Origin: Nocardia sp. NBC_00565
Lineage (GTDB): Bacteria; Actinomycetota; Actinomycetes; Mycobacteriales; Mycobacteriaceae
Direction of reading: 5' to 3'
DNA: 64,000 nucleotides
NCBI RefSeq assembly: GCF_036345915.1
Contig: NZ_CP107785.1
Coordinates: 7,688,001 to 7,752,000 of the forward strand
The first letter of the stretch is position 1, and every line of letters begins with the position of its first letter. Both the position numbers and the translations under genes were made by a program. The notes beneath the pieces are model-generated. The model was not told the DNA's origin. It worked only from the letters and a program-made list of their open reading frames with translations, and did no database searches. Shown here piece after piece: positions 1 to 64,000 of this stretch.

Positions 1-107
1 GTCTTGCCAGAGCCGGGTGCCGCTTCGATGAAGACGCGGGAGCAGCTTGTCCCGGCTGCGACGAGCTGTTCGTCTGTGAGTGCCTTAAGTGCAGGATCGC
101 TGCTCAC
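1..107 (-). CDS. UvrD/GajB-like helicase, N-terminal fragment (runs off left edge)
   Basis: Only the first 35 codons are inside the window. The GTG start at 105-107 shares one base with the TAG stop of the nuclease gene upstream. Residues 11-14 (LTDE) and Q14 look like the Q-motif of UvrD/PcrA superfamily 1 helicases, and residues 29-35 (AAPGSGK) are the start of a Walker A loop. A UvrD-type helicase directly after an OLD-type nuclease is the arrangement of Gabija (GajA then GajB) and of class 2 OLD systems. The rest of the gene, with the diagnostic helicase motifs, lies outside, so the family assignment rests on 35 residues plus context. Confidence 0.72.
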   Translation of the reverse strand, partial: MSSDPALKALTDEQLVAAGTSCSRVFIEAAPGSGK

Positions 108-2104
108 TATCGGGTTCCCGATGCCGACATCTCGCCGCTACTCGACCCACCTGCGGGATTGTCATCGATATCGACCTGGTCATCGGGAACAGAGGGAGAC
201 GCCGGTGATGGATAGAGGAAGAAGAGCATGTCGTTGATGTGAGCTGGCACGGTGACTTCAGTTCCCTGCTCACGGGCGAGGACGATCCGCTCGGCGAAGG
301 CCAGTGCGAACTCACCCTTCTTGCGGGCCGCAGGACCTGCCGGAGAGGCAGGCCGGGTGGCCGTCTGCGCACGCGCGCTTCTAAAGGCGTCACGAACACT
401 CTCGACTGTGAGAGGATCCGCGACCGCAACGCCGATCGCGTCCAGAGCCGCTCTCACCAGATCCTCGTTCCCGGGCGTCAGCGCTGGTTCAAGGGTCGGG
501 TGACTGTGGAAGACCTGCACGACATCAGGATCGTGATCGGCGACCCACGCCGGCGGCGTCGGAATTTCGTCTAGCTCTTTGTCGCTGTCGGACAGCACAG
601 CTAGCCGGTGACAGAGCTCATGATCGCGTGTCGCGAGCAGTCGAACGGGCCAAGGACCGACTCTGGTGCCCATTGCAACGATCGTGAGCGCATCAATAAA
701 GGCTTGCTTGGCCAAGTCCTCAGATGCCCAAACCCATGCCAACTCACGGAGCACAGCAACTTCAGTGACTCCTTCCACCAAGACGAGTCGTTCGGCAAAA
801 AGGGAAGTCGTACGGCTGGAGTCCAAATGCAAGCGCGCCTTGCGAAGCACATCGTCACGTTGCTTCAGGGGAATCATGGCGACGCTACGGCTGACATGCC
901 GCCCATCACCGAGACGTCGCAGCACGACAATGTCCTCGGGCAGTGCCGAGGTGATGACATCCGGAGCGTGACTGGATAGCACAACCTGCAGTTCAGGGCG
1001 ATCGGCCACAGTCCGGCGCAGGTGCCGCACCAACGCATGTTGCAACTGCGGATGCAAGTGGGCCTCGGGCTCTTCAATAAGGACCGTGGCGTGGAACGGC
1101 GCTTCCTGGAAGAACGAGTCCTCCGCGATTTCGGCCTCTTCTCGCGCCTGCGCAAGGAGACCTCGGGCCTGGTCAGCGTCCGACACATCAGGTACCGGAC
1201 TGTTGGAATTCACTGCATCCGTGGTGGTCTCGTCGGTGGCAGAAGCCGCGCCGTCACCTAGCACGGTTGTCGCAAGCAAGCTTCCGCCGGTCGAGGGGTC
1301 AGGGATCGCAGCGAGCGTGACAGCGATGTGCAGCAGGTTCACATACCCAAGGCCCGAAACATCGAGCGGCCGAGCGTGACTGCGCCCCTCAAGAACCGAC
1401 AGCATCAACTCGAGGACGCGAGCAAGGTAGGCATCGTCCACGCGTTGGCCCCGCACGTATGGCCATTGCCTCGCGACACCAGCTGTCAGCGAGTTCAGGT
1501 GTGCCGTAACGCGCTCCTCTACCGCCTGAATGAGCGGATCCGCGGAGAGCGCTTCCAACAGACCCCACGCACGGGCGCGCAACCCAGTGAGATTGCGTGT
1601 CTTATCGAGGCGCTGTTGTTGTGCGCGTAGCAGTTCCACAAGAATGCGCGCTTCACGTCGAGCCAACTCGTCGATGGGGTTTCGTTGCGCCGGTAAGTAG
1701 ATCAGCTTCACCGCAGAGGCAAGTTCATGACCTTGGTCCCACTGTGATCGGATGGTGCCGAGATTGCGAGACAGGGTCTTTCGCCATGTAGCCGCAACAT
1801 CACCTGGTTGAAGTGCTCCCGACTGCGATATCAGCTGTATGCCGAGCGGACCTTCCGCCGCGCCAGGCGGCTGCAACCTGCACTCGACGTCGATTCCGCG
1901 CTCACCGCTGCCGAGCGACGCCGCGCTGAAACGTCCTAGGGCAGGAAATGTCTCACCATGCCCAAGGTATGCGGCATCACTGAACGTCGTCTTGCCGGAG
2001 CTATTCGCTCCGACCAGGACCGCGAACCGCCCCGGAAGCCGCACCTCAAGCTCACTGTCTGCGCTCGCCCGCAGACCACGAACCGAAAGCTTGCTCAAGT
2101 ACAT
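107..2104 (-). CDS. OLD-family ATPase with Toprim nuclease domain (GajA-like)
   Basis: A 665-residue protein with an ABC-type ATPase followed by a Toprim nuclease. Visible motifs: Walker A GANSSGKTT at 32-40, a signature-like stretch SGLGYVNLLH near 250-259, Walker B LIEEPEAHLHP at 342-352, the H-loop LSSHAPD near 376-382, then a Toprim domain with VEG at 443-445 and DSD at 506-508. GajA and other OLD nucleases have this order. GajA is about 580 residues, so this copy is somewhat longer. ATG at 2102-2104 is preceded by a GAGAGG ribosome site. It overlaps the helicase gene by one base, so the two are almost certainly co-translated. Likely role: nucleotide-sensing DNA nuclease of a Gabija-like anti-phage system. 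The subfamily within OLD is not certain. Confidence 0.85.
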   Translation of the reverse strand: MYLSKLSVRGLRASADSELEVRLPGRFAVLVGANSSGKTTFSDAAYLGHGETFPALGRFSAASLGSGERGIDVECRLQPPGAAEGPLGIQLISQSGALQPGDVAATWRKTLSRNLGTIRSQWDQGHELASAVKLIYLPAQRNPIDELARREARILVELLRAQQQRLDKTRNLTGLRARAWGLLEALSADPLIQAVEERVTAHLNSLTAGVARQWPYVRGQRVDDAYLARVLELMLSVLEGRSHARPLDVSGLGYVNLLHIAVTLAAIPDPSTGGSLLATTVLGDGAASATDETTTDAVNSNSPVPDVSDADQARGLLAQAREEAEIAEDSFFQEAPFHATVLIEEPEAHLHPQLQHALVRHLRRTVADRPELQVVLSSHAPDVITSALPEDIVVLRRLGDGRHVSRSVAMIPLKQRDDVLRKARLHLDSSRTTSLFAERLVLVEGVTEVAVLRELAWVWASEDLAKQAFIDALTIVAMGTRVGPWPVRLLATRDHELCHRLAVLSDSDKELDEIPTPPAWVADHDPDVVQVFHSHPTLEPALTPGNEDLVRAALDAIGVAVADPLTVESVRDAFRSARAQTATRPASPAGPAARKKGEFALAFAERIVLAREQGTEVTVPAHINDMLFFLYPSPASPSVPDDQVDIDDNPAGGSSSGEMSASGTR

Positions 2105-2785
2105 CTGGTTGCCTCTCAGAGGTCAGAACCGCACACATGACGAACCGAGGGGCGATGTTACCGAGCATCGACGACAGCAGTCCTTTCCGCCGTAGCCAAG
2201 ACGCTCGAACACGCTGAAAGGCAGCGGGATCCATCGATCGCTTCGGTTGACCCAGCATGACTCGAACAAGATGGAATCTGCGAAATCTACTCATCGAGCA
2301 ATGCCGCGTGTCAGCCGAGCTGTTTCACACCATCGCCTTCCGTGCCCCGAGAACAGTATGGGCCGCCAGACGGCGAGAGCTGGTTGCCAGATCAGGGACC
2401 CGGAACACCATCGCGGCCACCATTGCCCGTGAGGCATGCACCGGCACCTCTGGGTGATCACACCAACCGAACACGGTGTTGTGCGTCGATGAATCACAGG
2501 CATCCCAGTCGCGAAGCTGCACCCGAGGCAAAATCCCCATACAGCAACAGTATTCCCGGCCAGCGACACCCCCGGCCAGTGCGCATCTGGTCATCCAGCC
2601 GGGCTGGGGCTAGTTCAACCAAAGAGATTGCTGCACCCATGATCTGGAGACCCGCCGGTGCGTTGCGGCGGGCCGGCCGGAGGGTGATGATGAACCGAAT
2701 GAAGTGTCTATAGAACGGATCGCAACCCTCGATCGGTGCCTGTCGATCTTCATCAGTCAGGTGCGCCGGTGACTAGGCTTATCGG
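2105..2785. other. intergenic, no supported gene
   Basis: This 681-bp stretch separates the divergent nuclease and GHKL genes. Short open frames on both strands have poor composition, no convincing ribosome site and no motif I recognise. It must hold the promoters for both flanking genes. A TATAGA hexamer at 2709-2714 is the only promoter-like element I noticed and has no clear -35 partner. Confidence 0.5.
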
Positions 2786-4768
2786 GTGGAAGACCTGATC
2801 CTTAAGGCTGGCGATGACCTTGTCGCTCGCATAGCTCACGAGGGCGACCCAGTACGCGCCGTCGTCGAGCTTGTCTGGAACGCTATCGATGCCGAGGCCA
2901 CAACAGTCGCAGTCGAGTTGGAGCGCAACACGGCGGACGCGATCGCTGCCGTGCGCGTCGTGGATGACGGCCACGGAATCAGCTCCGACGAGGTGGAATC
3001 GACATTCGGCCGAATCGGCGATTCATGGAAGAAACGCACCGAGAAGACGAAGAACGGTCAGCGCTACCTGCACGGCAAGCTGGGCGAGGGGCGCCTGCGC
3101 GCCTTCGCTCTCGGGACCCGCGTCACCTGGGCCAGCGTGAGCAGCAACACCGCAGGGGTACGTCAAGAAGTGACGATTTCCGGCAGCCACAACAATCGGC
3201 ACGTCTTCCGATGGGATGCCGCCGCATCTGTTGTCCCTAGGACTGGTACGACGGTCACCATCCACAACGACCAACAGCGTTCACTCGCGGCACTGGAGGT
3301 AGACACTGCCCTCGCGACGCTTCGGTCGCACTTCGCTCCGATCCTGCTGAACGAGCAGACCAATCTGACGGTCACCTTCGACAAGACAACGCTCGATCCT
3401 TCCCAGGAAATGCTCCACGACAAACGTGTCCCGGTGAGCTTCGGCGACGGCACCACGAGCAACGAGGCGACTGTTCGGATCATCGAATGGCGATCCGGAA
3501 AGCACCGGGCCATCTACTTCGGTCCCGATGAAGACCACTTCCCGTACGAAGAATCCGGCAGCGATATCGAGGGACAGTTTGCTTATTCGGCGTATGTCAC
3601 CTGGCCGGGCCTGGGCACTGCTCAGCTCGCATTGCTCGGGCTCGGCGATATGGCGCCGGAGCCGGTCGGCGAGTTGTGGCAGGCGATCCGTAAGGCGATC
3701 CGTGAGCACTTCGCTGGGCGTCGGCGCGAACGCCGACGTGAGCAAGTCGATCAGTGGAAAGAAACGGGTGCCTACCCGTACCAGGGTGAACCTGCCAGTG
3801 AGCCTGAGCGGGCGGAACGGGCTGTCTTCGACGTCGTCTCAGGCACTCTCGTGCCGCACATCTCGAAGAACAAGAACGACGCCCGCCTGACCCTGGTGCT
3901 TCTCCGAGACGCGATACGTCACGACCCGGATCAGCTGACGACGATCCTGCACGAAGTCGTGTCCTTGAACGAGGCAGACCGTGACACCCTGACACGGCTG
4001 CTCAGCGAGACCACCTTGTCGGCAATTATCAGGTCGGCGAACCTGGTCACGAGTCGGCACAAGTTCCTAGCTGGGCTCCAACACCTCATTTTCGACCCCC
4101 GCGACGCGGGCCGCGTCGGTGAACGCGACCATCTCCACAAGATCTTGGAGCGAGAACTGTGGATCTTCGGCGAGGGCTATCACCTCATGAACAGCGAGCG
4201 GGGCCTCACCGAACTCCTGCGCACCCATCTCCTGCTCGAAGGGCTACCCGCCAGTGACGTTACGCCCGTCACGCGGTGGGATGGGACTAGCGGACGGGTC
4301 GACCTGCACCTCGCCGCGCAATACAAGGAGCACGACCGTATCCGGCATCTCGTGATCGAGCTCAAGGCCCCGAACGTCACGCTCACCCAGAAAGAGCTCA
4401 ATCAGCTCGAGGGCTATATCAACACGGTTCGCACCACCGCCGCCTTCGCCACTGACCGATCATCGTGGGATTTCATCCTCGTTGGGACGGATTTCGACGA
4501 CCTCGTCGACGACCGGATTCCGGAGCGGTACCGAGAAACTGGTCAGTTCCTATCGCCACCATCCAAGCCTGGCAGACCGCATGTACGAGGATTCGTGCGA
4601 CGGTGGCGGGACATCATCGACGAGAACAAGCGCCGATTGGACTTCGTTACGTCCACCCTTGAGCACGACCCGTCGATCACCGAGGGGCTGCAATATGTGC
4701 GCGCGGAGTATCGGGACCTGCTGCCGGCCTCTCTGCTCGAGTCTCAGCCGACCACACCTGCCGCGTAA
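2786..4768 (+). CDS. GHKL (Hsp90/MutL/MORC-like) ATPase fused to a PD-(D/E)XK-like domain
   Basis: A 660-residue protein, GTG start. The N-terminus is a complete Bergerat ATP-binding fold: E28 and N32 in ELVWNAID, DDGHG at 60-64, the glycine-rich lid HGKLGEG near 96-102, and a TGTTVTIHN strand near 154. The middle is unassigned. The C-terminal 170 residues contain GRVDLHL (about 504) followed by VIELKAP (about 522), which is the D...ExK spacing of a PD-(D/E)XK nuclease. MutL/MORC-like ATPases joined to nuclease modules are known near restriction systems in bacteria, and this gene lies between a Gabija-like pair and a type ISP enzyme. Inference: an ATP-gated nuclease of a defence system. I cannot match it to a named system. 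Confidence 0.75.
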   Translation: MEDLILKAGDDLVARIAHEGDPVRAVVELVWNAIDAEATTVAVELERNTADAIAAVRVVDDGHGISSDEVESTFGRIGDSWKKRTEKTKNGQRYLHGKLGEGRLRAFALGTRVTWASVSSNTAGVRQEVTISGSHNNRHVFRWDAAASVVPRTGTTVTIHNDQQRSLAALEVDTALATLRSHFAPILLNEQTNLTVTFDKTTLDPSQEMLHDKRVPVSFGDGTTSNEATVRIIEWRSGKHRAIYFGPDEDHFPYEESGSDIEGQFAYSAYVTWPGLGTAQLALLGLGDMAPEPVGELWQAIRKAIREHFAGRRRERRREQVDQWKETGAYPYQGEPASEPERAERAVFDVVSGTLVPHISKNKNDARLTLVLLRDAIRHDPDQLTTILHEVVSLNEADRDTLTRLLSETTLSAIIRSANLVTSRHKFLAGLQHLIFDPRDAGRVGERDHLHKILERELWIFGEGYHLMNSERGLTELLRTHLLLEGLPASDVTPVTRWDGTSGRVDLHLAAQYKEHDRIRHLVIELKAPNVTLTQKELNQLEGYINTVRTTAAFATDRSSWDFILVGTDFDDLVDDRIPERYRETGQFLSPPSKPGRPHVRGFVRRWRDIIDENKRRLDFVTSTLEHDPSITEGLQYVRAEYRDLLPASLLESQPTTPAA

Positions 4769-4867
4769 TGCGCACAGCCGACGGGGATCCTCGCGCGCGA
4801 CCCTATGTATGTCAGCTCCGATGTCAGCGCCAATCCGGGTCGGCGGCCTGGCGCGTGACGTGAACAG

Positions 4868-5118
4868 TCACGCTGGATTCTTCAGTACGCGAGTCAGATG
4901 GTTGGACAAGATTCGGCGCGAGACACCGATCCGGTCGGCGAGATCGGACAGGTAGCTCGGCGCGGTGCGCAACGCGAGCAGGTCCGGTCGTCGGCGTCGA
5001 ACTCCACCGATCCACCACCATGTGCGAGGAGCTCGCAAAACATCGCGTACCCCTGAACGATCGCCGACTCCCGGTCCGCCGTAGAACACACTCCGACCGC
5101 GAGATTGCTGGTCATCAT
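4868..5118 (-). pseudogene. possible ArsR-like regulator remnant, frameshifted
   Basis: Two adjacent frames carry matching pieces of what looks like one small regulator. The upstream piece (about 4986-5118) starts MTSNLAVGV and breaks off. The downstream piece (4868-4996) encodes a helix-turn-helix, with PSYLSDLADRIGVSRR then ILSNHLTRVL, very like the recognition helix of ArsR/CmtR metal sensors. It stops just after the recognition helix, so no effector-binding part remains. No intact frame joins the pieces. It fills most of the gap between the GHKL gene and the restriction gene. The family call is tentative and the fragment is probably not functional. Confidence 0.35.
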
Positions 5119-5214
5119 GACAATCGAGTCGAGAGACGGCCTGATCCAGCACAGCGCTGCCATAGCCTTCGTCTCGTCTTATCCAAGCCCAGTGCGCGGT
5201 CAGTGTGCCGAACT

Positions 5215-8200
5215 TCAATCCAGGATCTGTAGTGGCGGCAATCCGTCCACGACTTTCATGGTCTCCAGGCTGACAGTCACAATCCGCCGGATGAGGTCGA
5301 TGATGTACCGCGGATCGTCGGACCAGTCGTTGGGGTCGTTGACGATCTCCGACTCCTTGTCGACCTTGATTTGATACCGGTCGATGATCCACTCGATCGC
5401 AGAACGCGCTCCGAGCTGGTAGCGATACGCCTCCTCCGGAATATTGGTGAGGGTGACTCGACTGTTGTAGACGATCGTCGAACGATCTTGCTTTCCCTTC
5501 GCCTTGGGGATCTTCATCTTCGCGACCCTGTACAGCTCGTCGGCTTGGGTACTGGATGCGTCGCCGGTTACTTTCTCGACGATGCCCTTGTACGGCTCCG
5601 CCTGCTCATAGTTGATATGCAGGCTGGCGAGCTTCTGGCCAGCCTCGGCGAAGCCTCGAAAGTCGTCCACCTTGGGAATGCGAGGAAGGGACTTCTTTAG
5701 GTCAGCGGCGAAAAGATCGCGGTACTCGGCAGAGTGGAGCAGTCCATACGTGTAGTAGAAGATATCGTCCTTGCTGATTACCTCGTCGGCATAGACTGCA
5801 CGGTAGGACGCCAAGGCGGCATCGGTGATGTTGTCGACGCGCTCATAGCCACCTTCGCCCGCTGCTGCGAAAAGATCGTCGCCTTGGCCGAGCTTGCGGT
5901 AGGTGAAGCGGGGATAGAACTGTCCCGTACCCGATCCCCAAGTGGCGAGGTCAGGAACCTGGTCGACAGCTAACACGGAGAACGGCTTGCCACTGCCGGT
6001 ACCTGTCGCGTAGAAACCAAAATTCACTTCCGCCGGTGTTGGAAAGATCCTGGGCAGCTTGGACGTATCGTGTGTGAGTCGTGAATCGAAGTAACACCGC
6101 GTTTTGTTGAACGGACGGTAGGCGGCGATAGCAATAGCCTGCGGATTGAACTCGTACTTTTCGCCACGGGCCACTCGGGACTTGTCGGCCCGATTCCAGC
6201 TGATGCGCCGCGAGTCCATGTCGACCCACTGCTCGGCATCTTTAGCCGTTGGCGACATCAAACCTTGGGTTCGGCAGTGCTCACTAAACTCGTCGACCTG
6301 CCCGTTGTAGAAGTCAATAAGTGACTTCATATTTGTAGCGACCGTTTCGCCGGAAAAATTATAGATCCAGGTGTCACGAGCTGTATTCAACCCATAGGAG
6401 TAGACCGAGAAGACCGCATTCTGTCCGCGCACCTTATCCTTGTCGCTGATGGCCTGGAATGTTGCGAACTGATCGTCACGTTGATTGATCCAGTCGCCTT
6501 CGGCATTGGGAGTAATCTGTTCCCACGGTACGGTATCCAGACTCTGAGCGGCGATTGTGCGTAGCTTTTCGTCTCGGGTCCGGGCATCACCGATATCCCG
6601 GTAGTAAAGAGCGCAGCCTTCGCCCGCGGTGGCGCTCTTATCGCCTTTGACCAGTATCAGGATGGCGACTCCAGTTTGACTTCCTTCACCGAATACCTTT
6701 TCACCCTCCTTGCGCCAGTCGGTCCGCTGATTGCCTCGCAAGTTGTAGCAGTAGATCGCGTCGAACTCATCCACTAGCGACTTACGCAGTCCGTCTGTGC
6801 TTGTACCGTCGACATATCCGCTGTTAGATACAAAGGCGACAACACCTTCGTTTTTGATGCGGTCAGAAGCCCAGCGGATTGCGCGAATGTATGAGTCGTA
6901 GAGCTTGTTTTTGTTGCCAGCCACGGAGCCAGCTACATATGTCTCAGCGATACGACCGTCGAGATCCACATATTTTTGGTTCTGATTGTTGTCGTTGACA
7001 CTGTTCTGTCCCACCGAGTAAGGAGGGTTTCCGATAACGACACGAATGTTCTGCTTCTGCTGCTTCTTAGCGCGCGCACTGTTCCCCTCCATGACGTCCA
7101 TACCGTCAAGCTTCGCCGTGCCCTCGGCGAGTTGGAAGGTGTCCGTGAGCACGATGCCTTCGAAGGAGTTGTAATCACCGCCAGCAAGGTCATGGAAGGC
7201 CGCTTCGATGTTTATTGCGGCAATGTAGTACGCGAGGAGCACGATTTCGTTGGCGTGCAGTTCACTCGTGTACTTCCGCAGCAGGTCTTCTGGCTTGATG
7301 AGGCCGGATTGAAGGAGACGCACCGGAAAGGTGCCGGTTCCAACAAACGGGTCGATGATCTCGACACCTTCGTCCGAAAAGGAGTGACCGAGGTGTTTGA
7401 CCAAAGCCTGTTCTGTCGCGCGGAGCATGAAGTCGACGATTTCGATGGGGGTGTAGACAATACCGAGGGCGTCTGCAGTCTTGGGCAACGCGGTCTTGAA
7501 GAACTTGTCGTACAACTCGACGATAACGCGCTGGCGCCCTTCATGGTTGTCGATACCCTCAGCGCGAACCTTCACCGATTGGTAAAAGCCCTCCAAAGTC
7601 TTGGCCTCTGCGTCCAGACCCTGGTCGTCGAGGATGTCGAGCATCCGCTGCATGGCCTTGGAGACAGGGTTGTGCTCGGAGAAGCCGTAGTCCTTGAACA
7701 GGGCGTCGAAGACTGGCTTGGTGACGATGTGCTGGGCAAGCATGTCGATGGCGTCAGAATTGGTGACACCAGGATTAATTGTCTCGCGCAGCTCGCAGAC
7801 GAACTCTTCAAATGCCGTCTGCTTCTCGGGGATCGTCAGTGCTGCCTTGATGCGAGTGACGTGTCGGTCGGCGATCTGAGCGATGTCCTTGGCCCAGTCT
7901 TCCCAGTAGTGACGTTCGCCGACCTTGTCGACGATGCGGGCGTAGATGGCGTCGCGCCAGTCGCTGATGGAGAAGAGTGCGTCCTGGATGCCCTGGGCAC
8001 TCTGGGCTTCCTTGTCCTTGGCTGCTTGGCCGCTGTCGGAGGTGCTGGAGCCGTCCTTGTCGCCGATGGTCTCGTCGCTGGGGCCGATGTGGCCGATGCC
8101 GATCTTGTTGTCGGGCTTGTTCTTGTTCAGCTCGATCTGGTTGACGGTCGCGTTGAACCGGTCGTCGTGGGCGCGCAGAGCCTGAAGGACCTGCCACACG

Positions 8201-10074
8201 GTTTTGAACCGCTGGTTGTCGGCGAGCGCCTTCTCGGCTGGCATCCCGGCGGGGATGGCGACGGGCAGGATGATGTAGCCGTAGTTCTTGCCGGGGGCCA
8301 GGCGCATCACGCGGCCGACGGACTGGACGACGTCGACGACCGAGTTGCGGGGGTGCAGGAACAGGACAGCGTCCAGGCTGGGAACGTCAACACCCTCGGA
8401 CAGGCAGCGGGCGTTGGAGAGGATGCGCGCTTGATTTTGGCCCGGATCCTGTTTGAGCCAGTCGAGGAGCCGGTTGCGTTGCAGGGTGTTGAAGGTGCCG
8501 TCTACATGGTCGACCTCGCAGTGCAACAGGTCGTCGTCCGCATCGTCGTAGGCATCGACAACCTCGTTGAAGCGGGCGGCAATCTCCTTCGAATCAGCGA
8601 TGGAGCGAGCGAAGGCGACAGCCCGCTTCATCGGTGCCTCGCCCTCGGCGAAGCCGGAGCCGTCAGCGAAGGTGCCGGTGCGCTTGGCCATTGCGTTCCA
8701 GCAGCCGATGATCTTGGATGCGTCGTCGATGTTCAGCTCGGATCCGCTGGCGAGGCCCTTCTGGAGGGTCTTGGCGACGACGCCCTCGTCGATGGTGAGG
8801 ATCAGGACCTTATAGTCGGTGAGCAGGCCCTTTGCCACCGCTTTGCCGAAGCCCAGGCGGTGGAACTCCGGTCCGAACATCTTCTCGTCGTCCATCGAGG
8901 TCAGGACTGCGTCTGCGTTCTTCGCATCTGCCTTGGTGTCCTGGTTGTAGATGCGCGGGGTCGCTGTCATATAGAGGCGCCGGTCCGCACCGAGGTAGGT
9001 GTCGTCGTGGACCCTGACGAACGCCGACTCGTCGTTCCCTGCCAAAGTGACACCGGTCGTGCGGTGTGCCTCGTCGCACAGAATGAGATCGAAGCGTGCC
9101 AGCCCTTTCTTCTGTGCCTCAGCGACGGTGGCGATGGACTGGTAGGTCGAGAACACCACGGTCAGCCCAGCGGTCGACTCCACCGAGGCCATCTGCTGGA
9201 TCAGGCGGTCCGAGTCCGTGGTCGGTGGCAAAGCCAGGTCGTAGGTGGCCATGTCGTTGTCATCGCCCATAGTTTGCTGCTTGCCGACTTTTCGGTCGGA
9301 GCACACCGCAAAACCGCGCAGCGGAACCTCGGTCTCGAACGACCATTCACGCAGCGTCTGCGAGAGCAGAGCGATGGAAGGAACCAGAAACAGGATAGTT
9401 GTGTGGTCTCCCACCCCAGCCTCGGCGCGCTCCTGCTGCAGCCGCTCGACGATCTTCAGTCCGGTGAAGGTCTTGCCGGTGCCGCAAGCCATGATCAACT
9501 TGCCGCGGTTGTTGCTCGCGAATCCCGCGAAGACGTCGTCGATCGCGGCGTCCTGGTGCTTCCTCGGCTCCTTCTTCTTTTGCAGGCCCAGCTCGATGGG
9601 AGCACCAACTGCGGGGAGGTGCCACTCCACCGGACTGCTGGCAATCTGTGACAGCCCGAGGCGGGTGACAGGGATCTGTTGGTCGTTGAGGGCTGCCTCG
9701 GCGTGCACGCCCCACTTGTCGGTTGTCGAGATAATCATGCGGCGGGTGAAGCCACCCTTGCCGGACGCAGTGAAGAAGGAGTCGATGTCTTCTTTGCTGA
9801 CGGTGTACTGCGGCTCATAGAATTTGCACTGGATCGCGCAGAAGCCGCCCGTCTCCCGGTCCTGGGCAACCAGGTCGATCCCGGTGTCGCGCTTGTCGTC
9901 CTCGGCTCCGGGCCAGTCGGCCCACATCCACACCCGGCTGAACTGCTCGGTCCACTCCGGGTCCGTGCTGAGGTACTGCAGCATCAATTCCTCGAAGCGC
10001 GTACCGCGATCGCGATTCGAGGCGGAACCCTCGCGGATCGCCTTCAGAACGTCGTGCACCGTCGTCGTGGCCAC
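5215..10074 (-). CDS. type ISP restriction-modification enzyme (nuclease-helicase-methyltransferase-specificity)
   Basis: A single 1619-residue polypeptide, close in size to LlaGI/LlaBIII (about 1570). Residues 1-165 form an Mrr-like PD-(D/E)XK nuclease with TGIDLVAQD and IQCKFY. A superfamily 2 translocase follows: ACGTGKT near 200, DEAH near 335, TATP near 375, QSVGRVMR near 590. Then an N6-adenine methyltransferase with DPFVGTGTF near 910 and NPPYSVG near 1015. The C-terminal 500 residues fit a target-recognition region. These enzymes methylate one strand of an asymmetric site and cleave after translocation and collision, so no partner genes are needed. GTG start at 10074 with a GGGGAG site upstream. 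All catalytic motifs are present. Confidence 0.93.
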   Translation of the reverse strand: MATTTVHDVLKAIREGSASNRDRGTRFEELMLQYLSTDPEWTEQFSRVWMWADWPGAEDDKRDTGIDLVAQDRETGGFCAIQCKFYEPQYTVSKEDIDSFFTASGKGGFTRRMIISTTDKWGVHAEAALNDQQIPVTRLGLSQIASSPVEWHLPAVGAPIELGLQKKKEPRKHQDAAIDDVFAGFASNNRGKLIMACGTGKTFTGLKIVERLQQERAEAGVGDHTTILFLVPSIALLSQTLREWSFETEVPLRGFAVCSDRKVGKQQTMGDDNDMATYDLALPPTTDSDRLIQQMASVESTAGLTVVFSTYQSIATVAEAQKKGLARFDLILCDEAHRTTGVTLAGNDESAFVRVHDDTYLGADRRLYMTATPRIYNQDTKADAKNADAVLTSMDDEKMFGPEFHRLGFGKAVAKGLLTDYKVLILTIDEGVVAKTLQKGLASGSELNIDDASKIIGCWNAMAKRTGTFADGSGFAEGEAPMKRAVAFARSIADSKEIAARFNEVVDAYDDADDDLLHCEVDHVDGTFNTLQRNRLLDWLKQDPGQNQARILSNARCLSEGVDVPSLDAVLFLHPRNSVVDVVQSVGRVMRLAPGKNYGYIILPVAIPAGMPAEKALADNQRFKTVWQVLQALRAHDDRFNATVNQIELNKNKPDNKIGIGHIGPSDETIGDKDGSSTSDSGQAAKDKEAQSAQGIQDALFSISDWRDAIYARIVDKVGERHYWEDWAKDIAQIADRHVTRIKAALTIPEKQTAFEEFVCELRETINPGVTNSDAIDMLAQHIVTKPVFDALFKDYGFSEHNPVSKAMQRMLDILDDQGLDAEAKTLEGFYQSVKVRAEGIDNHEGRQRVIVELYDKFFKTALPKTADALGIVYTPIEIVDFMLRATEQALVKHLGHSFSDEGVEIIDPFVGTGTFPVRLLQSGLIKPEDLLRKYTSELHANEIVLLAYYIAAINIEAAFHDLAGGDYNSFEGIVLTDTFQLAEGTAKLDGMDVMEGNSARAKKQQKQNIRVVIGNPPYSVGQNSVNDNNQNQKYVDLDGRIAETYVAGSVAGNKNKLYDSYIRAIRWASDRIKNEGVVAFVSNSGYVDGTSTDGLRKSLVDEFDAIYCYNLRGNQRTDWRKEGEKVFGEGSQTGVAILILVKGDKSATAGEGCALYYRDIGDARTRDEKLRTIAAQSLDTVPWEQITPNAEGDWINQRDDQFATFQAISDKDKVRGQNAVFSVYSYGLNTARDTWIYNFSGETVATNMKSLIDFYNGQVDEFSEHCRTQGLMSPTAKDAEQWVDMDSRRISWNRADKSRVARGEKYEFNPQAIAIAAYRPFNKTRCYFDSRLTHDTSKLPRIFPTPAEVNFGFYATGTGSGKPFSVLAVDQVPDLATWGSGTGQFYPRFTYRKLGQGDDLFAAAGEGGYERVDNITDAALASYRAVYADEVISKDDIFYYTYGLLHSAEYRDLFAADLKKSLPRIPKVDDFRGFAEAGQKLASLHINYEQAEPYKGIVEKVTGDASSTQADELYRVAKMKIPKAKGKQDRSTIVYNSRVTLTNIPEEAYRYQLGARSAIEWIIDRYQIKVDKESEIVNDPNDWSDDPRYIIDLIRRIVTVSLETMKVVDGLPPLQILD

Positions 10075-10519
10075 TTAGCTTCGCTCCCCAATCACAGCCA
10101 GAGGCACGCACGCTCACGCGCCGAGAATATTGCACCGAAAGTATTCAAAACCCTACTGCCACTCACAGATCTCCCGCGCAAGTTGGGTCTCCTAAGCGGG
10201 CCAGTTGCGGGCCGCAATCCAGCTCGGCGTGGAGACCGTAGGCCGACGCGGTGGTGGTTCTATGGCTACAGCGTCGCGTTCACAGTCCCGTGCACCGTGC
10301 TCTGCTCGTCGTGCATCTCGCCCGGGGTCGACTTAGCCCATCGGACACACCGAGACTTTCGACGCATTGGCGCGATGTCCCCTTGGCGATGATGTAGTCG
10401 GCTGGCCACCCGCCTCCACTGCACGGCGGTGTCATTGCTGTTCGGGTCATCGGACCCGTCCGCGCGCTACGATCGTGAGACCCTGACAGAGGGAGCGTCG
10501 TATGAAGGGGAGTCAAACG
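10075..10519. other. intergenic, no supported gene
   Basis: Divergent spacer between the restriction enzyme (leftward) and the small DUF6907-like gene (rightward). Open frames here have shadow-like composition. An AAAGTATTCAAAACC stretch at about 10137-10151 is AT-rich for this DNA and may belong to the restriction gene promoter, but I see no clear -35/-10 pair. Confidence 0.45.
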
Positions 10520-10813
10520 ATGAGCGTTCGAGCTGTCCAGTCTTGTCCGGAGTGGTGTCACGACCACATTGAGCTGGACGAGCCCACGGACGGGACAAGT
10601 CACAGGGGGAAAGACGCCAAGATCGCGTTGCAGCAGCACGGACCAGTGTCCGCGTTCGTGGAGCGCTACGACCCTCCTATTGGAGACACGGAGTACTCGG
10701 TGTTCCTCTATCCAAAAAGTGGGCTCGTTCAGTTGTCGCTGGCGGAGGCCCGCGAGTTGAATAACACGTTGACCGGGCTGATTGCTCAGGCGGACAACGA
10801 TATTCGAGGCTGA
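10520..10813 (+). CDS. small DUF6907-like protein
   Basis: A 97-residue protein. The N-terminal CPEWCHDH cysteine-histidine motif, followed by a central HRG and a C-terminal helix SLAEARELNNTLTGLI, matches the actinobacterial DUF6907 pattern (CPxWCxxH, then a predicted strand-rich core). These small proteins are common in actinomycete accessory DNA and have no known function. The motif may bind a metal. Two in-frame ATGs compete: 10502 (GAGGGAG upstream) and 10520 (AGGGGAG eight bases upstream). I chose 10520 because the family motif then sits near the N-terminus. It has no operon partner. Confidence 0.7.
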   Translation: MSVRAVQSCPEWCHDHIELDEPTDGTSHRGKDAKIALQQHGPVSAFVERYDPPIGDTEYSVFLYPKSGLVQLSLAEARELNNTLTGLIAQADNDIRG

Positions 10814-11404
10814 CTGGTGCGGTCCAGCGGCTGTGGACAATTGGTTCGTTGACCAACTGGTTCACCGTCGCGGAAAAGTGCTGTCCATACCCGAGTATCT
10901 CCGCCCCGGCGTCGTCTGTGTAAGTCCTTGCGAATGAGGCTGTAGGCCACGGCCTCTGAACCTGGCCGCGCTGAATATCTGTTTGTCGGTGCGTGCCGCT
11001 GTGTCGGACCCGCCAAGGGGATCGTCGCGGGGAGGTGATGGATGTTCGACCCGAACATTGGGGATTGTCGTGACCAACGCTTGTGTCGACAGCTTGCGCC
11101 GATGCGTGCGCGCAGGCGTTTGGGTTGGCCGGGCGCGACATGTACGGCGGTGGTTGTTGGAGATGATCTCTACTCTTGGAGTTGTCGTTGATCGGCTCCC
11201 GGAACCGACAACTCGCCCGGTGTAGCCGATCGGGGGTGGTTCTGCTCCCGACGAGCTGTTGATTCTGCCGCTGGCCGAGGGCAGCGACCGGAGCGGACGA
11301 CCGCAATGGATAGCAGACGAACTCTCGGCTTCCCGTGGATCACAAGGTCGACCCGCTCGGACTCGAGAAGGATCGCGCTCACCGAGGGTAGAGTTTGGTA
11401 ATTA
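10814..11404. other. intergenic, one DnaA-box match
   Basis: About 590 bp with no gene I can support. Frames on both strands look like shadows. At 10832-10840 the minus strand reads TTGTCCACA, a perfect match to the actinobacterial DnaA box, but it stands alone. Confidence 0.4.
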
Positions 11405-11432
11405 TTGGAAAATCATGGAGACCTGCTACAGT
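11405..11432 (+). promoter_or_regulatory. candidate promoter of the resection cluster
   Basis: TTGGAA at 11405-11410 and TACAGT at 11427-11432 are separated by 16 bases, in an AT-rich patch directly before the ATG at 11440. A start of transcription about seven bases after the -10 would fall on the ATG, and no ribosome site is properly spaced, so the first gene may be read from a leaderless message, which is common in actinobacteria. Confidence 0.45.
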
Positions 11433-11439
11433 GCTCCGC

Positions 11440-12237
11440 ATGACCGAGCCACTGGAGAACCTCGAGCGCCACATCGACGGTCTTCGGACCGAGGTGCGTC
11501 GCGCGGCGATGTCCGGTGACTTGGTGCGTGCGCGGGAGTTGCGGGCAGATCTGCGTCGTGCAGAACGCGCATGGGATGAGGCCCTGGCTGCTCTGACCGC
11601 CCCGGAGGACGAGCCGGAAGATGCTCGCAAGCCGGTTTCGATCCTGCCGATTCGCGATCAGGTTCACCAAGCGCTGACCCTGTTGAGCGTGCCGTCGGCA
11701 CCGAAAATGATTGCGGCCGTGCAGGATGCGTTCTTTGCCGGAGAGCTGACCGGATCACAGCTGGCTAGCCTGCGACGAGATGAGGAACGCTCGTTCCGGT
11801 CCTCGCCGCATGCCCGCCCGTACTACCTATGTAGCGCCTTGGCTGCTGACCGCTTGGTATCGGCACGTGGGCTGGTGGCAGTGTCGACCTGGCCGTTGAA
11901 TCGCCGAGTCGTTGGTCCACTCAGCGCGCGTGTCGACTTCCTCATTTCGGCTGTCCAGGTCGCCGAGCAAATCGAACGGCTGCCGGAGCCGACGTTGCCC
12001 GCGTCGCGGTTGCTGTGGCGGTTCGCGACCAGCATTCCCGGCGCGGCAGCCTCTTTCGACGCTGTGGACCCGGCAACTGTGGCAGCGGCGGGGCGCTGCG
12101 AACTCGAGATCCACCGCGACGCCGATCGGACCCATCGCGAAGAGGCCGCGTCTCGAGCTCGAACTCAGCTGGACGAGATCGAGCAGATGTTCGGTTCGTC
12201 GCTGAAGGTTGTTTCTCGCTCTACAACTGCACACTGA
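11440..12237 (+). CDS. unknown protein with N-terminal coiled coil, possible winged helix
   Basis: First gene of the six-gene resection cluster, 265 residues. ATG at 11440 is preferred over the upstream TTG at 11395 because it follows the predicted promoter at the expected transcription start. Residues 1-50 are a charged helix rich in Arg, Glu and Leu. Residues 60-170 alternate helices with a stretch around TGSQLASLRRDEERSF that could be a winged-helix or other DNA-binding fold. The C-terminal 60 residues are again helical. No catalytic motif is visible. Its place at the head of the operon suggests a regulator or an adaptor for the nuclease-helicase proteins that follow. Function unknown. Confidence 0.75.
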   Translation: MTEPLENLERHIDGLRTEVRRAAMSGDLVRARELRADLRRAERAWDEALAALTAPEDEPEDARKPVSILPIRDQVHQALTLLSVPSAPKMIAAVQDAFFAGELTGSQLASLRRDEERSFRSSPHARPYYLCSALAADRLVSARGLVAVSTWPLNRRVVGPLSARVDFLISAVQVAEQIERLPEPTLPASRLLWRFATSIPGAAASFDAVDPATVAAAGRCELEIHRDADRTHREEAASRARTQLDEIEQMFGSSLKVVSRSTTAH

Positions 12238-12265
12238 TCGAGTTACCAGTCACACTTCCTTATCC

Positions 12266-13423
12266 ATGCTTGCTTCCGTTGTGAAGGAAGATCTATTGAA
12301 CGACACCGATTTTCGGTTGGATGTCATTCGCGGGCAGGTCGTGCCGAAGAAGCACAATGCCAGGACGATTGCCGCGTTGACGAGTAATCCCGGCTGTGCC
12401 CGCCGGGCAGTTTTGGATGCGTCCTCGGTCGATAAGCAGGCTTTGGCTGAGCACATCGGCTATCCTGCGCCGTTCGGTATTTCACCGTTCGGCCTTGCCC
12501 GCGGCAATGCCTTCGAGGCATACGTCAAGGCCAACGGATGCGCCGAATTGCTGCGGCTGCTGCGAGAACGTCTTGGTCTGCCGCTGCCCGAGGTGGCCTA
12601 CGACGATCTCAATAGCGTGGCCGGCCACGAGACGCTCGAGGCGCGTCATCTCCGGTCGCGCCAGTTGCTGGCGCGCGCCGCCCGCTCCGGTGAGGACTCA
12701 GGCACCCTGTTCGATCACCCGTTGCTGCGGATGACCATCGCGGGCCGCGAGGTCTATCTGGAACCGGACCTCGTCGCGTTTCGGTTGCGGGACCAGTTCC
12801 ACGTCGTGGAGATCAAGTCGTTTCCGATCATCGACGGGCGAGCGGACCCCAGTAAGGTCGCGGCTGCGGCTACACAGTCGGCAGTGTATGTCTTGGCGCT
12901 GCGTCGGTTGTTGCAGCAACTCGGTGTGGACCCGGCGATGGTGTCGCATGAAGTGTTCCTGGTGTGCCCGGAGGACTTTTCGAACCGGCCGACGGCGGCG
13001 CGGATCGATGTCCGCAAGCAGCTGACGGTCCTCGAGCGGCAGCTCGCACGGATTGCCGACGTCGCGACGGTGGTGTCGACGCTGCCGGTGGGATTCACGC
13101 TCGATCTTCGTTTCGACGACGGCGGTGTGGCGACTCGGGCGGTCGGCGAGCTGTGCGAGGCGTTGGAGCTGGTGCCTGCACGGTATGCGCCGGAGTGTCT
13201 GGCCGCCTGCGAGATGGCGTTCTTCTGCCGCTCCGGTGCTTGCGGACACACCGCAGCGCTCGGCCGCTCGGTTCAGGAGGACCTCGGTGGTATCGAGACT
13301 GTCACTGCGGCAATCGGTTTGGCCTCTGGCGTGATTCCGCCCGGTGAGCACGAACGTGAGGCCGCCGAGGTGTTGCGGATGGCCGATCTCCTGCGCCATC
13401 AGTGCCTGAACGGTGCCGCATGA
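12266..13423 (+). CDS. Cas4/AddB-like Fe-S PD-(D/E)XK nuclease
   Basis: A 385-residue protein. The nuclease core is EPDLV near 165-169, VVEIKSF near 179-185 and AAATQSAVY further on, giving the D...ExK...Q order of RecB/Cas4 nucleases. One cysteine at about residue 43 (NPGCARRA) and three or four in a C-terminal cluster (C311, C315, C322, C326) fit the split 4Fe-4S binding site of Cas4, AddB and the Dna2 nuclease domain. I start it at ATG 12266, after the preceding stop, rather than at 12209. It ends in a 4-bp ATGA overlap with the next gene. Likely a single-strand DNA exonuclease working with the helicase and SbcCD encoded downstream. The family call is good, the substrate is inferred. Confidence 0.8.
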   Translation: MLASVVKEDLLNDTDFRLDVIRGQVVPKKHNARTIAALTSNPGCARRAVLDASSVDKQALAEHIGYPAPFGISPFGLARGNAFEAYVKANGCAELLRLLRERLGLPLPEVAYDDLNSVAGHETLEARHLRSRQLLARAARSGEDSGTLFDHPLLRMTIAGREVYLEPDLVAFRLRDQFHVVEIKSFPIIDGRADPSKVAAAATQSAVYVLALRRLLQQLGVDPAMVSHEVFLVCPEDFSNRPTAARIDVRKQLTVLERQLARIADVATVVSTLPVGFTLDLRFDDGGVATRAVGELCEALELVPARYAPECLAACEMAFFCRSGACGHTAALGRSVQEDLGGIETVTAAIGLASGVIPPGEHEREAAEVLRMADLLRHQCLNGAA

Positions 13424-14898
13424 GTACCCTCACCTCACTGGCGCGCGCGTACGCCGTCGACCGTGATTGCGCGCAGCCGATTACCACGGTCCGACATGTC
13501 CATATCAGTGACCGGCCGATGGTGTGTGTACCGCTGACCTTGGCGGGCGAGGCGAACGCACCGCTGGCCGTCATGGTCGGCGTGGACCGCGACGCACCGC
13601 GTTTGTGGGTGGTTCCGCAGCCTCGCGACCGGAACCTGCGGATCGAGTTCGCCCAGCACTTCGCGATGGCATTGCTGCACTACTGTGCGACGTATGTGGG
13701 TTCGACTGGTGGCAAGGCCGGTTCGTGCGCCGACGACGCACCGCAACTGTGGGTGCCCAACCGAGCCGGGATCGGTTTCCTGAACCTATTGGGGCGTTCC
13801 ACGCGGTTTCGTTCGACGACCGGCCCGCATGCTGTCGGTGTCGCCGTGCCCCGATTGGGTACCTGGCTGACCTTTTTCGCCGAGCAAGCCGAGCATCCTG
13901 GGTCATCGCTGCTGATGGCGGCGACCGATGCTCTGGGCCAGCATTGGGCGACCGGGCAGAGCGGGCTCGAGGACGGAAACCTTGCTGCCCTGTTGGGGTG
14001 GATCGAACCGCACTCGGGCTCCGGCGGCGCGCAGTCCGCGCTCGAGGCCGAAGATCCCCTGCTATGGCCACCGGCAGGGCCCACGACCGATCCGATGTTC
14101 GATCGAGAGGTTTTGGCGCCCAGCATCGTTGAGTATGATCGCGCCTCCAGCGACCACGAGCGCCGACGAGCAATCACTCGCATCGAAACCGCGGTGCGTA
14201 GCCAACTCGTCCCGACCTGGCAGCTGATGTGGCGTGCCGTCGACCAGCTGCGGTGCGTTCGACCGGGCGCTCATGTCGCGCAACGGTGGGCGAAGGACAT
14301 CGACGCGTTCCAGAAGTTCAACACCCATGTGGCCGCGGGAGGGCGGCCACAGCCCAAACGAGACAGCGCGGTAGCTGCGGCGCATCGGCTCAATTGGCTC
14401 GAACGTCTGCAAGCAGAGTACGACGCACAACGTGCTTTCGACGACCCCCTTGTTATGGCCGAATTCCGGCTGACCGGTGAAGCTTTCGCCGGTGTCGTCA
14501 CCGCGGTGGCCTCTGACCGGCGCGTCGGATCGGGACGTCAGGCCGTGTTGCGGCCTGTGATCACGGTTCTCACCCAGGATCCGGTGCGGCTGGTTCCTGG
14601 CGACGGGCCCCTGACCGATTCCACGCGTCCGCGTCAGCAAGCGACCGTCGTGTCGATCGATGAGGTGCCCCACGGGTTGGAGGTCACACTCGAGCTTGCC
14701 GGGGGAATGGGCCGCAGCCGGATCGCTCCGGTCGGCAGCATCCCCGCTGTCAACGAGCGTGTCTGCTTCAGCACCCTCAGCGACTCCTATCAGCCACGTG
14801 GATCATTTCCCACCCGGGATAGCACGCCATGGACCCATGGTGGCCCACCAACTGAGCCGACCCCCACCAGCAACGATGCGAACGAGGACTGGTCGTGA
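13420..14898 (+). CDS. unknown 492-residue protein of the resection cluster
   Basis: ATG at 13420 overlaps the nuclease stop by four bases, and its own stop overlaps the helicase start by four bases, so production of all three is tightly coupled. The N-terminal half has alternating strands and small hydrophobic helices; the centre (about 240-340) is helical and charged; the C-terminal 120 residues are strand-rich (for example RQAVLRPVITVLTQ) and could be an OB-like or other beta domain, followed by a Pro/Thr-rich tail. I see no ATPase, nuclease or helix-turn-helix motif. By position it may hold nuclease and helicase together or guide them to DNA. Function unknown. Confidence 0.75.
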   Translation: MSTLTSLARAYAVDRDCAQPITTVRHVHISDRPMVCVPLTLAGEANAPLAVMVGVDRDAPRLWVVPQPRDRNLRIEFAQHFAMALLHYCATYVGSTGGKAGSCADDAPQLWVPNRAGIGFLNLLGRSTRFRSTTGPHAVGVAVPRLGTWLTFFAEQAEHPGSSLLMAATDALGQHWATGQSGLEDGNLAALLGWIEPHSGSGGAQSALEAEDPLLWPPAGPTTDPMFDREVLAPSIVEYDRASSDHERRRAITRIETAVRSQLVPTWQLMWRAVDQLRCVRPGAHVAQRWAKDIDAFQKFNTHVAAGGRPQPKRDSAVAAAHRLNWLERLQAEYDAQRAFDDPLVMAEFRLTGEAFAGVVTAVASDRRVGSGRQAVLRPVITVLTQDPVRLVPGDGPLTDSTRPRQQATVVSIDEVPHGLEVTLELAGGMGRSRIAPVGSIPAVNERVCFSTLSDSYQPRGSFPTRDSTPWTHGGPPTEPTPTSNDANEDWS

Positions 14899-16208
14899 CA
14901 ACCGATACCGCCACCGCCGCCGAGGCAGTCATCGCCGCTGTTTTGTCCGATTTCACCGTAGGTGCCCATCGTGGTGTCGTCGTTGACTCTCCGCCCGGGG
15001 CGGGCAAATCGAGTTTGGTTGTCCGGGCAGCCATCCATATTGCGCAGGCGCAGGATCGCGTCATGGTCGTCGCTCAAACCAACGAGCAGGTCGACGATCT
15101 GGTCGACCGCATGGCGCGCGAGGCCCCGACGGTACGAATAGGCAGGCTCTCCGCGAACAGCTATGTTCCTGCCACACGAGTCTTGCACCCCAATGTTGTT
15201 GTTGCCGAGCAAGTCTCGCGCCTGAGTGACACGCAAATCACCATCGGGACCGCAGCGAAATGGGTGCACGTCACCGGCGATCCGTGGCCGTGGGCCATCA
15301 TCGACGAGGCATATCAGATGCGCTCGGACATGCTGCTGCGGGTGGCCCCGCGGTTCCAGCGGGCCCTGTTCGTCGGCGACCCCGGCCAGCTCGACCCATT
15401 CTCGACCATCGAGGTCAACCGCTGGGCTGGACTGACGTGGGACCCGATGCAAAGCGCGGTCGCGGCGATGCTGCGCAACAACCCCAATCTGCCCGTCCAC
15501 CAGTTGCCGGTGTCCTGGCGTCTGCCTGCATCTGCCGCACCCGTCGTGTCCTCGGCGTTCTACCCGTTCACCGGATTTCGTGCCGCCACGACTGCCGACC
15601 AACGACACCTCAGCTTCCAGACCCGCGGATTCGGCGGCCCTGTCGATGACACTCTGGAGCTGGCTGCCCGGACCGGATGGGCGTTGCACGAACTCCCCGC
15701 CAGGCACACGCTGCGCACCGATACCGAAGCAGTACAGGCGATTACCGAACTGGCCGCGCGGGTGCTCGAACGCGGGGGTGTCGCCTGTTCCGAACGCAAC
15801 CCCGACGGGACGGCGGTGACCGCCGAGCGGATCGCCATCGGTGCCGCGCACCGCGATCAGGTTGCGGCGATCCGGCAAGCGCTCCACAGCTGCGGCGCCG
15901 ATTCGGTCCGCGTCGACACCGCAAATCGCCTCCAGGGCAGCGAATACGACCTCGTGCTGGTTCTGCATCCGCTATCGGGACGCCGTGACGCCACCGCGTT
16001 CCACCTCGAGTCCGGGCGTCTGTGCGTGCTCACCTCACGCCACCGCCACGCCTGCATCGTGGTCGCCCGCGCCGGTATCCAAGAACTACTCGACGCACAC
16101 CCGCCCAGTGAACCAATGCACCTGGGCGTACCCGCCAAGTTCCCCGACGGCTGGGAAGCAAACCAAGCCATGCTCACCCATCTGCGCTCCGTCCGCGTCG
16201 CACGGTAA
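14895..16208 (+). CDS. superfamily 1 helicase, Dna2/Upf1-like
   Basis: A 437-residue protein, GTG start in a GTGA overlap. Motif I SPPGAGKSS at 32-40, motif II IIDEAYQM near 135, motif III VGDPGQLDPF near 158, motif IV region SWRLP near 208, motif V ANRLQGSEYDLVLVL near 343 and motif VI LTSRHRHACIV near 380. The order and the DEAY/GDPGQL forms place it with the SF1B Dna2/Upf1-like group. It is minimal, with no fused nuclease. The separately encoded Cas4-like protein two genes upstream could supply that part, so the pair looks like a split Dna2. Expected to unwind DNA ends for resection. Confidence 0.85.
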   Translation: MTTDTATAAEAVIAAVLSDFTVGAHRGVVVDSPPGAGKSSLVVRAAIHIAQAQDRVMVVAQTNEQVDDLVDRMAREAPTVRIGRLSANSYVPATRVLHPNVVVAEQVSRLSDTQITIGTAAKWVHVTGDPWPWAIIDEAYQMRSDMLLRVAPRFQRALFVGDPGQLDPFSTIEVNRWAGLTWDPMQSAVAAMLRNNPNLPVHQLPVSWRLPASAAPVVSSAFYPFTGFRAATTADQRHLSFQTRGFGGPVDDTLELAARTGWALHELPARHTLRTDTEAVQAITELAARVLERGGVACSERNPDGTAVTAERIAIGAAHRDQVAAIRQALHSCGADSVRVDTANRLQGSEYDLVLVLHPLSGRRDATAFHLESGRLCVLTSRHRHACIVVARAGIQELLDAHPPSEPMHLGVPAKFPDGWEANQAMLTHLRSVRVAR

Positions 16209-16299
16209 GCCCCACCGACGCTTACCTGCGTCGGTGAACCCTGCTCGATCGCTCCATCCCACTGCGGTAGCCCCCGCCAGCACATCCTTGGAAGAGATC

Positions 16300-17562
16300 A
16301 TGAGAGTTCTGCACACATCCGACTGGCATCTCGGGAAAATCCTCTACAAGCACTCCCGCGCCGAAGACCACGACATCGTCTTGGCCGAGATCATCGACGT
16401 CGCCCGCAAACGCGAGCCGCACCTGATCGTGCATACGGGTGACCTGTTCGATCACGCTCGCCCGGCCTACCCCGATCTGAGGAAGGCCATCACCGCTCTC
16501 AAAGAGCTCGCAGCGGTGGCACCGGTAGTCGTGGTCCGTGGCAACCACGACTCACCCCAGCTGTTCCAGCTCTTCTCAGAAACTCTCGCCCCCGACAGCC
16601 GGATCTATTTCATCGACAGCCCGCGAGACCCGAAAGATGGTGGAGTACTTTACTTTCCCGGCCCTGACAACACGGTGTTGCGGTTGGGTGTCCTGCCGTT
16701 CATACCGGCCAGCCACCACATCGACGGATTCGATGACCCCGACCGATGGCATTCCGCCTATGCCCAGGCCGTGGGCAAAATGGAGCGCGATCTAGCCGAG
16801 GAACTGCTGCGCGACTTCGACGACAGCCGCGACATCGCCATGTTCGCCGCGCACCTGCACATCGGCGGGGCCAACCTCGCCCGCAGTGAACGCCCGGCCC
16901 ATACCTCCGACTACTACGCCACCAACCCAGACGATCTCCCCTCTGTCGCCTACGCAGCGTTCGGGCATATCCACAAACCCCAGCCGCTACCCAACACCAA
17001 CGTCACCGGACGCTATGCGGGATCGCCGATCCCGCTCGACTTCGGCGAATGCGGAGAACGCAAAAGCGTCGTCATGGTCGAGCTGCACCCCGGACAGCCA
17101 GCCCAAGTCGACCTCGTCGGGCTCAGCGGCGGCCGACCGCTGCGGCGCTTCGAGGGCACCCTCGAGCAGCTGCGCGTCGAGGCACCCTCGATCGGTCGGG
17201 AACTGTGCCTGATCACCATTCACACCCCAACCCACGAACCGACATTGTCCGAACAGGTTCGAGCCCTGCTGCCCCGCGCGACGGTCCTCGATGTGTACGA
17301 AGACTGCGCCGACCAGAAACTGGAAATACTCACCCAGGACACCGTCACCGACGATGCCGAACCCGACCTCCGTGAGTTGTTCCGCGACTACCTCACCGTC
17401 CGCGGCAGCAGCACAGTCCCAGCCGAGCACCTGCACAGCAAGTTCGGCCAGATACTCACCAGCCTTGAGGAAGAACGCCCCCTCGTGTTGCCCGAAGAAG
17501 ACCTCCTGACAGATCCACCCGACATCGATACCGAGTTTTCGACCGGAAGGGACGAACGATGA
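16300..17562 (+). CDS. sbcD: SbcD/Mre11-type nuclease
   Basis: A 420-residue protein starting at ATG 16300 after a GGAAGAG site; the longer in-frame extension back to 15841 is a shadow of the helicase gene. All metallophosphoesterase motifs are present: SDWHLGK at 7-13, HTGDLFDH near 49, RGNHDSPQ near 79, AAHLH near 186 and GHIHKP near 225. The C-terminal third is the variable capping region. Mre11/SbcD uses two Mn ions for 3'-5' exonuclease and endonuclease cutting of ends and hairpins when held by SbcC. Length fits the family (about 400). Overlaps sbcC by four bases (ATGA). Confidence 0.95.
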   Translation: MRVLHTSDWHLGKILYKHSRAEDHDIVLAEIIDVARKREPHLIVHTGDLFDHARPAYPDLRKAITALKELAAVAPVVVVRGNHDSPQLFQLFSETLAPDSRIYFIDSPRDPKDGGVLYFPGPDNTVLRLGVLPFIPASHHIDGFDDPDRWHSAYAQAVGKMERDLAEELLRDFDDSRDIAMFAAHLHIGGANLARSERPAHTSDYYATNPDDLPSVAYAAFGHIHKPQPLPNTNVTGRYAGSPIPLDFGECGERKSVVMVELHPGQPAQVDLVGLSGGRPLRRFEGTLEQLRVEAPSIGRELCLITIHTPTHEPTLSEQVRALLPRATVLDVYEDCADQKLEILTQDTVTDDAEPDLRELFRDYLTVRGSSTVPAEHLHSKFGQILTSLEEERPLVLPEEDLLTDPPDIDTEFSTGRDER

Positions 17563-20500
17563 GACCTCTGACACTAAAGTTCAAGGGCCTGCGCACCTAC
17601 CGGGCAGAGCAAGAGATCGACTTCACCGATGTGCGCTTGATGGCGATCATCGGCGACACCGGCGCCGGAAAATCCTCGATACTCGAGGCTTTGTGCTTCG
17701 CCTTGTATGGCGGACCGACCTGGAACACCAAAGCTGCCAAATCACTCATCGCCGACGGCGGCGACGGGACAGTCCGGGCCGAACTGACCTTCCAGGCCAA
17801 CGGCAAGACGTGGCGAGTCACCCGAACCACATCCGCCAAACCCTATCCACCAGCGAACCACCACCTCACCTGCTTGGACGACGACACCCCTGACCTCGAC
17901 ACCGCACACGCTGTCAACGCTCAGATCGAGAACCTCGTCGGTCTCGACTACCCGGCATTCCTCAAAGCCGTTGTCCTGCCACAAGGACGTTTCCAAGACC
18001 TGCTGCGCGCAAACGAAGCCGACCGGACGCCCATCCTCAAAGCAGCCCTCGGGCTCGAGCAGATCACCGAAATCCGCGACCGGGCCAGAGCAAAATACGA
18101 CCAGCTGCTCCCCGGCCTGATCAATCTCCAACAACAACGCAGCAGCCTCATCCCAGACCCCGACCGCGTCATTCACGAAACAACATGCGCGCTGTCAAAA
18201 CTCGCAGAGGAGATCACCGCCCTCAACCACGCAGGAAAGAAACATGCTGAGGCCCTGACAGTTCACACCGAGGCGACACGGCGAGCCAGCGAATTCCGTT
18301 CGACTGCAACGCAGTTGGACGACAAGGTGCCCAACGCAATGACGGAGCAGTATCAACAGCTGATCGAACTGGGCTCCCAACTGGCCGCTGAGCTCTCGGC
18401 AATCGAAGAACAATCGACCGAAGCCGCCGCACACGAGGAACAACTCCAGACCGTTCTCGATGATGCCCAGCGCGACGGAATCGGAACCTCGGATGCCGCC
18501 GCGCTGCTCGCGACGCTGCGCTCACTCCTCGACCAGCTTCCACAGATCCAGTCAGACCACGTGCGCCTCCATACCCAGGCGGCAGCCATCGAGGCTGAAC
18601 GAGCGCAGCTCGAAGATCGCAAACATGTCCACGCCGTACTGGCGCACCAAAGCCAACAGGCGGAGTCACTGGCGACCAGAACCGATTCCGACCTACTCAA
18701 CGCCACGAAAACCCTTCAGCTGCAACGATCGTTGCTGCGCGATGTGCGAGTCGCGGCACAGAACACCGCCGCAGCTTCGACTCACGAATGCACTACTCGC
18801 CGTGCTGTGCAGCGCAATGCCGAAGCTCTGACCGACGCCCGGCATGCGTCGGCTCGAGCCGACGAACACGTCGATCATGCCGAGGGGATCTTGGCCGCTG
18901 CGAACCGGAAGAACTCCGCAGCCCACGCTGCTGCGCACCACGGGCCTGGTGACCCCTGCCCTGTGTGCGTGCGGCCTCTGCCCAACGACTTCCAAGCGCT
19001 CATGGCCACCGACATCGCTGAAGCCAAACTCGAGGTGACCAAGGCGAAACAGCGCGCAAAAACTGCGGCGCAAAAGCTCACCACCGCCGAGGCAGCCCAC
19101 AGCACCACCCAGGCAAATCTGGCTACAGCCGTCACTGCCACAGAAACCACGGTTAACGAGTACAACACCGCGATCGAGGCGCTCGGTGCTGTCCTCGAAA
19201 GCATTGACCTCGACAAACCCGACGACACGCTGCTTGCCGCAACCCAATACACGGTCCACGAGGCAGAGACCGCCAAGAAGCAAGCCCAGGACGCCGCCAA
19301 GGCAGCTCTGGTCGCCCAGACACAGGACAAAGCTGAGATCACCAGTACAGAAACGGGACTGACGAACCGTCAGCAAGAACTGGCGAAATCCCTCAAAGCG
19401 CTGGACCGACGACGCACAGCTGCGCTCAGGTCCTATGACAGAGTCCCAACCAGGTACCGAATCAGCGACGACCTGAGCGATACCTCCATAAACCACGCGA
19501 TTGGCCTTCTCGAACCCCACCAGCGCCGACTCACCGACACCGAAGCGACACTGAAATCCGCACGGGAACACAGCAAAAGACTGCGCGACACCAAAGACAC
19601 CCTCACCGCGTCCATTCACAACAAGATCGACAAGCCCGCCACACGGCTAGCGCGAACAATCCACGCCCTGGCCGACCGCGCCGAAACGACAACACATCTG
19701 ACCAACCCCATCCCGCTACCGCACCGCCCAGAACCCCCGACCGTAACAACCGACGCTCAGTGGGCTAGGGAAGTCACCGCCGCGGTTCGACAGATCATTC
19801 AAGGGTGCAACACGGCGGCAGCGGCTCACGACGAGATCGCCATCAACGCACGAACATCCATGACTAGCGCACTCGCTGACATCGACGTCAACAGCCGGGA
19901 GCAGCTGACCGAACAGCTGGTCGATACGCGGGCACGCGTGCTCAAAGCACAAGAGTCGCAAACCAAAGCCCGCACCGACAAACCACTTCGTGCGGAGTTC
20001 GACCGGCGTATCACGGGCATCGAACCAGCGATCGAAAGCCTCAAGGAACTCACAGCCCTGCTCTCCGACGGCAAGTTCATGGCAGCCGCCGTCAAACGTC
20101 GACAACGGGCCCTACTCGGCATCGCCTCAGGTGTCCTGGCTGACATGACCCACGATCGTTTCGCCTTCTCCGACGACTTCCGCATCATCGACAACCACAC
20201 CGGACAGCCGCGCCACGTCAAAACCCTGTCCGGCGGTGAAACGTTCCTCGCCAGCCTGGCCTTGGCGCTAGCCCTTGTCGAGCTCACCTCACGCGGCGGC
20301 GGGCGGATCGAAGCCCTGTTCCTCGATGAAGGATTCGGATCACTCGACGCAAACGCACTCAACGAAGCCATGGAAGCCCTCACACGCCAAGCCGCTAGCG
20401 GCCGACTGGTCGCTGTCATCACCCACATGCGAAGTGTCGCTGAGAATTTCGACAACATCCTGGTAGTCGGCAAGTCGCTCGGCGGCAGCCAAGCCCATTG

Positions 20501-20564
20501 GGCAACTCCAGGCGAACGCGACACGATGATCACCGACGGGCTTACCGGAGGGCTACTGGAATAG
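17559..20564 (+). CDS. sbcC: SbcC/Rad50-type ATPase
   Basis: A 1001-residue SMC-like protein. Walker A GDTGAGKSS at 31-39, long coiled-coil arms broken by a zinc hook CPVC near 466-469, then the C-terminal signature LSGGETF near 891 and Walker B LFLDEGFGSLD near 922. This is the full Rad50/SbcC plan at normal length. It forms a heterotetramer with SbcD that clamps DNA ends and gates the nuclease with ATP. Actinobacteria normally carry a chromosomal sbcCD. Here the pair closes a cluster that also encodes a Cas4-like nuclease and an SF1 helicase, which is unusual. Confidence 0.95.
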   Translation: MRPLTLKFKGLRTYRAEQEIDFTDVRLMAIIGDTGAGKSSILEALCFALYGGPTWNTKAAKSLIADGGDGTVRAELTFQANGKTWRVTRTTSAKPYPPANHHLTCLDDDTPDLDTAHAVNAQIENLVGLDYPAFLKAVVLPQGRFQDLLRANEADRTPILKAALGLEQITEIRDRARAKYDQLLPGLINLQQQRSSLIPDPDRVIHETTCALSKLAEEITALNHAGKKHAEALTVHTEATRRASEFRSTATQLDDKVPNAMTEQYQQLIELGSQLAAELSAIEEQSTEAAAHEEQLQTVLDDAQRDGIGTSDAAALLATLRSLLDQLPQIQSDHVRLHTQAAAIEAERAQLEDRKHVHAVLAHQSQQAESLATRTDSDLLNATKTLQLQRSLLRDVRVAAQNTAAASTHECTTRRAVQRNAEALTDARHASARADEHVDHAEGILAAANRKNSAAHAAAHHGPGDPCPVCVRPLPNDFQALMATDIAEAKLEVTKAKQRAKTAAQKLTTAEAAHSTTQANLATAVTATETTVNEYNTAIEALGAVLESIDLDKPDDTLLAATQYTVHEAETAKKQAQDAAKAALVAQTQDKAEITSTETGLTNRQQELAKSLKALDRRRTAALRSYDRVPTRYRISDDLSDTSINHAIGLLEPHQRRLTDTEATLKSAREHSKRLRDTKDTLTASIHNKIDKPATRLARTIHALADRAETTTHLTNPIPLPHRPEPPTVTTDAQWAREVTAAVRQIIQGCNTAAAAHDEIAINARTSMTSALADIDVNSREQLTEQLVDTRARVLKAQESQTKARTDKPLRAEFDRRITGIEPAIESLKELTALLSDGKFMAAAVKRRQRALLGIASGVLADMTHDRFAFSDDFRIIDNHTGQPRHVKTLSGGETFLASLALALALVELTSRGGGRIEALFLDEGFGSLDANALNEAMEALTRQAASGRLVAVITHMRSVAENFDNILVVGKSLGGSQAHWATPGERDTMITDGLTGGLLE

Positions 20565-21104
20565 CGACCGACCGTTTGAGCTCGCATGTCACCGCAACGC
20601 GGGGGCCCATCTCGGGGAGTTCTCGAAAGATCAAGGTGTTCAACGCCACCGACGGACTATGTACCTATTCGGCCCGGCGCGATCAATACCGTTTAGGGCG
20701 GCCCCATTGGTCGGTGGCGCGCTCCGGGAAGGTGTCTCCGGAGGCAGCGTCGAGCAGCCGTCGCTTCGCGGGGGTCCTTGATATCGAGTTCACTGTGGGT
20801 GCGAATTCTGGAGCGATGCGCAGATTTGAAATATCTTCGATGCGGTCGTCGCGGTCGCTTCGCGGGCAAACTAGGCAGCGTCCTCGAGCGCTCGGGGACG
20901 GTCAGATGCCGACGCCCGCGCAGGGTCCCCAGTCCCGGGTTAAGGCAGGAATGTCGACAGCTCGGGTTCCTGCGTGGGTCGGTCGATGACAACATCGACA
21001 GACGGCACTACCAGTGCCGGTCCTCCAGAACGTTGGAGGTCACCTCTCTAGCCAGTCGGAGGCATGGCGGGGAGTGAGCGGTAGGGGCACTCTGTCCGAC
21101 CTGG
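20565..21104. other. intergenic with a possible gene fragment
   Basis: About 540 bp after sbcC. On the minus strand an open stretch ending at TGA 20683-20685 has protein-like composition: it runs from about 20900, includes DRIEDISNLRIAPEF and ends in ATDQWGRPKRY. It lacks an upstream start other than an internal GTG at 20793, so it looks like the tail of a lost gene. I recognise no family. Nothing else in the gap is supported. Confidence 0.3.
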
Positions 21105-21458
21105 TCAGCCTTGCTGCTGTACTGACCAGGTGCGCTGCATCTGATCAAGTCGCTCGATATGGCCGGTAAGTTCTGCCGAGCGAATCTGCCGTAGTTCCTT
21201 CAAGACCGCATCCGATACCTGCATCAAGCCGGCCTTCGCAGAGTCGAAACGGTGACGCCACTGGGCGATGAGATCTGCGCCTCCGTCGCGCCGGGCAGCT
21301 TGCAGGCCGGCCAGTGCGGCAGTCACCTCGTTGGCGGCAGCTTTCTGGACCGCAAGAAGCTGTGTTCTCCAGGCGTTGGCGAGGTCGCCCTCGGCCACGC
21401 CGACAGTGATCATGGCGCGAAGCTTCTGACGTTCCAGGTCCAATTGGTTTTGCTGCAC
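21105..21458 (-). CDS. small helical protein, unknown
   Basis: A 117-residue protein, GTG start five bases after a strong GGGGAGG site. Almost all predicted helix, rich in Gln, Ala, Leu and Arg (for example MQQNQLDLERQKLRA at the start and HIERLDQMQRTW near the end), so probably a short coiled coil. No signal peptide or membrane segment. It is the last of five leftward unknown genes beside the ParB-like operon. Function unknown. Confidence 0.65.
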   Translation of the reverse strand: MQQNQLDLERQKLRAMITVGVAEGDLANAWRTQLLAVQKAAANEVTAALAGLQAARRDGGADLIAQWRHRFDSAKAGLMQVSDAVLKELRQIRSAELTGHIERLDQMQRTWSVQQQG

Positions 21459-21618
21459 GGCGACCTCCCCAGTCGGCGTTGTGTCGAACTTCGGTCAACT
21501 GTACCGCGGATCGAACTGCCAGTGAGAGTGCGTAACTCGTAGCCCCGGAGTGAGTCTCCGTTCAGCAGGCGGTCGCAACTACGACGTACGGGCATCGTCG
21601 AGGACTAGCATGCACGGA

Positions 21619-21655
21619 GAGGCCCGAACCGAGATCCCCTTCCGGTTCGGGCCTC
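21619..21655 (-). terminator. hairpin after the 129-aa gene
   Basis: Perfect 13-bp inverted repeat, GAGGCCCGAACCG and its complement, with an 11-base loop. It lies 15 bases beyond the stop at 21670 on the minus strand. There is no T-run, as is usual for actinobacterial hairpin terminators. Confidence 0.65.
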
Positions 21656-21669
21656 CGTACGTCGCCGCG

Positions 21670-22059
21670 CTACTTGCGGTTCACCAGTTGGCTGACGCGC
21701 TGGTGATTGACCCCGGTGAGCGTGGCAATGTCTCGGGCGGGGATGCCCTCGCTGTCGAGTTCGCGGACCAGGGCGTCGGTCTCGTCGGCGATCTGCTTCT
21801 TCAATGAAGCTTCTAGGGCCCGCTTTTCGAGCAGAGCTGCGGATCGCTGCTGAAGATTGGGCGTGGGGCCGACGTCTTGGACAACTATCTCGACTTCGAT
21901 TGCGGACGCTGCCATATCGGTCACGATGGCGAGCCGGTCGCGTGCGACGCTTTCGGCGTCGGCGAGCCGCACGACAGTTGCGAGCACGTCGGAGCCTACG
22001 TCGTCGCAGTTCAGTGCCCACCGGCCGTCGCGCCGCTCGACCCGGACTTCGAAGGTCAT
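21670..22059 (-). CDS. small DNA-binding protein with C-terminal helix-turn-helix
   Basis: A 129-residue protein with AGGAGA nine bases before the ATG. The N-terminal 55 residues form a strand-helix unit (RVERRDGRWAL then TVVRLADAESVARDRLA) that resembles a HicB-like fold. The C-terminus, from IPARDIATLTGVNHQRV to the end, is a clear helix-turn-helix with few residues after the recognition helix. The combination suggests an antitoxin-like or plasmid-copy regulator, but no adjacent toxin is visible. A hairpin terminator follows immediately. Confidence 0.7.
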   Translation of the reverse strand: MTFEVRVERRDGRWALNCDDVGSDVLATVVRLADAESVARDRLAIVTDMAASAIEVEIVVQDVGPTPNLQQRSAALLEKRALEASLKKQIADETDALVRELDSEGIPARDIATLTGVNHQRVSQLVNRK

Positions 22060-22214
22060 GGCCGTTGTCTCCTGCGTCTCGCACGATGTCGCCCTTTGGG
22101 TGCGGCAGTGTGGTGCGCGCTCCCGCAGGTCTTCTGGGTTCCCAGCGCGGCAAAGTTACCAAAGGCTCATGCTCGCGGACGCACCCTGACGGCTGGGGGC
22201 TCATATGCCCGCGT

Positions 22215-22496
22215 CTAGGTGGTCGATCGGGCTTCGATCTGGTCTATCGCAGCCAGAAGGGCATACCGGTCAGGTTTCCCTTGTGAATCACGACCGGTGG
22301 ACAAGATTGAAATGGTCTGCCGTTCGACGGTGAGTACGTAGATGGGCAGGATGTCCTTGTGGTGGACATTGGCGACAGCGGTCCTCGCGGCAGCCGTGAC
22401 CGCGCGCACTGCGCGGGGCCGGTCGTCGGAGTGGCCGTCCACGGTTCGTTCGGCGCCGGTACTGGTGATGACGGTCGTCAGAGCCCAAGTGATCAT
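22215..22496 (-). CDS. small unknown protein
   Basis: A 93-residue protein from the ATG at 22496. An upstream in-frame extension to 22724 reads like non-coding sequence and overlaps DnaA-box-like sites, so I reject it. The body alternates short strands and helices (VRAVTAAARTAVANVHH, then ILPIYVLTVERQTISIL). No motif recognised. The ribosome site is weak (GGAT). It lies in the leftward group of unknown genes next to the partition operon. Confidence 0.5.
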   Translation of the reverse strand: MITWALTTVITSTGAERTVDGHSDDRPRAVRAVTAAARTAVANVHHKDILPIYVLTVERQTISILSTGRDSQGKPDRYALLAAIDQIEARSTT

Positions 22497-22591
22497 GATG
22501 TATCCATTCGTGGTTACACGCGGAATGCCGGATATCCGGTCGTCACCATCCTGGGTCTCGGGTTCTCTGCGTCGGCCGCGCTGTGGTGGAT

Positions 22592-22619
22592 TGTGGATGA
22601 ATCCCAGGGTTGTGGATAA
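22592..22619 (-). other. two DnaA-box-like sites in tandem
   Basis: On the minus strand TTATCCACA (22611-22619) is an exact DnaA box and TCATCCACA (22592-22600) differs at one base; they have the same orientation and are 19 bp apart. They fall in the 228-bp gap between two leftward genes, 2 kb from a ParB-like gene. Could be part of an origin of replication, but no Rep gene or AT-rich unwinding region is visible. Confidence 0.4.
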
Positions 22620-22724
22620 CGCGCGATCAGCCCGGCGGGCGGGTTGAGTTGGTTGACTCGCGGACACGTCGGGGGGAGTCGGCATCGCTGTGCGCTCTGC
22701 CGACTTCCGTCCTGAGATCACCAA

Positions 22725-23342
22725 TCAGTACTCGGGCCAGCCGGTCCCTCGACGCTGGAGAGAGCTGTGATGTTTGTGCTTCCATGTGTCAGTGATCGGG
22801 TTGCGCGTGTAGCGCTCTCCATCTGGATAGACGGTGATGGCGAGCCGATGCGCGTGTACGAGCGCTTTGATGGCGCTGTTGAGGCTGGCTTGGTCCAGGA
22901 TCTGGAAGGTGATCGGTGGGACCGTCAGCGAGACGTAGCTTATCGAGCGCCGAATAGCGAGGTGGTACATCCGTTCGATGGATGCCGCTCCCTGCGGTGT
23001 GCGCGTCCAGGTAATCGTGGCAAGGGCAGCTACGTCGAACGGAGACTCTTCGACGGCGGGCAGCGGAACACGCGGAAGCACGTCCATCATGCCCTGTCGT
23101 GCCAGACCGAACAGCCCCAGCATCATCTGCACCTGTTCTGCCGAGGTGAACGTCATAACGATCCTCCCCCAGCGCAGGACGATCCGTGCATCGGTTCCGT
23201 GGGCGCCGATGATGTCGATGGCGGTTTCTTGCTCTCCTGCGAGCATCGCGTTGACCGTGGTGACAATCCCCGCGATGCGATCGACGTCCGGGCGGCGAAT
23301 CTGGCTGATCAGGTTCGGATTTGCGGTGCGCTTCTTAGTCAT
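22725..23342 (-). CDS. unknown protein of the plasmid-maintenance region
   Basis: A 205-residue protein from ATG 23342 (MTKKRTANPN), chosen over the longer frame because it begins 16 bases after the upstream gene and the extension overlaps that gene. The basic N-terminus is followed by a globular alpha/beta body with strands such as DARIVLRWGRIVMTF and SISYVSLTVPPITFQIL. No catalytic motif is evident. Co-transcribed with the 389-aa gene and probably controlled from the inverted repeat at 24577. Function unknown. Confidence 0.7.
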   Translation of the reverse strand: MTKKRTANPNLISQIRRPDVDRIAGIVTTVNAMLAGEQETAIDIIGAHGTDARIVLRWGRIVMTFTSAEQVQMMLGLFGLARQGMMDVLPRVPLPAVEESPFDVAALATITWTRTPQGAASIERMYHLAIRRSISYVSLTVPPITFQILDQASLNSAIKALVHAHRLAITVYPDGERYTRNPITDTWKHKHHSSLQRRGTGWPEY

Positions 23343-23358
23343 GATTCTGATTCCTCGA

Positions 23359-24528
23359 TCACCAAGTGAGTTGAACGTCGGCCGGAGACCCGGTAGGCGC
23401 TGCACCGATATGAATTGACTTGGGGGCCAGCCGAGTTGAGCCCCAGAGGCGGATGATCGCGGCGTCGAGCGCCTGGGTGACGATGGCGTTGTCAGGCCAC
23501 CCGTATGTGCGGCCGACGACGCGGCACCTGTCGGTAGCCTCGAACTGCGCGGTGAGCAAAGCGCTGACGAATCTCACGTATTCGGCTTCGTCGGCCCAGT
23601 CGTCGGGCAGCTCGGCCACGGCTCGGTGATCGCACCACCGCCGGGCATCTGCGGCCAGCGCAGCGGCAAAGTCAGGCGTGTAATAGGTGAAGTAGACCCG
23701 TTCTTCGCCCGTGTTCGTGAGGATGTGCAGCGAGCGGTTGTCGTTGCGGTATCGGATAATCCGTATGTCTGGCGACTGGGTCGCCCATAGGTTCAGACCC
23801 GTCAGATACGCGGCAGCAACCGAGGCTGGCACGTAGTCCAGGATCTTGAGTCGCCCGTTGGGCACCGAACCGAAGGTGTTGAGGCCGACGGTGATCCGAT
23901 CTTCCGGCGTCGGCCCGAAGCCGATACTCGACAGGTTCGGGAAGGGCTGGCTGGCCTGCCATTCGGCCTGCTCCGACCAGTAAGCATCAGGGTCGGGCAT
24001 GCCGAATGTGAGAGCTTGCGCGTCCTCGATGTATCCGTTCAGTTCTCGCATAGTTGCGGCCAGCGACGAGACGGTGGGAAGTTTCGTGTCTGGGTCCTCT
24101 GCGCCCATGCCATTCATCCGCCGCTGGCGTGCGACACGATCGCGGCAGGCACCGATGATGACGTAGGCGACCTCTAGCAAATCAACGAGCGAGTCTCCCT
24201 CTGCGACGATGAGCCACTGGCGATCTCGCCGACCGAGCCTGACTCGCATGCGGAATCCGAAGGCCGAGCTGTCTTGTTTCAGCGTGTACTCGAAGTCCAG
24301 ATCCTCCGGAATCTGCTCGACGCGTTCGATGTCGAGGGACGCGCGGTCGACGTCGGGGGCGCCGACCCATTCTTCCCACGCGGCCACCGTCAACGGCGAT
24401 CCAGCCTGCTGAGTTTCGTACACCCATCTGGCGATGAGTGGCAGTTGTCGCTCCGGCGCACCCAATGCCTGCAGGAAGGCTGCCTCCGTTCCGTGGAATT
24501 CCAACCGCGTAATCGATCGTGCAGTCAT
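23359..24528 (-). CDS. unknown 389-residue protein divergent from the ParB operon
   Basis: ATG at 24528 follows a strong AGGAGGGG site. Soluble, mixed alpha/beta, slightly acidic, with no signal peptide, membrane span or nucleotide-binding motif. Segments such as TPEDRITVGLNTFGSVPNGRL and IRIIRYRNDNRSLHIL look like an ordered beta-rich domain in the second half. It heads a leftward group of unknown genes whose promoter must overlap the perfect palindrome at 24577-24616, shared with the rightward ParB-like operon. Function unknown. Confidence 0.75.
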   Translation of the reverse strand: MTARSITRLEFHGTEAAFLQALGAPERQLPLIARWVYETQQAGSPLTVAAWEEWVGAPDVDRASLDIERVEQIPEDLDFEYTLKQDSSAFGFRMRVRLGRRDRQWLIVAEGDSLVDLLEVAYVIIGACRDRVARQRRMNGMGAEDPDTKLPTVSSLAATMRELNGYIEDAQALTFGMPDPDAYWSEQAEWQASQPFPNLSSIGFGPTPEDRITVGLNTFGSVPNGRLKILDYVPASVAAAYLTGLNLWATQSPDIRIIRYRNDNRSLHILTNTGEERVYFTYYTPDFAAALAADARRWCDHRAVAELPDDWADEAEYVRFVSALLTAQFEATDRCRVVGRTYGWPDNAIVTQALDAAIIRLWGSTRLAPKSIHIGAAPTGSPADVQLTW

Positions 24529-24576
24529 TTCCCCTCCTTGCCTGTGGTTTTCGGATGACCCCCATCCGACGATCTC

Positions 24577-24616
24577 AGTCTATCTACTAGACTAACTTCA
24601 GTCTAGTAGATAGACT
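24577..24616. promoter_or_regulatory. 17-bp perfect inverted repeat between divergent operons
   Basis: Arms AGTCTATCTACTAGACT (24577-24593) and its exact complement (24600-24616) flank the spacer AACTTC. Each arm is itself quasi-symmetric (AGTCTA...TAGACT), so four half-sites can be read. The element is AT-rich in GC-rich DNA and sits midway between the start codons at 24528 and 24654. It is well placed as an operator for both operons, perhaps bound by the ParB-like or another local protein. Confidence 0.7.
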
Positions 24617-24653
24617 GCCAGCATCAGATCAGCCACGAGAGGGAGGGACCGCA

Positions 24654-24986
24654 ATGACCGGCCGCCGAAAGTCCAGCAAGACAACCGTTTTCGCGAAGCT
24701 GCGGAGCGGACTGCGCCGAGCGCGTGGAAGGCATCAGAAGGGACTGGTCCGCGCCACTCGATGCGCGTGCGGATTCGCCCGGATCGTGATGGACGACCCC
24801 GCCGTCAATCAGGTTCTCGATCAACGACTCCGACTCGTGAACGAGCTGGTGTTGGACATGTATCAGGCAGCACTGACCGCTCAGGGGCGCGCAGTCAGTG
24901 AGGCCGAGCGCGAATTCGCAAGGGCGCGAGCACATGTCGCGACATTGCTGGGCCTGTGCGCCAACTGCGACACCAGCCACCGCTGA
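24654..24986 (+). CDS. small basic protein with two Cys pairs
   Basis: A 110-residue protein, GGGAGGG site before the ATG. The first 45 residues are strongly basic (Arg/Lys-rich). CACG near residue 38 and CANC near residue 102 form two CxxC-like pairs that could bind zinc. The middle is one long helix. First gene of the rightward operon with the ParB-like gene, 26 bases upstream of it. The basic, possibly zinc-stabilised character suggests nucleic-acid binding. Function unknown. Confidence 0.65.
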   Translation: MTGRRKSSKTTVFAKLRSGLRRARGRHQKGLVRATRCACGFARIVMDDPAVNQVLDQRLRLVNELVLDMYQAALTAQGRAVSEAEREFARARAHVATLLGLCANCDTSHR

Positions 24987-25012
24987 ATCCGACCGAGAAA
25001 GGCACTCATCTG

Positions 25013-26569
25013 ATGACGAAAACCACGATTACTCAGACTCGCCTGGTCGATCCGGCGACGCTCAAGCTCACCAAGAACATCCGCCAAATCCGCCGATCAG
25101 AGCGCTACAAGAGGATGGTCCGGTCCGTCCGCGAAGTCGGTCTGTTGCAGCCACCGGTCGTTGTCGAGACCGAAGGCGGCGAACTCGAGGTCAGGCTTGG
25201 ACAACATCGCACATTGGCGGCAGTCGAGGTCGGCCTGACCGAGATCCTGGTGTTGGTCCTTGATGCCACTGGCGGCGACCTTGTGCGGATGCTCCAGCAG
25301 TACGCGGAGAACAAGCACCGCATCGAACTCACCCGCGAGGAGGAGCTGTCCACGTTCGAGCAACTGTCGATGTTCGGCCTGAGTGCCGACCAGATCGCCC
25401 AGCGGACAGTCAATGAGGCGACCGTGGTGAGCAAGTCGTTGAAGGTCGCCAGCTCGCCGGACAAGCGCAAGAAGTTCGCCACCGGCGAATGGACGCTCCA
25501 GCGTGCCGCCGCCTTGCTCGACTTCGAGGATGACCCCGAAGCTACACGCGAACTGCAATGGGTGGACGAACGCAGGGTCGAGGAGCGAGCCGCGTCACTG
25601 CACAGGAAGCGCGCGGTCAGACTGGCTCGCGCCGAGGCGTCCGAACCCTACGAGCGGATGGGCCATCCCGTGCTCGACGCCAAGCCGTGGGGACAAGACC
25701 CGCCGTTCGCCTTGCATCGGTTACGCACGAAGGACGACGCCCCTGTCACCGCCGACCTGATCGACCGCGCACATCTGGCGGTGTATCTCGATGATGACGA
25801 GCAGTACTTCCACCGAACGACCGGCGAGCGCTTGGCGATCCAGCAAATCGACTGGGGCAACGACGATTCCGATGACGACGAAGACGAGGAGGCAGACGAG
25901 TCCGACGAGGGCATTTCGGACTCGTCCGACGCTGATAGCCCGCAACCTGCCAAGGTCCCGTTGGCTGACGTAGAACCACGTCTGGCGTGGACCCCTGTCT
26001 ACTTCTGCACCGACCCGGCTGCGTACGAGTTCACCGTGAGTGGTCGCAAGCTGGAGTCGGCCGAGGAGAAGAAGGCGAAGAACGCCAAGGTCCGAAGCCA
26101 CAACGCGGCGTGGCGCGAGGAACAACCCCGCCGGATCGAATGGCTCCGGCGCTTCCTGGAAAGGCCCGAAGAACCGGTCGGTGCCCCGGAGTTCGTCACT
26201 TATGTCATGGCCAACTGGCCCGATGAAATCGCGCACGGCAAAGCACATTCGCTGACCGGGCAGTTGCTGACCGGACACGAGGCGCACCGCCTCTACAAAG
26301 ACGGCTCCACCCTGAATTCGCACATCGAAAGCGCTTCAGCCGCACGCCAACACATGATGCAGCTCGCGATGGCCATCTGCGGACTCGAAGCGGCTATGAC
26401 CGAATGGGCATGGCGCGAAATCAAGCGCCGCAACGTCTATTTCCTGCGCTTCATCGCCTCGCAGGGCTACGAGCTGAGCCGGATCGAACGCATCGCGTGC
26501 GGGGAAGAAATCCAACTTCTCCCGGCGCAAGAGACCACCACACCAGGCCCCGCTACGAGCGCCGCGTAG
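25013..26569 (+). CDS. ParB/Spo0J-like DNA-binding protein
   Basis: A 518-residue protein from ATG 25013, 26 bases after the previous stop. The N-terminal ParB/sulfiredoxin-like domain shows LLQPPVVVE and the box LGQHRTLAAVEVG in place of the usual GxRR, so CTP binding may differ. A helix-turn-helix follows (LSADQIAQRTVNEATVV near 120-137). A linker of almost only Asp, Glu and Ser near residues 285-310 precedes a 200-residue C-terminal domain I do not recognise. Classical ParB is about 300 residues and paired with ParA; no ParA is in the window. It may serve in partition, as an operon regulator, or both. Confidence 0.8.
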   Translation: MTKTTITQTRLVDPATLKLTKNIRQIRRSERYKRMVRSVREVGLLQPPVVVETEGGELEVRLGQHRTLAAVEVGLTEILVLVLDATGGDLVRMLQQYAENKHRIELTREEELSTFEQLSMFGLSADQIAQRTVNEATVVSKSLKVASSPDKRKKFATGEWTLQRAAALLDFEDDPEATRELQWVDERRVEERAASLHRKRAVRLARAEASEPYERMGHPVLDAKPWGQDPPFALHRLRTKDDAPVTADLIDRAHLAVYLDDDEQYFHRTTGERLAIQQIDWGNDDSDDDEDEEADESDEGISDSSDADSPQPAKVPLADVEPRLAWTPVYFCTDPAAYEFTVSGRKLESAEEKKAKNAKVRSHNAAWREEQPRRIEWLRRFLERPEEPVGAPEFVTYVMANWPDEIAHGKAHSLTGQLLTGHEAHRLYKDGSTLNSHIESASAARQHMMQLAMAICGLEAAMTEWAWREIKRRNVYFLRFIASQGYELSRIERIACGEEIQLLPAQETTTPGPATSAA

Positions 26570-26583
26570 CAAGGAGAATCGCA

Positions 26584-27096
26584 ATGACAAAGTCAAATCG
26601 TCAGTCACACAACCTCTCTCGTGACGAACTCCTTGCAGATGCCAAGGATCGGAGCACCGAAGAACTGGCCTACTCCCTGGATCAGATTGGCGAACGCCAG
26701 TACCTCACCGAGGCAGAGCGCCTGCATCGCAAGGTCATCATCGAAACTCTCTGCCAACGCCACCACGAGATCTCCACCGCGTACAAGGAATGGTCATCGA
26801 ACCCGACGACGATGCAGAGAGCCGACGAGGTGGTCGGTGCCGCCGCTTACCTGGTGGCCTTCCGTCGGATCGAAGACAGAATGATGGGCGCTGCCTCGTT
26901 CTCCGAACTGACCGACGACGACCGATTCGTGATCGAACGCGCTGTGGCAGTGGCGCGAACCCGCCTCGCTGTCGTCATCGACAAGCTGGGAGCGTTGCCA
27001 TCCAAGGACGATCTTCGCTATCTGGGTCTCTACAACGCGCGCCATGAGCTGTCCAGCTTCATCGACCTTTGGTCGTCAGCGCTCGACGACGAATAG
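26584..27096 (+). CDS. small helical protein downstream of parB-like gene
   Basis: A 170-residue protein from ATG 26584 with AAGGAGAA directly upstream, 14 bases after the ParB-like stop, so the last gene of that operon. The in-frame extension to 26404 lies inside the preceding gene and is rejected. Sequence is almost all helix and highly charged (for example STEELAYSLDQIGERQYL). No known motif. A strong hairpin terminator follows. It may be an accessory partition or relaxosome factor, but nothing in the sequence proves that. Confidence 0.7.
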   Translation: MTKSNRQSHNLSRDELLADAKDRSTEELAYSLDQIGERQYLTEAERLHRKVIIETLCQRHHEISTAYKEWSSNPTTMQRADEVVGAAAYLVAFRRIEDRMMGAASFSELTDDDRFVIERAVAVARTRLAVVIDKLGALPSKDDLRYLGLYNARHELSSFIDLWSSALDDE

Positions 27097-27210
27097 CGAG
27101 TTGTCCGAACTGCAAAGGGCGCGCCGCCGCAGTGGTGGTGGTGCGCCATACGGACTCGGGCGTTATCCCCTACTGGCGTAGCTGCTCCGGTCAGCGCAAC
27201 GAGCCTGCGA

Positions 27211-27258
27211 ATAGTGCGGCGCGCCGGGACCTTCGATGGTCCTGGCGCGCCGCACTAT
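27211..27258. terminator. bidirectional hairpin terminator
   Basis: A 21-bp inverted repeat (ATAGTGCGGCGCGCCGGGACC and complement, one mismatch that allows a G-U pair) with loop TTCGAT. It lies between the rightward ParB-like operon (stop 27096) and the leftward gene ending at 27283, so it can stop both. Confidence 0.75.
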
Positions 27259-27282
27259 GTCGTTCACCGTCCTGCACCGCGA

Positions 27283-27753
27283 TCAGGAGGCCGTCCCTTG
27301 TGGAAACTGGGGACCAGCGACCTCGGTGGCCGCAGATTCGCCAGGGGAGGCCGCAAACGGGGCATCCGATTCATCGGAGGGAATACCTTTACGCACCTTC
27401 TCGGGGCGCGCCGGTTTCCTGATGGCGTTGGCATCGTCGACGCGCGCCACCAGCTTGATCAGCCTGTTGACCTCCGCCACGGGCCAGTCGAGGTGTGCGG
27501 CGATCTCGGCCGGTTTCACACCTCTCCCCCGTACCCGGTCTAGGCACTCACCCTGCCGGTGTTCGAGTTCCTCGACCACCGAGCAGCGATGTACGGCGAT
27601 CTGCTGGCTGACTTCGAGTGCGGCGAGAAGGTCGGTCTCGGTGTCTTTGTCGCGTTGTGCTCTCGCGTCACGTTCTTCGCGGCGGCGGCTGATCATCCGC
27701 TCTCGGATGTGCTGTCGCCCCTTGATTGCCGGTTTCCGTCGTTCGGCCATCAT
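27283..27753 (-). CDS. small basic protein with helix-turn-helix-like segment, next to relaxase
   Basis: A 156-residue protein. Start placed at the first of two adjacent ATGs (27753), seven bases after GAAGGA. The N-terminal 45 residues are very basic (RERMISRRREERDARAQR). A long helix follows, and around residues 78-100 VKPAEIAAHLDWPVAEVNRL looks like a helix-turn-helix. The tail is acidic and probably disordered. It is divergent from the MobF relaxase across a 426-bp gap with hairpins. That position and the DNA-binding look suit a relaxosome accessory protein (oriT binder), which is inference. Confidence 0.6.
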   Translation of the reverse strand: MMAERRKPAIKGRQHIRERMISRRREERDARAQRDKDTETDLLAALEVSQQIAVHRCSVVEELEHRQGECLDRVRGRGVKPAEIAAHLDWPVAEVNRLIKLVARVDDANAIRKPARPEKVRKGIPSDESDAPFAASPGESAATEVAGPQFPQGTAS

Positions 27754-27780
27754 GGCCTGTCCTTCCCCCGGAACAGGCAT

Positions 27781-28179
27781 TAGGAGCCCGGCCGGTGAGT
27801 CGTGTAGCTGCTACTACCTACATCCCCACTCACCTCCATCCACTATGCCGCCTCCTACGGGATCGCGCACGCGACGCTGCCCAGCCGATTTCCCGTCACC
27901 TGGCGAGAGACGTTCGTAGGTGGCGGTGATTCCCGCGATCTCTCCCCTCTCGGTCGCCCGCGCGCCGCTGCGCGGCGCGCGGGCGTGGATGGGTCCGGCC
28001 CCGACCCATTTGGCCCATCTACCTCGTCAATCAATCGCAATCACGTCGTGAAGCACCATCCGTGTACATGATTCGGCACCTTCCTGCTATCGCTTCGCTC
28101 TCGAATCCACCACACCCAACAGCCATACACCTCTTGCACCAACGGTAACTTTCTGATAACGGGGCGTAGCCTGGATTCT
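27781..28179. other. candidate oriT / relaxase promoter region
   Basis: Non-coding stretch directly before the relaxase. Inverted repeats in order: GTAGC-T-GCTAC (27804-27814); a 13-bp perfect hairpin GCCCGCGCGCCGC with 3-base loop (27956-27984); ATGGGTC/GACCCAT with 7-base loop (27989-28009). A repeated AATC follows (about 28029-28046). MobF relaxases are usually encoded next to the oriT they nick, so this is the best oriT candidate here. The nick site itself cannot be read. TTGCAC at 28134 and GATAAC at 28155 may be promoter elements. Confidence 0.45.
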
Positions 28180-31100
28180 GTGGCTGCAACGATCCACAAG
28201 CTCACTGCTGGAAAGGGTTTCACGTACTACCTCAAACACGTTGCTGTTCACGATGCGTCCCAGACTGGCAAATTCGCTCTCGCTGACTACTACAGCGCCC
28301 GTGGCGAGTCACCGGGATTGTGGTGGGGCATGGGGTTAGAGGCATTGGGGCTCACCGCGGGCAGCGAGGTGCGCGAAGACCAGATGCGTGCCTTGTTCGG
28401 CGAAGGAGTGCATCCCGAGGCCGTACGAATCGGCCAGGAGACCTTCCGTGCCGAAATAACGCGCGGAGCGAAACCGAAGGATGCGAAACGCGCTGCACTG
28501 GAGGCGATCCGGCTCGGCGCTCCGTTTGCGGTGTATACCGCCGCAGGAACATTTCGCGAACGGTGCGCTGAAGAGTTTGTGCGGCATAACCGATCTCGCG
28601 GTCTGAAGTGGTCAGTACCGATACCTGACGATGTACGCGCCGGTATCCGGACCCGCGTAGCGGTCGAGATGTTCACTGCGGAGTACGCCCGGGCACCCGC
28701 CGACGAACGTGAACGGTCAGGCTGGGTGGCACGCAATTCGCGTCCGAAAACCAGCGCAATCGCCGGGTTCGACGTCACATTCTCCCCGGTCAAGAGTATT
28801 TCTACGCTATGGGCTGTAACGCCGGGACCGATCGCCGCCAAGATCGAAGCGGCCCATCACGGCGCGGTCGCTGATGCGCTGCGGTATCTCGAAGAGCGAG
28901 TCGCCTACACGAGGCTGGGCGCACGCGGGATTCGCCAGGTCGACGTCCAAGGACTGATATCCACGGCGTTCACTCATCGCAGTAGCCGGGCCGGCGATCC
29001 GGACCTTCATACCCATCTGGTGATCAGCAACAAGGTTTGTGTGCTCGAAACCGCCGAGCCCGAACACGAACTGGCTGGGGGCACACCGCGCCGACAGCAA
29101 TGGCGCACCCTCGACGGACGGATGCTGTTTCGAGCGCTGGTCACAATCAGCGAAATCTACAACACCAGAATCGAAATGCGGCTGGAAGAAGCTCTCGGCC
29201 TGGAGTTCGCCGCACGTCCCACCACCGACCCCGACAAGCGACCAGTACGGGAAGTCGTCGGAATCGACCCATCACTAATGGAGCGCTGGTCAGCACGTGC
29301 CGCCGTTATTACAGCCCGATTGGGCGAGCTCGCGACGACCTTCCAATCAATCCATGGGCGCGAGCCGACCGCAACCGAGATGTTCCAACTTGCGCAGCAA
29401 GCGACACTCGAAACCCGCCAGGCCAAACCGGATGCGCGTTCCAGGGCCGAAGAACGGGCGGATTGGCGGGCCGACGCCGTCGATGTACTCGGCGGCGATG
29501 GAGCGATCGGCGCCATGGTCTACGCCGCACTACACCCACGCCGCCGAGCGCGGCCAATCATCGACGCTGACTGGATCAGTCGCACCGCGGACCAAGTAGT
29601 CGCCACCGTCTCCGATGAGCGCGCGACGTGGCAGATGACCCATGTGCGCTCCGAAGCCGAGCGCATTGTGCGCGGCCAGATTCCGCCGTCGCGGTGGGGC
29701 GAAATCACGGACGTAATCGTCGCAGCAGCTCTCGGGCCGAGACGGTCGATCGCAATCAGGGAGCCCGACCGCCTCCATGCACCCGCTCCCTTGCGCCGTC
29801 TCGATGGCAGCAGCGCCTACACGATGGCCGACTCTCGGCTTTACACCTCGTCACGAATTCTGGCAGCCGAAGCCCGCCTCATCGAGATGTCCCAGCGGAC
29901 CGGCGCCCGGACAGTGTCCGAGATCACGGTCAGCACAGCGCTTTTGGAATACACGGCCAACAATCCGGACCGACCACTGAAGGCAGGCCAAATCGGCCTA
30001 ATCCGAGGAGCAGCGACGTCCGAACAGCGTTTCCTACTCGGGATCGCACCAGCAGGATCAGGCAAAACGACTGCAATGCAGATACTGGCCCAGGCGTGGA
30101 GCGCAGAGAACGGCACCGTAATCGGCCTCGCACCCAACGCTGCTGCCGCCGCCGTTCTCGGTGAGAAGACCGGCGCCCCGGTAGCAACGATCGACAAAAT
30201 TACTCACACTCTCGATCAACACACGCCGTCGCTGTACCGGTTGCCCGATGATCCGGCCGCTCCTCGCCCCCTCGTGCCGGGATGGATGCGAGCAATCGGA
30301 CCAGACACGCTGGTGATCATCGATGAAATCGCCCAGGCGGGCACATTCACCTTGGCGCGTGCAGTGTCGTGGTTGTTGTCACGCGGTGCCACCGTGCGCG
30401 GGATCGGCGACCACCAGCAGTTGGCCGCCGTCGCGGCCGGCGGAGTGGTGCGAGACATCATGACTATCCAAGAACCTCTGACTCTCACCGAACTCGTCAG
30501 GTTCCGTGACGAGACGGAAGCCGCAGCTAGCCTGGCACTTCGCGACGGCGACGCCTCGGCGCTTGCATTCCACGCCGACCACGGACGTATCCATGTCGGC
30601 GCACCTGACACCGTCGCTGATTCCGCCTACCGTGCATGGGCGGTAGATACCGCCGCGGGACGCGACGCCGTAATGCTGGCACCGACCCACGAGATAGTCG
30701 CCACACTCAACTTGCGGGCTCGTACCGATCGACTTGCCCGAAGCCGCATCCCGATCGGCCGAGAAGTTGAGCTGTCGGACGGACTTCTAGCCTCCGTCGG
30801 CGACATCATTCGTACCGGTGAGAACAATCCCAGGCTTCGAATCAGCCGCAGCGACTACGTACGCAATGGGTATCGATGGGTCGTCACGGCAGTAGGCCCC
30901 GACGGCAGTGTCGAGGCGGTGCACCTGCGGGACGGCCGCAAGCTTGGACGCCGCGTCGTGTTGCCATCGGAGTATCTGCGTTCGGCGGTGTCTCTCGGCT
31001 ATGCGGGCACGATCGACTCCGCGCAGGGGACGACCAGCGAGATATGTCATGGAGTTCTGCTTGGCGGTGAAAGTCGCCAACAGCTCTACGTGATGGCCAC

Positions 31101-33585
31101 TCGCGGCGCGCTGGCCAACCATATCTGGATCGCGACGACCCTCGACGGCACCAATCAATCGCTCCTGACTGAGCGGGCGGCAGTACCCCGTACCGCAATC
31201 GAAATCCTGATCGAAATCCTTTCGCGCGACGGCACACAGAAGTCGGCAACGACAATGCAGCGCGAAGCGATGGACCCACTGATCCGATTCGGCCCGCTCG
31301 TCGACACCTACACCGATGCACTCGGCGCACTTGCCGAGCACGCCCTCGGCCCCGCTGCTCTCGAACACATCGAACGGTCGGCCGCACGACTCCTACCAGG
31401 ACTGACCGATGCTCCCGCCTGGCCGACGCTACGTCAACATCTCGCGACCGTCGCCGTGACCGGCGACGATCCCGTCGCGGCCCTCGATCGCGCGATCTCC
31501 TACCGTGACTTTGACGACGCTGTCGATGTGGCCGCCGTACTGGATTGGCGCCTCGACACGACGGGTAACCATTCGACCGACACCGGGCCTCTTCCATGGC
31601 TTCCAGGCATCCCGTTACAGCTGCGTACCGCGCCCGACAACGACCAGTTCTTCGGCGAACTCACAGATCGGCTTACCCTACTCACCGATCGAATCCGCAC
31701 GATTTCGTACAACTGGACATCGACCACTGCGCCGCGATGGGCTTCCGCGCTGCTCGATCTCGACCGCGACCTGGTCGCCGACCTAGCGGTGTGGCGGGCC
31801 GCCCGCCGTGTCCCCGACACCGATCATCGCCCGATTGGTCCCAGCGCTGTCCCGAACCGCCAACGCACCTACCAGCACGCCCTCGCCGGTCGCGTGCGAG
31901 CCATGGTCGGTGCCAGCAACCGCGCCGCCTCCCGATGGGCCGGGGTCGCCGACACGATCAACACCCGAATCGCCGATGATCCATACTGGCCAGTGCTCGC
32001 CGAACACCTCGACAGCATGCATCGTGCGGGCATCGACGTACCCACTCACATGACTACCGCGGCCAAGCTACGTCCCTTGCCGGATGAACAACCCGCAGCC
32101 GCTCTCTGGTGGCGGCTTCATCGACACCTCAACGACGCTGGAATGTACGCGACCGGGTTGGATCTTCACCGACCGCAGTGGCTTTCGGAACTTCGGGAAA
32201 TCCTGGGCACCGCGCTCGCGACATCACTCATCGATGATCCAGCCTGGCCGCGGCTCGTCACCGCTGTCGAATCTGTCGATCCAACAGTCTGGCGCCCCCA
32301 CGACTTGCTGTCGGTCGCAGCGACCCTCATCCACGATAACCAGCTCGAGCCATCGGACGATCTCGAGTCCAACGGACTGTGCGATGCTCTCGCCGCCCGA
32401 ATCGAGGCCATCCACCACCACACTGCGATCAGCTTCGTCGATGTCGCCTCGGAGCCATCCAGCCCGGAAGACGACGAGCGTGCCGCAGCAACTGTCGGGG
32501 TCTTCGATCCAGAGGCCAATCTTGCGCCGCCGCACATGCCCACGGAGTCTCCTTCACCGAGCTATCCCGCCAGCGCGCCGGCCGACACTGACGAGGACTA
32601 CCTCGCCGCAGTCATCGGAGTCGCGACTACCGATGACGACGAGTGGCATTTCACCGAAGACCCTGTCGAGATGGCGCAGAACTGGACGATGGAACAGCTG
32701 CGCCGATACGGAGCCGCAGGACTGGAGAAGTGGAAGCCCGGTGCCCGCTACCCCGACCTCACCCCGGCACAGCGGGTTGCGCAGCTCACCACGGATATGG
32801 CCGAACAGCAGAGAGTCCTTGACCAGGCGACGGACGCGTTGAGGAACGGCACCAGTCCCAATATGAAACTGGGCATGTCGTATGTGCTCGGACTACGCGC
32901 ACGATCAGACGCCCAGCGGCCCTTCCGCATCGCCGCCGAAGATGCGAACCAGGAGTGGATCGAGGCCGATCGCCAGGCCGAATTGAACGACACCAGATAT
33001 CGCGATCTAGTCGCCGAAGTTGCCCGCGACACAAGTCATCTCGATCATGCAGACGAGCTCGAAGCGCTGGCGAAAGGTCTCACAGACGGTCCACTCAAGG
33101 ACGCGGTTGCCGAGATTATCGGTGGCCTTCGTGCGCAGACTGCCGACGGCGGGACGTTGATCGCCATGCAACACGCCAAGTTCATTGCTGAGAACTCTGC
33201 CGCCATCGCCGAGGAAGCAGGCGCCAAGGCAGCCGAAGCGCGACAGGCGCTGACGAACATCGCCGGGCCAGAAGGCCCGGTCACAGAGCTCGCCATCATC
33301 GAAGCCCGCTTTATGGTCGAGGATGTAGATCAGCTCGCCGTCGACACCGCGAAGCTCGAACTGGAACGCACGCAGCGAGAGTTCATTCATGCCCAACGGC
33401 AACTTCGTGCGGGTTCTATAACTGAGGGTGAAACCGAGGCGGCAGAATCTAACGGTCACAATTCCGCGACCGACCTCATCGAGGCGGCGATCGGTGTCGA
33501 AGTGCAAAGCTCGGTCAGCGAGCCAGCAAGTTCCGCTCCAGTCTCGCGTGTACCTGAAACCGGTTCGCCCACATTGGATCTGTGA
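28180..33585 (+). CDS. MobF (TrwC/TraA-type) relaxase-helicase
   Basis: An 1801-residue protein, GTG start. N-terminal TrwC relaxase domain: adjacent tyrosines at 16-17 (TYYLKH) as nicking residues, and the histidine triad in FTHRSSRAGDPDLHTH near 264-279. Then a RecD-like SF1 helicase: APAGSGKTT near 624, LVIIDEIAQ near 711, GIGDHQQLAAVA near 744 and YAGTIDSAQGTT near 943. The remaining 750 residues are helical with acidic linkers and long coiled coils, ending in a disordered tail. It nicks oriT, stays bound to the 5' end, is pumped through the secretion channel and unwinds DNA. All catalytic residues seem intact. No strong ribosome site before the GTG. Confidence 0.92.
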   Translation: MAATIHKLTAGKGFTYYLKHVAVHDASQTGKFALADYYSARGESPGLWWGMGLEALGLTAGSEVREDQMRALFGEGVHPEAVRIGQETFRAEITRGAKPKDAKRAALEAIRLGAPFAVYTAAGTFRERCAEEFVRHNRSRGLKWSVPIPDDVRAGIRTRVAVEMFTAEYARAPADERERSGWVARNSRPKTSAIAGFDVTFSPVKSISTLWAVTPGPIAAKIEAAHHGAVADALRYLEERVAYTRLGARGIRQVDVQGLISTAFTHRSSRAGDPDLHTHLVISNKVCVLETAEPEHELAGGTPRRQQWRTLDGRMLFRALVTISEIYNTRIEMRLEEALGLEFAARPTTDPDKRPVREVVGIDPSLMERWSARAAVITARLGELATTFQSIHGREPTATEMFQLAQQATLETRQAKPDARSRAEERADWRADAVDVLGGDGAIGAMVYAALHPRRRARPIIDADWISRTADQVVATVSDERATWQMTHVRSEAERIVRGQIPPSRWGEITDVIVAAALGPRRSIAIREPDRLHAPAPLRRLDGSSAYTMADSRLYTSSRILAAEARLIEMSQRTGARTVSEITVSTALLEYTANNPDRPLKAGQIGLIRGAATSEQRFLLGIAPAGSGKTTAMQILAQAWSAENGTVIGLAPNAAAAAVLGEKTGAPVATIDKITHTLDQHTPSLYRLPDDPAAPRPLVPGWMRAIGPDTLVIIDEIAQAGTFTLARAVSWLLSRGATVRGIGDHQQLAAVAAGGVVRDIMTIQEPLTLTELVRFRDETEAAASLALRDGDASALAFHADHGRIHVGAPDTVADSAYRAWAVDTAAGRDAVMLAPTHEIVATLNLRARTDRLARSRIPIGREVELSDGLLASVGDIIRTGENNPRLRISRSDYVRNGYRWVVTAVGPDGSVEAVHLRDGRKLGRRVVLPSEYLRSAVSLGYAGTIDSAQGTTSEICHGVLLGGESRQQLYVMATRGALANHIWIATTLDGTNQSLLTERAAVPRTAIEILIEILSRDGTQKSATTMQREAMDPLIRFGPLVDTYTDALGALAEHALGPAALEHIERSAARLLPGLTDAPAWPTLRQHLATVAVTGDDPVAALDRAISYRDFDDAVDVAAVLDWRLDTTGNHSTDTGPLPWLPGIPLQLRTAPDNDQFFGELTDRLTLLTDRIRTISYNWTSTTAPRWASALLDLDRDLVADLAVWRAARRVPDTDHRPIGPSAVPNRQRTYQHALAGRVRAMVGASNRAASRWAGVADTINTRIADDPYWPVLAEHLDSMHRAGIDVPTHMTTAAKLRPLPDEQPAAALWWRLHRHLNDAGMYATGLDLHRPQWLSELREILGTALATSLIDDPAWPRLVTAVESVDPTVWRPHDLLSVAATLIHDNQLEPSDDLESNGLCDALAARIEAIHHHTAISFVDVASEPSSPEDDERAAATVGVFDPEANLAPPHMPTESPSPSYPASAPADTDEDYLAAVIGVATTDDDEWHFTEDPVEMAQNWTMEQLRRYGAAGLEKWKPGARYPDLTPAQRVAQLTTDMAEQQRVLDQATDALRNGTSPNMKLGMSYVLGLRARSDAQRPFRIAAEDANQEWIEADRQAELNDTRYRDLVAEVARDTSHLDHADELEALAKGLTDGPLKDAVAEIIGGLRAQTADGGTLIAMQHAKFIAENSAAIAEEAGAKAAEARQALTNIAGPEGPVTELAIIEARFMVEDVDQLAVDTAKLELERTQREFIHAQRQLRAGSITEGETEAAESNGHNSATDLIEAAIGVEVQSSVSEPASSAPVSRVPETGSPTLDL

Positions 33586-33654
33586 TTCAACCAGCGATGA
33601 CGGTTGGCCCATGACGTTTTGCGACATCAAATCACCCGGTGTTCTTACATGAGG

Positions 33655-33795
33655 TTCGTAATGACCTTCTACCTCAGCAGGTGTTGGCACTACCGGATCG
33701 GTGGTTGTCCGGAACCGGACCTGCCAGGCTGTCACGGTTCTGTCTGCGGCGATCTCGGCCAAACCGAGCATACCGGCTGGCTCTCGCAGTGACAT
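33655..33795 (-). pseudogene. possible helix-turn-helix gene remnant
   Basis: Within the 319-bp gap before the acetyltransferase, the minus strand from ATG 33795 reads REPAGMLGLAEIAADRTVT followed by AWQVRFRTTTDPVVP. This resembles the start of small actinobacterial helix-turn-helix proteins (xGLAEIAxxLGVxxxTVxxW), with a few residues of the first turn missing. The frame then runs into sequence antisense to the relaxase with no natural end. I read it as a decayed fragment. Nothing else in the gap is supported. Confidence 0.28.
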
Positions 33796-33904
33796 CCGGC
33801 GTTGCCTTCCGTTTCCACAAGCAGTCGCCGAGAGGCCGCGCCCGCCGGCGCGATCGCGGCGATATTGCGTTGCGGCGATCGTCTGGACTGCGCAGGATCG
33901 GCGG

Positions 33905-34903
33905 ATGACCATACACAAGGTGGGTGTGGACGAATGGCGGCTCGCGCGGGCGGTGCGCCTGGATGCGTTGGCCGAATCGCGTTGTGGTGTATTCGGTTCC
34001 GCCTTCGAGGTCGCCTCAGCGTGGGACGAGGGGCAATGGCGGAGCTGGATGGGCCGACAGGTGCTGTTCGTCGCCGAGGCCGACGGCTCCCTACTCGGAT
34101 CGGCCGGCGGCCTCATCGATGACGAAGCACCGTCGGTGGCCTCGGTGTGGGTTTGCCCCGCAGCCCGCGGCACCGGGTTCTCGGATCTACTCGTCGGCGC
34201 CGTGGTCGACTGGGCCCGCGCGAACGGGCATCACCAACTGCGGCTGTGGTTCACGGAGGGCAACGCGCACGCTCGGGCGCTGTATCTCCGCCTCGGATTC
34301 ACGAACACCGGCCGTAAGCGGCGGGACATGGATGACCCGTCGATCGCCGAGGTCGAGATGGCGCTGCCACTGATATCGGTCTCCCGCACGGCGTCACGGT
34401 CCAGCACGCAGTTCGACGTGCGGCTGCGGCTCCTCGGTCCGCACGACGAGCAGCAGTTCCTGGCGGTCCGCGCTCGTCTACACTCCGACGGGTTCGACTT
34501 CGCCAAGGACTATCGCAGCCCTTGGACGTCGTATCTGGACCGTCTCGACCGATCTCGGCGCGGCATCGACCTGGATCAGGGGGCGGTGCCGAGCACCTTC
34601 CTCATGGCCGAGGACGGCGCCGGGCAGATCATCGGCAGCAGCGATATCCGACATCACCTCACCGAGCGCCTGATGCACTGGGGCGGCCACATCGGCTACG
34701 TCGTCCCCGACCAACGCAGGCTCGGGTACGCCACTGAGATCCTAGGCCGAACACTACTTCTGGCAAATGATCTCGGCATCGATCGTGCTCGGATGACCTG
34801 CCGCAGCGACAACGTCGCCTCACGCCGAGTCATCACCGCCTGCGGCGGCGACCTCGACACCATCACCAGCGACGGAATCTGCCAGTACTGGCTGCCGACG
34901 TGA
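33905..34903 (+). CDS. double GNAT-family N-acetyltransferase
   Basis: A 332-residue protein with two acetyl-CoA-binding GNAT domains in tandem. Domain 1 (about 1-155) has VASVWVCPAARGTGFSDLL as the motif A/pyrophosphate loop and NAHARALYLRLGF as motif B. Domain 2 (about 165-332) has GHIGYVVPDQRRLGYATEIL and then SRRVITACGG. Start placed at ATG 33905; the in-frame extension to 33701 is non-coding. Double GNATs include mycothiol synthase and some antibiotic acetyltransferases, but the substrate is not readable. It stands alone between the relaxase and a broken methyltransferase gene, so it is probably cargo. Confidence 0.85.
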   Translation: MTIHKVGVDEWRLARAVRLDALAESRCGVFGSAFEVASAWDEGQWRSWMGRQVLFVAEADGSLLGSAGGLIDDEAPSVASVWVCPAARGTGFSDLLVGAVVDWARANGHHQLRLWFTEGNAHARALYLRLGFTNTGRKRRDMDDPSIAEVEMALPLISVSRTASRSSTQFDVRLRLLGPHDEQQFLAVRARLHSDGFDFAKDYRSPWTSYLDRLDRSRRGIDLDQGAVPSTFLMAEDGAGQIIGSSDIRHHLTERLMHWGGHIGYVVPDQRRLGYATEILGRTLLLANDLGIDRARMTCRSDNVASRRVITACGGDLDTITSDGICQYWLPT

Positions 34904-35009
34904 CCCGCACAGAACCAGTCGCGCGGCTCGGCCGACCGTCTTGGCCCATCGCGGTGTACAGATCGACTGCGCGCCAAAGGGGCACGCTCGACGTACCGGT
35001 TGCCGCCGG

Positions 35010-35261
35010 TCAGTAGGTCCCGCTTTGTCGCACGCCCGCCTCGGCGGCCGGGCGCGTGGACTTGATGAGGAACTGGCGACCGAACCAGGCCACGGTCGTG
35101 GTGTCCGGCGTGACAGCAAGCATGCGATCGGCAACCAACCCGTCGACGTCGAAGTTGCCCTTGCCGACGAGCAGATAGTTGAACACCCGAGCACCGTTGG
35201 GCGTATAGGGGTCGACGCCCGTCGGTGATCGGCCAAAGCGCGGCACCACATGTCCTTCGAC
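35010..35261 (-). pseudogene. truncated SAM-dependent methyltransferase (PF04672-like N-terminus)
   Basis: The last 83 codons of a leftward frame match the start of the actinobacterial PF04672 methyltransferases: PNGARVFNYLLVGKGNF is the family's first conserved block (normally PxxARVYDYLLGGKDNF), followed by a degraded version of the AEAGVRQFLDLG block. The frame stops there, before the SAM-binding glycine loop, while complete members are about 270 residues. A frame-disrupting change just upstream of the stop probably ended it. No longer an enzyme. Confidence 0.55.
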
Positions 35262-35317
35262 AGGGTGAGAGCTACGAGAATCCCGGCTGCGAAGTCGAAA
35301 CTTCGATCGGCCGAGGT

Positions 35318-35656
35318 TCAGTTGCGTTGCTGCGCTTTCGCTGTGAGGCGCATCACCTCGCGGAGTCGGTTGGCGAAGTGTCGATCCCGCTCGGCGATCT
35401 CCTCCGGTGACAGTTCCGTCGTGAACCGTGAGGACGCTGGTGCCGGGTCGCTGGATGGGCCCGGTGGGAGTGCGACCGCGACATACTCTTCGCTGAGAAT
35501 GTCGTTTGCTCGGTGCAGAACTCGGCACTGCTGTGGGCAGGAATGGTGGATGCCCATTGCGCGAATCGCGTCGTCGATGCTGAGCGGTCCGGGGTCGGTG
35601 AAGCAGTCCTCCAGGCCGGTGCCGGTGCGGGGTTCCGGTGGGATTGCGGCGCTCAT
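35318..35656 (-). CDS. small unknown protein
   Basis: A 112-residue protein. ATG at 35656 overlaps the stop of the 108-aa gene by four bases, so it is third in the nucleoside-hydrolase operon. A short Cys/His motif HHSCPQQC near residues 37-44 may bind metal. The C-terminal 40 residues are one charged helix (SPEEIAERDRHFANRLREV). No family recognised, though small proteins with this layout are frequent in actinomycete accessory regions. Confidence 0.65.
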   Translation of the reverse strand: MSAAIPPEPRTGTGLEDCFTDPGPLSIDDAIRAMGIHHSCPQQCRVLHRANDILSEEYVAVALPPGPSSDPAPASSRFTTELSPEEIAERDRHFANRLREVMRLTAKAQQRN

Positions 35657-35979
35657 GACACCGGCCGCACGACCGGGACGCTGTCATCAACGATGCGCCA
35701 CTCGCTCCACTGGCACGGGCGTGCGTCCCAGGTGAGGTGCGCGCCGATCTGGTTGTCGGCGACCGGCACCGACCCGCACAGCAATGCTGGGCATGCGACC
35801 CGGATCAACTGGATGTCAGCGTCGAATTCGGCCCGGCCGCAATCGGCATGGAGCCGGAGGTACCCACCTCGGTCCGTGGAGATCCCGATCGGGATTGGGC
35901 GGCAGCGAGATTCCGCCATCACCGGGGTCATCGTTGAGGTCGCCTGCGGGTGGTTGTGCGCCCATCGTCGCCCGTTCAC
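35653..35979 (-). CDS. small unknown protein behind the nucleoside hydrolase
   Basis: A 108-residue protein. The GTG start at 35979 forms a GTGA overlap with the hydrolase stop, and its own stop forms an ATGA overlap with the next gene, so the trio is translationally coupled. The body is beta-rich (GGYLRLHADCGRAEFDADIQ, then DARPCQWSEWRIVDDSVP) with four cysteines. A later start at the internal methionine near residue 17 is possible. No motif recognised. Confidence 0.55.
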   Translation of the reverse strand: MNGRRWAHNHPQATSTMTPVMAESRCRPIPIGISTDRGGYLRLHADCGRAEFDADIQLIRVACPALLCGSVPVADNQIGAHLTWDARPCQWSEWRIVDDSVPVVRPVS

Positions 35980-36932
35980 GCGCTCACCCCCGCGTGCATC
36001 CATTCGAGGAACCTGGCGTAGTCGACGTTGCATGTGACCTGCATCGCGCGCCCATCGGGGTCTCGGTAGATCCGGGCGTCGCGTTCGATCCGTATCCGCT
36101 CGGGGCGGAAGGTGACGAACGGCAGGCCCAGTGCGGCGCTGAGGGTCAGCGGGTCGTGCATCCAGCTTCCGGACCGACGCAGGAACCATGCGTCGAAGTT
36201 CGCGGCCAGCAACCGCGCCCACTCGGGCGCGGTCGATGATCGGAGTCGGCGCAGCATCGCAGAGTCGTTGGTGACCTCGATGGTGGAGGAGTTCGTGAAG
36301 TCCGACAGGACCAGGCGTGGCATGCGGATCAGGCGCAGCGCGAGCCCCGCCGAGACGGGATCGGTGTGGAAGTTGTGCGAGGCGCGGGTCTTGTCGCGGT
36401 AGCAATCCAGCCAGCCACCCATCTGTGTCACCACCATCCGCTCCGCAAGATCGGGGACAGAGGACAGGACGACGGCGAGATTGGTCATCGGGCCCATACC
36501 GATCCAGAAGATCGGCCCGGTCGTGGTAGTGCAGAGCCGGGTGACCGCGTCGACGAGGCCATCGACCGCGTTGGTGAGGTCATCGGCATGGCCGGGAGTG
36601 TCATCGGGTTGGGACGGAGGTTGATCGAGGTAGCCGTCCATCAGGAACCGGTGCTCCCCGCCGAGGTCGATTCCCGCAATGACGGCGACGTCGTGGCGGC
36701 CCATCGAATCCAGCGCACGACGAGCCAGCTGCGCGCGCCGACCGCGGGTCTCGTCAGCGGTGATGACCGCGAGATCCGGTAGCGTCCGCGCTGCTATCGC
36801 CAGCGCCACGAAATCGTCTGGGTCGTATGCGATATCGGTATCCAGGATCACCAAGCCGTTCAGCGGGCTGGTCCCGAGCCGTGCCAGGTCCTTCGGCGGT
36901 TGCTCGTCGGGATGTTGTGGGTTATCGAACAT
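35976..36932 (-). CDS. nucleoside hydrolase family protein
   Basis: A 318-residue protein with AAAGGAG ten bases before the ATG. The metal-binding signature DTDIAYDPDD appears near residues 30-39 (family DxDxxxDD), IGMGPMTNLA near 157 is the second conserved block, and the catalytic-type histidine is in WMHDPLTL near 272. These enzymes split the N-glycosidic bond of ribonucleosides to free base and ribose. The first aspartate block reads DTDIAYD rather than DTDxGxDD, so specificity may be unusual. It heads a coupled operon with two small unknown proteins. Substrate unknown. Confidence 0.88.
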   Translation of the reverse strand: MFDNPQHPDEQPPKDLARLGTSPLNGLVILDTDIAYDPDDFVALAIAARTLPDLAVITADETRGRRAQLARRALDSMGRHDVAVIAGIDLGGEHRFLMDGYLDQPPSQPDDTPGHADDLTNAVDGLVDAVTRLCTTTTGPIFWIGMGPMTNLAVVLSSVPDLAERMVVTQMGGWLDCYRDKTRASHNFHTDPVSAGLALRLIRMPRLVLSDFTNSSTIEVTNDSAMLRRLRSSTAPEWARLLAANFDAWFLRRSGSWMHDPLTLSAALGLPFVTFRPERIRIERDARIYRDPDGRAMQVTCNVDYARFLEWMHAGVSA

Positions 36933-37000
36933 GGGCGGTGCGCTCCTTTTTCACGAGGCCGTTCGGAATGTGGAAGGAAATGCGTTGGGGACAGTCCTCG

Positions 37001-37438
37001 TCACCATGGCGTGGTGAGCTGGGGTAGTCGGCGGATGCCGCGAGAGAGGTCGTCGGCGAGATCTCGGTAGGCATCGCCCAGCTCGTCGAGTTGCACGCAG
37101 GAGTCGTAGAACAGACCGGGAGGGGCGGCGGCCAAAGCCATATAGGTTTGCACCGTCAGCGCAGCGAGCTGATCGACCACCTGGCCCATCGTGTGGGTAT
37201 GCACCTTCGCGGCCGGGAACGGCACCGGCGTTGCCAGCCGCACCCAGTCATCGACGACGCCCATCAACTGTGCGCGATGCCAGTCAATGTCCTCGAGCTG
37301 GCACCACGGGGTGTGTTCGCGGGTCTGATGCAACACGGCAAGCTCACCCGCCGCGTCCAGCATCGGATGATCGGTGATGCACGGGAATCCCCTGCAGGCG
37401 GCCAGGATCGAGTCCTTGGCCGGTAGGCCGGTCGCCAT
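37001..37438 (-). CDS. DUF4254 family protein, copy 1
   Basis: A 145-residue helical protein. ATG at 37438 shares one base with the stop of the upstream paralogue. It shows the DUF4254 pattern: a central DDWVRLATPVP, then HTHTMGQVVDQLAALTVQTY and a C-terminal LGDAYRDLADDLSRGIRRLP. The family is frequent in Nocardia and Streptomyces accessory clusters and has no established function. Two adjacent diverged copies suggest a heteromeric pair. Located between the nucleoside hydrolase and a regulator region. Confidence 0.78.
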   Translation of the reverse strand: MATGLPAKDSILAACRGFPCITDHPMLDAAGELAVLHQTREHTPWCQLEDIDWHRAQLMGVVDDWVRLATPVPFPAAKVHTHTMGQVVDQLAALTVQTYMALAAAPPGLFYDSCVQLDELGDAYRDLADDLSRGIRRLPQLTTPW

Positions 37439-37890
37439 CAACTGCGTTCCTCCAGAACAGGCAACCGGCGAGACCGGTGCAGGACTTCGGTGGTCAGGTC
37501 GGTGTAGGCGTCGACCAGCTCGGCCAGGTGCGACCACGCCGCGTGCACGCGCGGTCCGGCCGGGTCGAGAGTCATCAACAGGTGATAGGCGTGGATCAGC
37601 GCAGCGGCCATACGGTCGATGACCGCGCCGATGCCCTCGGTGTGCAGTGCCGCGCCAGGGCGGGGTTGTGGCAATCGAGCGGCCACCCACTCATCAATCA
37701 CGCCGACGAAACTCGCCGTGCCCACCTGCGACAGCTCCTCGAGCTCGGGTTGGGCGAGCAGATCCGTATACATCGATCCCAGTTCGTGGGCGTACTCGTC
37801 CAGCGGGTGCTGGCCGACGTGGTGACCCCGGATCGCCGACAGCAGTTCTTCACCCGAGGGGAACGACAGATCCTCGGCTCCCTGGTCCAT
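37438..37890 (-). CDS. DUF4254 family protein, copy 2
   Basis: A 150-residue paralogue of the next gene: IDEWVAARLP, then LHTEGIGAVIDRMAAALIHAYHL and a C-terminal LVDAYTDLTTEVLHRSRRLP. This copy is closer to the usual DUF4254 consensus (LHTExxGxVIDRxA). It starts three bases after the stop of the 156-aa gene, so all belong to one leftward operon. No catalytic residues are evident. Function unknown. Confidence 0.8.
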   Translation of the reverse strand: MDQGAEDLSFPSGEELLSAIRGHHVGQHPLDEYAHELGSMYTDLLAQPELEELSQVGTASFVGVIDEWVAARLPQPRPGAALHTEGIGAVIDRMAAALIHAYHLLMTLDPAGPRVHAAWSHLAELVDAYTDLTTEVLHRSRRLPVLEERS

Positions 37891-37893
37891 GGG

Positions 37894-38364
37894 TCATCGC
37901 CTCGACGGATACGCGGCCTGCTGCTCGAACGCCACGCTCAAGGCCGCGCTCAGCAGCTCCGCGCGTGAGATGAACGGCAACGGGCTGGGCACGGGAGCTG
38001 GTGACCAGTACCAGCCCAGTTGCGCATCCGACATCGGCAACCAGACGCGCGTGCCGATCTCCGTGACTATGATCTTGTGCCGCTCAAGCGCCGCGACACC
38101 GCGATAGCCCAATGGCCTGCCCGGACCGACGCTGACCGGGAACACCCGCGTCCGGCTCCGTGCGTGAACGATCACGGGAGGCGGTGAGGTGGGGACGAAG
38201 AACCGCTGTACGGCCGAGCCCAGCTGCGCCGGCATGGTTACCACGCCAAGGCGATCGGTCGTCGTGAAGCACACTTGGTGGCCCAGCTGTTCAGCAGGCA
38301 CCCCGTAGCGGACTCGGTACAGATGCCGAACCTCGTGGGCACTGTGACACGCTTGGAACATCAC
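37894..38364 (-). CDS. unknown 156-residue protein
   Basis: The start overlaps the stop of the 41-aa gene at TGATG. Two ATGs are possible (38364 and 38361). The sequence has an N-terminal helix, a beta-rich centre (VCFTTTDRLGVVTMPAQLG, then VIVHARSRTRVFPV) and a helical end. It is one of a chain of small co-transcribed genes with the DUF4254 pair, a combination seen in actinomycete accessory loci. No recognised domain. Confidence 0.65.
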   Translation of the reverse strand: MMFQACHSAHEVRHLYRVRYGVPAEQLGHQVCFTTTDRLGVVTMPAQLGSAVQRFFVPTSPPPVIVHARSRTRVFPVSVGPGRPLGYRGVAALERHKIIVTEIGTRVWLPMSDAQLGWYWSPAPVPSPLPFISRAELLSAALSVAFEQQAAYPSRR

Positions 38365-38486
38365 TGTGCCTCCGTGTATCGGCCATTCGGTTCCGTGACG
38401 ACCGCTAGGTGCCCGGCACCGGGCGGCAGTCGTTCACTGAGCGCGCGAGCATCTAGACGGTCGTGCGCGGCCCCTCGACAAATCAT
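38361..38486 (-). CDS. very small ORF, 41 codons
   Basis: ATG at 38486, ends in a TGATG overlap with the next gene. The product starts MICRGAAHDRLDARALSERL and ends in a strand-like GHLAVVTEPNGRYTEAQ. Composition is protein-like and the overlap pattern is that of the rest of the operon. It is too short for a family call. It could instead be a leader that couples translation to the next gene. Confidence 0.4.
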   Translation of the reverse strand: MICRGAAHDRLDARALSERLPPGAGHLAVVTEPNGRYTEAQ

Positions 38487-38524
38487 GGCAATCTTCGACG
38501 GTCGCCTCGCAACCCCCTGGCCCA

Positions 38525-38791
38525 TCACCGCAAACCACCCACACGCCACAGCCCGCGCCGACGATCGCTTGGCGGTGGCGGCCAAGTGCATTCCGATGTC
38601 GCCATACCCGCCAGCTCAAGCGTGGTGAGTCCGACGAAGTCGGCCAGCAACCCGACAGTCGCGACCGCTTCGGCCGCTTGCATCGCAGCTGTGGCCTGCT
38701 CGATGCTCAGCGTCCGGCCCGGCAGGAACGAAACTACCCAGCCGCCAAGGCCGACGCTCTTCGCTTGATGTCCTGTTTGGTCGCTGGTCAT
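38525..38791 (-). CDS. small unknown protein, head of the DUF4254 operon
   Basis: An 88-residue protein from the ATG at 38791, with AGG about nine bases upstream; a start ten codons earlier is possible. The core GGWVVSFLPGRTLSIEQATA, followed by a helix MQAAEAVATVGLLADFVG, resembles small conserved proteins seen with DUF4254 genes in Nocardia and Streptomyces (WxVSWLPGRxLxxNQA, from memory). Function unknown. Divergent from the XRE regulator. Confidence 0.6.
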   Translation of the reverse strand: MTSDQTGHQAKSVGLGGWVVSFLPGRTLSIEQATAAMQAAEAVATVGLLADFVGLTTLELAGMATSECTWPPPPSDRRRGLWRVGGLR

Positions 38792-38893
38792 ATGCGACCT
38801 GCCGACTACCTGCACCGCCATCGCTCCCCGATCCCTTCAGCAAACACTGAAGCAATGCTTGAACTGTGATTTTGTGTACGATGAGGATACGAT

Positions 38894-38906
38894 ACTTGAC
38901 TCAAGT
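38894..38906. promoter_or_regulatory. 13-bp palindrome before the XRE regulator
   Basis: ACTTGA-C-TCAAGT is a perfect palindrome in an AT-rich patch between the leftward DUF4254 operon (38791) and the rightward XRE gene (38984). It contains a TTGACT hexamer usable as a -35 element. A natural candidate operator for the adjacent regulator. Confidence 0.45.
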
Positions 38907-38983
38907 GCGGAAGACATGTGGATCGCGAATCTGAAGGCATCTGTGCTGTACGGTGAGAGCGACCCACGACGAGAAGGAGCGGG

Positions 38984-39844
38984 ATGCAAACGACATCTCC
39001 CACGGTCGCCAACTGGGATCTGATGAAGCGCATCCGTGACCGCGCTGCACTGCGAGGCGTGACCGCGAAGGCGCTTGCGGGTGCGCTGGCCTTCACTCCG
39101 CAGTACATCTCGCTGCTGATGAACGGCAAAGGCGTTCTCGCGAACGACAAGCTGGAGATCCTGATCAAGCTCTTGGAGTTCGACAAGGTCGAGCGCACCG
39201 AGATGCTTGACCTGCGTGAGATCGCCAAGGAGCCGCGCCCGTACGCCAAGTACTCGGGTCTTTTCGACGACAACCTCATGCGGTTCTACGGCCTGGAGGC
39301 TGGCGCGCACAGCATCCGGACCTTCGAGCCCAACGTTGTGCCCGGCCTGTTGCAGACCGAGGATTACGCCAGGGACCTGATCAGTTCAACGGTCACGATC
39401 AGTCTGCCGACCGAGGTGGATCAGCGCGTCGAAGTTCGCGCCGCACGAGGACACCTACTCACCGGTCCCGAGCCGGTCGGCAAGCTGTCAGTGGTGATGG
39501 GGCAGGCGGTACTGATGCAAGAAGTCGGTGGACCCGAGATTCGTCACGGGCAGCTGCGCTATCTGCACGACCTGATAGAACAGCACCCTGACCGGCTGGA
39601 CCTGCGGATCGTCCCGTTCGAGGCCGGAGGGGTGGTGGCGAGCCTCAACTCGGCGACCTATCACCTTCTCGACTTCGAGTCCGGGCGGTTACCGACTCTG
39701 GGCTGGATCGACTCTGCGCTCCGGGGCGAGATCATCGAAGCACCCGAGGACGTGAACAAACTCGCCTACAAGTACAAACAGGTGCAGGCAATTGCTCTCG
39801 GCCGCGAGGAATCCTTGCAGCTGATCGATAAACTCGCACGTTAG
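38984..39844 (+). CDS. XRE-family regulator with DUF5753 domain
   Basis: A 286-residue protein, AAGGAG before the ATG. N-terminal helix-turn-helix (VTAKALAGALAFTPQYISLL near 26-45), then the DUF5753 domain with the typical NVVPGLLQTEDYAR near 119-132, RVEVRAARGHLL and YHLLDFESG near 227. This class is abundant in actinomycetes and nearly always paired with a DUF397 protein, as here. Some pairs control development or antibiotic genes. It is divergent from the DUF4254 operon with a palindrome between, so it may regulate that operon. Length is standard. Confidence 0.9.
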   Translation: MQTTSPTVANWDLMKRIRDRAALRGVTAKALAGALAFTPQYISLLMNGKGVLANDKLEILIKLLEFDKVERTEMLDLREIAKEPRPYAKYSGLFDDNLMRFYGLEAGAHSIRTFEPNVVPGLLQTEDYARDLISSTVTISLPTEVDQRVEVRAARGHLLTGPEPVGKLSVVMGQAVLMQEVGGPEIRHGQLRYLHDLIEQHPDRLDLRIVPFEAGGVVASLNSATYHLLDFESGRLPTLGWIDSALRGEIIEAPEDVNKLAYKYKQVQAIALGREESLQLIDKLAR

Positions 39845-39857
39845 ATAGGCTGAACAG

Positions 39858-40220
39858 GTGAGCGCAATCAAGCGGAAAATCAGTTCGTACAGCGGTGGAG
39901 AGAATACCTGCGTGGCGGTCGGCCACGACGGTAACCTCGTGCTCATCCAGGACAGCAAGCAGGACGCCGAGTACGCAGACAACCCGGCAGAGCAGCCCTC
40001 GATCGTCTTCGAGGATTCGAATTGGCCCGCCGCCCGAGATTTGGCCCTCAGCGCCTCTACTGGCGAGGTTCAGGGCGCGGTCGCCATCGAACTGCATGCC
40101 GATGGCGCAGCGACCTTCCGTGGAATCGATGCGCGCGACCAACCGGTAAAGTTCGAGTTCGATACCGACGAGATGGACGCGTGGACCAAGGGCGTCGCGG
40201 ACGGCGAGTTCGACCACTAA
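39858..40220 (+). CDS. DUF397-like partner protein
   Basis: A 120-residue protein, GTG start 13 bases after the XRE stop. The DUF397 signature is clear: KISSYSGGENTCVAVGHDG, then VLIQDSKQD and IVFEDSNWPAARDL. DUF397 proteins are usually 60-70 residues; here an extra C-terminal beta-rich half (AVAIELHADGAATFRGID) doubles the length. It works with the XRE regulator, possibly as a modulator or antitoxin-like partner, which is known for a few pairs and inferred here. Confidence 0.8.
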   Translation: MSAIKRKISSYSGGENTCVAVGHDGNLVLIQDSKQDAEYADNPAEQPSIVFEDSNWPAARDLALSASTGEVQGAVAIELHADGAATFRGIDARDQPVKFEFDTDEMDAWTKGVADGEFDH

Positions 40221-40230
40221 CCCACGCCCG

Positions 40231-40270
40231 AGGGCCCGGCACGGCGCGAATGCACGTCATACCGGGCCTT
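40231..40270 (+). terminator. possible terminator after the DUF397 gene
   Basis: AGGGCCCGG and CCGGGCCTT pair with one G-U across a 22-base loop that has internal pairing. It begins 10 bases after the stop codon. Confidence 0.4.
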
Positions 40271-40488
40271 CGTCGTTGATGGGCGGGCCACTGATGCCGA
40301 TCTTGTCGGTGCCTGCCTATAGCGTGACCGGCGCCGGAGACCTCAGCACTCCCTGGACCCCGCGGTCTCCGCCGCTTCAACCGTTGCGCCCCCTCTGAAT
40401 CAGATTCAGCAGTGCAAACCCTTCTTCAAATCCACCTTCAGCGGGAACCAGACCGGCGTCGAGGTCGCAAACCGGCGCAATTCGGTGC

Positions 40489-40686
40489 TCATCCGCGCGA
40501 CAGCAAATACACCAGCCCCGCAGACAAGCAACCGATCGTGTCCGTTCCGCTCGCACTGTAGGCCGCATGCTGAGCAGCAGCTCCGGTGAGCTGGATGAAG
40601 GTTTGGCCCACCGACTTGAGATCGGCCGGCCGCCAACTCACCGTTATGGCCGCAGCTGTGCCGTCGAACAGGGATGGGACACGCAC
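40489..40686 (-). CDS. small unknown ORF overlapping the phosphatase end
   Basis: A 65-codon frame from GTG 40686 that overlaps the phosphatase 3' end by about 40 bases. Products such as FDGTAAAITVSWRPADLKSV and DTIGCLSAGLVYLLSRG have natural composition. It ends in an ATGA overlap with a still shorter 28-codon frame (40406-40492, starting MSTELRRF). Both could be small genes co-transcribed with the phosphatase or remnants. No homology recognised. The rest of 40221-40488 holds nothing else I can support. Confidence 0.3.
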   Translation of the reverse strand: MRVPSLFDGTAAAITVSWRPADLKSVGQTFIQLTGAAAQHAAYSASGTDTIGCLSAGLVYLLSRG

Positions 40687-41387
40687 TCCTGACTCACTAG
40701 ATGACAGGCGTCGTTGAACGCCTTCAGCTCCCATCGCCGCCGGTCGTCCTCTGGGGGGCTCCATGGGAGGCGGCCTTCGCGCCAGATAATCAGGCCCGTG
40801 TTCTCAAGCGCCGCTGTGGCGAGAGTTTGGCTGCCTGCTTCCAGGCGATAGAAGTGATTCAGCGAGGCAATGCCGGTTTCCCAGTGTCCGACGATCGCGA
40901 TTGTTTCCCCCTGATGGCGTGCGATGAGAGTTGTCAACATTGTGCTGGTGGCGTCGAGGAAGCTGGTCCACGATTCAGCACCGGGCGCAATCGGGTGGTG
41001 CGGGTGGTCAGCCGGAACGGCGCCGAACTCTGCGACGACCTCCGCCCATGTCCGGCCTTCCGCGCTGCCGAAGATCGGACCGCGCAATAGCGGATCAGTA
41101 CGTACCGGCATCCTGAGCGCGTTGGCTACAGGGGTAGCGGTCTCTAACGCCCTTGCTACCGGTGTGCTGTACACGGCGGCGATCCGGTCGGGGTAGTGCA
41201 GCAGCCGCTGCGCGAGCAGGCGCACTTGTTCGTGCCCGTAGGAGGTTAGGCCCCGGCAGCTGTCGGTCCCAGCGATCGTGCCGGTCTCATTACAGTGGGC
41301 TTGCCCGTGCCGGATCAACAGCACAGTCGTCAGTGAGGCGGCGGGCTGGATGCTGGCCGACGTAGCGCCAGATGGTGGTGAAGACAT
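40644..41387 (-). CDS. histidine phosphatase (phosphoglycerate mutase-like)
   Basis: A 247-residue protein, GGAG six bases before the ATG. The catalytic RHG is in LLIRHGQAHCNE near 25-36, the second histidine in IVGHWETG near 170, and STPVARALETA near 93 is the family's third block. These enzymes remove phosphate through a phosphohistidine intermediate. Substrates range from sugar phosphates to nucleotides. The first 18 residues look disordered. It is divergent from the alanyl-tRNA synthetase gene and may belong with the nucleotide-type enzymes on its far side. Confidence 0.88.
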   Translation of the reverse strand: MSSPPSGATSASIQPAASLTTVLLIRHGQAHCNETGTIAGTDSCRGLTSYGHEQVRLLAQRLLHYPDRIAAVYSTPVARALETATPVANALRMPVRTDPLLRGPIFGSAEGRTWAEVVAEFGAVPADHPHHPIAPGAESWTSFLDATSTMLTTLIARHQGETIAIVGHWETGIASLNHFYRLEAGSQTLATAALENTGLIIWREGRLPWSPPEDDRRRWELKAFNDACHLVSQECVSHPCSTAQLRP

Positions 41388-41715
41388 CGAACTCCTAGGT
41401 CACGGCGTTGGCATCTAAGAATGCCCGCGGCTCACCAATCACCCGGCAAGCTGGTTTGCCCTGAGCGCCCTAGCGACAGTGGGGTCACAATGAACTAAAG
41501 ATGGCACAGACCTGACCAATACCCCTGCCGAACGGGTGCGTCCACCACCGAGGTCAGAAACGGCACATCAGTCAGGATCTGCGGCAGTGCCACAGCGTCG
41601 ATGTATCGCAGTTAGGGCACCTGAAAACGACTGGATCGGCCCACATACCATTGGTCCTGGGTTCACTCCCTGTTCGAGAGCAGCCCACCCCTAACAAACC
41701 ATCTGGAAGGCGTCC
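41388..41715. other. intergenic before alaS, no supported gene
   Basis: Divergent promoter region for the phosphatase and the synthetase. I looked for a T-box leader (no TGGNACC antiterminator motif) and for a tRNA. The stretch around 41660-41690 has a TTCGA-containing segment but no acceptor or anticodon stem. No clear operator or hairpin was found. Confidence 0.4.
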
Positions 41716-44388
41716 ATGTACTCGGCCGAAATCAGTAGCCGCGCCCTTCGATTCTTCGAGAACCGGGGTCACACGGTGGTGCCCTCAGCATCGCTCATCG
41801 CTGACGACCCGACGCTGCTGTTGATCAACGCAGGCATGGCGCCGTTCAAGCCGTACTTCCTCGGCGACGTACCGCCGCCCTTCGAGCGCGCGACGAGCCT
41901 GCAAAAGTGCGTGCGGACCGTCGATATCGAAGAGGTCGGCAAGACCAGCAGGCACGGTTCGTTCTTCCAGATGTTCGGCAACTTCTCCTTCGGCGACTAC
42001 TTCAAAGAGAAGGCCATACCGTACGCGTGGGAGTTCCTGACGGGCTCGGTCACCGACGGTGGCCTCGGCCTAGATGCCGAGAGGCTGTGGGCGACGGTCT
42101 ACACAGATGATGACGAGGCCGAGCAGATCTGGCGCAATGAGATCGGGGTGCCAGCCGAACGGATCCAGCGGTTGGGTATGGCCGAGAACTTCTGGTCAAT
42201 GGGTGTGCCCGGCCCGTGTGGCCCATGCTCGGAAATCTGCTATGACCGTGGTCCTGAGTTCGGGCGCGATGGTGGCCCGATCGCCAACGACGAGCGCTAT
42301 CTCGAAATCTGGAACCTCGTGTTCATGCAGAACATCCGGGGTGAAGGCCCAGCCAAGGAGGGGTACCCGATCCTCGGGGACCTTCCGTCGAAGAACATCG
42401 ACACCGGGTTCGGCCTCGAGCGTATGGCAGCGCTGCTGCAAGATGTGCCGACGATTTTCGACATCGATACAACGCGCAAGATCCTCGACCTCGCGGCGGA
42501 GCTCAGTGGCGCGAAATATGGTGCGAACACCAAAACCGACGTGTCACTGCGCGTGGTAGCAGACCACATTCTGACCAGCGTCATGCTGATCGGTGACGGA
42601 GTCACTCCTGCTAATGACGGCCGCGGCTACATATTGCGTCGCATCCTTCGTCGCGCCGTACGGATGATGCGTCTACTCGGCTCGAATGATCCGGTCGTGC
42701 ATGAACTCGTCGCCCGGACCGTTGAGGTGATGAGCCCCCAGTACCCTGAGTTGGCGGGCGAACAGAAACGCATCGACCGCATCGCCGTCGCCGAGGAGTC
42801 GGCCTTCGCGCAGACGCTGAAGGCCGGCACTTCGATCTTCGATCTCGCCGCCGCCGAGGTCCGCAAGAGCAGTAGCCTGATCCTTCCCGGTGACAAAGCG
42901 TTCCAGCTTCATGACACCTACGGGTTCCCGATCGACTTGACCCTGGAGATGGCCGCGGAAGCGGGTCTCTCGGTCGACGAGGCCGGATTCCGGAAGCTGA
43001 TGGAGGAGCAGCGCGCGCGGGCGAAAGCCGATGCGAAGGCTCGCAAGATGGGCGCTCAAGGTGAGACCGGCGTGTACCGCGAGCTGCTTGCCCTCGGCGC
43101 AACCGAATTCACCGGCTACGAACACCTGGAGTCCGAGGCGACAGTCCGCGGGCTCCTTCGTGACGGTGAGCGAATCCGCGCCGCGAGCGAAGGCGACATC
43201 ATCGAGGTCGTGCTCGACCGCACACCGCTCTACGCGGAGTCCGGTGGTCAGGAAAGTGATGCGGGAACTCTCGTCGCCGACGGCACCGAATTGGAGATCC
43301 TCGACGTGCAGAAGGTCGCCCGCAAACTGTGGGTACACCAAGCGCGGGTAGTGCGTGGCGAGGTGACAGAGGGCCAGAACGTCTTGGCGAAGGTCGATCC
43401 CGAATGGCGGATCGGCGCACGCCAGGCCCACTCCGGCACACACATCGTCCACGCGGCATTGCGGCAAGTACTCGGCCCGACCGCTCTGCAAAGCGGCTCG
43501 TACAACAAGCCGGGCTACCTTCGCCTGGACTTCTCCTGGACGGGCGGTCTGTCACCGGAAACGCGCAGCGAGATCGAGGAGGTCTCGAACCTTGCCGTGC
43601 GGCGCGATCTGCCGGTCGCTGTGGAGTACATGACCCTGCCGAAGGCCCGCGAGATGGGCGCCCTCGCGCTGTTCGGCGAGACGTACGACGAAGAGGTTCG
43701 CGTCGTCGAGATCGGCGGTCCCTGGTCGGTAGAACTGTGCGGTGGAACCCATGTCGCGCACTCTTCGCAAATCGGACCGTTGACGGTCATCGGCGAGTCG
43801 TCCATCGGGTCGGGGGTCCGGCGCGTCGAGGCATACGTCGGCATCGAGGCGTACCGCTTCCTCGCAAAAGAACGTGCGCTCGCGGTCAAGGTCTCCGAGA
43901 TCCTGCAAGTCCCGATGCCGGAGATAGGCGATCGAGTCTCCGGGTTGATCAAGCAGTTGCGGGATGCGGAGAAGGAGATAGCGCGGTTCCGCGCTATTCA
44001 TCTCAAACAGCTCGCAGGCGAATTCGTCAAGCAGGCATCAACTATCAACGGTGTAACCGTTGTCGCCGAGCATCTTTCAGAGCCAGCCACTAGCGACGAA
44101 CTCCGCACGGTCGCCATCGGAGTCAGGGATCGTTTCGGCGACCGGCCTGCCGCTGTCGTCGTGACCGCGCTCGCGAACGACAAACCGATCGTCGTATCGG
44201 CAGTCAACGAGCAGGGCCGAGAACGTGGGCTTAAGGCTGGCGACCTGGTACGCGCGGCGTCCAAGGTCTTGAAAGGCGGCGGCGGAGGCAAGCCCGACAT
44301 CGCCCAAGGAGGCGGCACCGACCCCCTCGCAACCGCAGATGCGTTGCAGGAGGTCCGCCGTGTGATCGGACAGACCGTCAGCCCGTGA
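41716..44388 (+). CDS. alaS: alanyl-tRNA synthetase, complete, probably a second copy
   Basis: An 890-residue enzyme of normal bacterial length. Motif 2 region SFFQMFGNFSFGDYF near 76-90, motif 3 DTGFGLERMAALLQ near 230, editing-domain metal ligands HSGTHIVH near 575 and CGGTHVAH near 675, then the C-Ala/DHHA1 domain ending in a glycine-rich GGGGGKPDIAQGGG. All activation, charging and proofreading parts seem present, and the sequence is clearly of actinobacterial type. The housekeeping copy normally lies with yqgF/ruvX and mltG, which are absent here, so this is probably an additional copy. It converges with the HAD gene (11-bp overlap). A role in resistance or in supplying alanyl-tRNA to cargo enzymes is possible but unproven. 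Confidence 0.95.
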   Translation: MYSAEISSRALRFFENRGHTVVPSASLIADDPTLLLINAGMAPFKPYFLGDVPPPFERATSLQKCVRTVDIEEVGKTSRHGSFFQMFGNFSFGDYFKEKAIPYAWEFLTGSVTDGGLGLDAERLWATVYTDDDEAEQIWRNEIGVPAERIQRLGMAENFWSMGVPGPCGPCSEICYDRGPEFGRDGGPIANDERYLEIWNLVFMQNIRGEGPAKEGYPILGDLPSKNIDTGFGLERMAALLQDVPTIFDIDTTRKILDLAAELSGAKYGANTKTDVSLRVVADHILTSVMLIGDGVTPANDGRGYILRRILRRAVRMMRLLGSNDPVVHELVARTVEVMSPQYPELAGEQKRIDRIAVAEESAFAQTLKAGTSIFDLAAAEVRKSSSLILPGDKAFQLHDTYGFPIDLTLEMAAEAGLSVDEAGFRKLMEEQRARAKADAKARKMGAQGETGVYRELLALGATEFTGYEHLESEATVRGLLRDGERIRAASEGDIIEVVLDRTPLYAESGGQESDAGTLVADGTELEILDVQKVARKLWVHQARVVRGEVTEGQNVLAKVDPEWRIGARQAHSGTHIVHAALRQVLGPTALQSGSYNKPGYLRLDFSWTGGLSPETRSEIEEVSNLAVRRDLPVAVEYMTLPKAREMGALALFGETYDEEVRVVEIGGPWSVELCGGTHVAHSSQIGPLTVIGESSIGSGVRRVEAYVGIEAYRFLAKERALAVKVSEILQVPMPEIGDRVSGLIKQLRDAEKEIARFRAIHLKQLAGEFVKQASTINGVTVVAEHLSEPATSDELRTVAIGVRDRFGDRPAAVVVTALANDKPIVVSAVNEQGRERGLKAGDLVRAASKVLKGGGGGKPDIAQGGGTDPLATADALQEVRRVIGQTVSP

Positions 44389-45067
44389 TGTAAGACGAGA
44401 TCGGTCGGCCACCGACGTGCGCAAGGATGTCGGGGCCGACCTGATCCGGTTGAGTGAGCACTATGTCTGCGCCAGCGCGGTGCAGAACAGCCGTGCCGGT
44501 GAATCCCCATCCAGCACCAACGGTCAGTACTCCGGCCGCGCGGCCTGCGGCAACATCGGTGGGGGTGTCGCCGACGAAGAACGCGCGCTCAGGTCCTACT
44601 CCAAGGTTGGTGCACGCTGCGAGGACTCCGTCCGGTGCAGGTTTGGGCGCGGCGTCTTCATGCGCGATCACGACGTCGACCAATTCGGCCACCGAGGCAG
44701 GCAGGAGGAAGGCGAGACGGCTTCGCGACTGCGCGGTGATGATTCCGAGTCCGGCACCTCGTTCCGCAAGTGCAGCCATCCCCGCTACGACTGCGTCGAA
44801 GACTCGAACCTTTCCAATCGCAGTGGACAGCGCTTCGTCGAACTGATCGCGATACACCTGGCGTGCATCCGTAACACCAAGCGCTACAAGGGCATCCACG
44901 GGCGGAAGCGCCACGCAGTGGTCAAGCGTTGCCGGATCCACGACGGCACCCAGCCACCCAGAGGCGAGTGCTCGGAGCGCGTCCTTGGTCGCCGAACGTG
45001 AATCGATAATGACGCCGTCGAGGTCGAATAGGGCTGCGTACTCGTAGGTGTAATTCCGATGCCGCAC
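44378..45067 (-). CDS. HAD-family phosphatase
   Basis: A 229-residue protein. The GTG start at 45067 shares one base with the stop of the PRTase gene. All four HAD motifs are visible: FDLDGVIID near 14-22, IITAQSR near 111, KPAPDG with the motif III lysine near 142, and FVGDTPTDVAAG near 164. The cap is small and helical as in subfamily IA (phosphoglycolate phosphatase type). Last gene of the five-gene leftward operon, overlapping the 3' end of alaS. Probably dephosphorylates a sugar phosphate or nucleotide made by the neighbours. Substrate unknown. Confidence 0.88.
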   Translation of the reverse strand: MRHRNYTYEYAALFDLDGVIIDSRSATKDALRALASGWLGAVVDPATLDHCVALPPVDALVALGVTDARQVYRDQFDEALSTAIGKVRVFDAVVAGMAALAERGAGLGIITAQSRSRLAFLLPASVAELVDVVIAHEDAAPKPAPDGVLAACTNLGVGPERAFFVGDTPTDVAAGRAAGVLTVGAGWGFTGTAVLHRAGADIVLTQPDQVGPDILAHVGGRPISSYITG

Positions 45068-45609
45068 TAGCCTGCACACCGCGAGTCGGCACCGAAGAGG
45101 AGTGATGGCGTGAGCAGTGAGCGCAATTCGATTCCATTCTCTGCGAGCTGATCACGTCCGCCGAGGTCACGATCGAGGACACAGATGGCCGTTGACACGG
45201 TGGCGCCGACTCGGCGCAGAACCTCGGCGGCTCTCAATATCTGCGAGCCTGTACGCACGACATCGTCGACAACGACAACCTGGCTGCCAGCGACAGCGGC
45301 TGCCTCGATCTGGCGCCGGGTGCCGTACGCCTTTGGTTCGGGCCGGATAAATCCTGCACGGACTCCGGTCGCAGCCGAGAGGGCGACAGTCAACGGCACC
45401 CCACCCAACGCGACCCCTACAACGACCTCGGTGTTTCGTGGGATCTCACGCACCATGGCGTGGGCGACCTCACGCAACAACGCCGGGTCGGCTGCCAGAA
45501 GATACTCGTCGAAATACTCGTCGAGAACTTCCCCGGACGGCAGAGTGAACACACCCTGCTGGACTGCGGCACTGCGGATACGCGCCACTAGGCTGGCGGA
45601 CAGCATCAT
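45067..45609 (-). CDS. orotate phosphoribosyltransferase-like enzyme
   Basis: A 180-residue type I phosphoribosyltransferase. The PRPP-binding loop VVVVDDVVRTGSQ lies near 113-125, with the PPi loop region VVGVALGGVPL near 63-73. Length and N-terminal LPSGEVLDEYFDEY suit the PyrE group (LxSGxxSxxYxD), but the substitution of the usual serine-aspartate positions makes true orotate use uncertain. The start overlaps the LOG gene stop (ATGA). Together with a LOG-type phosphoribohydrolase next door it suggests making and breaking base-ribose-phosphate bonds in one pathway. Confidence 0.82.
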   Translation of the reverse strand: MMLSASLVARIRSAAVQQGVFTLPSGEVLDEYFDEYLLAADPALLREVAHAMVREIPRNTEVVVGVALGGVPLTVALSAATGVRAGFIRPEPKAYGTRRQIEAAAVAGSQVVVVDDVVRTGSQILRAAEVLRRVGATVSTAICVLDRDLGGRDQLAENGIELRSLLTPSLLFGADSRCAG

Positions 45610-46211
45610 CGACGTCCGGTTGTCACTGCCGAATCTGCATTGTGATCAGCAAATCCGGGACCCGCTACCAGTCCCGATAGCGCGTCGCGGAATGCCGCCA
45701 GGTCGGGAATCTCCCTCATGAATCCGAGCGGTCGCGTTGGTGTCTCGAACAACCAGCGCTCCGATCTCAGAAATGCCGACAACCGCAAAGCGGTTGCGCC
45801 GGTCAGCCAGACTGGCACCGGGCGGATGTTGCCCGCGTACCACAGCGCGGCGGTCAGCTCGTGTAGCGTTCCGACGCCACCGCCCATTGCGATCACCAAA
45901 TCTGTGTCATCGAGGAACTGGTGCAGCCGGTCGCCCATCCGTGGCAGGCGAATTGCGCTTGAAACGTAGGGGTTGAACTCGCCCCAGTTTACGTCGGTCA
46001 GCGTCACGGCAAGGATGCGTCCACCGGCACTCGCGGCCCCGCGCGCCGCGTCTTCCATCAACCCGTTGTAGCCACCGTGCTGCAGGGCGAACCCGGCATG
46101 TGCGATCGCTTGTCCGACATCGCGAGCAAGTGCCTGTTCTTGATCGGATGCGGGCACTACTCCACCGAAAAATGTTGCGGTCAAACAGTTCTCGCGCGAC
46201 TTGAGGGTCAT
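45606..46211 (-). CDS. LOG-family (nucleoside monophosphate phosphoribohydrolase-like) protein
   Basis: A 201-residue Rossmann-like protein. The two family blocks are present: GGYNGLMEDAARGA near 47-60 and MGGGVGTLHEL near 108-118 (LOG consensus PGGxGTxxE). LOG enzymes release a base from a nucleoside 5'-monophosphate, as in cytokinin activation; the TIGR00725 branch of the fold has no firm function. The catalytic glutamate is retained. ATGA overlaps with both neighbours show tight coupling in the operon. Confidence 0.83.
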   Translation of the reverse strand: MTLKSRENCLTATFFGGVVPASDQEQALARDVGQAIAHAGFALQHGGYNGLMEDAARGAASAGGRILAVTLTDVNWGEFNPYVSSAIRLPRMGDRLHQFLDDTDLVIAMGGGVGTLHELTAALWYAGNIRPVPVWLTGATALRLSAFLRSERWLFETPTRPLGFMREIPDLAAFRDALSGLVAGPGFADHNADSAVTTGRR

Positions 46212-47077
46212 GGTAGCTCCAAGTAGTAGCGGTAAGCATCGATCGCATCCCGGAGACTGTCGACAGCCTCCGGCGCCACTCTCTCTGCGATGGCGAACAC
46301 CCGATCCAGCCCTTCAGTCAGTGACGCGATGGTCGGAATCGCTGGCGCAGAGATGAGCGACATCAGATCGGAAAGACATTCTCGACCGATCGGAGTCGAG
46401 CCGATCTCCTCGCGTAACTGATACCAGCCCCAATACTGAGACGTGGACGCCAAGGCGGTCTTGATAAGGTTCTTCGCGGCCGTGTTGAACAGGAACGCTT
46501 CGGAGTAGGCAATGAACTCCTGACCACGCGCGATCCGTTTGCGCATCAGGTATCCGATAACCAGTGCCTCGATCAGCATGTCTTCGCAGGAACGCGGCTG
46601 GCCCAGCGTGCGTGCGACGAACGGTGCGACACCGGGGTCCTTTTCATACACCGCGTCTGGATCACGGAGGAAGATTGACTGACAGACCGTCTGCTCCTGG
46701 ACCCGAGCGATGCCGCTGGCAGGTGCGACGTACAGGTCGAATTGCTGAAGATGTCCGGCCCAGCCGACGAGATATACATAACCGAGCCCACCCATATCTC
46801 CGACGATAGTGTCGAGCCAACCCGGAAGGATGCCCCCCAGATCCGCGGACACCAACGGGTCGAGAACGGAAATGAACTCGACGAACCAACGATCATCGAC
46901 TCCGATGACGAAATCGACATCGGACAACCGATCAGCGGTCCCCCGGGCGAGGGATCCCCGGACCAGCAGATGCGTCACCGCGTCGCTTCTGGTGAACACC
47001 TCGGTGGCATGTTCTAGCAAATCGAACTGCTCCGGCCGGTTCGCCGCGGCAAGCTCGTTCAGGACTGGTCGACTCAC
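46208..47077 (-). CDS. nucleotidyltransferase-fold protein
   Basis: A 289-residue protein, GTG start in a GTGA overlap with the hydroxylase-like gene. The pol-beta-type signature RGSLARGTADRLSDVDFVI near 40-58 carries the GS motif and the DxD metal pair, and DLYVA near 115 supplies the third acidic residue. The C-terminal 130 residues are helical, as in aminoglycoside adenylyltransferases. It could adenylylate a small molecule, nucleoside or protein made by the operon, or act as a resistance factor. Substrate unknown. Confidence 0.8.
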   Translation of the reverse strand: MSRPVLNELAAANRPEQFDLLEHATEVFTRSDAVTHLLVRGSLARGTADRLSDVDFVIGVDDRWFVEFISVLDPLVSADLGGILPGWLDTIVGDMGGLGYVYLVGWAGHLQQFDLYVAPASGIARVQEQTVCQSIFLRDPDAVYEKDPGVAPFVARTLGQPRSCEDMLIEALVIGYLMRKRIARGQEFIAYSEAFLFNTAAKNLIKTALASTSQYWGWYQLREEIGSTPIGRECLSDLMSLISAPAIPTIASLTEGLDRVFAIAERVAPEAVDSLRDAIDAYRYYLELP

Positions 47078-47943
47078 GCAGGCTGCCCCTCTGACTGCGG
47101 CAATCCCAGCAGGATCGTCTTGTTCGACCGCCACTGGTCGGCCTCGGCCGGGCGATCGAGCGAGTCATACAATGACGCAATCATGTCGTACACGAGCCCT
47201 TCAGGAACCGCACGCTCGTAGAACAACCGCAGAAGGAACTTCTCCGCCGACTGCTGATAGCCCAAACGCGCCAGCGACTGCGCCTTCACGTACCACCGGT
47301 CCAACTCGACTTGAGTCGCCACGGGCAGCTGGACCACATCATCGTCGCTGAGCCATTCATTCGCGGTCGCTTCGACAAGCCGATCATCGCTATAGCAGTC
47401 CAGGATCAGGTGATAGCGATCCGGGCCAAGCAGGTTGCACGCCCCGTGCACGTGGGTCGGCGCGAGCCTCCAGATGCGACCAGGGCGCAATCGAATCTTG
47501 GCTCCTCCCGTGACAAGAGCAGCTGAGCTATTTGTCATCAATGGGACATGCAGCCGGTGACGCTCGAGCTCATCGAGCTCGTCATAGTCGCGGTGCTCCC
47601 ACAGAAACGAGTTCGGCTCCAGACGGGCAAGACGCACCCACATGTAGCGTAAACCCAACGACGACAAGAACTTTCGAGTCACAGGCATTCGCTGCAGCAA
47701 CGCTGTCTCCACCGGTGCGCAATCCTTGATCTTCACATCGGCCGGTTCCCCCGAATCGTTCAACAGGGAAAGTGTCGACCATCCGCCGGACTGGTATTGC
47801 GCATACTCGGCGACCCACTCGCCCTCCTGCGGCACAGTCACGGCCTCGTGCCGGAGTCGCTCTAGCAGGTGCGTATCGATCCGTTCCAGGCACGCAATCT
47901 GCCTGAGCAACACCCGATCGTCCACAGTTGCTGTCGGCAGCAT
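47074..47943 (-). CDS. aspartyl/asparaginyl beta-hydroxylase-like 2-oxoglutarate oxygenase
   Basis: A 289-residue protein from ATG 47943 (GAGG nine bases upstream); starts at 47961 or 47985 are also open. The iron triad of this fold is visible as EHRDY (HxD) near 116-120 and THVHGACN with the distal histidine near 165. HRLHVPLMTN near 128 is the conserved strand and a later Arg can bind 2-oxoglutarate. The family hydroxylates Asp/Asn side chains or free amino acids such as proline. The C-terminal 90 residues are helical, possibly TPR-like. It heads the five-gene operon, so oxidation of an amino-acid-type precursor is a reasonable guess. Confidence 0.82.
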   Translation of the reverse strand: MLPTATVDDRVLLRQIACLERIDTHLLERLRHEAVTVPQEGEWVAEYAQYQSGGWSTLSLLNDSGEPADVKIKDCAPVETALLQRMPVTRKFLSSLGLRYMWVRLARLEPNSFLWEHRDYDELDELERHRLHVPLMTNSSAALVTGGAKIRLRPGRIWRLAPTHVHGACNLLGPDRYHLILDCYSDDRLVEATANEWLSDDDVVQLPVATQVELDRWYVKAQSLARLGYQQSAEKFLLRLFYERAVPEGLVYDMIASLYDSLDRPAEADQWRSNKTILLGLPQSEGQPA

Positions 47944-48344
47944 ACAAACCCACCTCTTCATCCCCGGCCCCGCTGCGAGGCACACCGAAGTACATCAGAC
48001 CCATCCGACAAGAACGCCACTGTTCGTAACCTGCCAGCCCGCCGCAAGTCATGCCCCGTTCGAACTGAATCATCCGAGGGTACTGGTAGAGGCGTCCCGA
48101 GTGAAACGAATTTTCCAATGCCGCAACCGTTTTCGAGAGAGGCTTGACTATACAACGCCCCCGCCCGCGTGCCGCACCCAGATAGCCCGATACTGCCGCC
48201 GAGACATCGGCCCGCGGACACGCACTCTTTGATCCGACGCGCGGCAACTATGCCACTGCCGCCTGACAGCCCGTGCGCGGACGCTCATGAAGTTCCCGCA
48301 GTCAACCACGGCGCCAACGGCCCGAGACTCCGCGTGACTTGAAA
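47944..48344. other. intergenic, promoter region of the hydroxylase operon
   Basis: Gap between the end of the giant leftward gene and the start of the hydroxylase operon. A TATAGT hexamer on the minus strand (about 48147-48152) is the only promoter-like element. Open frames in this gap lack ribosome sites and I support none of them. Confidence 0.4.
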
Positions 48345-51300
48345 CTAGTCGTATCCGAGTTCCGCTGGGTTGTGGCCGAGTTCGACTGCTTGAACTGTGC
48401 CGGTCCGGTCCGCGCTGGATTCAATTGCCGACGCCTTCGCACCGACCGGGCCTGTTGCCGCCTCGACCAGCGCCAACGTGCGGTCGAACTCAGCGCCGGA
48501 ATTGATGAGCTGGGCGTCGTCCGCTCGGTTGGCAAGTTGTTTGAGCTTGGCCGCTTCAGCTCGCTGGGCCAATACTTCGCGGATCTCGTCGGGAGTCTCA
48601 ACGCCGAGTTGGCGACACAAACCGGGTGTGGCATTGAGCATCAGACTCCAACCGCTGTCCCGACCCTTCGCTTCGAGTCGTTGCTGATGCGCGATCCGCG
48701 CCGCCAAAGCTTCGGGACTGGTTGCTTCGTTGCGTAGGTCACGTTCGAGTTGATCGAGCTCGGTGTACAGCGCAGCGAGTTCGCCGCTACGGTCGAACCC
48801 CTCGGGCTCCATCGTTTGAAGATCCGCGAGTCTTGCGCTGTCGAGTTCGAGGTCGAGCTTGCGCATCTCGAGGGCGTGCGGCAGTTCTGTAACCATGTTC
48901 TCGATCCGCGACATGATGCCGGACGCGAGCCGAGCTTGGTCGGCGGCTTGTTCGTCTGTTGTCATTTGGAGTGTCTTCTGAGCGTCGATGTAGAGCTTCT
49001 CGCGCTCGATTGCTCGCGGAGGCGTCGGTATTCCAGCGGGTTTGATATAGAGCAGGGATTGCTCGGTGCTGTAACGCACTTCGATCTGGAATCCTTTGAT
49101 TGTGGCGACGGTCAGCGCTTCATCGAGGCTTTTTCGTTGCAACTCCCCGATGCTAGCTCGCAGGATATCCACCAAGGCTTTGGATGCTTCTGGGCGCTTG
49201 TGGAACTGTTGACCGTTGATGACATACGGGAGTGGTCGCTCGGATTCGGTCCTGCTCTCGAGTTGGTCGACGGCGGTTTGGATTGCCTTGATGGCGGCTC
49301 GGTGGCGCGGGATGGCGGTTCCGAGTGCCGCGACTTCGCGTTCTCTGCTGCGGTTCGCGGCGAAGTACTGGTCTTGCTCGGCTTGCAGGTTGGCGACCGC
49401 GGAGTCCATCTCGACTTTGCGGACGTGGCGGTTATCTCCTGTTGCGATTGCTTTAATTGCGGCGGCGTTTTCGGCGAGATCGTCGGTGTCGATGTCCTTG
49501 ACACGGCGCACACTGCGGTCTGCGTGCTTCAGCTGCTCGATGAAGTGCGCCTTGCGTTGCAGGATTTGCCACATGATGGTGTCGAATGTTCTTTCAGCGA
49601 CGTAGCAGAAGACATTCACCTTTGTGTTTTGGTTGTGCTGCCGAATGATTCGGCCTTCTCGCTGTTGCAAGTCCGCGGGCCGCCATGGGACGTCTACGTG
49701 ATGTAATGCGGTAGCTCTCGTTTGGATGTTGGTACCGGTCCCCATTTTTTCGGTTGAGCCGAGGATTACCGACACCTTGCCGTTTTTGCATTCGTCGAAT
49801 AGGACCTGCTTGGCGGCGGCCGAGGGGTAGTCGTGGATGAACCGGATTGCGCTGGCATCCATTCCGCCAGAGACGAGTTCATCCTTGATGGCTTGGTAGA
49901 TGGTCCACTGGTCGGTGTTCTTGGGGGTGGACCGGTCGCAGAAGACGATCTGGAGTCCACCGGGGGTAGGTGAGGGTTCGCCGAGGGAGTCGAGGTAGGT
50001 GTTGTGCTTAGTTTCGGCGTGGACGGCAAGGATGTTCTGGGCGACGATGCGGGCACGCCCCCCGTTGCCGGGTGGATCCAGATGTGCGGCCCGTGGATCC
50101 AGAGTCACGTTGCGGCCGTCGGTGCTGATCTTGAGCAGATTGTCCAGATCTGGCCTTCTGGGGTCGAGGCCGTCGGCGCGGAATCCGAGATCTTGGATGA
50201 AATCGAGGACTTCTTGCTCAGGCTCATAGGCGACGACCTGGCGTTCCCCGCCTTCGAGTTCGGGCAGGTTGGCGGGGATCTGATCGCGGCCGACAAAATC
50301 TGTGAAGGTCGATGTCATGGCGATGAGGTCGCCGGTGTTAATGAATTCTCCGACTCGCGTGCGCGAGACCAGGCGCGTGCCGGCGGTGTTGAGTTCGACT
50401 CGGGTGACGGTGTCGGTGAAGGTGCTTCCCCAGGCGTCGAGGTGTTCGACTTGGGAGTGTTCGAGCAGGTCTGGGCGCAGGTATTTCGTCATCACGAACA
50501 ACTCGGACAGCGAGTTTGCGACAGGAGTGCCGGTGGCGAAGGTGGCGACTCGTTCGATGTAGGTGTCTGCGGGGATGCCTGCGATTTCAGCTTCGCGGCG
50601 GCGTTTGGTGCGTAGGTAGGACAGTTTCAGCAGCATGTCCAGTGCCTGTTGGGAGCCTGGCATACATGCCAATTCCATGACATTGGATTCGCGTTCCAGG
50701 TTCTTGAAGTTGTGCGCCTCGTCGATGAAGAGGTAGTCGCAACCCCCGTCCTCGAACCCGAATCCTCCTGTGTCGCGGCTAGTTTCACTGAGCGCACGCT
50801 TCAGACGTTGTTTCGCGTTGGCGAGTTTGATTTCGAGCTCTTTGACCGAATCGCGGTCGGTCAGGTGCGATCGTCCGGCTTCCAGGGTGTCGATCTGGGC
50901 TTGAATGAACTGTGCCGAAGTCTGTCCGGAGACGTTCATCCGCGTGAACGCCGACATCGGGACGATGACGATGTCCCATTCTTGGGCTGCGGACTGCGCT
51001 AGGAGCCGTCGCCTGGAATCGGAGTCGGTTGCCGCGGCGCCGGAGAGCACTCGTGCGCCGGGATACCACTGGTTGGCTTCGCGAGTGACCTGGTCGACAA
51101 TGTGGTTGGGCACGACAATCCAGGGCTGGCGTGCCAGTTTGAGCCGTTTGAGCTCCATCGCCCCCATGAGCATGGTGCCTGTTTTTCCGGCACCGACAAC
51201 ATGGTCCAAGAGAACTGTTGGCGTGCTGCAGATCCGGCGCACTGCGTTGCGCTGGTAGTCGTAAGGGACGAATGTGGCACCCAATCCGGGCAGGGTCAGG

Positions 51301-54300
51301 TACGACCCGTCGAACTCCGGCGCGACGTACGAGTTGAATAGGTCGTTGTAGCGGTCGAGCAGTTTCTCGCGCCGTGCGGGGTCTCGGTCGAGCGCCCACG
51401 CACAGAACTCGTCGTTCAAGCGCTTGGCTTGGTTCTGGGCCATCCTGGTGGCGCGCGTGTGGATGTGGTCCCCACCGCCGGTTGCCGCGAAGTAGGCCCC
51501 GGACTTGTTGACCGTGATCGAACGTGAGTTACATATGTCCCGCAGCAGATCTATGTGCGAGGGTGCCTTGGCGACCCCGGAGCCTTCGATGCCACGGCGT
51601 TCGGCGTCAGGATCATCGAAGTTGTAGCGGCTGCGCTGGTCGAGCCATTTCTTCGGCCGCAACCCCCATTTTTCTACGTCGGCTTCCCAGCCGCTGTACT
51701 TGGGAACGTTGATGATCCAACTGCCATCGACGCGGGAAACGCTGACGTGCTGGCCGACGTCGAGGTCGAAGGTGTCGCGGATGAACTGGACGTAGTCGGC
51801 CGGGTCGACCCACACCGCGCCGAGCCGAATATCGACGTCAGTTTTCCGTTCGGGCACGACCGCAGCCAGGGCCTTGACGTTGACTGCGTACCGCGGATTG
51901 GATTCTGCCGCGCGGGTGGCAGCGGCCAGCTTGCGACGGACGTTGCCCGACAGATAAATCGGGGCATCAATCCAGAGGTCGGGATCCTCGACAGACTCGA
52001 ACGCCAGTGCCGAATTGACGAGTTGCTGTTCGGCCTCGCCGACGGTGACGCCGAGCAAGCCCGCGATCCGCCTGATGTCGATGCCGTTGGATTCGTCCAG
52101 GCTCGCCGCAACGGCATCGTCGACGGTGTCGACTCGTTCGGGCGGCTTCGGCGCGGCCGAAACGACATCGGCGGTGAAGATCGCGGCTTTGCTCGCCCTC
52201 CCGGTGTCATCGTCGAAGTTCTCGAGTGCGAACACGACACTGATCGTCGGATCGTTGCGCAGGATGCCTTCGAGGTGCGATTGCTTCTTGAACGGTTCGC
52301 GGGTCGGAGTCCACGCCTCGGTGGATAGCTGCTCGTAGATGTCGTCCGGGACCGGACCGGGATACGGCTTGGTCTTACTGCCCTCAAGGATTCGCCATTT
52401 TTCGATTGCCTTGTCGAGACGGATTCGATGTTGTGGCTCGGTGACCGCAGGCGGGTGTATCCACTTGAAGCGGTTGATGAATCCTGACTGCGATAGATAG
52501 TTGTCGTAGCGGCGGTTGAGTTCGACGCGTAGCGCTTTGCGGTGTTCCGGCGCGAGTCCGTCGAGTTGAGCGCGGACCAACTGCGTCGCAACGTCGCGCA
52601 GTCCGAGCAGTGCTCGCCACTCCTGAGACTTCCGCTTTCCACGCACCACTGCTTCGGACCAGTCGTGCCCGTTGTAGACCTCGATGCGGTAGCGCTCGGT
52701 GTTCCAGCGCAAGGTGTCCACGGCGATGCCTTCGGACTGGTCGACCGGACGAACCAGGCCAGCACCGAACATCTCGGGTTGTGAGATGGCGGTGGATTCC
52801 GCTGTAGCGGTCAACCCACGATCTGCGGCGCGTGCCTGGTCAACGATGCGGGTGAGCCGCTGGGCCACGAGTTCGTAAAGCTCATCTCCAAGTGGCCCGT
52901 CGACACCGAGAATTTCGTTGCCGTAGGAGTCGGTCGATTTGATCGCAGCACCGAGTACGTGTTCGGGGTGGTCGGCGAAGTACCGGTTGGTGGGCATGGC
53001 AACTTCGGCGCCAGGATCATCGGGGTCGGGCACATAGATCTTGCCCCTGGTGAGGAAGCTGCGGGTGTCTTCACTGGGAGCACGGTTTTCCTCACGGACG
53101 CGGAATATGAGGATGTCGGTCACAACGTCGGTGCCTGCGACTCGGGCGTGTGCCCGGTTGGGTAGCCGGAGGGCTCCGATCAGATCAGCACGGTCGGCCA
53201 TCAGCGTTCGGGCGCGTGTGTCCTCACCATCGGCGGTGTAAGCACTGGTGATCATCGCGACGTATCCGCCAACGCCGGTCAATCCAAGTGACTTGAGAAT
53301 GAAATGGTTATGGATGCTCAGATTGGAGCCGTTGTGAGTCGGATCGTGGAGCCTGATCTTGCCGAAAGGAACGTTGCCGACGCTGGCCGCGAAGCTCTCT
53401 GATTCGACGAGAGTTTCTTCGAATCCCTCGTTGCGGATCTGTGCGCTGGGATAGAGAGCGGCGGCTACTCGCGCGGTGGTGGAGTCGAGTTCGACGCCGA
53501 CCATGACCGCATCAGCCGGCGCATGGGCAAGGAAGTTGCCTGATCCGCAGCCTGGTTCGAGCACTCGCCCGTCGGTGAATCCGGCACGGATCAGCGCGTC
53601 CCACATTGCTTTCGCGATGCTGGGAGGGGTGTAGTGCGCGTTGGGCGTGGTGGCGCGTGCGCGTGCCCAATCGGCAGGACCAAGCAGTTCGCGAAGCTCG
53701 GTGCGCTCACCGTCCCACTCGGGTCGCTCGCGGTCAAAGACCTGCGGAACTGCGCCCCATCCGCTGTAGGCGGCGATCACCTTCTGTTCGTCGGCTGTCG
53801 CATAGCGTTCCTGCTCATCCAGGCGGTCCAGCAGCTCAATTGCCGCGATATTGGCTCGCACACGCTCTCGCGGCCCCGAAGGTACCCAGATTCTGGTATC
53901 GGCGACGAAGTCGACTGCATCGGGCCGCTCATCAGGGGCATCCGCACCGAGGTCCAACGTCTCGGTGCCGCGGACGACATTATCGGCCTCGTCGCCGGAC
54001 TGCGGTTCTACGTCGATGGCGATGGGATCGGGCGAAGGCGATTCGTCCTGGGTAGCACCAGCCGTTTCGTCGCCGGTCTTGGGATCCGCGTGCGGTAGCG
54101 GGGACGTCGCCGCCGGTTGCGACAACTGTTCTGAGGGGCCAGATTCGGAATCAGTTGGTGGACTGTGCAGTTGGGACGGCGCGGCGGTCTCGATCTCGTC
54201 GACGCCGGGAAGGTCGAACAGACCCTGTGTGAGTTCGTCCTCGGGAGCGGTTGCAGCGCCTGGTTCGGCATTGCGATCGGTGATGACGATCGGGTGGGTA

Positions 54301-57005
54301 GCGACATCGGATTCGCTTCGAGCGGTCTCGCTCTCGGGCGGTGTCGGCTGCGCGGCGGGTGGCGTCGCGCCTTTAGGATCGCCGGGTTCGCCTGAGCGGG
54401 CTACCGGCTGGGGAGTGGTATCCGCTTCCACCGTAGGGGAACTCGACGCAGGAGGTCTGCGGCCCGGTTGACCGAGCTGGCGCAGCTCGGCGGATGTGGG
54501 CGGTAGTGGTGAACCACCAGGGTTGGCGGCGGTCGGATCAACAGGGCTTGCGCCATGGCTGTCGAACAGCGACTGCTGGTTGGGATCGAGCGCCTTACGG
54601 CGGGTACGCCGTGGCTGAGTCGCCGCTGACCGGCGACGGTTCGGTGCCTTTTTGGCCGCTGGTTGATGGACGACGACCTCACCGAAGAGGTCGTCGAACA
54701 TCCCCAGTTGGCCGGGAGTTACGGCGCGAGCGCTCCGGGACCGTCCAGGGGCTGCCCGTCGGCCATCATCGCGGCTTCCAGCCTGAAGACCACCGTCGCC
54801 ATCGCCGGGTCCTGTGGGCCGGTCGGGATCGTTGCGCCGTCCTCGTCCATCGACTGGAGCAGGTATGCCAGCATCACGCGCCACAGCGTCGATTTGGCCG
54901 GGAACCACTGATCGGTCAGTTTTTCCAGCTCGGGGGTCGGTTCGCTGCGACTCAGCGGATCCCGCCACCGCTCCGGCCCCCGATCGATCTCCAGGGCTTC
55001 CTGCGGCGTCGGATCGTCGGGTTCGGGCGGGATCTTCTCGTACAGATTCTGTTGGAGTACTTGCTCCGTGATGTGAAGGCGGGCGGTGTTGATCAGCGCC
55101 ACTTTGGTTGGGTAGTCCGGTTCCTGTCCGTTGTGCTCGGCCTTCCACTGCGCGATCGTCGGTCCCTGGGCGGTGCCCATCCCCTGCTCGATCAATGCGC
55201 TGATTGTTTCCGTTTCCCGGTCGAGGAACCGATCGATCTCCTCGGCTGTCAGATCCGGCGGCAGACCGATCGAGCGAGTCCACACCGTCTCGATGTGCTG
55301 GCGAAGTTGCAGTGACATGACCGTCCTTGGTGTTATCCAGTAGTGCGAACAGGCCAGGGCCTTCATCAGGTCCACGGTCGGGACTATCAGCCGTCGCGTC
55401 GGCGGCCGAGTTTTCTTGTTCGACCCCCGTGCCGACCGCAGCTTCCAGAGTACGGTCGATCAGCAACTGCGCCAGTCGTGTTTCTCCCCCTGGCACGTCA
55501 TGGATTCGATCGGCCAGCCGGTCCAGCGCAGTTTGGTAGACGCCGATGACAAGCGCCGTCGCCTCCGCCGCCGATTCGATATTCGATGGTGCGGTGCCGA
55601 GAACCTCGCGCAGGTCGGTACTGATCGTCTGGTAGGAGGCGATCAGGGACTCGAGCATCGCCGGGCGACGGTCCGAGGTGGAGTGTTCGGCAAAGACGGC
55701 TTCGATCCGTTCGATCGCGACTCTCGCTTGTGGGGGCACCGCCACGGGCGGGTGCTCGCTGGTCCACGTCGCATCGATCGCACGGAATGACCGATTGCGC
55801 GAGCCCTGTAAGTACGCCAGGAGCTGGCCTACCACGACCGTGTCGGTGAATGTTCCGGTCAGGAGGAGCTTGTGACTGGCGACAGCGGAGGGTTGGTGAC
55901 CGTGGACAGTCACCGTTGACTCCCGCAAAGGGGGCCTGCGGGTGGCTTCGATGATCGCAGTATCGATCAGCCATTGACTTCGCTGCGGCGAGTATGTCGC
56001 AGTCACGATTCCGTCGTCGAATCCAGCGACAGGAGCTACGAATCGAATCACGAGGTCATCGGGTGTGGGTGTGCTGGTCTCGACCACACCCGCACCGGGA
56101 ACGAGGCGATCGATGTATTCGGCGACGCGGCCGGCCGTGGCCTCAAGACTCCGGTGGTCTCGAGTTGCCTGCCACGACTCGATCTGGACGACTTGATGCC
56201 AGAATTCGGTGAGCGGTTCGGCGACATCCGGGTGGCCAGGCAGGTCGCTGATCCGGGCTTCCAGGCTATGCAGCAAGCGCGTGAGTTCGGCCATCTCCAA
56301 TTGGCGAGCAACGTCGGTCTCAGGCACAGCGCCGGACCAGTACTCCGTGTCGGCGAGTACCGCACTGACCTCGCGGTGTGCCTCCAGGAGTGAATCGCGG
56401 CTACGTGCGGCGGTGAGCGCTGCGGTCCGTTCCTTGATCTCAGAATCGATCTGGTCGAGGGCGTCGCGGTCGGACAGATCGAGGTGGATTCCGGGACCTC
56501 GCAGCCGCGTGAGGTCGTTACGGCGGGAGAACGTCGCGCCGCCTTCGATGATCGTTAGTAGCTGGTCGAGAGGAAGCAGACCGTAAGGAACGTCGGATCT
56601 GGGGTTGATTAACAACGATTCGACCGCAGCCCGTGGGTCGGCTCTTTCGTTGCCGATGCCGCGGGCGACTTCACTTGCGGTCCATCCGCCCTGGCCATGA
56701 CGGTCCAACTCGAATCGAATATGAATGGGGCGGTATGTGGCCTCCGTCGCTGGCGCGGTTAGCATCCTGCCCGCAGCACTATCTATGAAGCTGCGCAATA
56801 CTTCTCGGGCGCGGTACTCGGGATCGAACGCCAGCTGGACCTCATCGGCCACGCGGTCGGCGATCTGCTCCAGGCTCTCGCCGCCGTCGGCTTGCACGGC
56901 TACTGCATCGTCCGCAGTGGCTGGGGCGTCCGGCGTGGGTTGCATGTCGGGGTATGTGTTTGCGGGTGCAGCTGTGCCGGGTCGTGGGTACTCGTCGTCT
57001 GGCAT
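48345..57005 (-). CDS. DarB-like methyltransferase-helicase (giant ORF, possibly two genes)
   Basis: 2886 codons from ATG 57005 (GGAGAAG upstream). Residues 1-560 are an ordered alpha/beta region of unknown type; 560-1050 are mostly Pro/Ser/Asp-rich. An N6-adenine methyltransferase follows (EPGCGSGNF near 1152, GNVPFG near 1212), then a SNF2-like helicase (VGAGKT near 1938, DEAH near 2093, QQREGRIIRQ near 2452) and a coiled-coil tail. Phage P1 DarB and related conjugative-element proteins share this plan and are linked to protection from restriction. Last gene of the conjugation operon. In 54719-55318 a different frame looks like the real coding one, so this may be two genes (57005 to about 55320, and 54703 to 48345). 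Confidence 0.8.
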   Translation of the reverse strand: MPDDEYPRPGTAAPANTYPDMQPTPDAPATADDAVAVQADGGESLEQIADRVADEVQLAFDPEYRAREVLRSFIDSAAGRMLTAPATEATYRPIHIRFELDRHGQGGWTASEVARGIGNERADPRAAVESLLINPRSDVPYGLLPLDQLLTIIEGGATFSRRNDLTRLRGPGIHLDLSDRDALDQIDSEIKERTAALTAARSRDSLLEAHREVSAVLADTEYWSGAVPETDVARQLEMAELTRLLHSLEARISDLPGHPDVAEPLTEFWHQVVQIESWQATRDHRSLEATAGRVAEYIDRLVPGAGVVETSTPTPDDLVIRFVAPVAGFDDGIVTATYSPQRSQWLIDTAIIEATRRPPLRESTVTVHGHQPSAVASHKLLLTGTFTDTVVVGQLLAYLQGSRNRSFRAIDATWTSEHPPVAVPPQARVAIERIEAVFAEHSTSDRRPAMLESLIASYQTISTDLREVLGTAPSNIESAAEATALVIGVYQTALDRLADRIHDVPGGETRLAQLLIDRTLEAAVGTGVEQENSAADATADSPDRGPDEGPGLFALLDNTKDGHVTATSPAHRDGVDSLDRSAAGSDSRGDRSVPRPGNGNNQRIDRAGDGHRPGTDDRAVEGRAQRTGTGLPNQSGADQHRPPSHHGASTPTESVREDPARTRRSDAAGSPGDRSGAGAVAGSAESQRTDPRAGKTDRSVVPGQIDAVARDAGIPAPVDGRGRRNDPDRPTGPGDGDGGLQAGSRDDGRRAAPGRSRSARAVTPGQLGMFDDLFGEVVVHQPAAKKAPNRRRSAATQPRRTRRKALDPNQQSLFDSHGASPVDPTAANPGGSPLPPTSAELRQLGQPGRRPPASSSPTVEADTTPQPVARSGEPGDPKGATPPAAQPTPPESETARSESDVATHPIVITDRNAEPGAATAPEDELTQGLFDLPGVDEIETAAPSQLHSPPTDSESGPSEQLSQPAATSPLPHADPKTGDETAGATQDESPSPDPIAIDVEPQSGDEADNVVRGTETLDLGADAPDERPDAVDFVADTRIWVPSGPRERVRANIAAIELLDRLDEQERYATADEQKVIAAYSGWGAVPQVFDRERPEWDGERTELRELLGPADWARARATTPNAHYTPPSIAKAMWDALIRAGFTDGRVLEPGCGSGNFLAHAPADAVMVGVELDSTTARVAAALYPSAQIRNEGFEETLVESESFAASVGNVPFGKIRLHDPTHNGSNLSIHNHFILKSLGLTGVGGYVAMITSAYTADGEDTRARTLMADRADLIGALRLPNRAHARVAGTDVVTDILIFRVREENRAPSEDTRSFLTRGKIYVPDPDDPGAEVAMPTNRYFADHPEHVLGAAIKSTDSYGNEILGVDGPLGDELYELVAQRLTRIVDQARAADRGLTATAESTAISQPEMFGAGLVRPVDQSEGIAVDTLRWNTERYRIEVYNGHDWSEAVVRGKRKSQEWRALLGLRDVATQLVRAQLDGLAPEHRKALRVELNRRYDNYLSQSGFINRFKWIHPPAVTEPQHRIRLDKAIEKWRILEGSKTKPYPGPVPDDIYEQLSTEAWTPTREPFKKQSHLEGILRNDPTISVVFALENFDDDTGRASKAAIFTADVVSAAPKPPERVDTVDDAVAASLDESNGIDIRRIAGLLGVTVGEAEQQLVNSALAFESVEDPDLWIDAPIYLSGNVRRKLAAATRAAESNPRYAVNVKALAAVVPERKTDVDIRLGAVWVDPADYVQFIRDTFDLDVGQHVSVSRVDGSWIINVPKYSGWEADVEKWGLRPKKWLDQRSRYNFDDPDAERRGIEGSGVAKAPSHIDLLRDICNSRSITVNKSGAYFAATGGGDHIHTRATRMAQNQAKRLNDEFCAWALDRDPARREKLLDRYNDLFNSYVAPEFDGSYLTLPGLGATFVPYDYQRNAVRRICSTPTVLLDHVVGAGKTGTMLMGAMELKRLKLARQPWIVVPNHIVDQVTREANQWYPGARVLSGAAATDSDSRRRLLAQSAAQEWDIVIVPMSAFTRMNVSGQTSAQFIQAQIDTLEAGRSHLTDRDSVKELEIKLANAKQRLKRALSETSRDTGGFGFEDGGCDYLFIDEAHNFKNLERESNVMELACMPGSQQALDMLLKLSYLRTKRRREAEIAGIPADTYIERVATFATGTPVANSLSELFVMTKYLRPDLLEHSQVEHLDAWGSTFTDTVTRVELNTAGTRLVSRTRVGEFINTGDLIAMTSTFTDFVGRDQIPANLPELEGGERQVVAYEPEQEVLDFIQDLGFRADGLDPRRPDLDNLLKISTDGRNVTLDPRAAHLDPPGNGGRARIVAQNILAVHAETKHNTYLDSLGEPSPTPGGLQIVFCDRSTPKNTDQWTIYQAIKDELVSGGMDASAIRFIHDYPSAAAKQVLFDECKNGKVSVILGSTEKMGTGTNIQTRATALHHVDVPWRPADLQQREGRIIRQHNQNTKVNVFCYVAERTFDTIMWQILQRKAHFIEQLKHADRSVRRVKDIDTDDLAENAAAIKAIATGDNRHVRKVEMDSAVANLQAEQDQYFAANRSREREVAALGTAIPRHRAAIKAIQTAVDQLESRTESERPLPYVINGQQFHKRPEASKALVDILRASIGELQRKSLDEALTVATIKGFQIEVRYSTEQSLLYIKPAGIPTPPRAIEREKLYIDAQKTLQMTTDEQAADQARLASGIMSRIENMVTELPHALEMRKLDLELDSARLADLQTMEPEGFDRSGELAALYTELDQLERDLRNEATSPEALAARIAHQQRLEAKGRDSGWSLMLNATPGLCRQLGVETPDEIREVLAQRAEAAKLKQLANRADDAQLINSGAEFDRTLALVEAATGPVGAKASAIESSADRTGTVQAVELGHNPAELGYD
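54719..55318 (-). CDS. embedded gene in another frame of the giant ORF
   Basis: A 199-codon frame from ATG 55318, preceded by AAGGA, on the same strand as the giant ORF but offset. Its product has natural protein composition (LRQHIETVWTRSIGLPPDL, later STLWRVMLAYLLQSMDED), while the giant frame over the same bases is the Arg/Gly/Asp/Pro-rich text typical of an out-of-frame reading in GC-rich DNA. It ends 16 bases before an ATG (54703) that could start the methyltransferase-helicase part on its own. No family recognised. Helical, slightly acidic, soluble. Either true dual coding or the middle gene of three. Confidence 0.65.
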   Translation of the reverse strand: MSLQLRQHIETVWTRSIGLPPDLTAEEIDRFLDRETETISALIEQGMGTAQGPTIAQWKAEHNGQEPDYPTKVALINTARLHITEQVLQQNLYEKIPPEPDDPTPQEALEIDRGPERWRDPLSRSEPTPELEKLTDQWFPAKSTLWRVMLAYLLQSMDEDGATIPTGPQDPAMATVVFRLEAAMMADGQPLDGPGALAP

Positions 57006-57028
57006 GGTCTTCTCCAGCACCTATCGGC

Positions 57029-57820
57029 TCATGCGCTACGCCGGTTCCGGAAGTCGGGGCCGAAACCCGCATCGGTTGGCAGATGGGGTGTGGTGAACCA
57101 GCCCAGCGGAATTCGTCGAGCGGGCAGTGTCGGGATGGCGACGTGCCGGTCTGGTGTGCACCGCCACATCGGCCCGGAAGCGGCGTCCATCATGACGCGC
57201 AGATGCGGGTCCAGATGATGCAGGAACCATGCCGACATCGCCGATCCGTCCTTGCTCAATCGGCTTGCCTCCCAAGCGGAATGGAGGAATGCCATCCGGC
57301 ATGAGACCTCGGTATGCAACCACCATTGCGCGCAGAACGTAAACGTTCCCTCACGATTGCCCGACGACAACTTCCGAGCCACGCGTGGCGCCAGCCAGTC
57401 TTCGAACCACAGGTAGTGGAATCGGTAGTGCGCGTCGGCGACGGACGTGGTGGGGGTCGGAGGAAACGATCCGTCAGGTACAGGCTGGAACGGCAGTGTC
57501 GGGATGGCGACGTGCCGGTCTGGTGTGCACCGCCACATCGGCCCGGAAGCGGCGTCCATCATGACGCGCAGATGCGGGTCCAGATGATGCAGGAACCATG
57601 CCGACATCGCCGATCCGTCCTTGCTCAATCGGCTTGCCTCCCAAGCGGAATGGAGGAATGCCATCCGGCATGAGACCTCGGTATGCAACCACCATTGCGC
57701 GCAGAACGTAAACGTTCCCTCACGATTGCCCGACGACAACTTCCGAGCGATCTGTGGGACCAGCCAGCTTTCGAACCATGTCGGGTGGGTTGGATATTTG
57801 TTCTGGGCAGGTGTGGTCAC
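57029..57820 (-). CDS. DUF4913 protein, two domains
   Basis: A 263-residue protein, GTG start in a GTGA overlap with the coupling protein. It contains two DUF4913-like domains: each has a W(F)E-WL start, a WWLHTEVSCRMAFLHSAWEA core and an SAMSAWFLHHLDPHL end. Over 85 residues the two domains are identical in protein and DNA, whereas the first 20 residues of each differ. DUF4913 proteins are common on actinobacterial plasmids beside the TraG-like coupling protein and have unknown function, possibly coupling DNA substrate to the channel. A single domain is usual. Confidence 0.85.
   Translation of the reverse strand: MTTPAQNKYPTHPTWFESWLVPQIARKLSSGNREGTFTFCAQWWLHTEVSCRMAFLHSAWEASRLSKDGSAMSAWFLHHLDPHLRVMMDAASGPMWRCTPDRHVAIPTLPFQPVPDGSFPPTPTTSVADAHYRFHYLWFEDWLAPRVARKLSSGNREGTFTFCAQWWLHTEVSCRMAFLHSAWEASRLSKDGSAMSAWFLHHLDPHLRVMMDAASGPMWRCTPDRHVAIPTLPARRIPLGWFTTPHLPTDAGFGPDFRNRRSA
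57123..57379. repeat. 257-bp perfect direct repeat, copy 1
   Basis: By eye identical to 57492-57748, offset 369 bp (123 codons), inside the DUF4913 gene. The sequences flanking the repeat on both sides have diverged. Confidence 0.9.
57492..57748. repeat. 257-bp perfect direct repeat, copy 2
   Basis: Second copy of the DUF4913 core. Match begins at GGCAGTGTCGGGATGG and ends at CAACTTCCGAGC; no internal mismatch seen. Confidence 0.9.
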
Positions 57821-59652
57821 GGCTGGGTTCCGTTCTGGCTGTCACCGTTCTTGGCGATCGTGGGCGCATCAGGGGCGGGTGTTCCCGCATACAGAGCGAG
57901 TGATTGTTCGACGAGCCCGCGGTGCGGCGTTTCCCACCACGGCACCTGGACGATGAGGATCGGTTTATTGCGGGGGTATCGGACGATCGCGCGTTCACCG
58001 TCGAGTGCGGCGAGATCGGATTCGTCTAAAATCGACTCGCTCCGCCAGCTGTAGGACGTGTCGGAATTGCCATGGCCGATTCGGCGGGACCGATCAGCAA
58101 CGTCGTGGTGCCCGACCAACGCGACCCAGTCACGCAGATAGTCGATATCGCCGACGCCGCCACCGTAGATTTGCACGGACTGGTTGAGCATTGTCTTCAG
58201 CCCGTCGAGTCCCCACAGCTTTTTGCCTTGTTCGAGCACTTGAAGGAAGGTAAAGAGCAGAATTCCTTGGCCGCCGGCGTAGCTGTAGTAGGACGGCAAT
58301 TCCGCGATCTTTGCGCAATTCGCGGCTTCGTCGAGGATCGCGAACATCGGCACTGCGAGGCGGCCGTCAGGTCTGCGGCTGGCAGTGCGTCGTCCGGCTT
58401 GAATAATCTGTCCAACAAGTGCTGTCGTGAGCGGAGTAGAGGAAGCGGGGCCTTCCATGCTCAGCGCATACAGACTGTCGTGGCTGGTCACGAAGGCGAG
58501 TGGATCGAATTCGGGTAGTTCGTGGGTGACGGGCAGTTGCTCGACGTTGATTACGATCTTGTCGGGTTGATCGATATTGCCGCTGACAGCGATGCGTTTA
58601 CGGCTCGGCGGTGTGACGACCTTGGCGTAAATCCGTATGGTGAGCACATCGAGGAATCGCCTCGCCATGTCGAATAGCCCATCACGTTGCCGTGAGGTCA
58701 CTGATTGAATGTCGCGAATGCGTTGTGCTGCAATATCATGCCCATGCTTGTACAGGATCAGCTGGGGGGTGTCGTCTTGGTCACGACCCAGCCATTCCAG
58801 GACATGCAGCAAGTCACCCCCGACGCATGCGGATGCCAAGATATAGAGCGCGGCCAGTTTCTGGGCTCCCCCATCGAAGTAGGAGTCGACTCGGCTGTCA
58901 TTGTCTCGGGAAGCGGAGACAAAAAAGGAGATCAGCTCGAGCGCGCCATCGAGTTCGGTGATGTACCGCAAGGGATTCCACCAGAATCCGAGCGCGTATT
59001 GTCCCGCGGCGGCTTGCAGATCGAGAAGCCAGACGTGGCCCCGCTGTTCGCGTCCATAGCGAGTGTGTTCCAGTAGGTCCGGTTTGTTGGCGGTGGCGAC
59101 CATCGGGCCTGGAGCTTCCAGCACCCAAGGAATCGCCCACGCCGTTGTTTTGCCAGAGCGGGTTCCGGCAACGACCGTCACGCCCATTTCCAACGGGGCA
59201 AAAAGGTCCACGCCTGCGTCAACCGTCGCACCGATACGCGCTCCCTTGGTTTGGGCATCATCGGGCGCGTCTTTCATCAGTCTCGCCGCGGACTCTCCAC
59301 GGGCACCGACGAGATTCTGTGAGCGCTGCATAGTGCGAGCGACTGCATCGATCTCCGGTCGTGACCGAACGAATTTCCGGGCGTACCAACCGCCGACTCC
59401 GATGGGGATGGCGATCGCGATGGCGACGACGGTGGACTGCCATGGCCACGGTCGCCGTCCCTTGGCCACTTCCGCCAGCGCTTCGGCCGGATTGCCTCGT
59501 ACCGGTATGCTGGCCCACCAGCTGCCCAGTGCCAACGCCGCCCACAACGCCAGCGTCAGGCCGATCAGGCCGCAAACCACCGACAGCTCAAGGCTCTCCT
59601 CCGACAGGCCGCTCTTCTTGCGTCGCCGAATCTTTCGCGAAGCCGTCACCAT
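57817..59652 (-). CDS. type IV coupling protein (VirD4/TraG/TraD-like)
   Basis: A 611-residue membrane ATPase. Basic start, then two membrane spans (about 22-45 and 75-95), the usual N-terminal anchor. Walker A VAGTRSGKTT near 162-171, Walker B FAILDEAAN near 437, and the conserved GGQGILLFTFLQV (motif around the family's arginine finger) near 457. It links the relaxase-DNA complex to the type IV secretion channel and powers transfer. Start placed at ATG 59652; GTG 59649 would give a 4-bp overlap with the tiny upstream gene. Together with the MobF relaxase it shows the element can conjugate. Confidence 0.9.
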   Translation of the reverse strand: MVTASRKIRRRKKSGLSEESLELSVVCGLIGLTLALWAALALGSWWASIPVRGNPAEALAEVAKGRRPWPWQSTVVAIAIAIPIGVGGWYARKFVRSRPEIDAVARTMQRSQNLVGARGESAARLMKDAPDDAQTKGARIGATVDAGVDLFAPLEMGVTVVAGTRSGKTTAWAIPWVLEAPGPMVATANKPDLLEHTRYGREQRGHVWLLDLQAAAGQYALGFWWNPLRYITELDGALELISFFVSASRDNDSRVDSYFDGGAQKLAALYILASACVGGDLLHVLEWLGRDQDDTPQLILYKHGHDIAAQRIRDIQSVTSRQRDGLFDMARRFLDVLTIRIYAKVVTPPSRKRIAVSGNIDQPDKIVINVEQLPVTHELPEFDPLAFVTSHDSLYALSMEGPASSTPLTTALVGQIIQAGRRTASRRPDGRLAVPMFAILDEAANCAKIAELPSYYSYAGGQGILLFTFLQVLEQGKKLWGLDGLKTMLNQSVQIYGGGVGDIDYLRDWVALVGHHDVADRSRRIGHGNSDTSYSWRSESILDESDLAALDGERAIVRYPRNKPILIVQVPWWETPHRGLVEQSLALYAGTPAPDAPTIAKNGDSQNGTQP

Positions 59653-59765
59653 GACGACCACTCCGAGGCTGGTTGGCCGCAGACGACACCGAACCGGGCA
59701 GGGAGGCGGTGCTGACCGATCGGCACTTGCAGGACCATCGGCGCAGCGATGACCTGCGCGTTCAT
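59646..59765 (-). CDS. tiny ORF of 39 codons in the conjugation operon
   Basis: ATG at 59765 overlaps the stop of the 306-aa gene (TATGA) and its stop overlaps the coupling-protein start. The product starts MNAQVIAAPMVLQVPIG and ends QPASEWSSW. It fills the 100-bp gap exactly, which is why I list it. It may be a real small protein or only a translational bridge. Confidence 0.45.
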   Translation of the reverse strand: MNAQVIAAPMVLQVPIGQHRLPARFGVVCGQPASEWSSW

Positions 59766-60682
59766 AGCCCCACCTCCGGATTCGATGGTGGGCTCAGTGG
59801 TCGGCCAGGTGCTTCGGTCGCTGTCGGGTCCGTGGCTTCTTGCATGGTGCCCGACGGGTGAGCTGAGTCGATCAGCGCATCAGCGACGTTGTCGGTCGGC
59901 GTCGGTGATGTCGGAGCGTCCGGCTGAGAGACGCATGCGGTGATCGGTGCGTGTAGCAGTGGGTCCTGACTGGTCAGACGCTTACCCATTAGGCGCGCGT
60001 CCATCAGGATCGCGGCAAGGTTGCCGAACGGGATCGGCTGCCCCGCAGAGGCCGGGGCGAGGTCGAGCCAATGCTGTCCCAATTCGTGTCGGAAGGGGCT
60101 CAATGTCGTTGCGAAGACATGGGATACGGCAACATGATCTCCATCGGGGCGCCCGGTGACGACCATGGCGATTCGTTCGGTGGTGTTGCGTTCGAATGCG
60201 ACGAGCCACTGCTCTTCGGCCCCGGCGATCTGCGAATCTGCGAGCACGCTGGCCGAACCTTCCCGAGATTGGCCAACGAAACGCGCCTTCAGAACGGCAC
60301 CCTGGTCGACGAGTTCGATGAGAAATCTGTCGACAGCCGTAGACAACTCACTATCGACAGCAGGAACGCCATCGGGGTAGAGGTCCAGTACGAGCCGCCG
60401 CTTGACGTGCTCGGTCAATGGACCTGCGGTGACCTCTGCGGTGTCGGGGAGACCCCAGACGTTGGCGCGGCTGTCGACGAACCACACCTGTCCGATAGGG
60501 CTGGGTGCCAACTGCTCAACGTACTGCCGAACATGGCTCTCAATGCCTGCGACGAACGCAGAGGTGATGAAGCAGCCTTCGTAGAGCTGGGCGGCGTAGC
60601 GAATATCGGGGGCGCGCAGGTCAGATCTCAGTTCACCGCGTGCGAAGCGGGCTCTGCCGGATGCAGGTTGATGATAGGTCAT
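59762..60682 (-). CDS. conjugation-operon protein, unknown
   Basis: A 306-residue protein from ATG 60682, AGGAAC eight bases upstream. The first 230 residues are a compact alpha/beta domain (IRYAAQLYEGCFITSAFVAG, then KRRLVLDLYPDGVP and EERIAM-like strands) and the last 75 are Pro/Thr/Ser-rich and disordered. No signal peptide or membrane span, so cytoplasmic. It directly precedes the coupling protein, which suggests a role in substrate recruitment, but no known relaxosome family is recognised. Confidence 0.7.
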   Translation of the reverse strand: MTYHQPASGRARFARGELRSDLRAPDIRYAAQLYEGCFITSAFVAGIESHVRQYVEQLAPSPIGQVWFVDSRANVWGLPDTAEVTAGPLTEHVKRRLVLDLYPDGVPAVDSELSTAVDRFLIELVDQGAVLKARFVGQSREGSASVLADSQIAGAEEQWLVAFERNTTERIAMVVTGRPDGDHVAVSHVFATTLSPFRHELGQHWLDLAPASAGQPIPFGNLAAILMDARLMGKRLTSQDPLLHAPITACVSQPDAPTSPTPTDNVADALIDSAHPSGTMQEATDPTATEAPGRPLSPPSNPEVGL

Positions 60683-60722
60683 GGTCGTGTTCCTGTGTGG
60701 CACATAGTGTTTGGATGCACGG

Positions 60723-61727
60723 CTACAGCGAGACCGTGACATTGGGCTGAGACGTTGACGATGTCGGTGGGGCACCCGTCGTTTGGGCCTGCGCAGCTTC
60801 GGTACCGCCGCCGTTGGCCGCTTGGATCAGGTGCGTCGACTGCTGCTCCGCGCTGGCATTGCTTGCACTCTCCGCCGAGCGGGCACTGGACTGTTCGGAG
60901 GCAGCAGACTTCTCGCCGTCTTGCAGCGCATCGATTACGCCGAATTTGGTTCGCGTCATACTTTCGACACCCTGAACATGCGCAACGAGGTCTGGTTCGG
61001 AAATTCCCAGAGCCCGAGCACTATTCATCGCCGCTTCTTTCGCGTGGGCGAGATCGGCAAGATTGGGAACTTGGTCGCCCCTGATGGCAGCCCGCAATGC
61101 ATGCTCCCAGTTCATAATTTTCTTACTGACTTCATTCAGTGCCGCAGACTGCTGGGGAGTCGTCCACGCCGCGGGGCCGGTGGCGGCCGTCAGGCGGGAA
61201 GTGAATCGGCTTGCGACCGAACCGATCCGGCCAGTCAGTTGCTGCCGTGATCGCCATGCGGCCACGCGCGCCCGGAGCGCATCCAGTCCCGTCTTCTGCT
61301 GCCAGGGCGATCGCTCCGGCGCGTCAGGCGTGTTGTGGGCAACCCGCAGTGTCTCGATCGCTTGCCCGCGTTCGGTTTCCGATAGGTGTGGGGCACGCTG
61401 GATGACATCTTCAAGAGTGTTTGCCTGTTGAGCGAGACTCTGCTGACGACCGAACCACTGGTCCACCGTTTCACCGAGTTTGGGCGCGCGACCCGATTGG
61501 ATGGTGTTGCGGTGTTGGCGAATCCAGTCGGTGATAGCTTCTCGGGTTTGCTGGTGCTCAGCTTCCTGCCGACGAACTTCATCGCGCAACGTGTGGTTGA
61601 TCTGCTTGCGCACCGACCGGGGGAGCCGCGTCGCGGAGGGTTCGGACTCCCGCCATGTCTCGATGATCTGTAGCAGCGCAAACCGCATGGCGTCGCTGTC
61701 GGAGCTGGATGCCTGGGGAGTGGTCAT
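60723..61727 (-). CDS. conjugation-operon protein, helical, unknown
   Basis: A 334-residue protein from ATG 61727 (AGGAGAG six bases upstream) in an ATGA overlap with the 84-aa gene. Nearly all helix in residues 10-250, with basic stretches (SVRKQINHTLRDEVRRQEAE) and a probable coiled coil. The C-terminal 80 residues are Ser/Ala/Gln/Thr-rich low complexity. No motif recognised. The in-frame extension to 62030 lies in the neighbouring genes and is rejected. Possibly a structural or adaptor protein of the transfer machinery. Confidence 0.7.
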   Translation of the reverse strand: MTTPQASSSDSDAMRFALLQIIETWRESEPSATRLPRSVRKQINHTLRDEVRRQEAEHQQTREAITDWIRQHRNTIQSGRAPKLGETVDQWFGRQQSLAQQANTLEDVIQRAPHLSETERGQAIETLRVAHNTPDAPERSPWQQKTGLDALRARVAAWRSRQQLTGRIGSVASRFTSRLTAATGPAAWTTPQQSAALNEVSKKIMNWEHALRAAIRGDQVPNLADLAHAKEAAMNSARALGISEPDLVAHVQGVESMTRTKFGVIDALQDGEKSAASEQSSARSAESASNASAEQQSTHLIQAANGGGTEAAQAQTTGAPPTSSTSQPNVTVSL

Positions 61728-61978
61728 GACCTGCTCTCCTCTCGTGACACGGGTGCTTGGCTCGGTGGTTTCGGGTTGTCGGCAATTTGCGAGGCGGCAA
61801 GTACCGCGGATAGATGTGCCCAGGAGACGCCCAGGCGGGACAGCCACCGAGCGAATGCGGCGGTGTCCCCGGTGCGGAGGGCGTGCTGTATCCGCACCAA
61901 GGCGGCGCTGCTGGCGGGGACACTGGATTCCGGTGCGCGCGGCTGGGTTTCGGCGATGCGACGGTGGGTCGAGTTCAT
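61724..61978 (-). CDS. small conjugation-operon protein
   Basis: An 84-residue protein with 4-bp ATGA overlaps at both ends. The middle is helical (AFARWLSRLGVSWAHLSAVL near 40-59) with Trp residues; both ends look disordered. Too short for a family call. Its place and coupling make it a genuine operon member. Confidence 0.65.
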   Translation of the reverse strand: MNSTHRRIAETQPRAPESSVPASSAALVRIQHALRTGDTAAFARWLSRLGVSWAHLSAVLAASQIADNPKPPSQAPVSREESRS

Positions 61979-62667
61979 AGCTGTAGCGCCTGATCGACAG
62001 CAGAGGCGTTGGGCTGGGGCGGCGCAGCACCGGCTGGGGCGGCCGGGCCGGTGGTGGCGCCGTTGGGCGGGTGGGCCTCAGAAATCAGTCGTGCGGCAGC
62101 GCTGGTGGCGTCATCGCTGTGGCTCTGCGTGCCGGAATGAGCACTGTCGGCGTCGAGGTGGCCGAGGGTGAGATCGGCGGCGAGCTGCGTCGAGTCATCG
62201 ATCGGCAAATCCATCCAGCCGGGCTCGCTGGCCAGCAGTCGCTCGGCGTCAGCCTGGATCTCATCGGGATCGAGCCCGGCATCGGTCAGGCGCTCGTCGT
62301 AAGCATCAGCTCGATCGGGATCGATATCCGCTGTTGCCCGCGCTGCGGCCCATTCGGCGATGGCAGCGTCGTCTTGATGTTGCGACAGCTGGTCGCGTGC
62401 AAGTTCCTTCGCGAATTCCGCGTTCTGGTCGAGTACTTCGAGGCGTCGAGTCGTCTCGATAGTCCGGAGCTGGTGGCGCTGCTGATCTCGTGTTTCGCGA
62501 GCGGCGGCCCGGGCTTCGCTGACGTTGGCGCGGTTTTGTGCGGCACCGTCGCGCGCCGCGCCCTGCTTGGCTGCCCGGTAGGTGCGAACAGTGTCGAGAG
62601 CGACGCGCATCGCCTGGGTCGCCACGCCACGGAGCGAGTTGGTGATCTCGTCGACTTCTTCGGTCAT
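61975..62667 (-). CDS. conjugation-operon protein with long charged helix
   Basis: A 230-residue protein. Residues 1-110 form one long Arg/Ala/Gln/Glu-rich helix (RTYRAAKQGAARDGAAQNRA then RETRDQQRHQLRTIETTRR), likely a coiled coil. An acidic segment follows, and the last 50 residues are Ala/Pro-rich. No enzyme motif. Starts just after the lipoprotein stop and overlaps the next gene by four bases. Function unknown. Confidence 0.7.
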   Translation of the reverse strand: MTEEVDEITNSLRGVATQAMRVALDTVRTYRAAKQGAARDGAAQNRANVSEARAAARETRDQQRHQLRTIETTRRLEVLDQNAEFAKELARDQLSQHQDDAAIAEWAAARATADIDPDRADAYDERLTDAGLDPDEIQADAERLLASEPGWMDLPIDDSTQLAADLTLGHLDADSAHSGTQSHSDDATSAAARLISEAHPPNGATTGPAAPAGAAPPQPNASAVDQALQL

Positions 62668-62669
62668 GA

Positions 62670-63200
62670 TCAGCGCACCTCAAGCTGGTCAAGCAACCAG
62701 GGTCGCTTCGAATCGGTTCGGACAACCCGCGCGTAGATGGAGGTGTGATGGGCTGGGCCATCGCCGAGATGCTGATCGAGCGTGATTACGCGACTGACCG
62801 ATCCGCCGGTGTCGGGTGGATGATCGTCCTCGGCGACATGCGCCGTGGTGATTACGCGCGTTGCGCCACGTTGCTCCGACAACGTGCTGGTGATCTGGCC
62901 CCCGAGCGCGATGGCCGAGTTTCCGACTCTTTCGCGGTAGTCGTCGGTCAACAGTGGAGAGGCAGCATCGAATGATGTCGCAGGGTCGTACTTTTCGGAC
63001 GATTGGGAAAAGATGCGCGTGACTGCTGCGGTCAGCACTTCCTCGGCCGCGCAGGGGTCGACGTTCGTGTAAGGGTGAGGAAATGGCGGCGCGGTGCACG
63101 TTGCCGCAGGAATCGCCACGTCGTCGCGCGCCGCGCAGCCGGTGACTGCCAGCAGCATGGCCCCGATACCGGTGATCGCAAGCGCGGGTCGGACCTTCAT
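62670..63200 (-). CDS. lipoprotein of the conjugation operon
   Basis: A 176-residue secreted lipoprotein from ATG 63200 (overlap ATGA with the gene upstream). Signal peptide MKVRPALAITGIGAMLLAV followed by the lipobox VTGC, so Cys22 is the predicted lipidation site. The mature part is soluble, alpha/beta, with two further cysteines (CTAPPFPHP and DPCAAEE) that could form a disulfide. Such small lipoproteins occur in actinobacterial transfer operons and may anchor channel parts on the outer face of the membrane. The exact role is unknown. Confidence 0.75.
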   Translation of the reverse strand: MKVRPALAITGIGAMLLAVTGCAARDDVAIPAATCTAPPFPHPYTNVDPCAAEEVLTAAVTRIFSQSSEKYDPATSFDAASPLLTDDYRERVGNSAIALGGQITSTLSEQRGATRVITTAHVAEDDHPPDTGGSVSRVITLDQHLGDGPAHHTSIYARVVRTDSKRPWLLDQLEVR

Positions 63201-63691
63201 GACGCGGTCGGGTAGGCATCGTCGGAGAGCAGTTCGACGGGATCGACGGCGGGTTGGAGATAGCCACCCGAGTTCACCCATTCCGTTGCCGGATTCCAGT
63301 CACTAGTGACGATGAGATCCAGCACCAGTTGGTGGCTGTTCGCCAAGTTGGTCAGCCTCGCGTTATCGAGTGTCCTGCTCACCATCAAGTGGACGGTCGC
63401 TGCGGGGGCGTTGATAGCTTCGCGAGCGCGGGCAGCCAGTCGAATGGCCTTGATCGCTGCCGAGTTGTCGGCGCGCAGTGGATCGCCCTGTGGGTGATCC
63501 GGATCGTCGAAACCAAAGGGACCGAAGGCAATCAGCTGGCCCTCGTCGCCGCAGATCGCCCAAGTGTCATGGTCACTTCCCGCGGACCACAAGGTGATAT
63601 GTGGACCGCTGTCAGCTGCGGATCGGCCATACTTGTCGGTGGCCGACGCCGGGTCGTGTTGTGCCGGGATTCTGTGGCCGGGGATGAACAT
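63197..63691 (-). CDS. unknown 164-residue conjugation-operon protein
   Basis: ATG at 63691 follows a strong AAGGAGGAAG site, 18 bases after the NlpC/P60 stop. Mixed alpha/beta with no signal peptide. A strand pair DTWAICGDEGQLIAFGPFGF and a following helix NSAAIKAIRLAARARE give a weak resemblance to an RNase H-like layout, but the acidic triad is not convincing. Overlaps the lipoprotein gene by four bases. Function unknown. Confidence 0.65.
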   Translation of the reverse strand: MFIPGHRIPAQHDPASATDKYGRSAADSGPHITLWSAGSDHDTWAICGDEGQLIAFGPFGFDDPDHPQGDPLRADNSAAIKAIRLAARAREAINAPAATVHLMVSRTLDNARLTNLANSHQLVLDLIVTSDWNPATEWVNSGGYLQPAVDPVELLSDDAYPTAS

Positions 63692-63709
63692 ACGTACTTC
63701 CTCCTTGTG

Positions 63710-64000
63710 TTATCCGTATCTGCGGACGTCCATGCGTTCCCCCTGCCAGAGGGGCTCGATCGTGACGGTTTGGCCGAAGGTCGGCGCGTGTAGGAGCAGG
63801 TCACGGCCCTGCTCGTCGGTGCCGTACAAGACACCGACGTGATGGGATTCCGCAGCGCCGGGTTGTGTGAAAAAGATCAGGTCGCCGGGCCGGCGCTGAG
63901 CGAACGGAATGGTTTGGCCCGCAGGGTCGTCCTGCTGTGACTGCGTGTAGTGCGCGAGCCGGATGCGTCCCTGCGATGCGTGGTAGATCGCGTAGAGGGT
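63710..64000 (-). CDS. NlpC/P60 peptidoglycan hydrolase, C-terminal part (runs off right edge)
   Basis: The last 96 codons of a leftward gene. PGDLIFFTQPG followed by HHVGVLYGT, then LLLHAPTFGQTV, is the second half of an NlpC/P60 domain: the catalytic histidine lies in HHVG, and the PGDLIFF strand is diagnostic. The catalytic cysteine is outside the window. Such enzymes open the cell wall for the mating channel in Gram-positive conjugation systems. First gene of the operon inside the window. Confidence 0.85.
   Translation of the reverse strand, partial: TLYAIYHASQGRIRLAHYTQSQQDDPAGQTIPFAQRRPGDLIFFTQPGAAESHHVGVLYGTDEQGRDLLLHAPTFGQTVTIEPLWQGERMDVRRYG

Follow-up and report, generated by a model that had tools for sequence, protein, structure and literature searches.

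A Candidate Split DNA2-like Helicase–Nuclease Linked to an Accessory SbcCD Pair in Nocardia

In eukaryotes, DNA2 is partnered by the Mre11-Rad50 complex. The available portion of PMC4716839 gives the layout of eukaryotic DNA2 as nuclease, barrel–stalk, and helicase 1A/2A. For bacteria, the accessible text of PMC7430649 describes Bad, the Geobacillus DNA2-like helicase–nuclease, as a monomeric single chain that runs from an iron-staple nuclease through a central domain that eukaryotic DNA2 lacks to an SF1B helicase; a type III-like methyltransferase adjoins bad, and the authors propose a restriction role. The same text calls bacterial DNA2-like enzymes rare and leaves the role and the central domain of Bad unexplained. 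Cas4-like/helicase pairs appear in the accessible part of PMC5704561 and are other than the set described here; the available parts of PMC10693628, PMC12839542, and PMC10853773 bear no relation to it, and no description of the six-gene set was found in the open-licence literature.

We analyzed a window of 64,000 nucleotides from Nocardia sp. NBC_00565, in which the following six open reading frames (genes A to F) form the locus of interest:

Gene A: 11440-12237, + strand; 265 aa, ATG start; mostly helical protein.
Gene B: 12296-13423, + strand; 375 aa, TTG start; Cas4/AddB/DNA2-type iron-staple PD-(D/E)XK nuclease.
Gene C: 13420-14898, + strand; 492 aa; probable N-terminal half of a Upf1/DNA2-type helicase.
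Gene D: 14895-16208, + strand; 437 aa, GTG start; two-RecA-domain core of an SF1B (Upf1/DNA2-like) helicase.
Gene E: 16300-17562, + strand; 420 aa; SbcD/Mre11-type nuclease with intact active-site motifs.
Gene F: 17559-20564, + strand; 1001 aa; SbcC/Rad50-type ATPase.

A translation check showed all six frames to be open, with no internal stops; the start of B, a TTG after GAAGGAAG, was chosen by comparison with its relatives. The initial annotation had described genes in one direction with 4-bp overlaps. The six genes are indeed intact and run in one direction, but the overlaps occur at only three of the five junctions (B/C, C/D, and E/F), and gaps of 58 bp and 91 bp separate A from B and D from E, respectively. 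For A, B, and C, neither Pfam nor NCBIfam gave a match that passed a curated cut-off, and PADLOC gave no match at E <= 1.

The nuclease and the four-cysteine pattern in B are real. B carries the motifs LEPD, EIK, and QxxxY along with four invariant cysteines, and in an alignment of 127 rows of 340–420 aa (window included; 17 of 144 rows omitted for length), C48, D172, Y212, C315, C319, and C325 were present in every row, with Q208 in 126, K188 in 125, and E186 in 124 (numbering of a 389-aa frame, from which 14 is subtracted for the TTG start). A PDB profile search with B returned apparently spurious matches only, with no nuclease among them.

D scored over the cut-off for AAA_11, AAA_12, AAA_30, AAA_19, and the NAT10/TcmA helicase, and below it for the IGHMBP2-family and UvrD_C_2 models. 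Against single-chain DNA2-like proteins, HHalign matched D at 99.6% (E 4.6e-24); homology of B and C to the same proteins was also tried with HHalign and was not significant for either. C probably supplies the N-terminal half that helicase D lacks. Its C-terminal domain (residues 349-457) resembles, by fold comparison only, the 1B-type beta-barrel of Upf1/DNA2-type helicases, and residues ~31-300 can be tentatively assigned an RNase H/DnaQ-like fold that is probably non-catalytic, with long helices at ~225-352. Furthermore, C and D occur in a single chain in six other proteins, the four named ones all being from Streptomyces or Streptoverticillium, and in P0124 a full C is joined to part of D. 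An intact B–C–D single chain was found in none of 13 matches. We discarded P0121, P0129, P0130, and P0131, which probably reflect frame-shifted gene calls, as well as P0132 (a D piece with GmrSD) and P0133 (a D piece with SbcC), which may be assembly joins. The split DNA2-like nuclease–helicase proposed in the initial annotation is thus upheld and strengthened, as C seems to be part of the helicase, and B, C, and D together resemble a split form of an enzyme like Bad. The split form, common among actinomycetes of the Streptomyces and Micromonospora types, suggests, in turn, what the middle part of a Bad-type enzyme may be, namely an RNase H-like scaffold plus a helicase barrel.

A has an N-terminal helical hairpin (residues 3-53), and the winged helix proposed for the middle of the protein was not confirmed (Foldseek best E 1.1). 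It is present in 93 of 143 loci, most of the VIA rows for A spanning the helical hairpin 1-63 only, and it was not found in the two Streptomyces (g42) and two Micromonospora-like genomes searched.

Which of the six genes belong together? B was accompanied by C in all 143 loci, and this pairing is therefore not due to chance. SbcCD, on the other hand, was linked in only 12 of the 143 (13 of 144 counting the window), which led us to reject the six-gene unit that had been proposed at first; the conserved unit is (A)-B-C-D. Four loci with an SbcC-like frame and no SbcD (L014, L017, L049, and L058) were not counted as linked. Since 80 loci in one search were the best 80 of 582, the counts lean to close relatives; they also include rows with an identical C (L048/L163 and L059/L165), and gene orders of the type A>B>D>C> are a product of sorting stop-to-stop frames. 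The annotation would have been undermined by parts scattered without SbcCD. We did find B-C(-D) without SbcCD in the stretch examined at 131 of 143 loci, but the genes are not dispersed; where an SbcD accompanies them, it is, as described below, nearly always of one accessory lineage.

E scored over the NCBIfam cut-off for SbcD (TIGR00619, 128.5 bits; cut-off 77.65) and has the phosphoesterase motifs DWH, GDLFD, GNHD, AHLH, and GHIH. The best match of F was SbcC (TIGR00618, 197.8 bits, E 2.7e-58; below the cut-off of 478.5), and F has a Walker A motif, a CPVC zinc hook, an SGGE signature, and a Walker B LDE at 922 with its Glu intact; it also matches LmuB models in PADLOC (3.9e-22). In the SbcD tree, 11 of the 12 linked SbcD compared formed one clade, common to both orientations and separate from those genomes' chromosomal SbcD (30 chromosomal rows, the best matches of 98 genomes and a non-random set; L087 was omitted because its SbcCD is broken). 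With the exception of that of L035, the linked SbcD are 22–27% identical to the host chromosomal SbcD. An ordinary SbcD was also present in all five linked genomes tested, and a second sbcD over the cut-off elsewhere in the Nocardia host rules out the cluster SbcCD as its sole copy, which answers, for sbcD, the check for a separate chromosomal sbcCD suggested earlier. The SbcD of L035, where the gene order is that of the window, looks like a separate recruitment. A single origin of all SbcCD links was rejected for SbcD (p-AU 0.014, with a long-branch warning), whereas for C the test did not reject a single clade made up of the 12 linked rows, L035 excluded (p-AU 0.080; run with 46 hand-picked rows of the 131 unlinked), so that the linkages other than L035 may be one old event. 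SbcCD thus appears to have been joined to the split DNA2-like enzyme at least twice.

The mobile setting and the defense neighbors noted initially were both borne out. The window contains a TrwC relaxase, a TraG/TraD-like coupling protein, and a weak ParB match, along with a GajA-like OLD ATPase and a Type ISP restriction enzyme. Restriction-type genes were commoner around linked copies than around controls (11 + 11 hand-picked flank loci, with flank ORFs called by a crude composition rule).

Did an Mre11-Rad50/DNA2 partnership exist in bacteria, and if so, what for? This question can now be put to the test in laboratory Streptomyces. We consider it reasonably probable (about 0.6) that A–B–C–D form a multi-subunit DNA2-like helicase–nuclease that works, in the window, with its own SbcCD, the target most likely being invading or competing DNA. 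C and D together would make one 5'-to-3' SF1B helicase, with the two motor domains from D and, from C, the beta-barrel together with a degenerate RNase H-like scaffold; B, the iron–sulfur nuclease, would dock on C–D, and A would be an accessory subunit. SbcCD, a dedicated partner in the window and in less than half of the relatives, would recognize DNA ends, hairpins, and protein-blocked ends and make an entry cut, and from this end C–D would unwind while B cut the single strand, leaving the end degraded or resected. The model for such a hand-over is eukaryotic end resection by Mre11-Rad50 and DNA2. The activities, the polarity, and the hand-over between the two machines are what the protein families lead us to expect, as is resection or degradation as the overall function. 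The target is a guess, guided by the location of this accessory form, either on a mobile element or amid defense-rich flanks, and a defense role for the linked cluster is plausible. More tentatively still, the mobile, dedicated SbcCD may sense abnormal ends (phage ends, hairpin- or protein-capped linear-plasmid telomeres, or ends made by Wadjet or restriction enzymes) for the split DNA2 to degrade the whole molecule, as a bacterial Mre11-Rad50/DNA2 immune machine, with the SbcCD-free chromosomal form serving ordinary repair in spore-forming actinomycetes.

The main rival explanation is housekeeping. A–D would then be a chromosomal end-resection or replication-repair enzyme of actinomycetes, and the linked copies a second repair set by which mobile elements mend or finish their own DNA, the defense neighbors being other cargo. 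Consistent with this, recurring gene families flank the unlinked module within Actinomadura, Nonomuraea, and Micromonospora and, judged by eye, at three Streptomyces loci; a single genus, g42 (Streptomyces), accounts for 26 of the 48 class genomes in which C was found; and C was found in no phage record and no confirmed viral contig. However, C is absent from 248 of the 296 class genomes, and the module is therefore not general housekeeping, while the additional SbcD in every linked genome tested and the defense-type flanks of the linked copies also argue against repair, which we regard as possible but doubtful. Wadjet acts against plasmids and conjugative elements, and on two Streptomyces plasmids, as well as in L008, its genes come immediately after D. 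Together with the conjugation genes in the window, this would fit a competition between elements in which the six genes target only rival plasmids or conjugative elements, not phages, with SbcCD sensing relaxase- or Wadjet-type-made ends and B–C–D clearing the linear product; such a restricted role is unlikely, as Wadjet genes were near only 3 of the 12 linked loci, with no Jet match near the other 9, and tblastn with L086 JetA-D queries found no JetABCD in the window. Finally, that A–D and E–F are separate operons side by side by chance, as the 91-bp D–E gap and the two orientations might suggest, is very improbable and was rejected, because SbcCD recurs beside A–D, its SbcD falls into one clade whatever the orientation, L035 appears to have recruited its own in the gene order of the window, and ordinary SbcD was at hand in the linked genomes tested.

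Compared with known systems, the preferred reading of a split DNA2-like enzyme working with SbcCD has several partial parallels. The TM0106 family RecB-like putative nuclease (TIGR03491) likewise combines a nuclease with RNase_H_2, and long members from actinomycetes carry an SF1B helicase as well, but that family is a single chain, whereas the genes here are separate, and TIGR03491 matched none of A–E at E <= 1 and was not among the matches listed for F. The helicase of AddAB, RecBCD, and AdnAB is UvrD-type (SF1A), whereas D has no UvrD-type match over the cut-off. Wadjet and Lamassu share an SMC/Rad50-type ATPase with a nuclease and the defense setting; Wadjet differs in its JetABCD genes, not matched in the window, and Lamassu in that LmuB generally has a Glu-to-Gln change in Walker B, according to the available part of PMC10586767, whereas F keeps LDE. 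E–F share the catalytic motifs, the zinc hook, and the gene pair with ordinary SbcCD and differ in being an accessory lineage. As for DNA2 and Bad, B has the iron-staple RecB-family nuclease with four spaced cysteines, D the Upf1-like SF1B core, and C, by fold comparison, probably the 1B beta-barrel between nuclease and motor; the window has these as separate genes, with no nuclease–helicase fusion. B–C–D follow the order of Bad's nuclease, central domain, and SF1B helicase as given in the accessible text of PMC7430649, a likeness by description, as the profile comparison, not significant for B and C, used other single-chain DNA2-like proteins. Bad is one chain, whereas here there are three genes (two where C–D is one chain), with A in many loci and SbcCD in some. 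Eukaryotic DNA2, in the portion of PMC4716839 available, shares the nuclease/barrel/helicase layout; the locus here differs in its split genes, in having protein A, and in its additional RNase H-like domain, and no N-terminal OB domain was noticed in it. With SbcCD in the place of the Mre11-Rad50-type partner of eukaryotic DNA2, the combination points to a bacterial counterpart of the Mre11-Rad50/DNA2 partnership, perhaps directed against invading DNA.

The host genome is a single 9.71-Mb contig, of which the window spans positions 7,688,001–7,752,000. At window positions 11440–20564, it carries six intact genes, all in the same direction, encoding a 265-aa unexplained protein (A), an iron-staple PD-(D/E)XK nuclease (B), a 492-aa probable N-terminal helicase half (C), an SF1B helicase core (D), SbcD (E), and SbcC (F). 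The initial annotation had the genes joined by 4-bp overlaps, which is true of three junctions but not of A–B and D–E, where there are gaps of 58 and 91 bp. E is SbcD and F is SbcC, and both have intact motifs. No match above the curated cut-off was found in Pfam or NCBIfam for A, B, or C, and PADLOC matched none of them. Across 127 aligned rows of B, residues C48, C315, C319, C325, D172, and Y212 were invariant, and E186, K188, and Q208 nearly so. Excerpts of PMC7430649 report the iron-staple pattern, as in B, for AddB, DNA2, Cas4, and Bad, a single-chain bacterial DNA2-like helicase-nuclease.

How widespread is the A–D module? Among 7998 candidates scored, 3748 were relatives of C at E ≤ 0.001. 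With the host's own genome included each time, C was found in 22 of 60 relatives (one carrying only a contig-edge scrap), in 48 of 296 class genomes, and in 6 of 149 genomes of a phylum-wide draw, one of them very weak. The C tree groups genomes of the host's genus with Nocardia rhizosphaerihabitans, and on that basis the host is taken to be a Nocardia. The phage records searched gave no match to C, and C was confirmed in none of the 15 viral contigs that matched a pattern; three "plasmid" records match C, one of them 11.85 Mb long. In the 143 loci compared (the best 80 of 582, 3 from plasmids, and 60 from genomes), C was accompanied by B in every case, by D in 123, and by A in 93, within the stretch examined. 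Both B–C-only genomes tested had D 36–50 kb away. In one genome of the same genus that lacks C, the matches to D are limited to weak pieces containing stops (G018:C17:23037–23889). Around loci without adjoining SbcCD ("unlinked"), flanking families recur within Actinomadura, Nonomuraea, and Micromonospora, and also, judged by eye, at three Streptomyces loci, as would be expected of genes long resident in the chromosome.

SbcCD adjoins A–D in 12 of the 143 loci ("linked"): six have the window's order, five have E–F divergent, and one (L087) has E–F divergent and broken. A 50-row SbcD tree compared 12 linked SbcD, with the window included and L087 excluded. Eleven of these form one clade (100/98), and the chromosomal SbcD that the same genomes carry (L001, L252, L255, L256, and L257) fall outside it. 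The twelfth, from locus L035, groups with unlinked SbcD of genomes G049, G114, and G130 (rows L228, L224, and L222), all four on the linked side of the tree's deepest split. A single clade of all 12 was rejected (p-AU 0.014), and for this tree the tool warns of long branches. By this placement, the three unlinked proteins represent a second lineage of chromosomal SbcD among actinomycetes. For C, a tree with the linked rows minus L035 as one clade was not rejected (p-AU 0.080), and C of L035 lies inside a supported group (100/97) of otherwise unlinked rows. Since L035 stands apart in both trees, SbcCD seems to have been recruited to the A–D enzyme at least twice. A second SbcD over the cut-off was present in all five linked genomes tested, and a single SbcD in each of three unlinked ones. 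Four loci (L014, L017, L049, and L058) have a divergent SbcC-like frame (80–534 bits) upstream of A, without SbcD.

The surroundings of the cluster in the window include the following:

110–2104, minus strand: OLD-like ATPase matching GajA (5.4e-48), AAA_15 over the cut-off, weak TOPRIM
2786–4765, plus strand: GHKL (HATPase_c_3) protein with a weak HSDR_N_2 piece
5218–10074, minus strand: Type ISP restriction-modification enzyme, 1619 aa
24956–59661: weak ParB match, TrwC relaxase, and TraG/TraD-like coupling protein
41716–44385, plus strand: alanyl-tRNA synthetase, within the element or next to it
48348–57020, minus strand: 2891-aa protein with weak SF2-helicase matches only

The GajA-like, GHKL, Type ISP, ParB, TrwC, and TraG/TraD neighbors therefore make it likely that the cluster sits on a conjugative element carrying defence genes. 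The GHKL protein, which had no PADLOC match at 1e-20, is possibly an undescribed defence gene.

Flanks of 11 linked and 11 hand-picked unlinked loci were compared using PADLOC at E ≤ 1e-12. The 67 linked flank ORFs matched 150 models and the 103 unlinked ones 49, many of the models being redundant. The top 25 linked matches include mad2, Type I and II methyltransferases, JetC, and Type IIG, and Pfam added one match each to BrxC/D, SWI2/SNF2, and nSTAND3; unlinked matches include one to Wadjet type III and others to restriction systems of Type II/IV. One of the 67 linked ORFs is also an alanyl-tRNA synthetase. Two Streptomyces plasmids carry Wadjet jetABCD next to A–D, directly downstream of D:

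L086, 15764–22426: jetABCD
L087, 7362–14021: jetABCD

Searches with these Jet proteins hit 3 of the 12 linked loci and 0 of the 131 unlinked ones. An HmaA-type helicase (L128, 4180–7716, minus strand; 1290.7 bits) adjoins an accessory Streptomyces A–B–C–D copy without SbcCD.

How might the parts work together? PMC12624138 states that the SbcCD complex targets DNA termini and that hairpin telomeres need TelN shielding from it. Judging from the protein families, SbcCD would trim or open the DNA end first, C–D would then load and travel 5′ to 3′, and B would cleave the single strand ahead of this motor, the placement described for the nuclease in excerpts on DNA2 (PMC4716839) and Bad (PMC7430649). 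Our guess, from the genomic setting, is that the linked machine targets foreign DNA. Chromosomal copies without SbcCD may serve in repair, perhaps with ordinary SbcCD acting in trans.

Single-chain relatives were also compared. TIGR03491, the model of TM0106-family RecB-like putative nucleases, has a match scoring above its threshold in 31 of the 118 class genomes searched and spans the front part of both long proteins tested. The host has one such protein in a 650-aa frame (G000:C1:7634287); a 1192-aa frame at 6011479, which also has AAA_12, matches more weakly. Two proteins from the C–D search join a D piece to GmrSD (P0132) or to SbcC (P0133); each may be a true fusion or an artefact of assembly. 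The open-licence literature searched yielded no description of a split DNA2-like enzyme with dedicated SbcCD. By HHalign, D matches the helicase part of single-chain DNA2-like proteins (99.6%, E 4.6e-24); B and C gave no significant match to these proteins, nor did C when anchored on D. What argues for B and C as DNA2-like parts is their motifs, fold, and order. Three of the four long proteins scanned (L198, L203, and L209), which are actinomycete TM0106-type DNA2-like proteins, have RNase_H_2 (residues 336–513 in L198) preceding the AAA_11/AAA_12 helicase; it was not found in the fourth, the host's own L217. This RNase_H_2 may correspond to the central domain of Bad, which was reported there without an explanation. 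Beside these single-chain proteins, the split DNA2-like enzyme, whose mobile form comes with its own SbcCD, is a real and recurrent variant.
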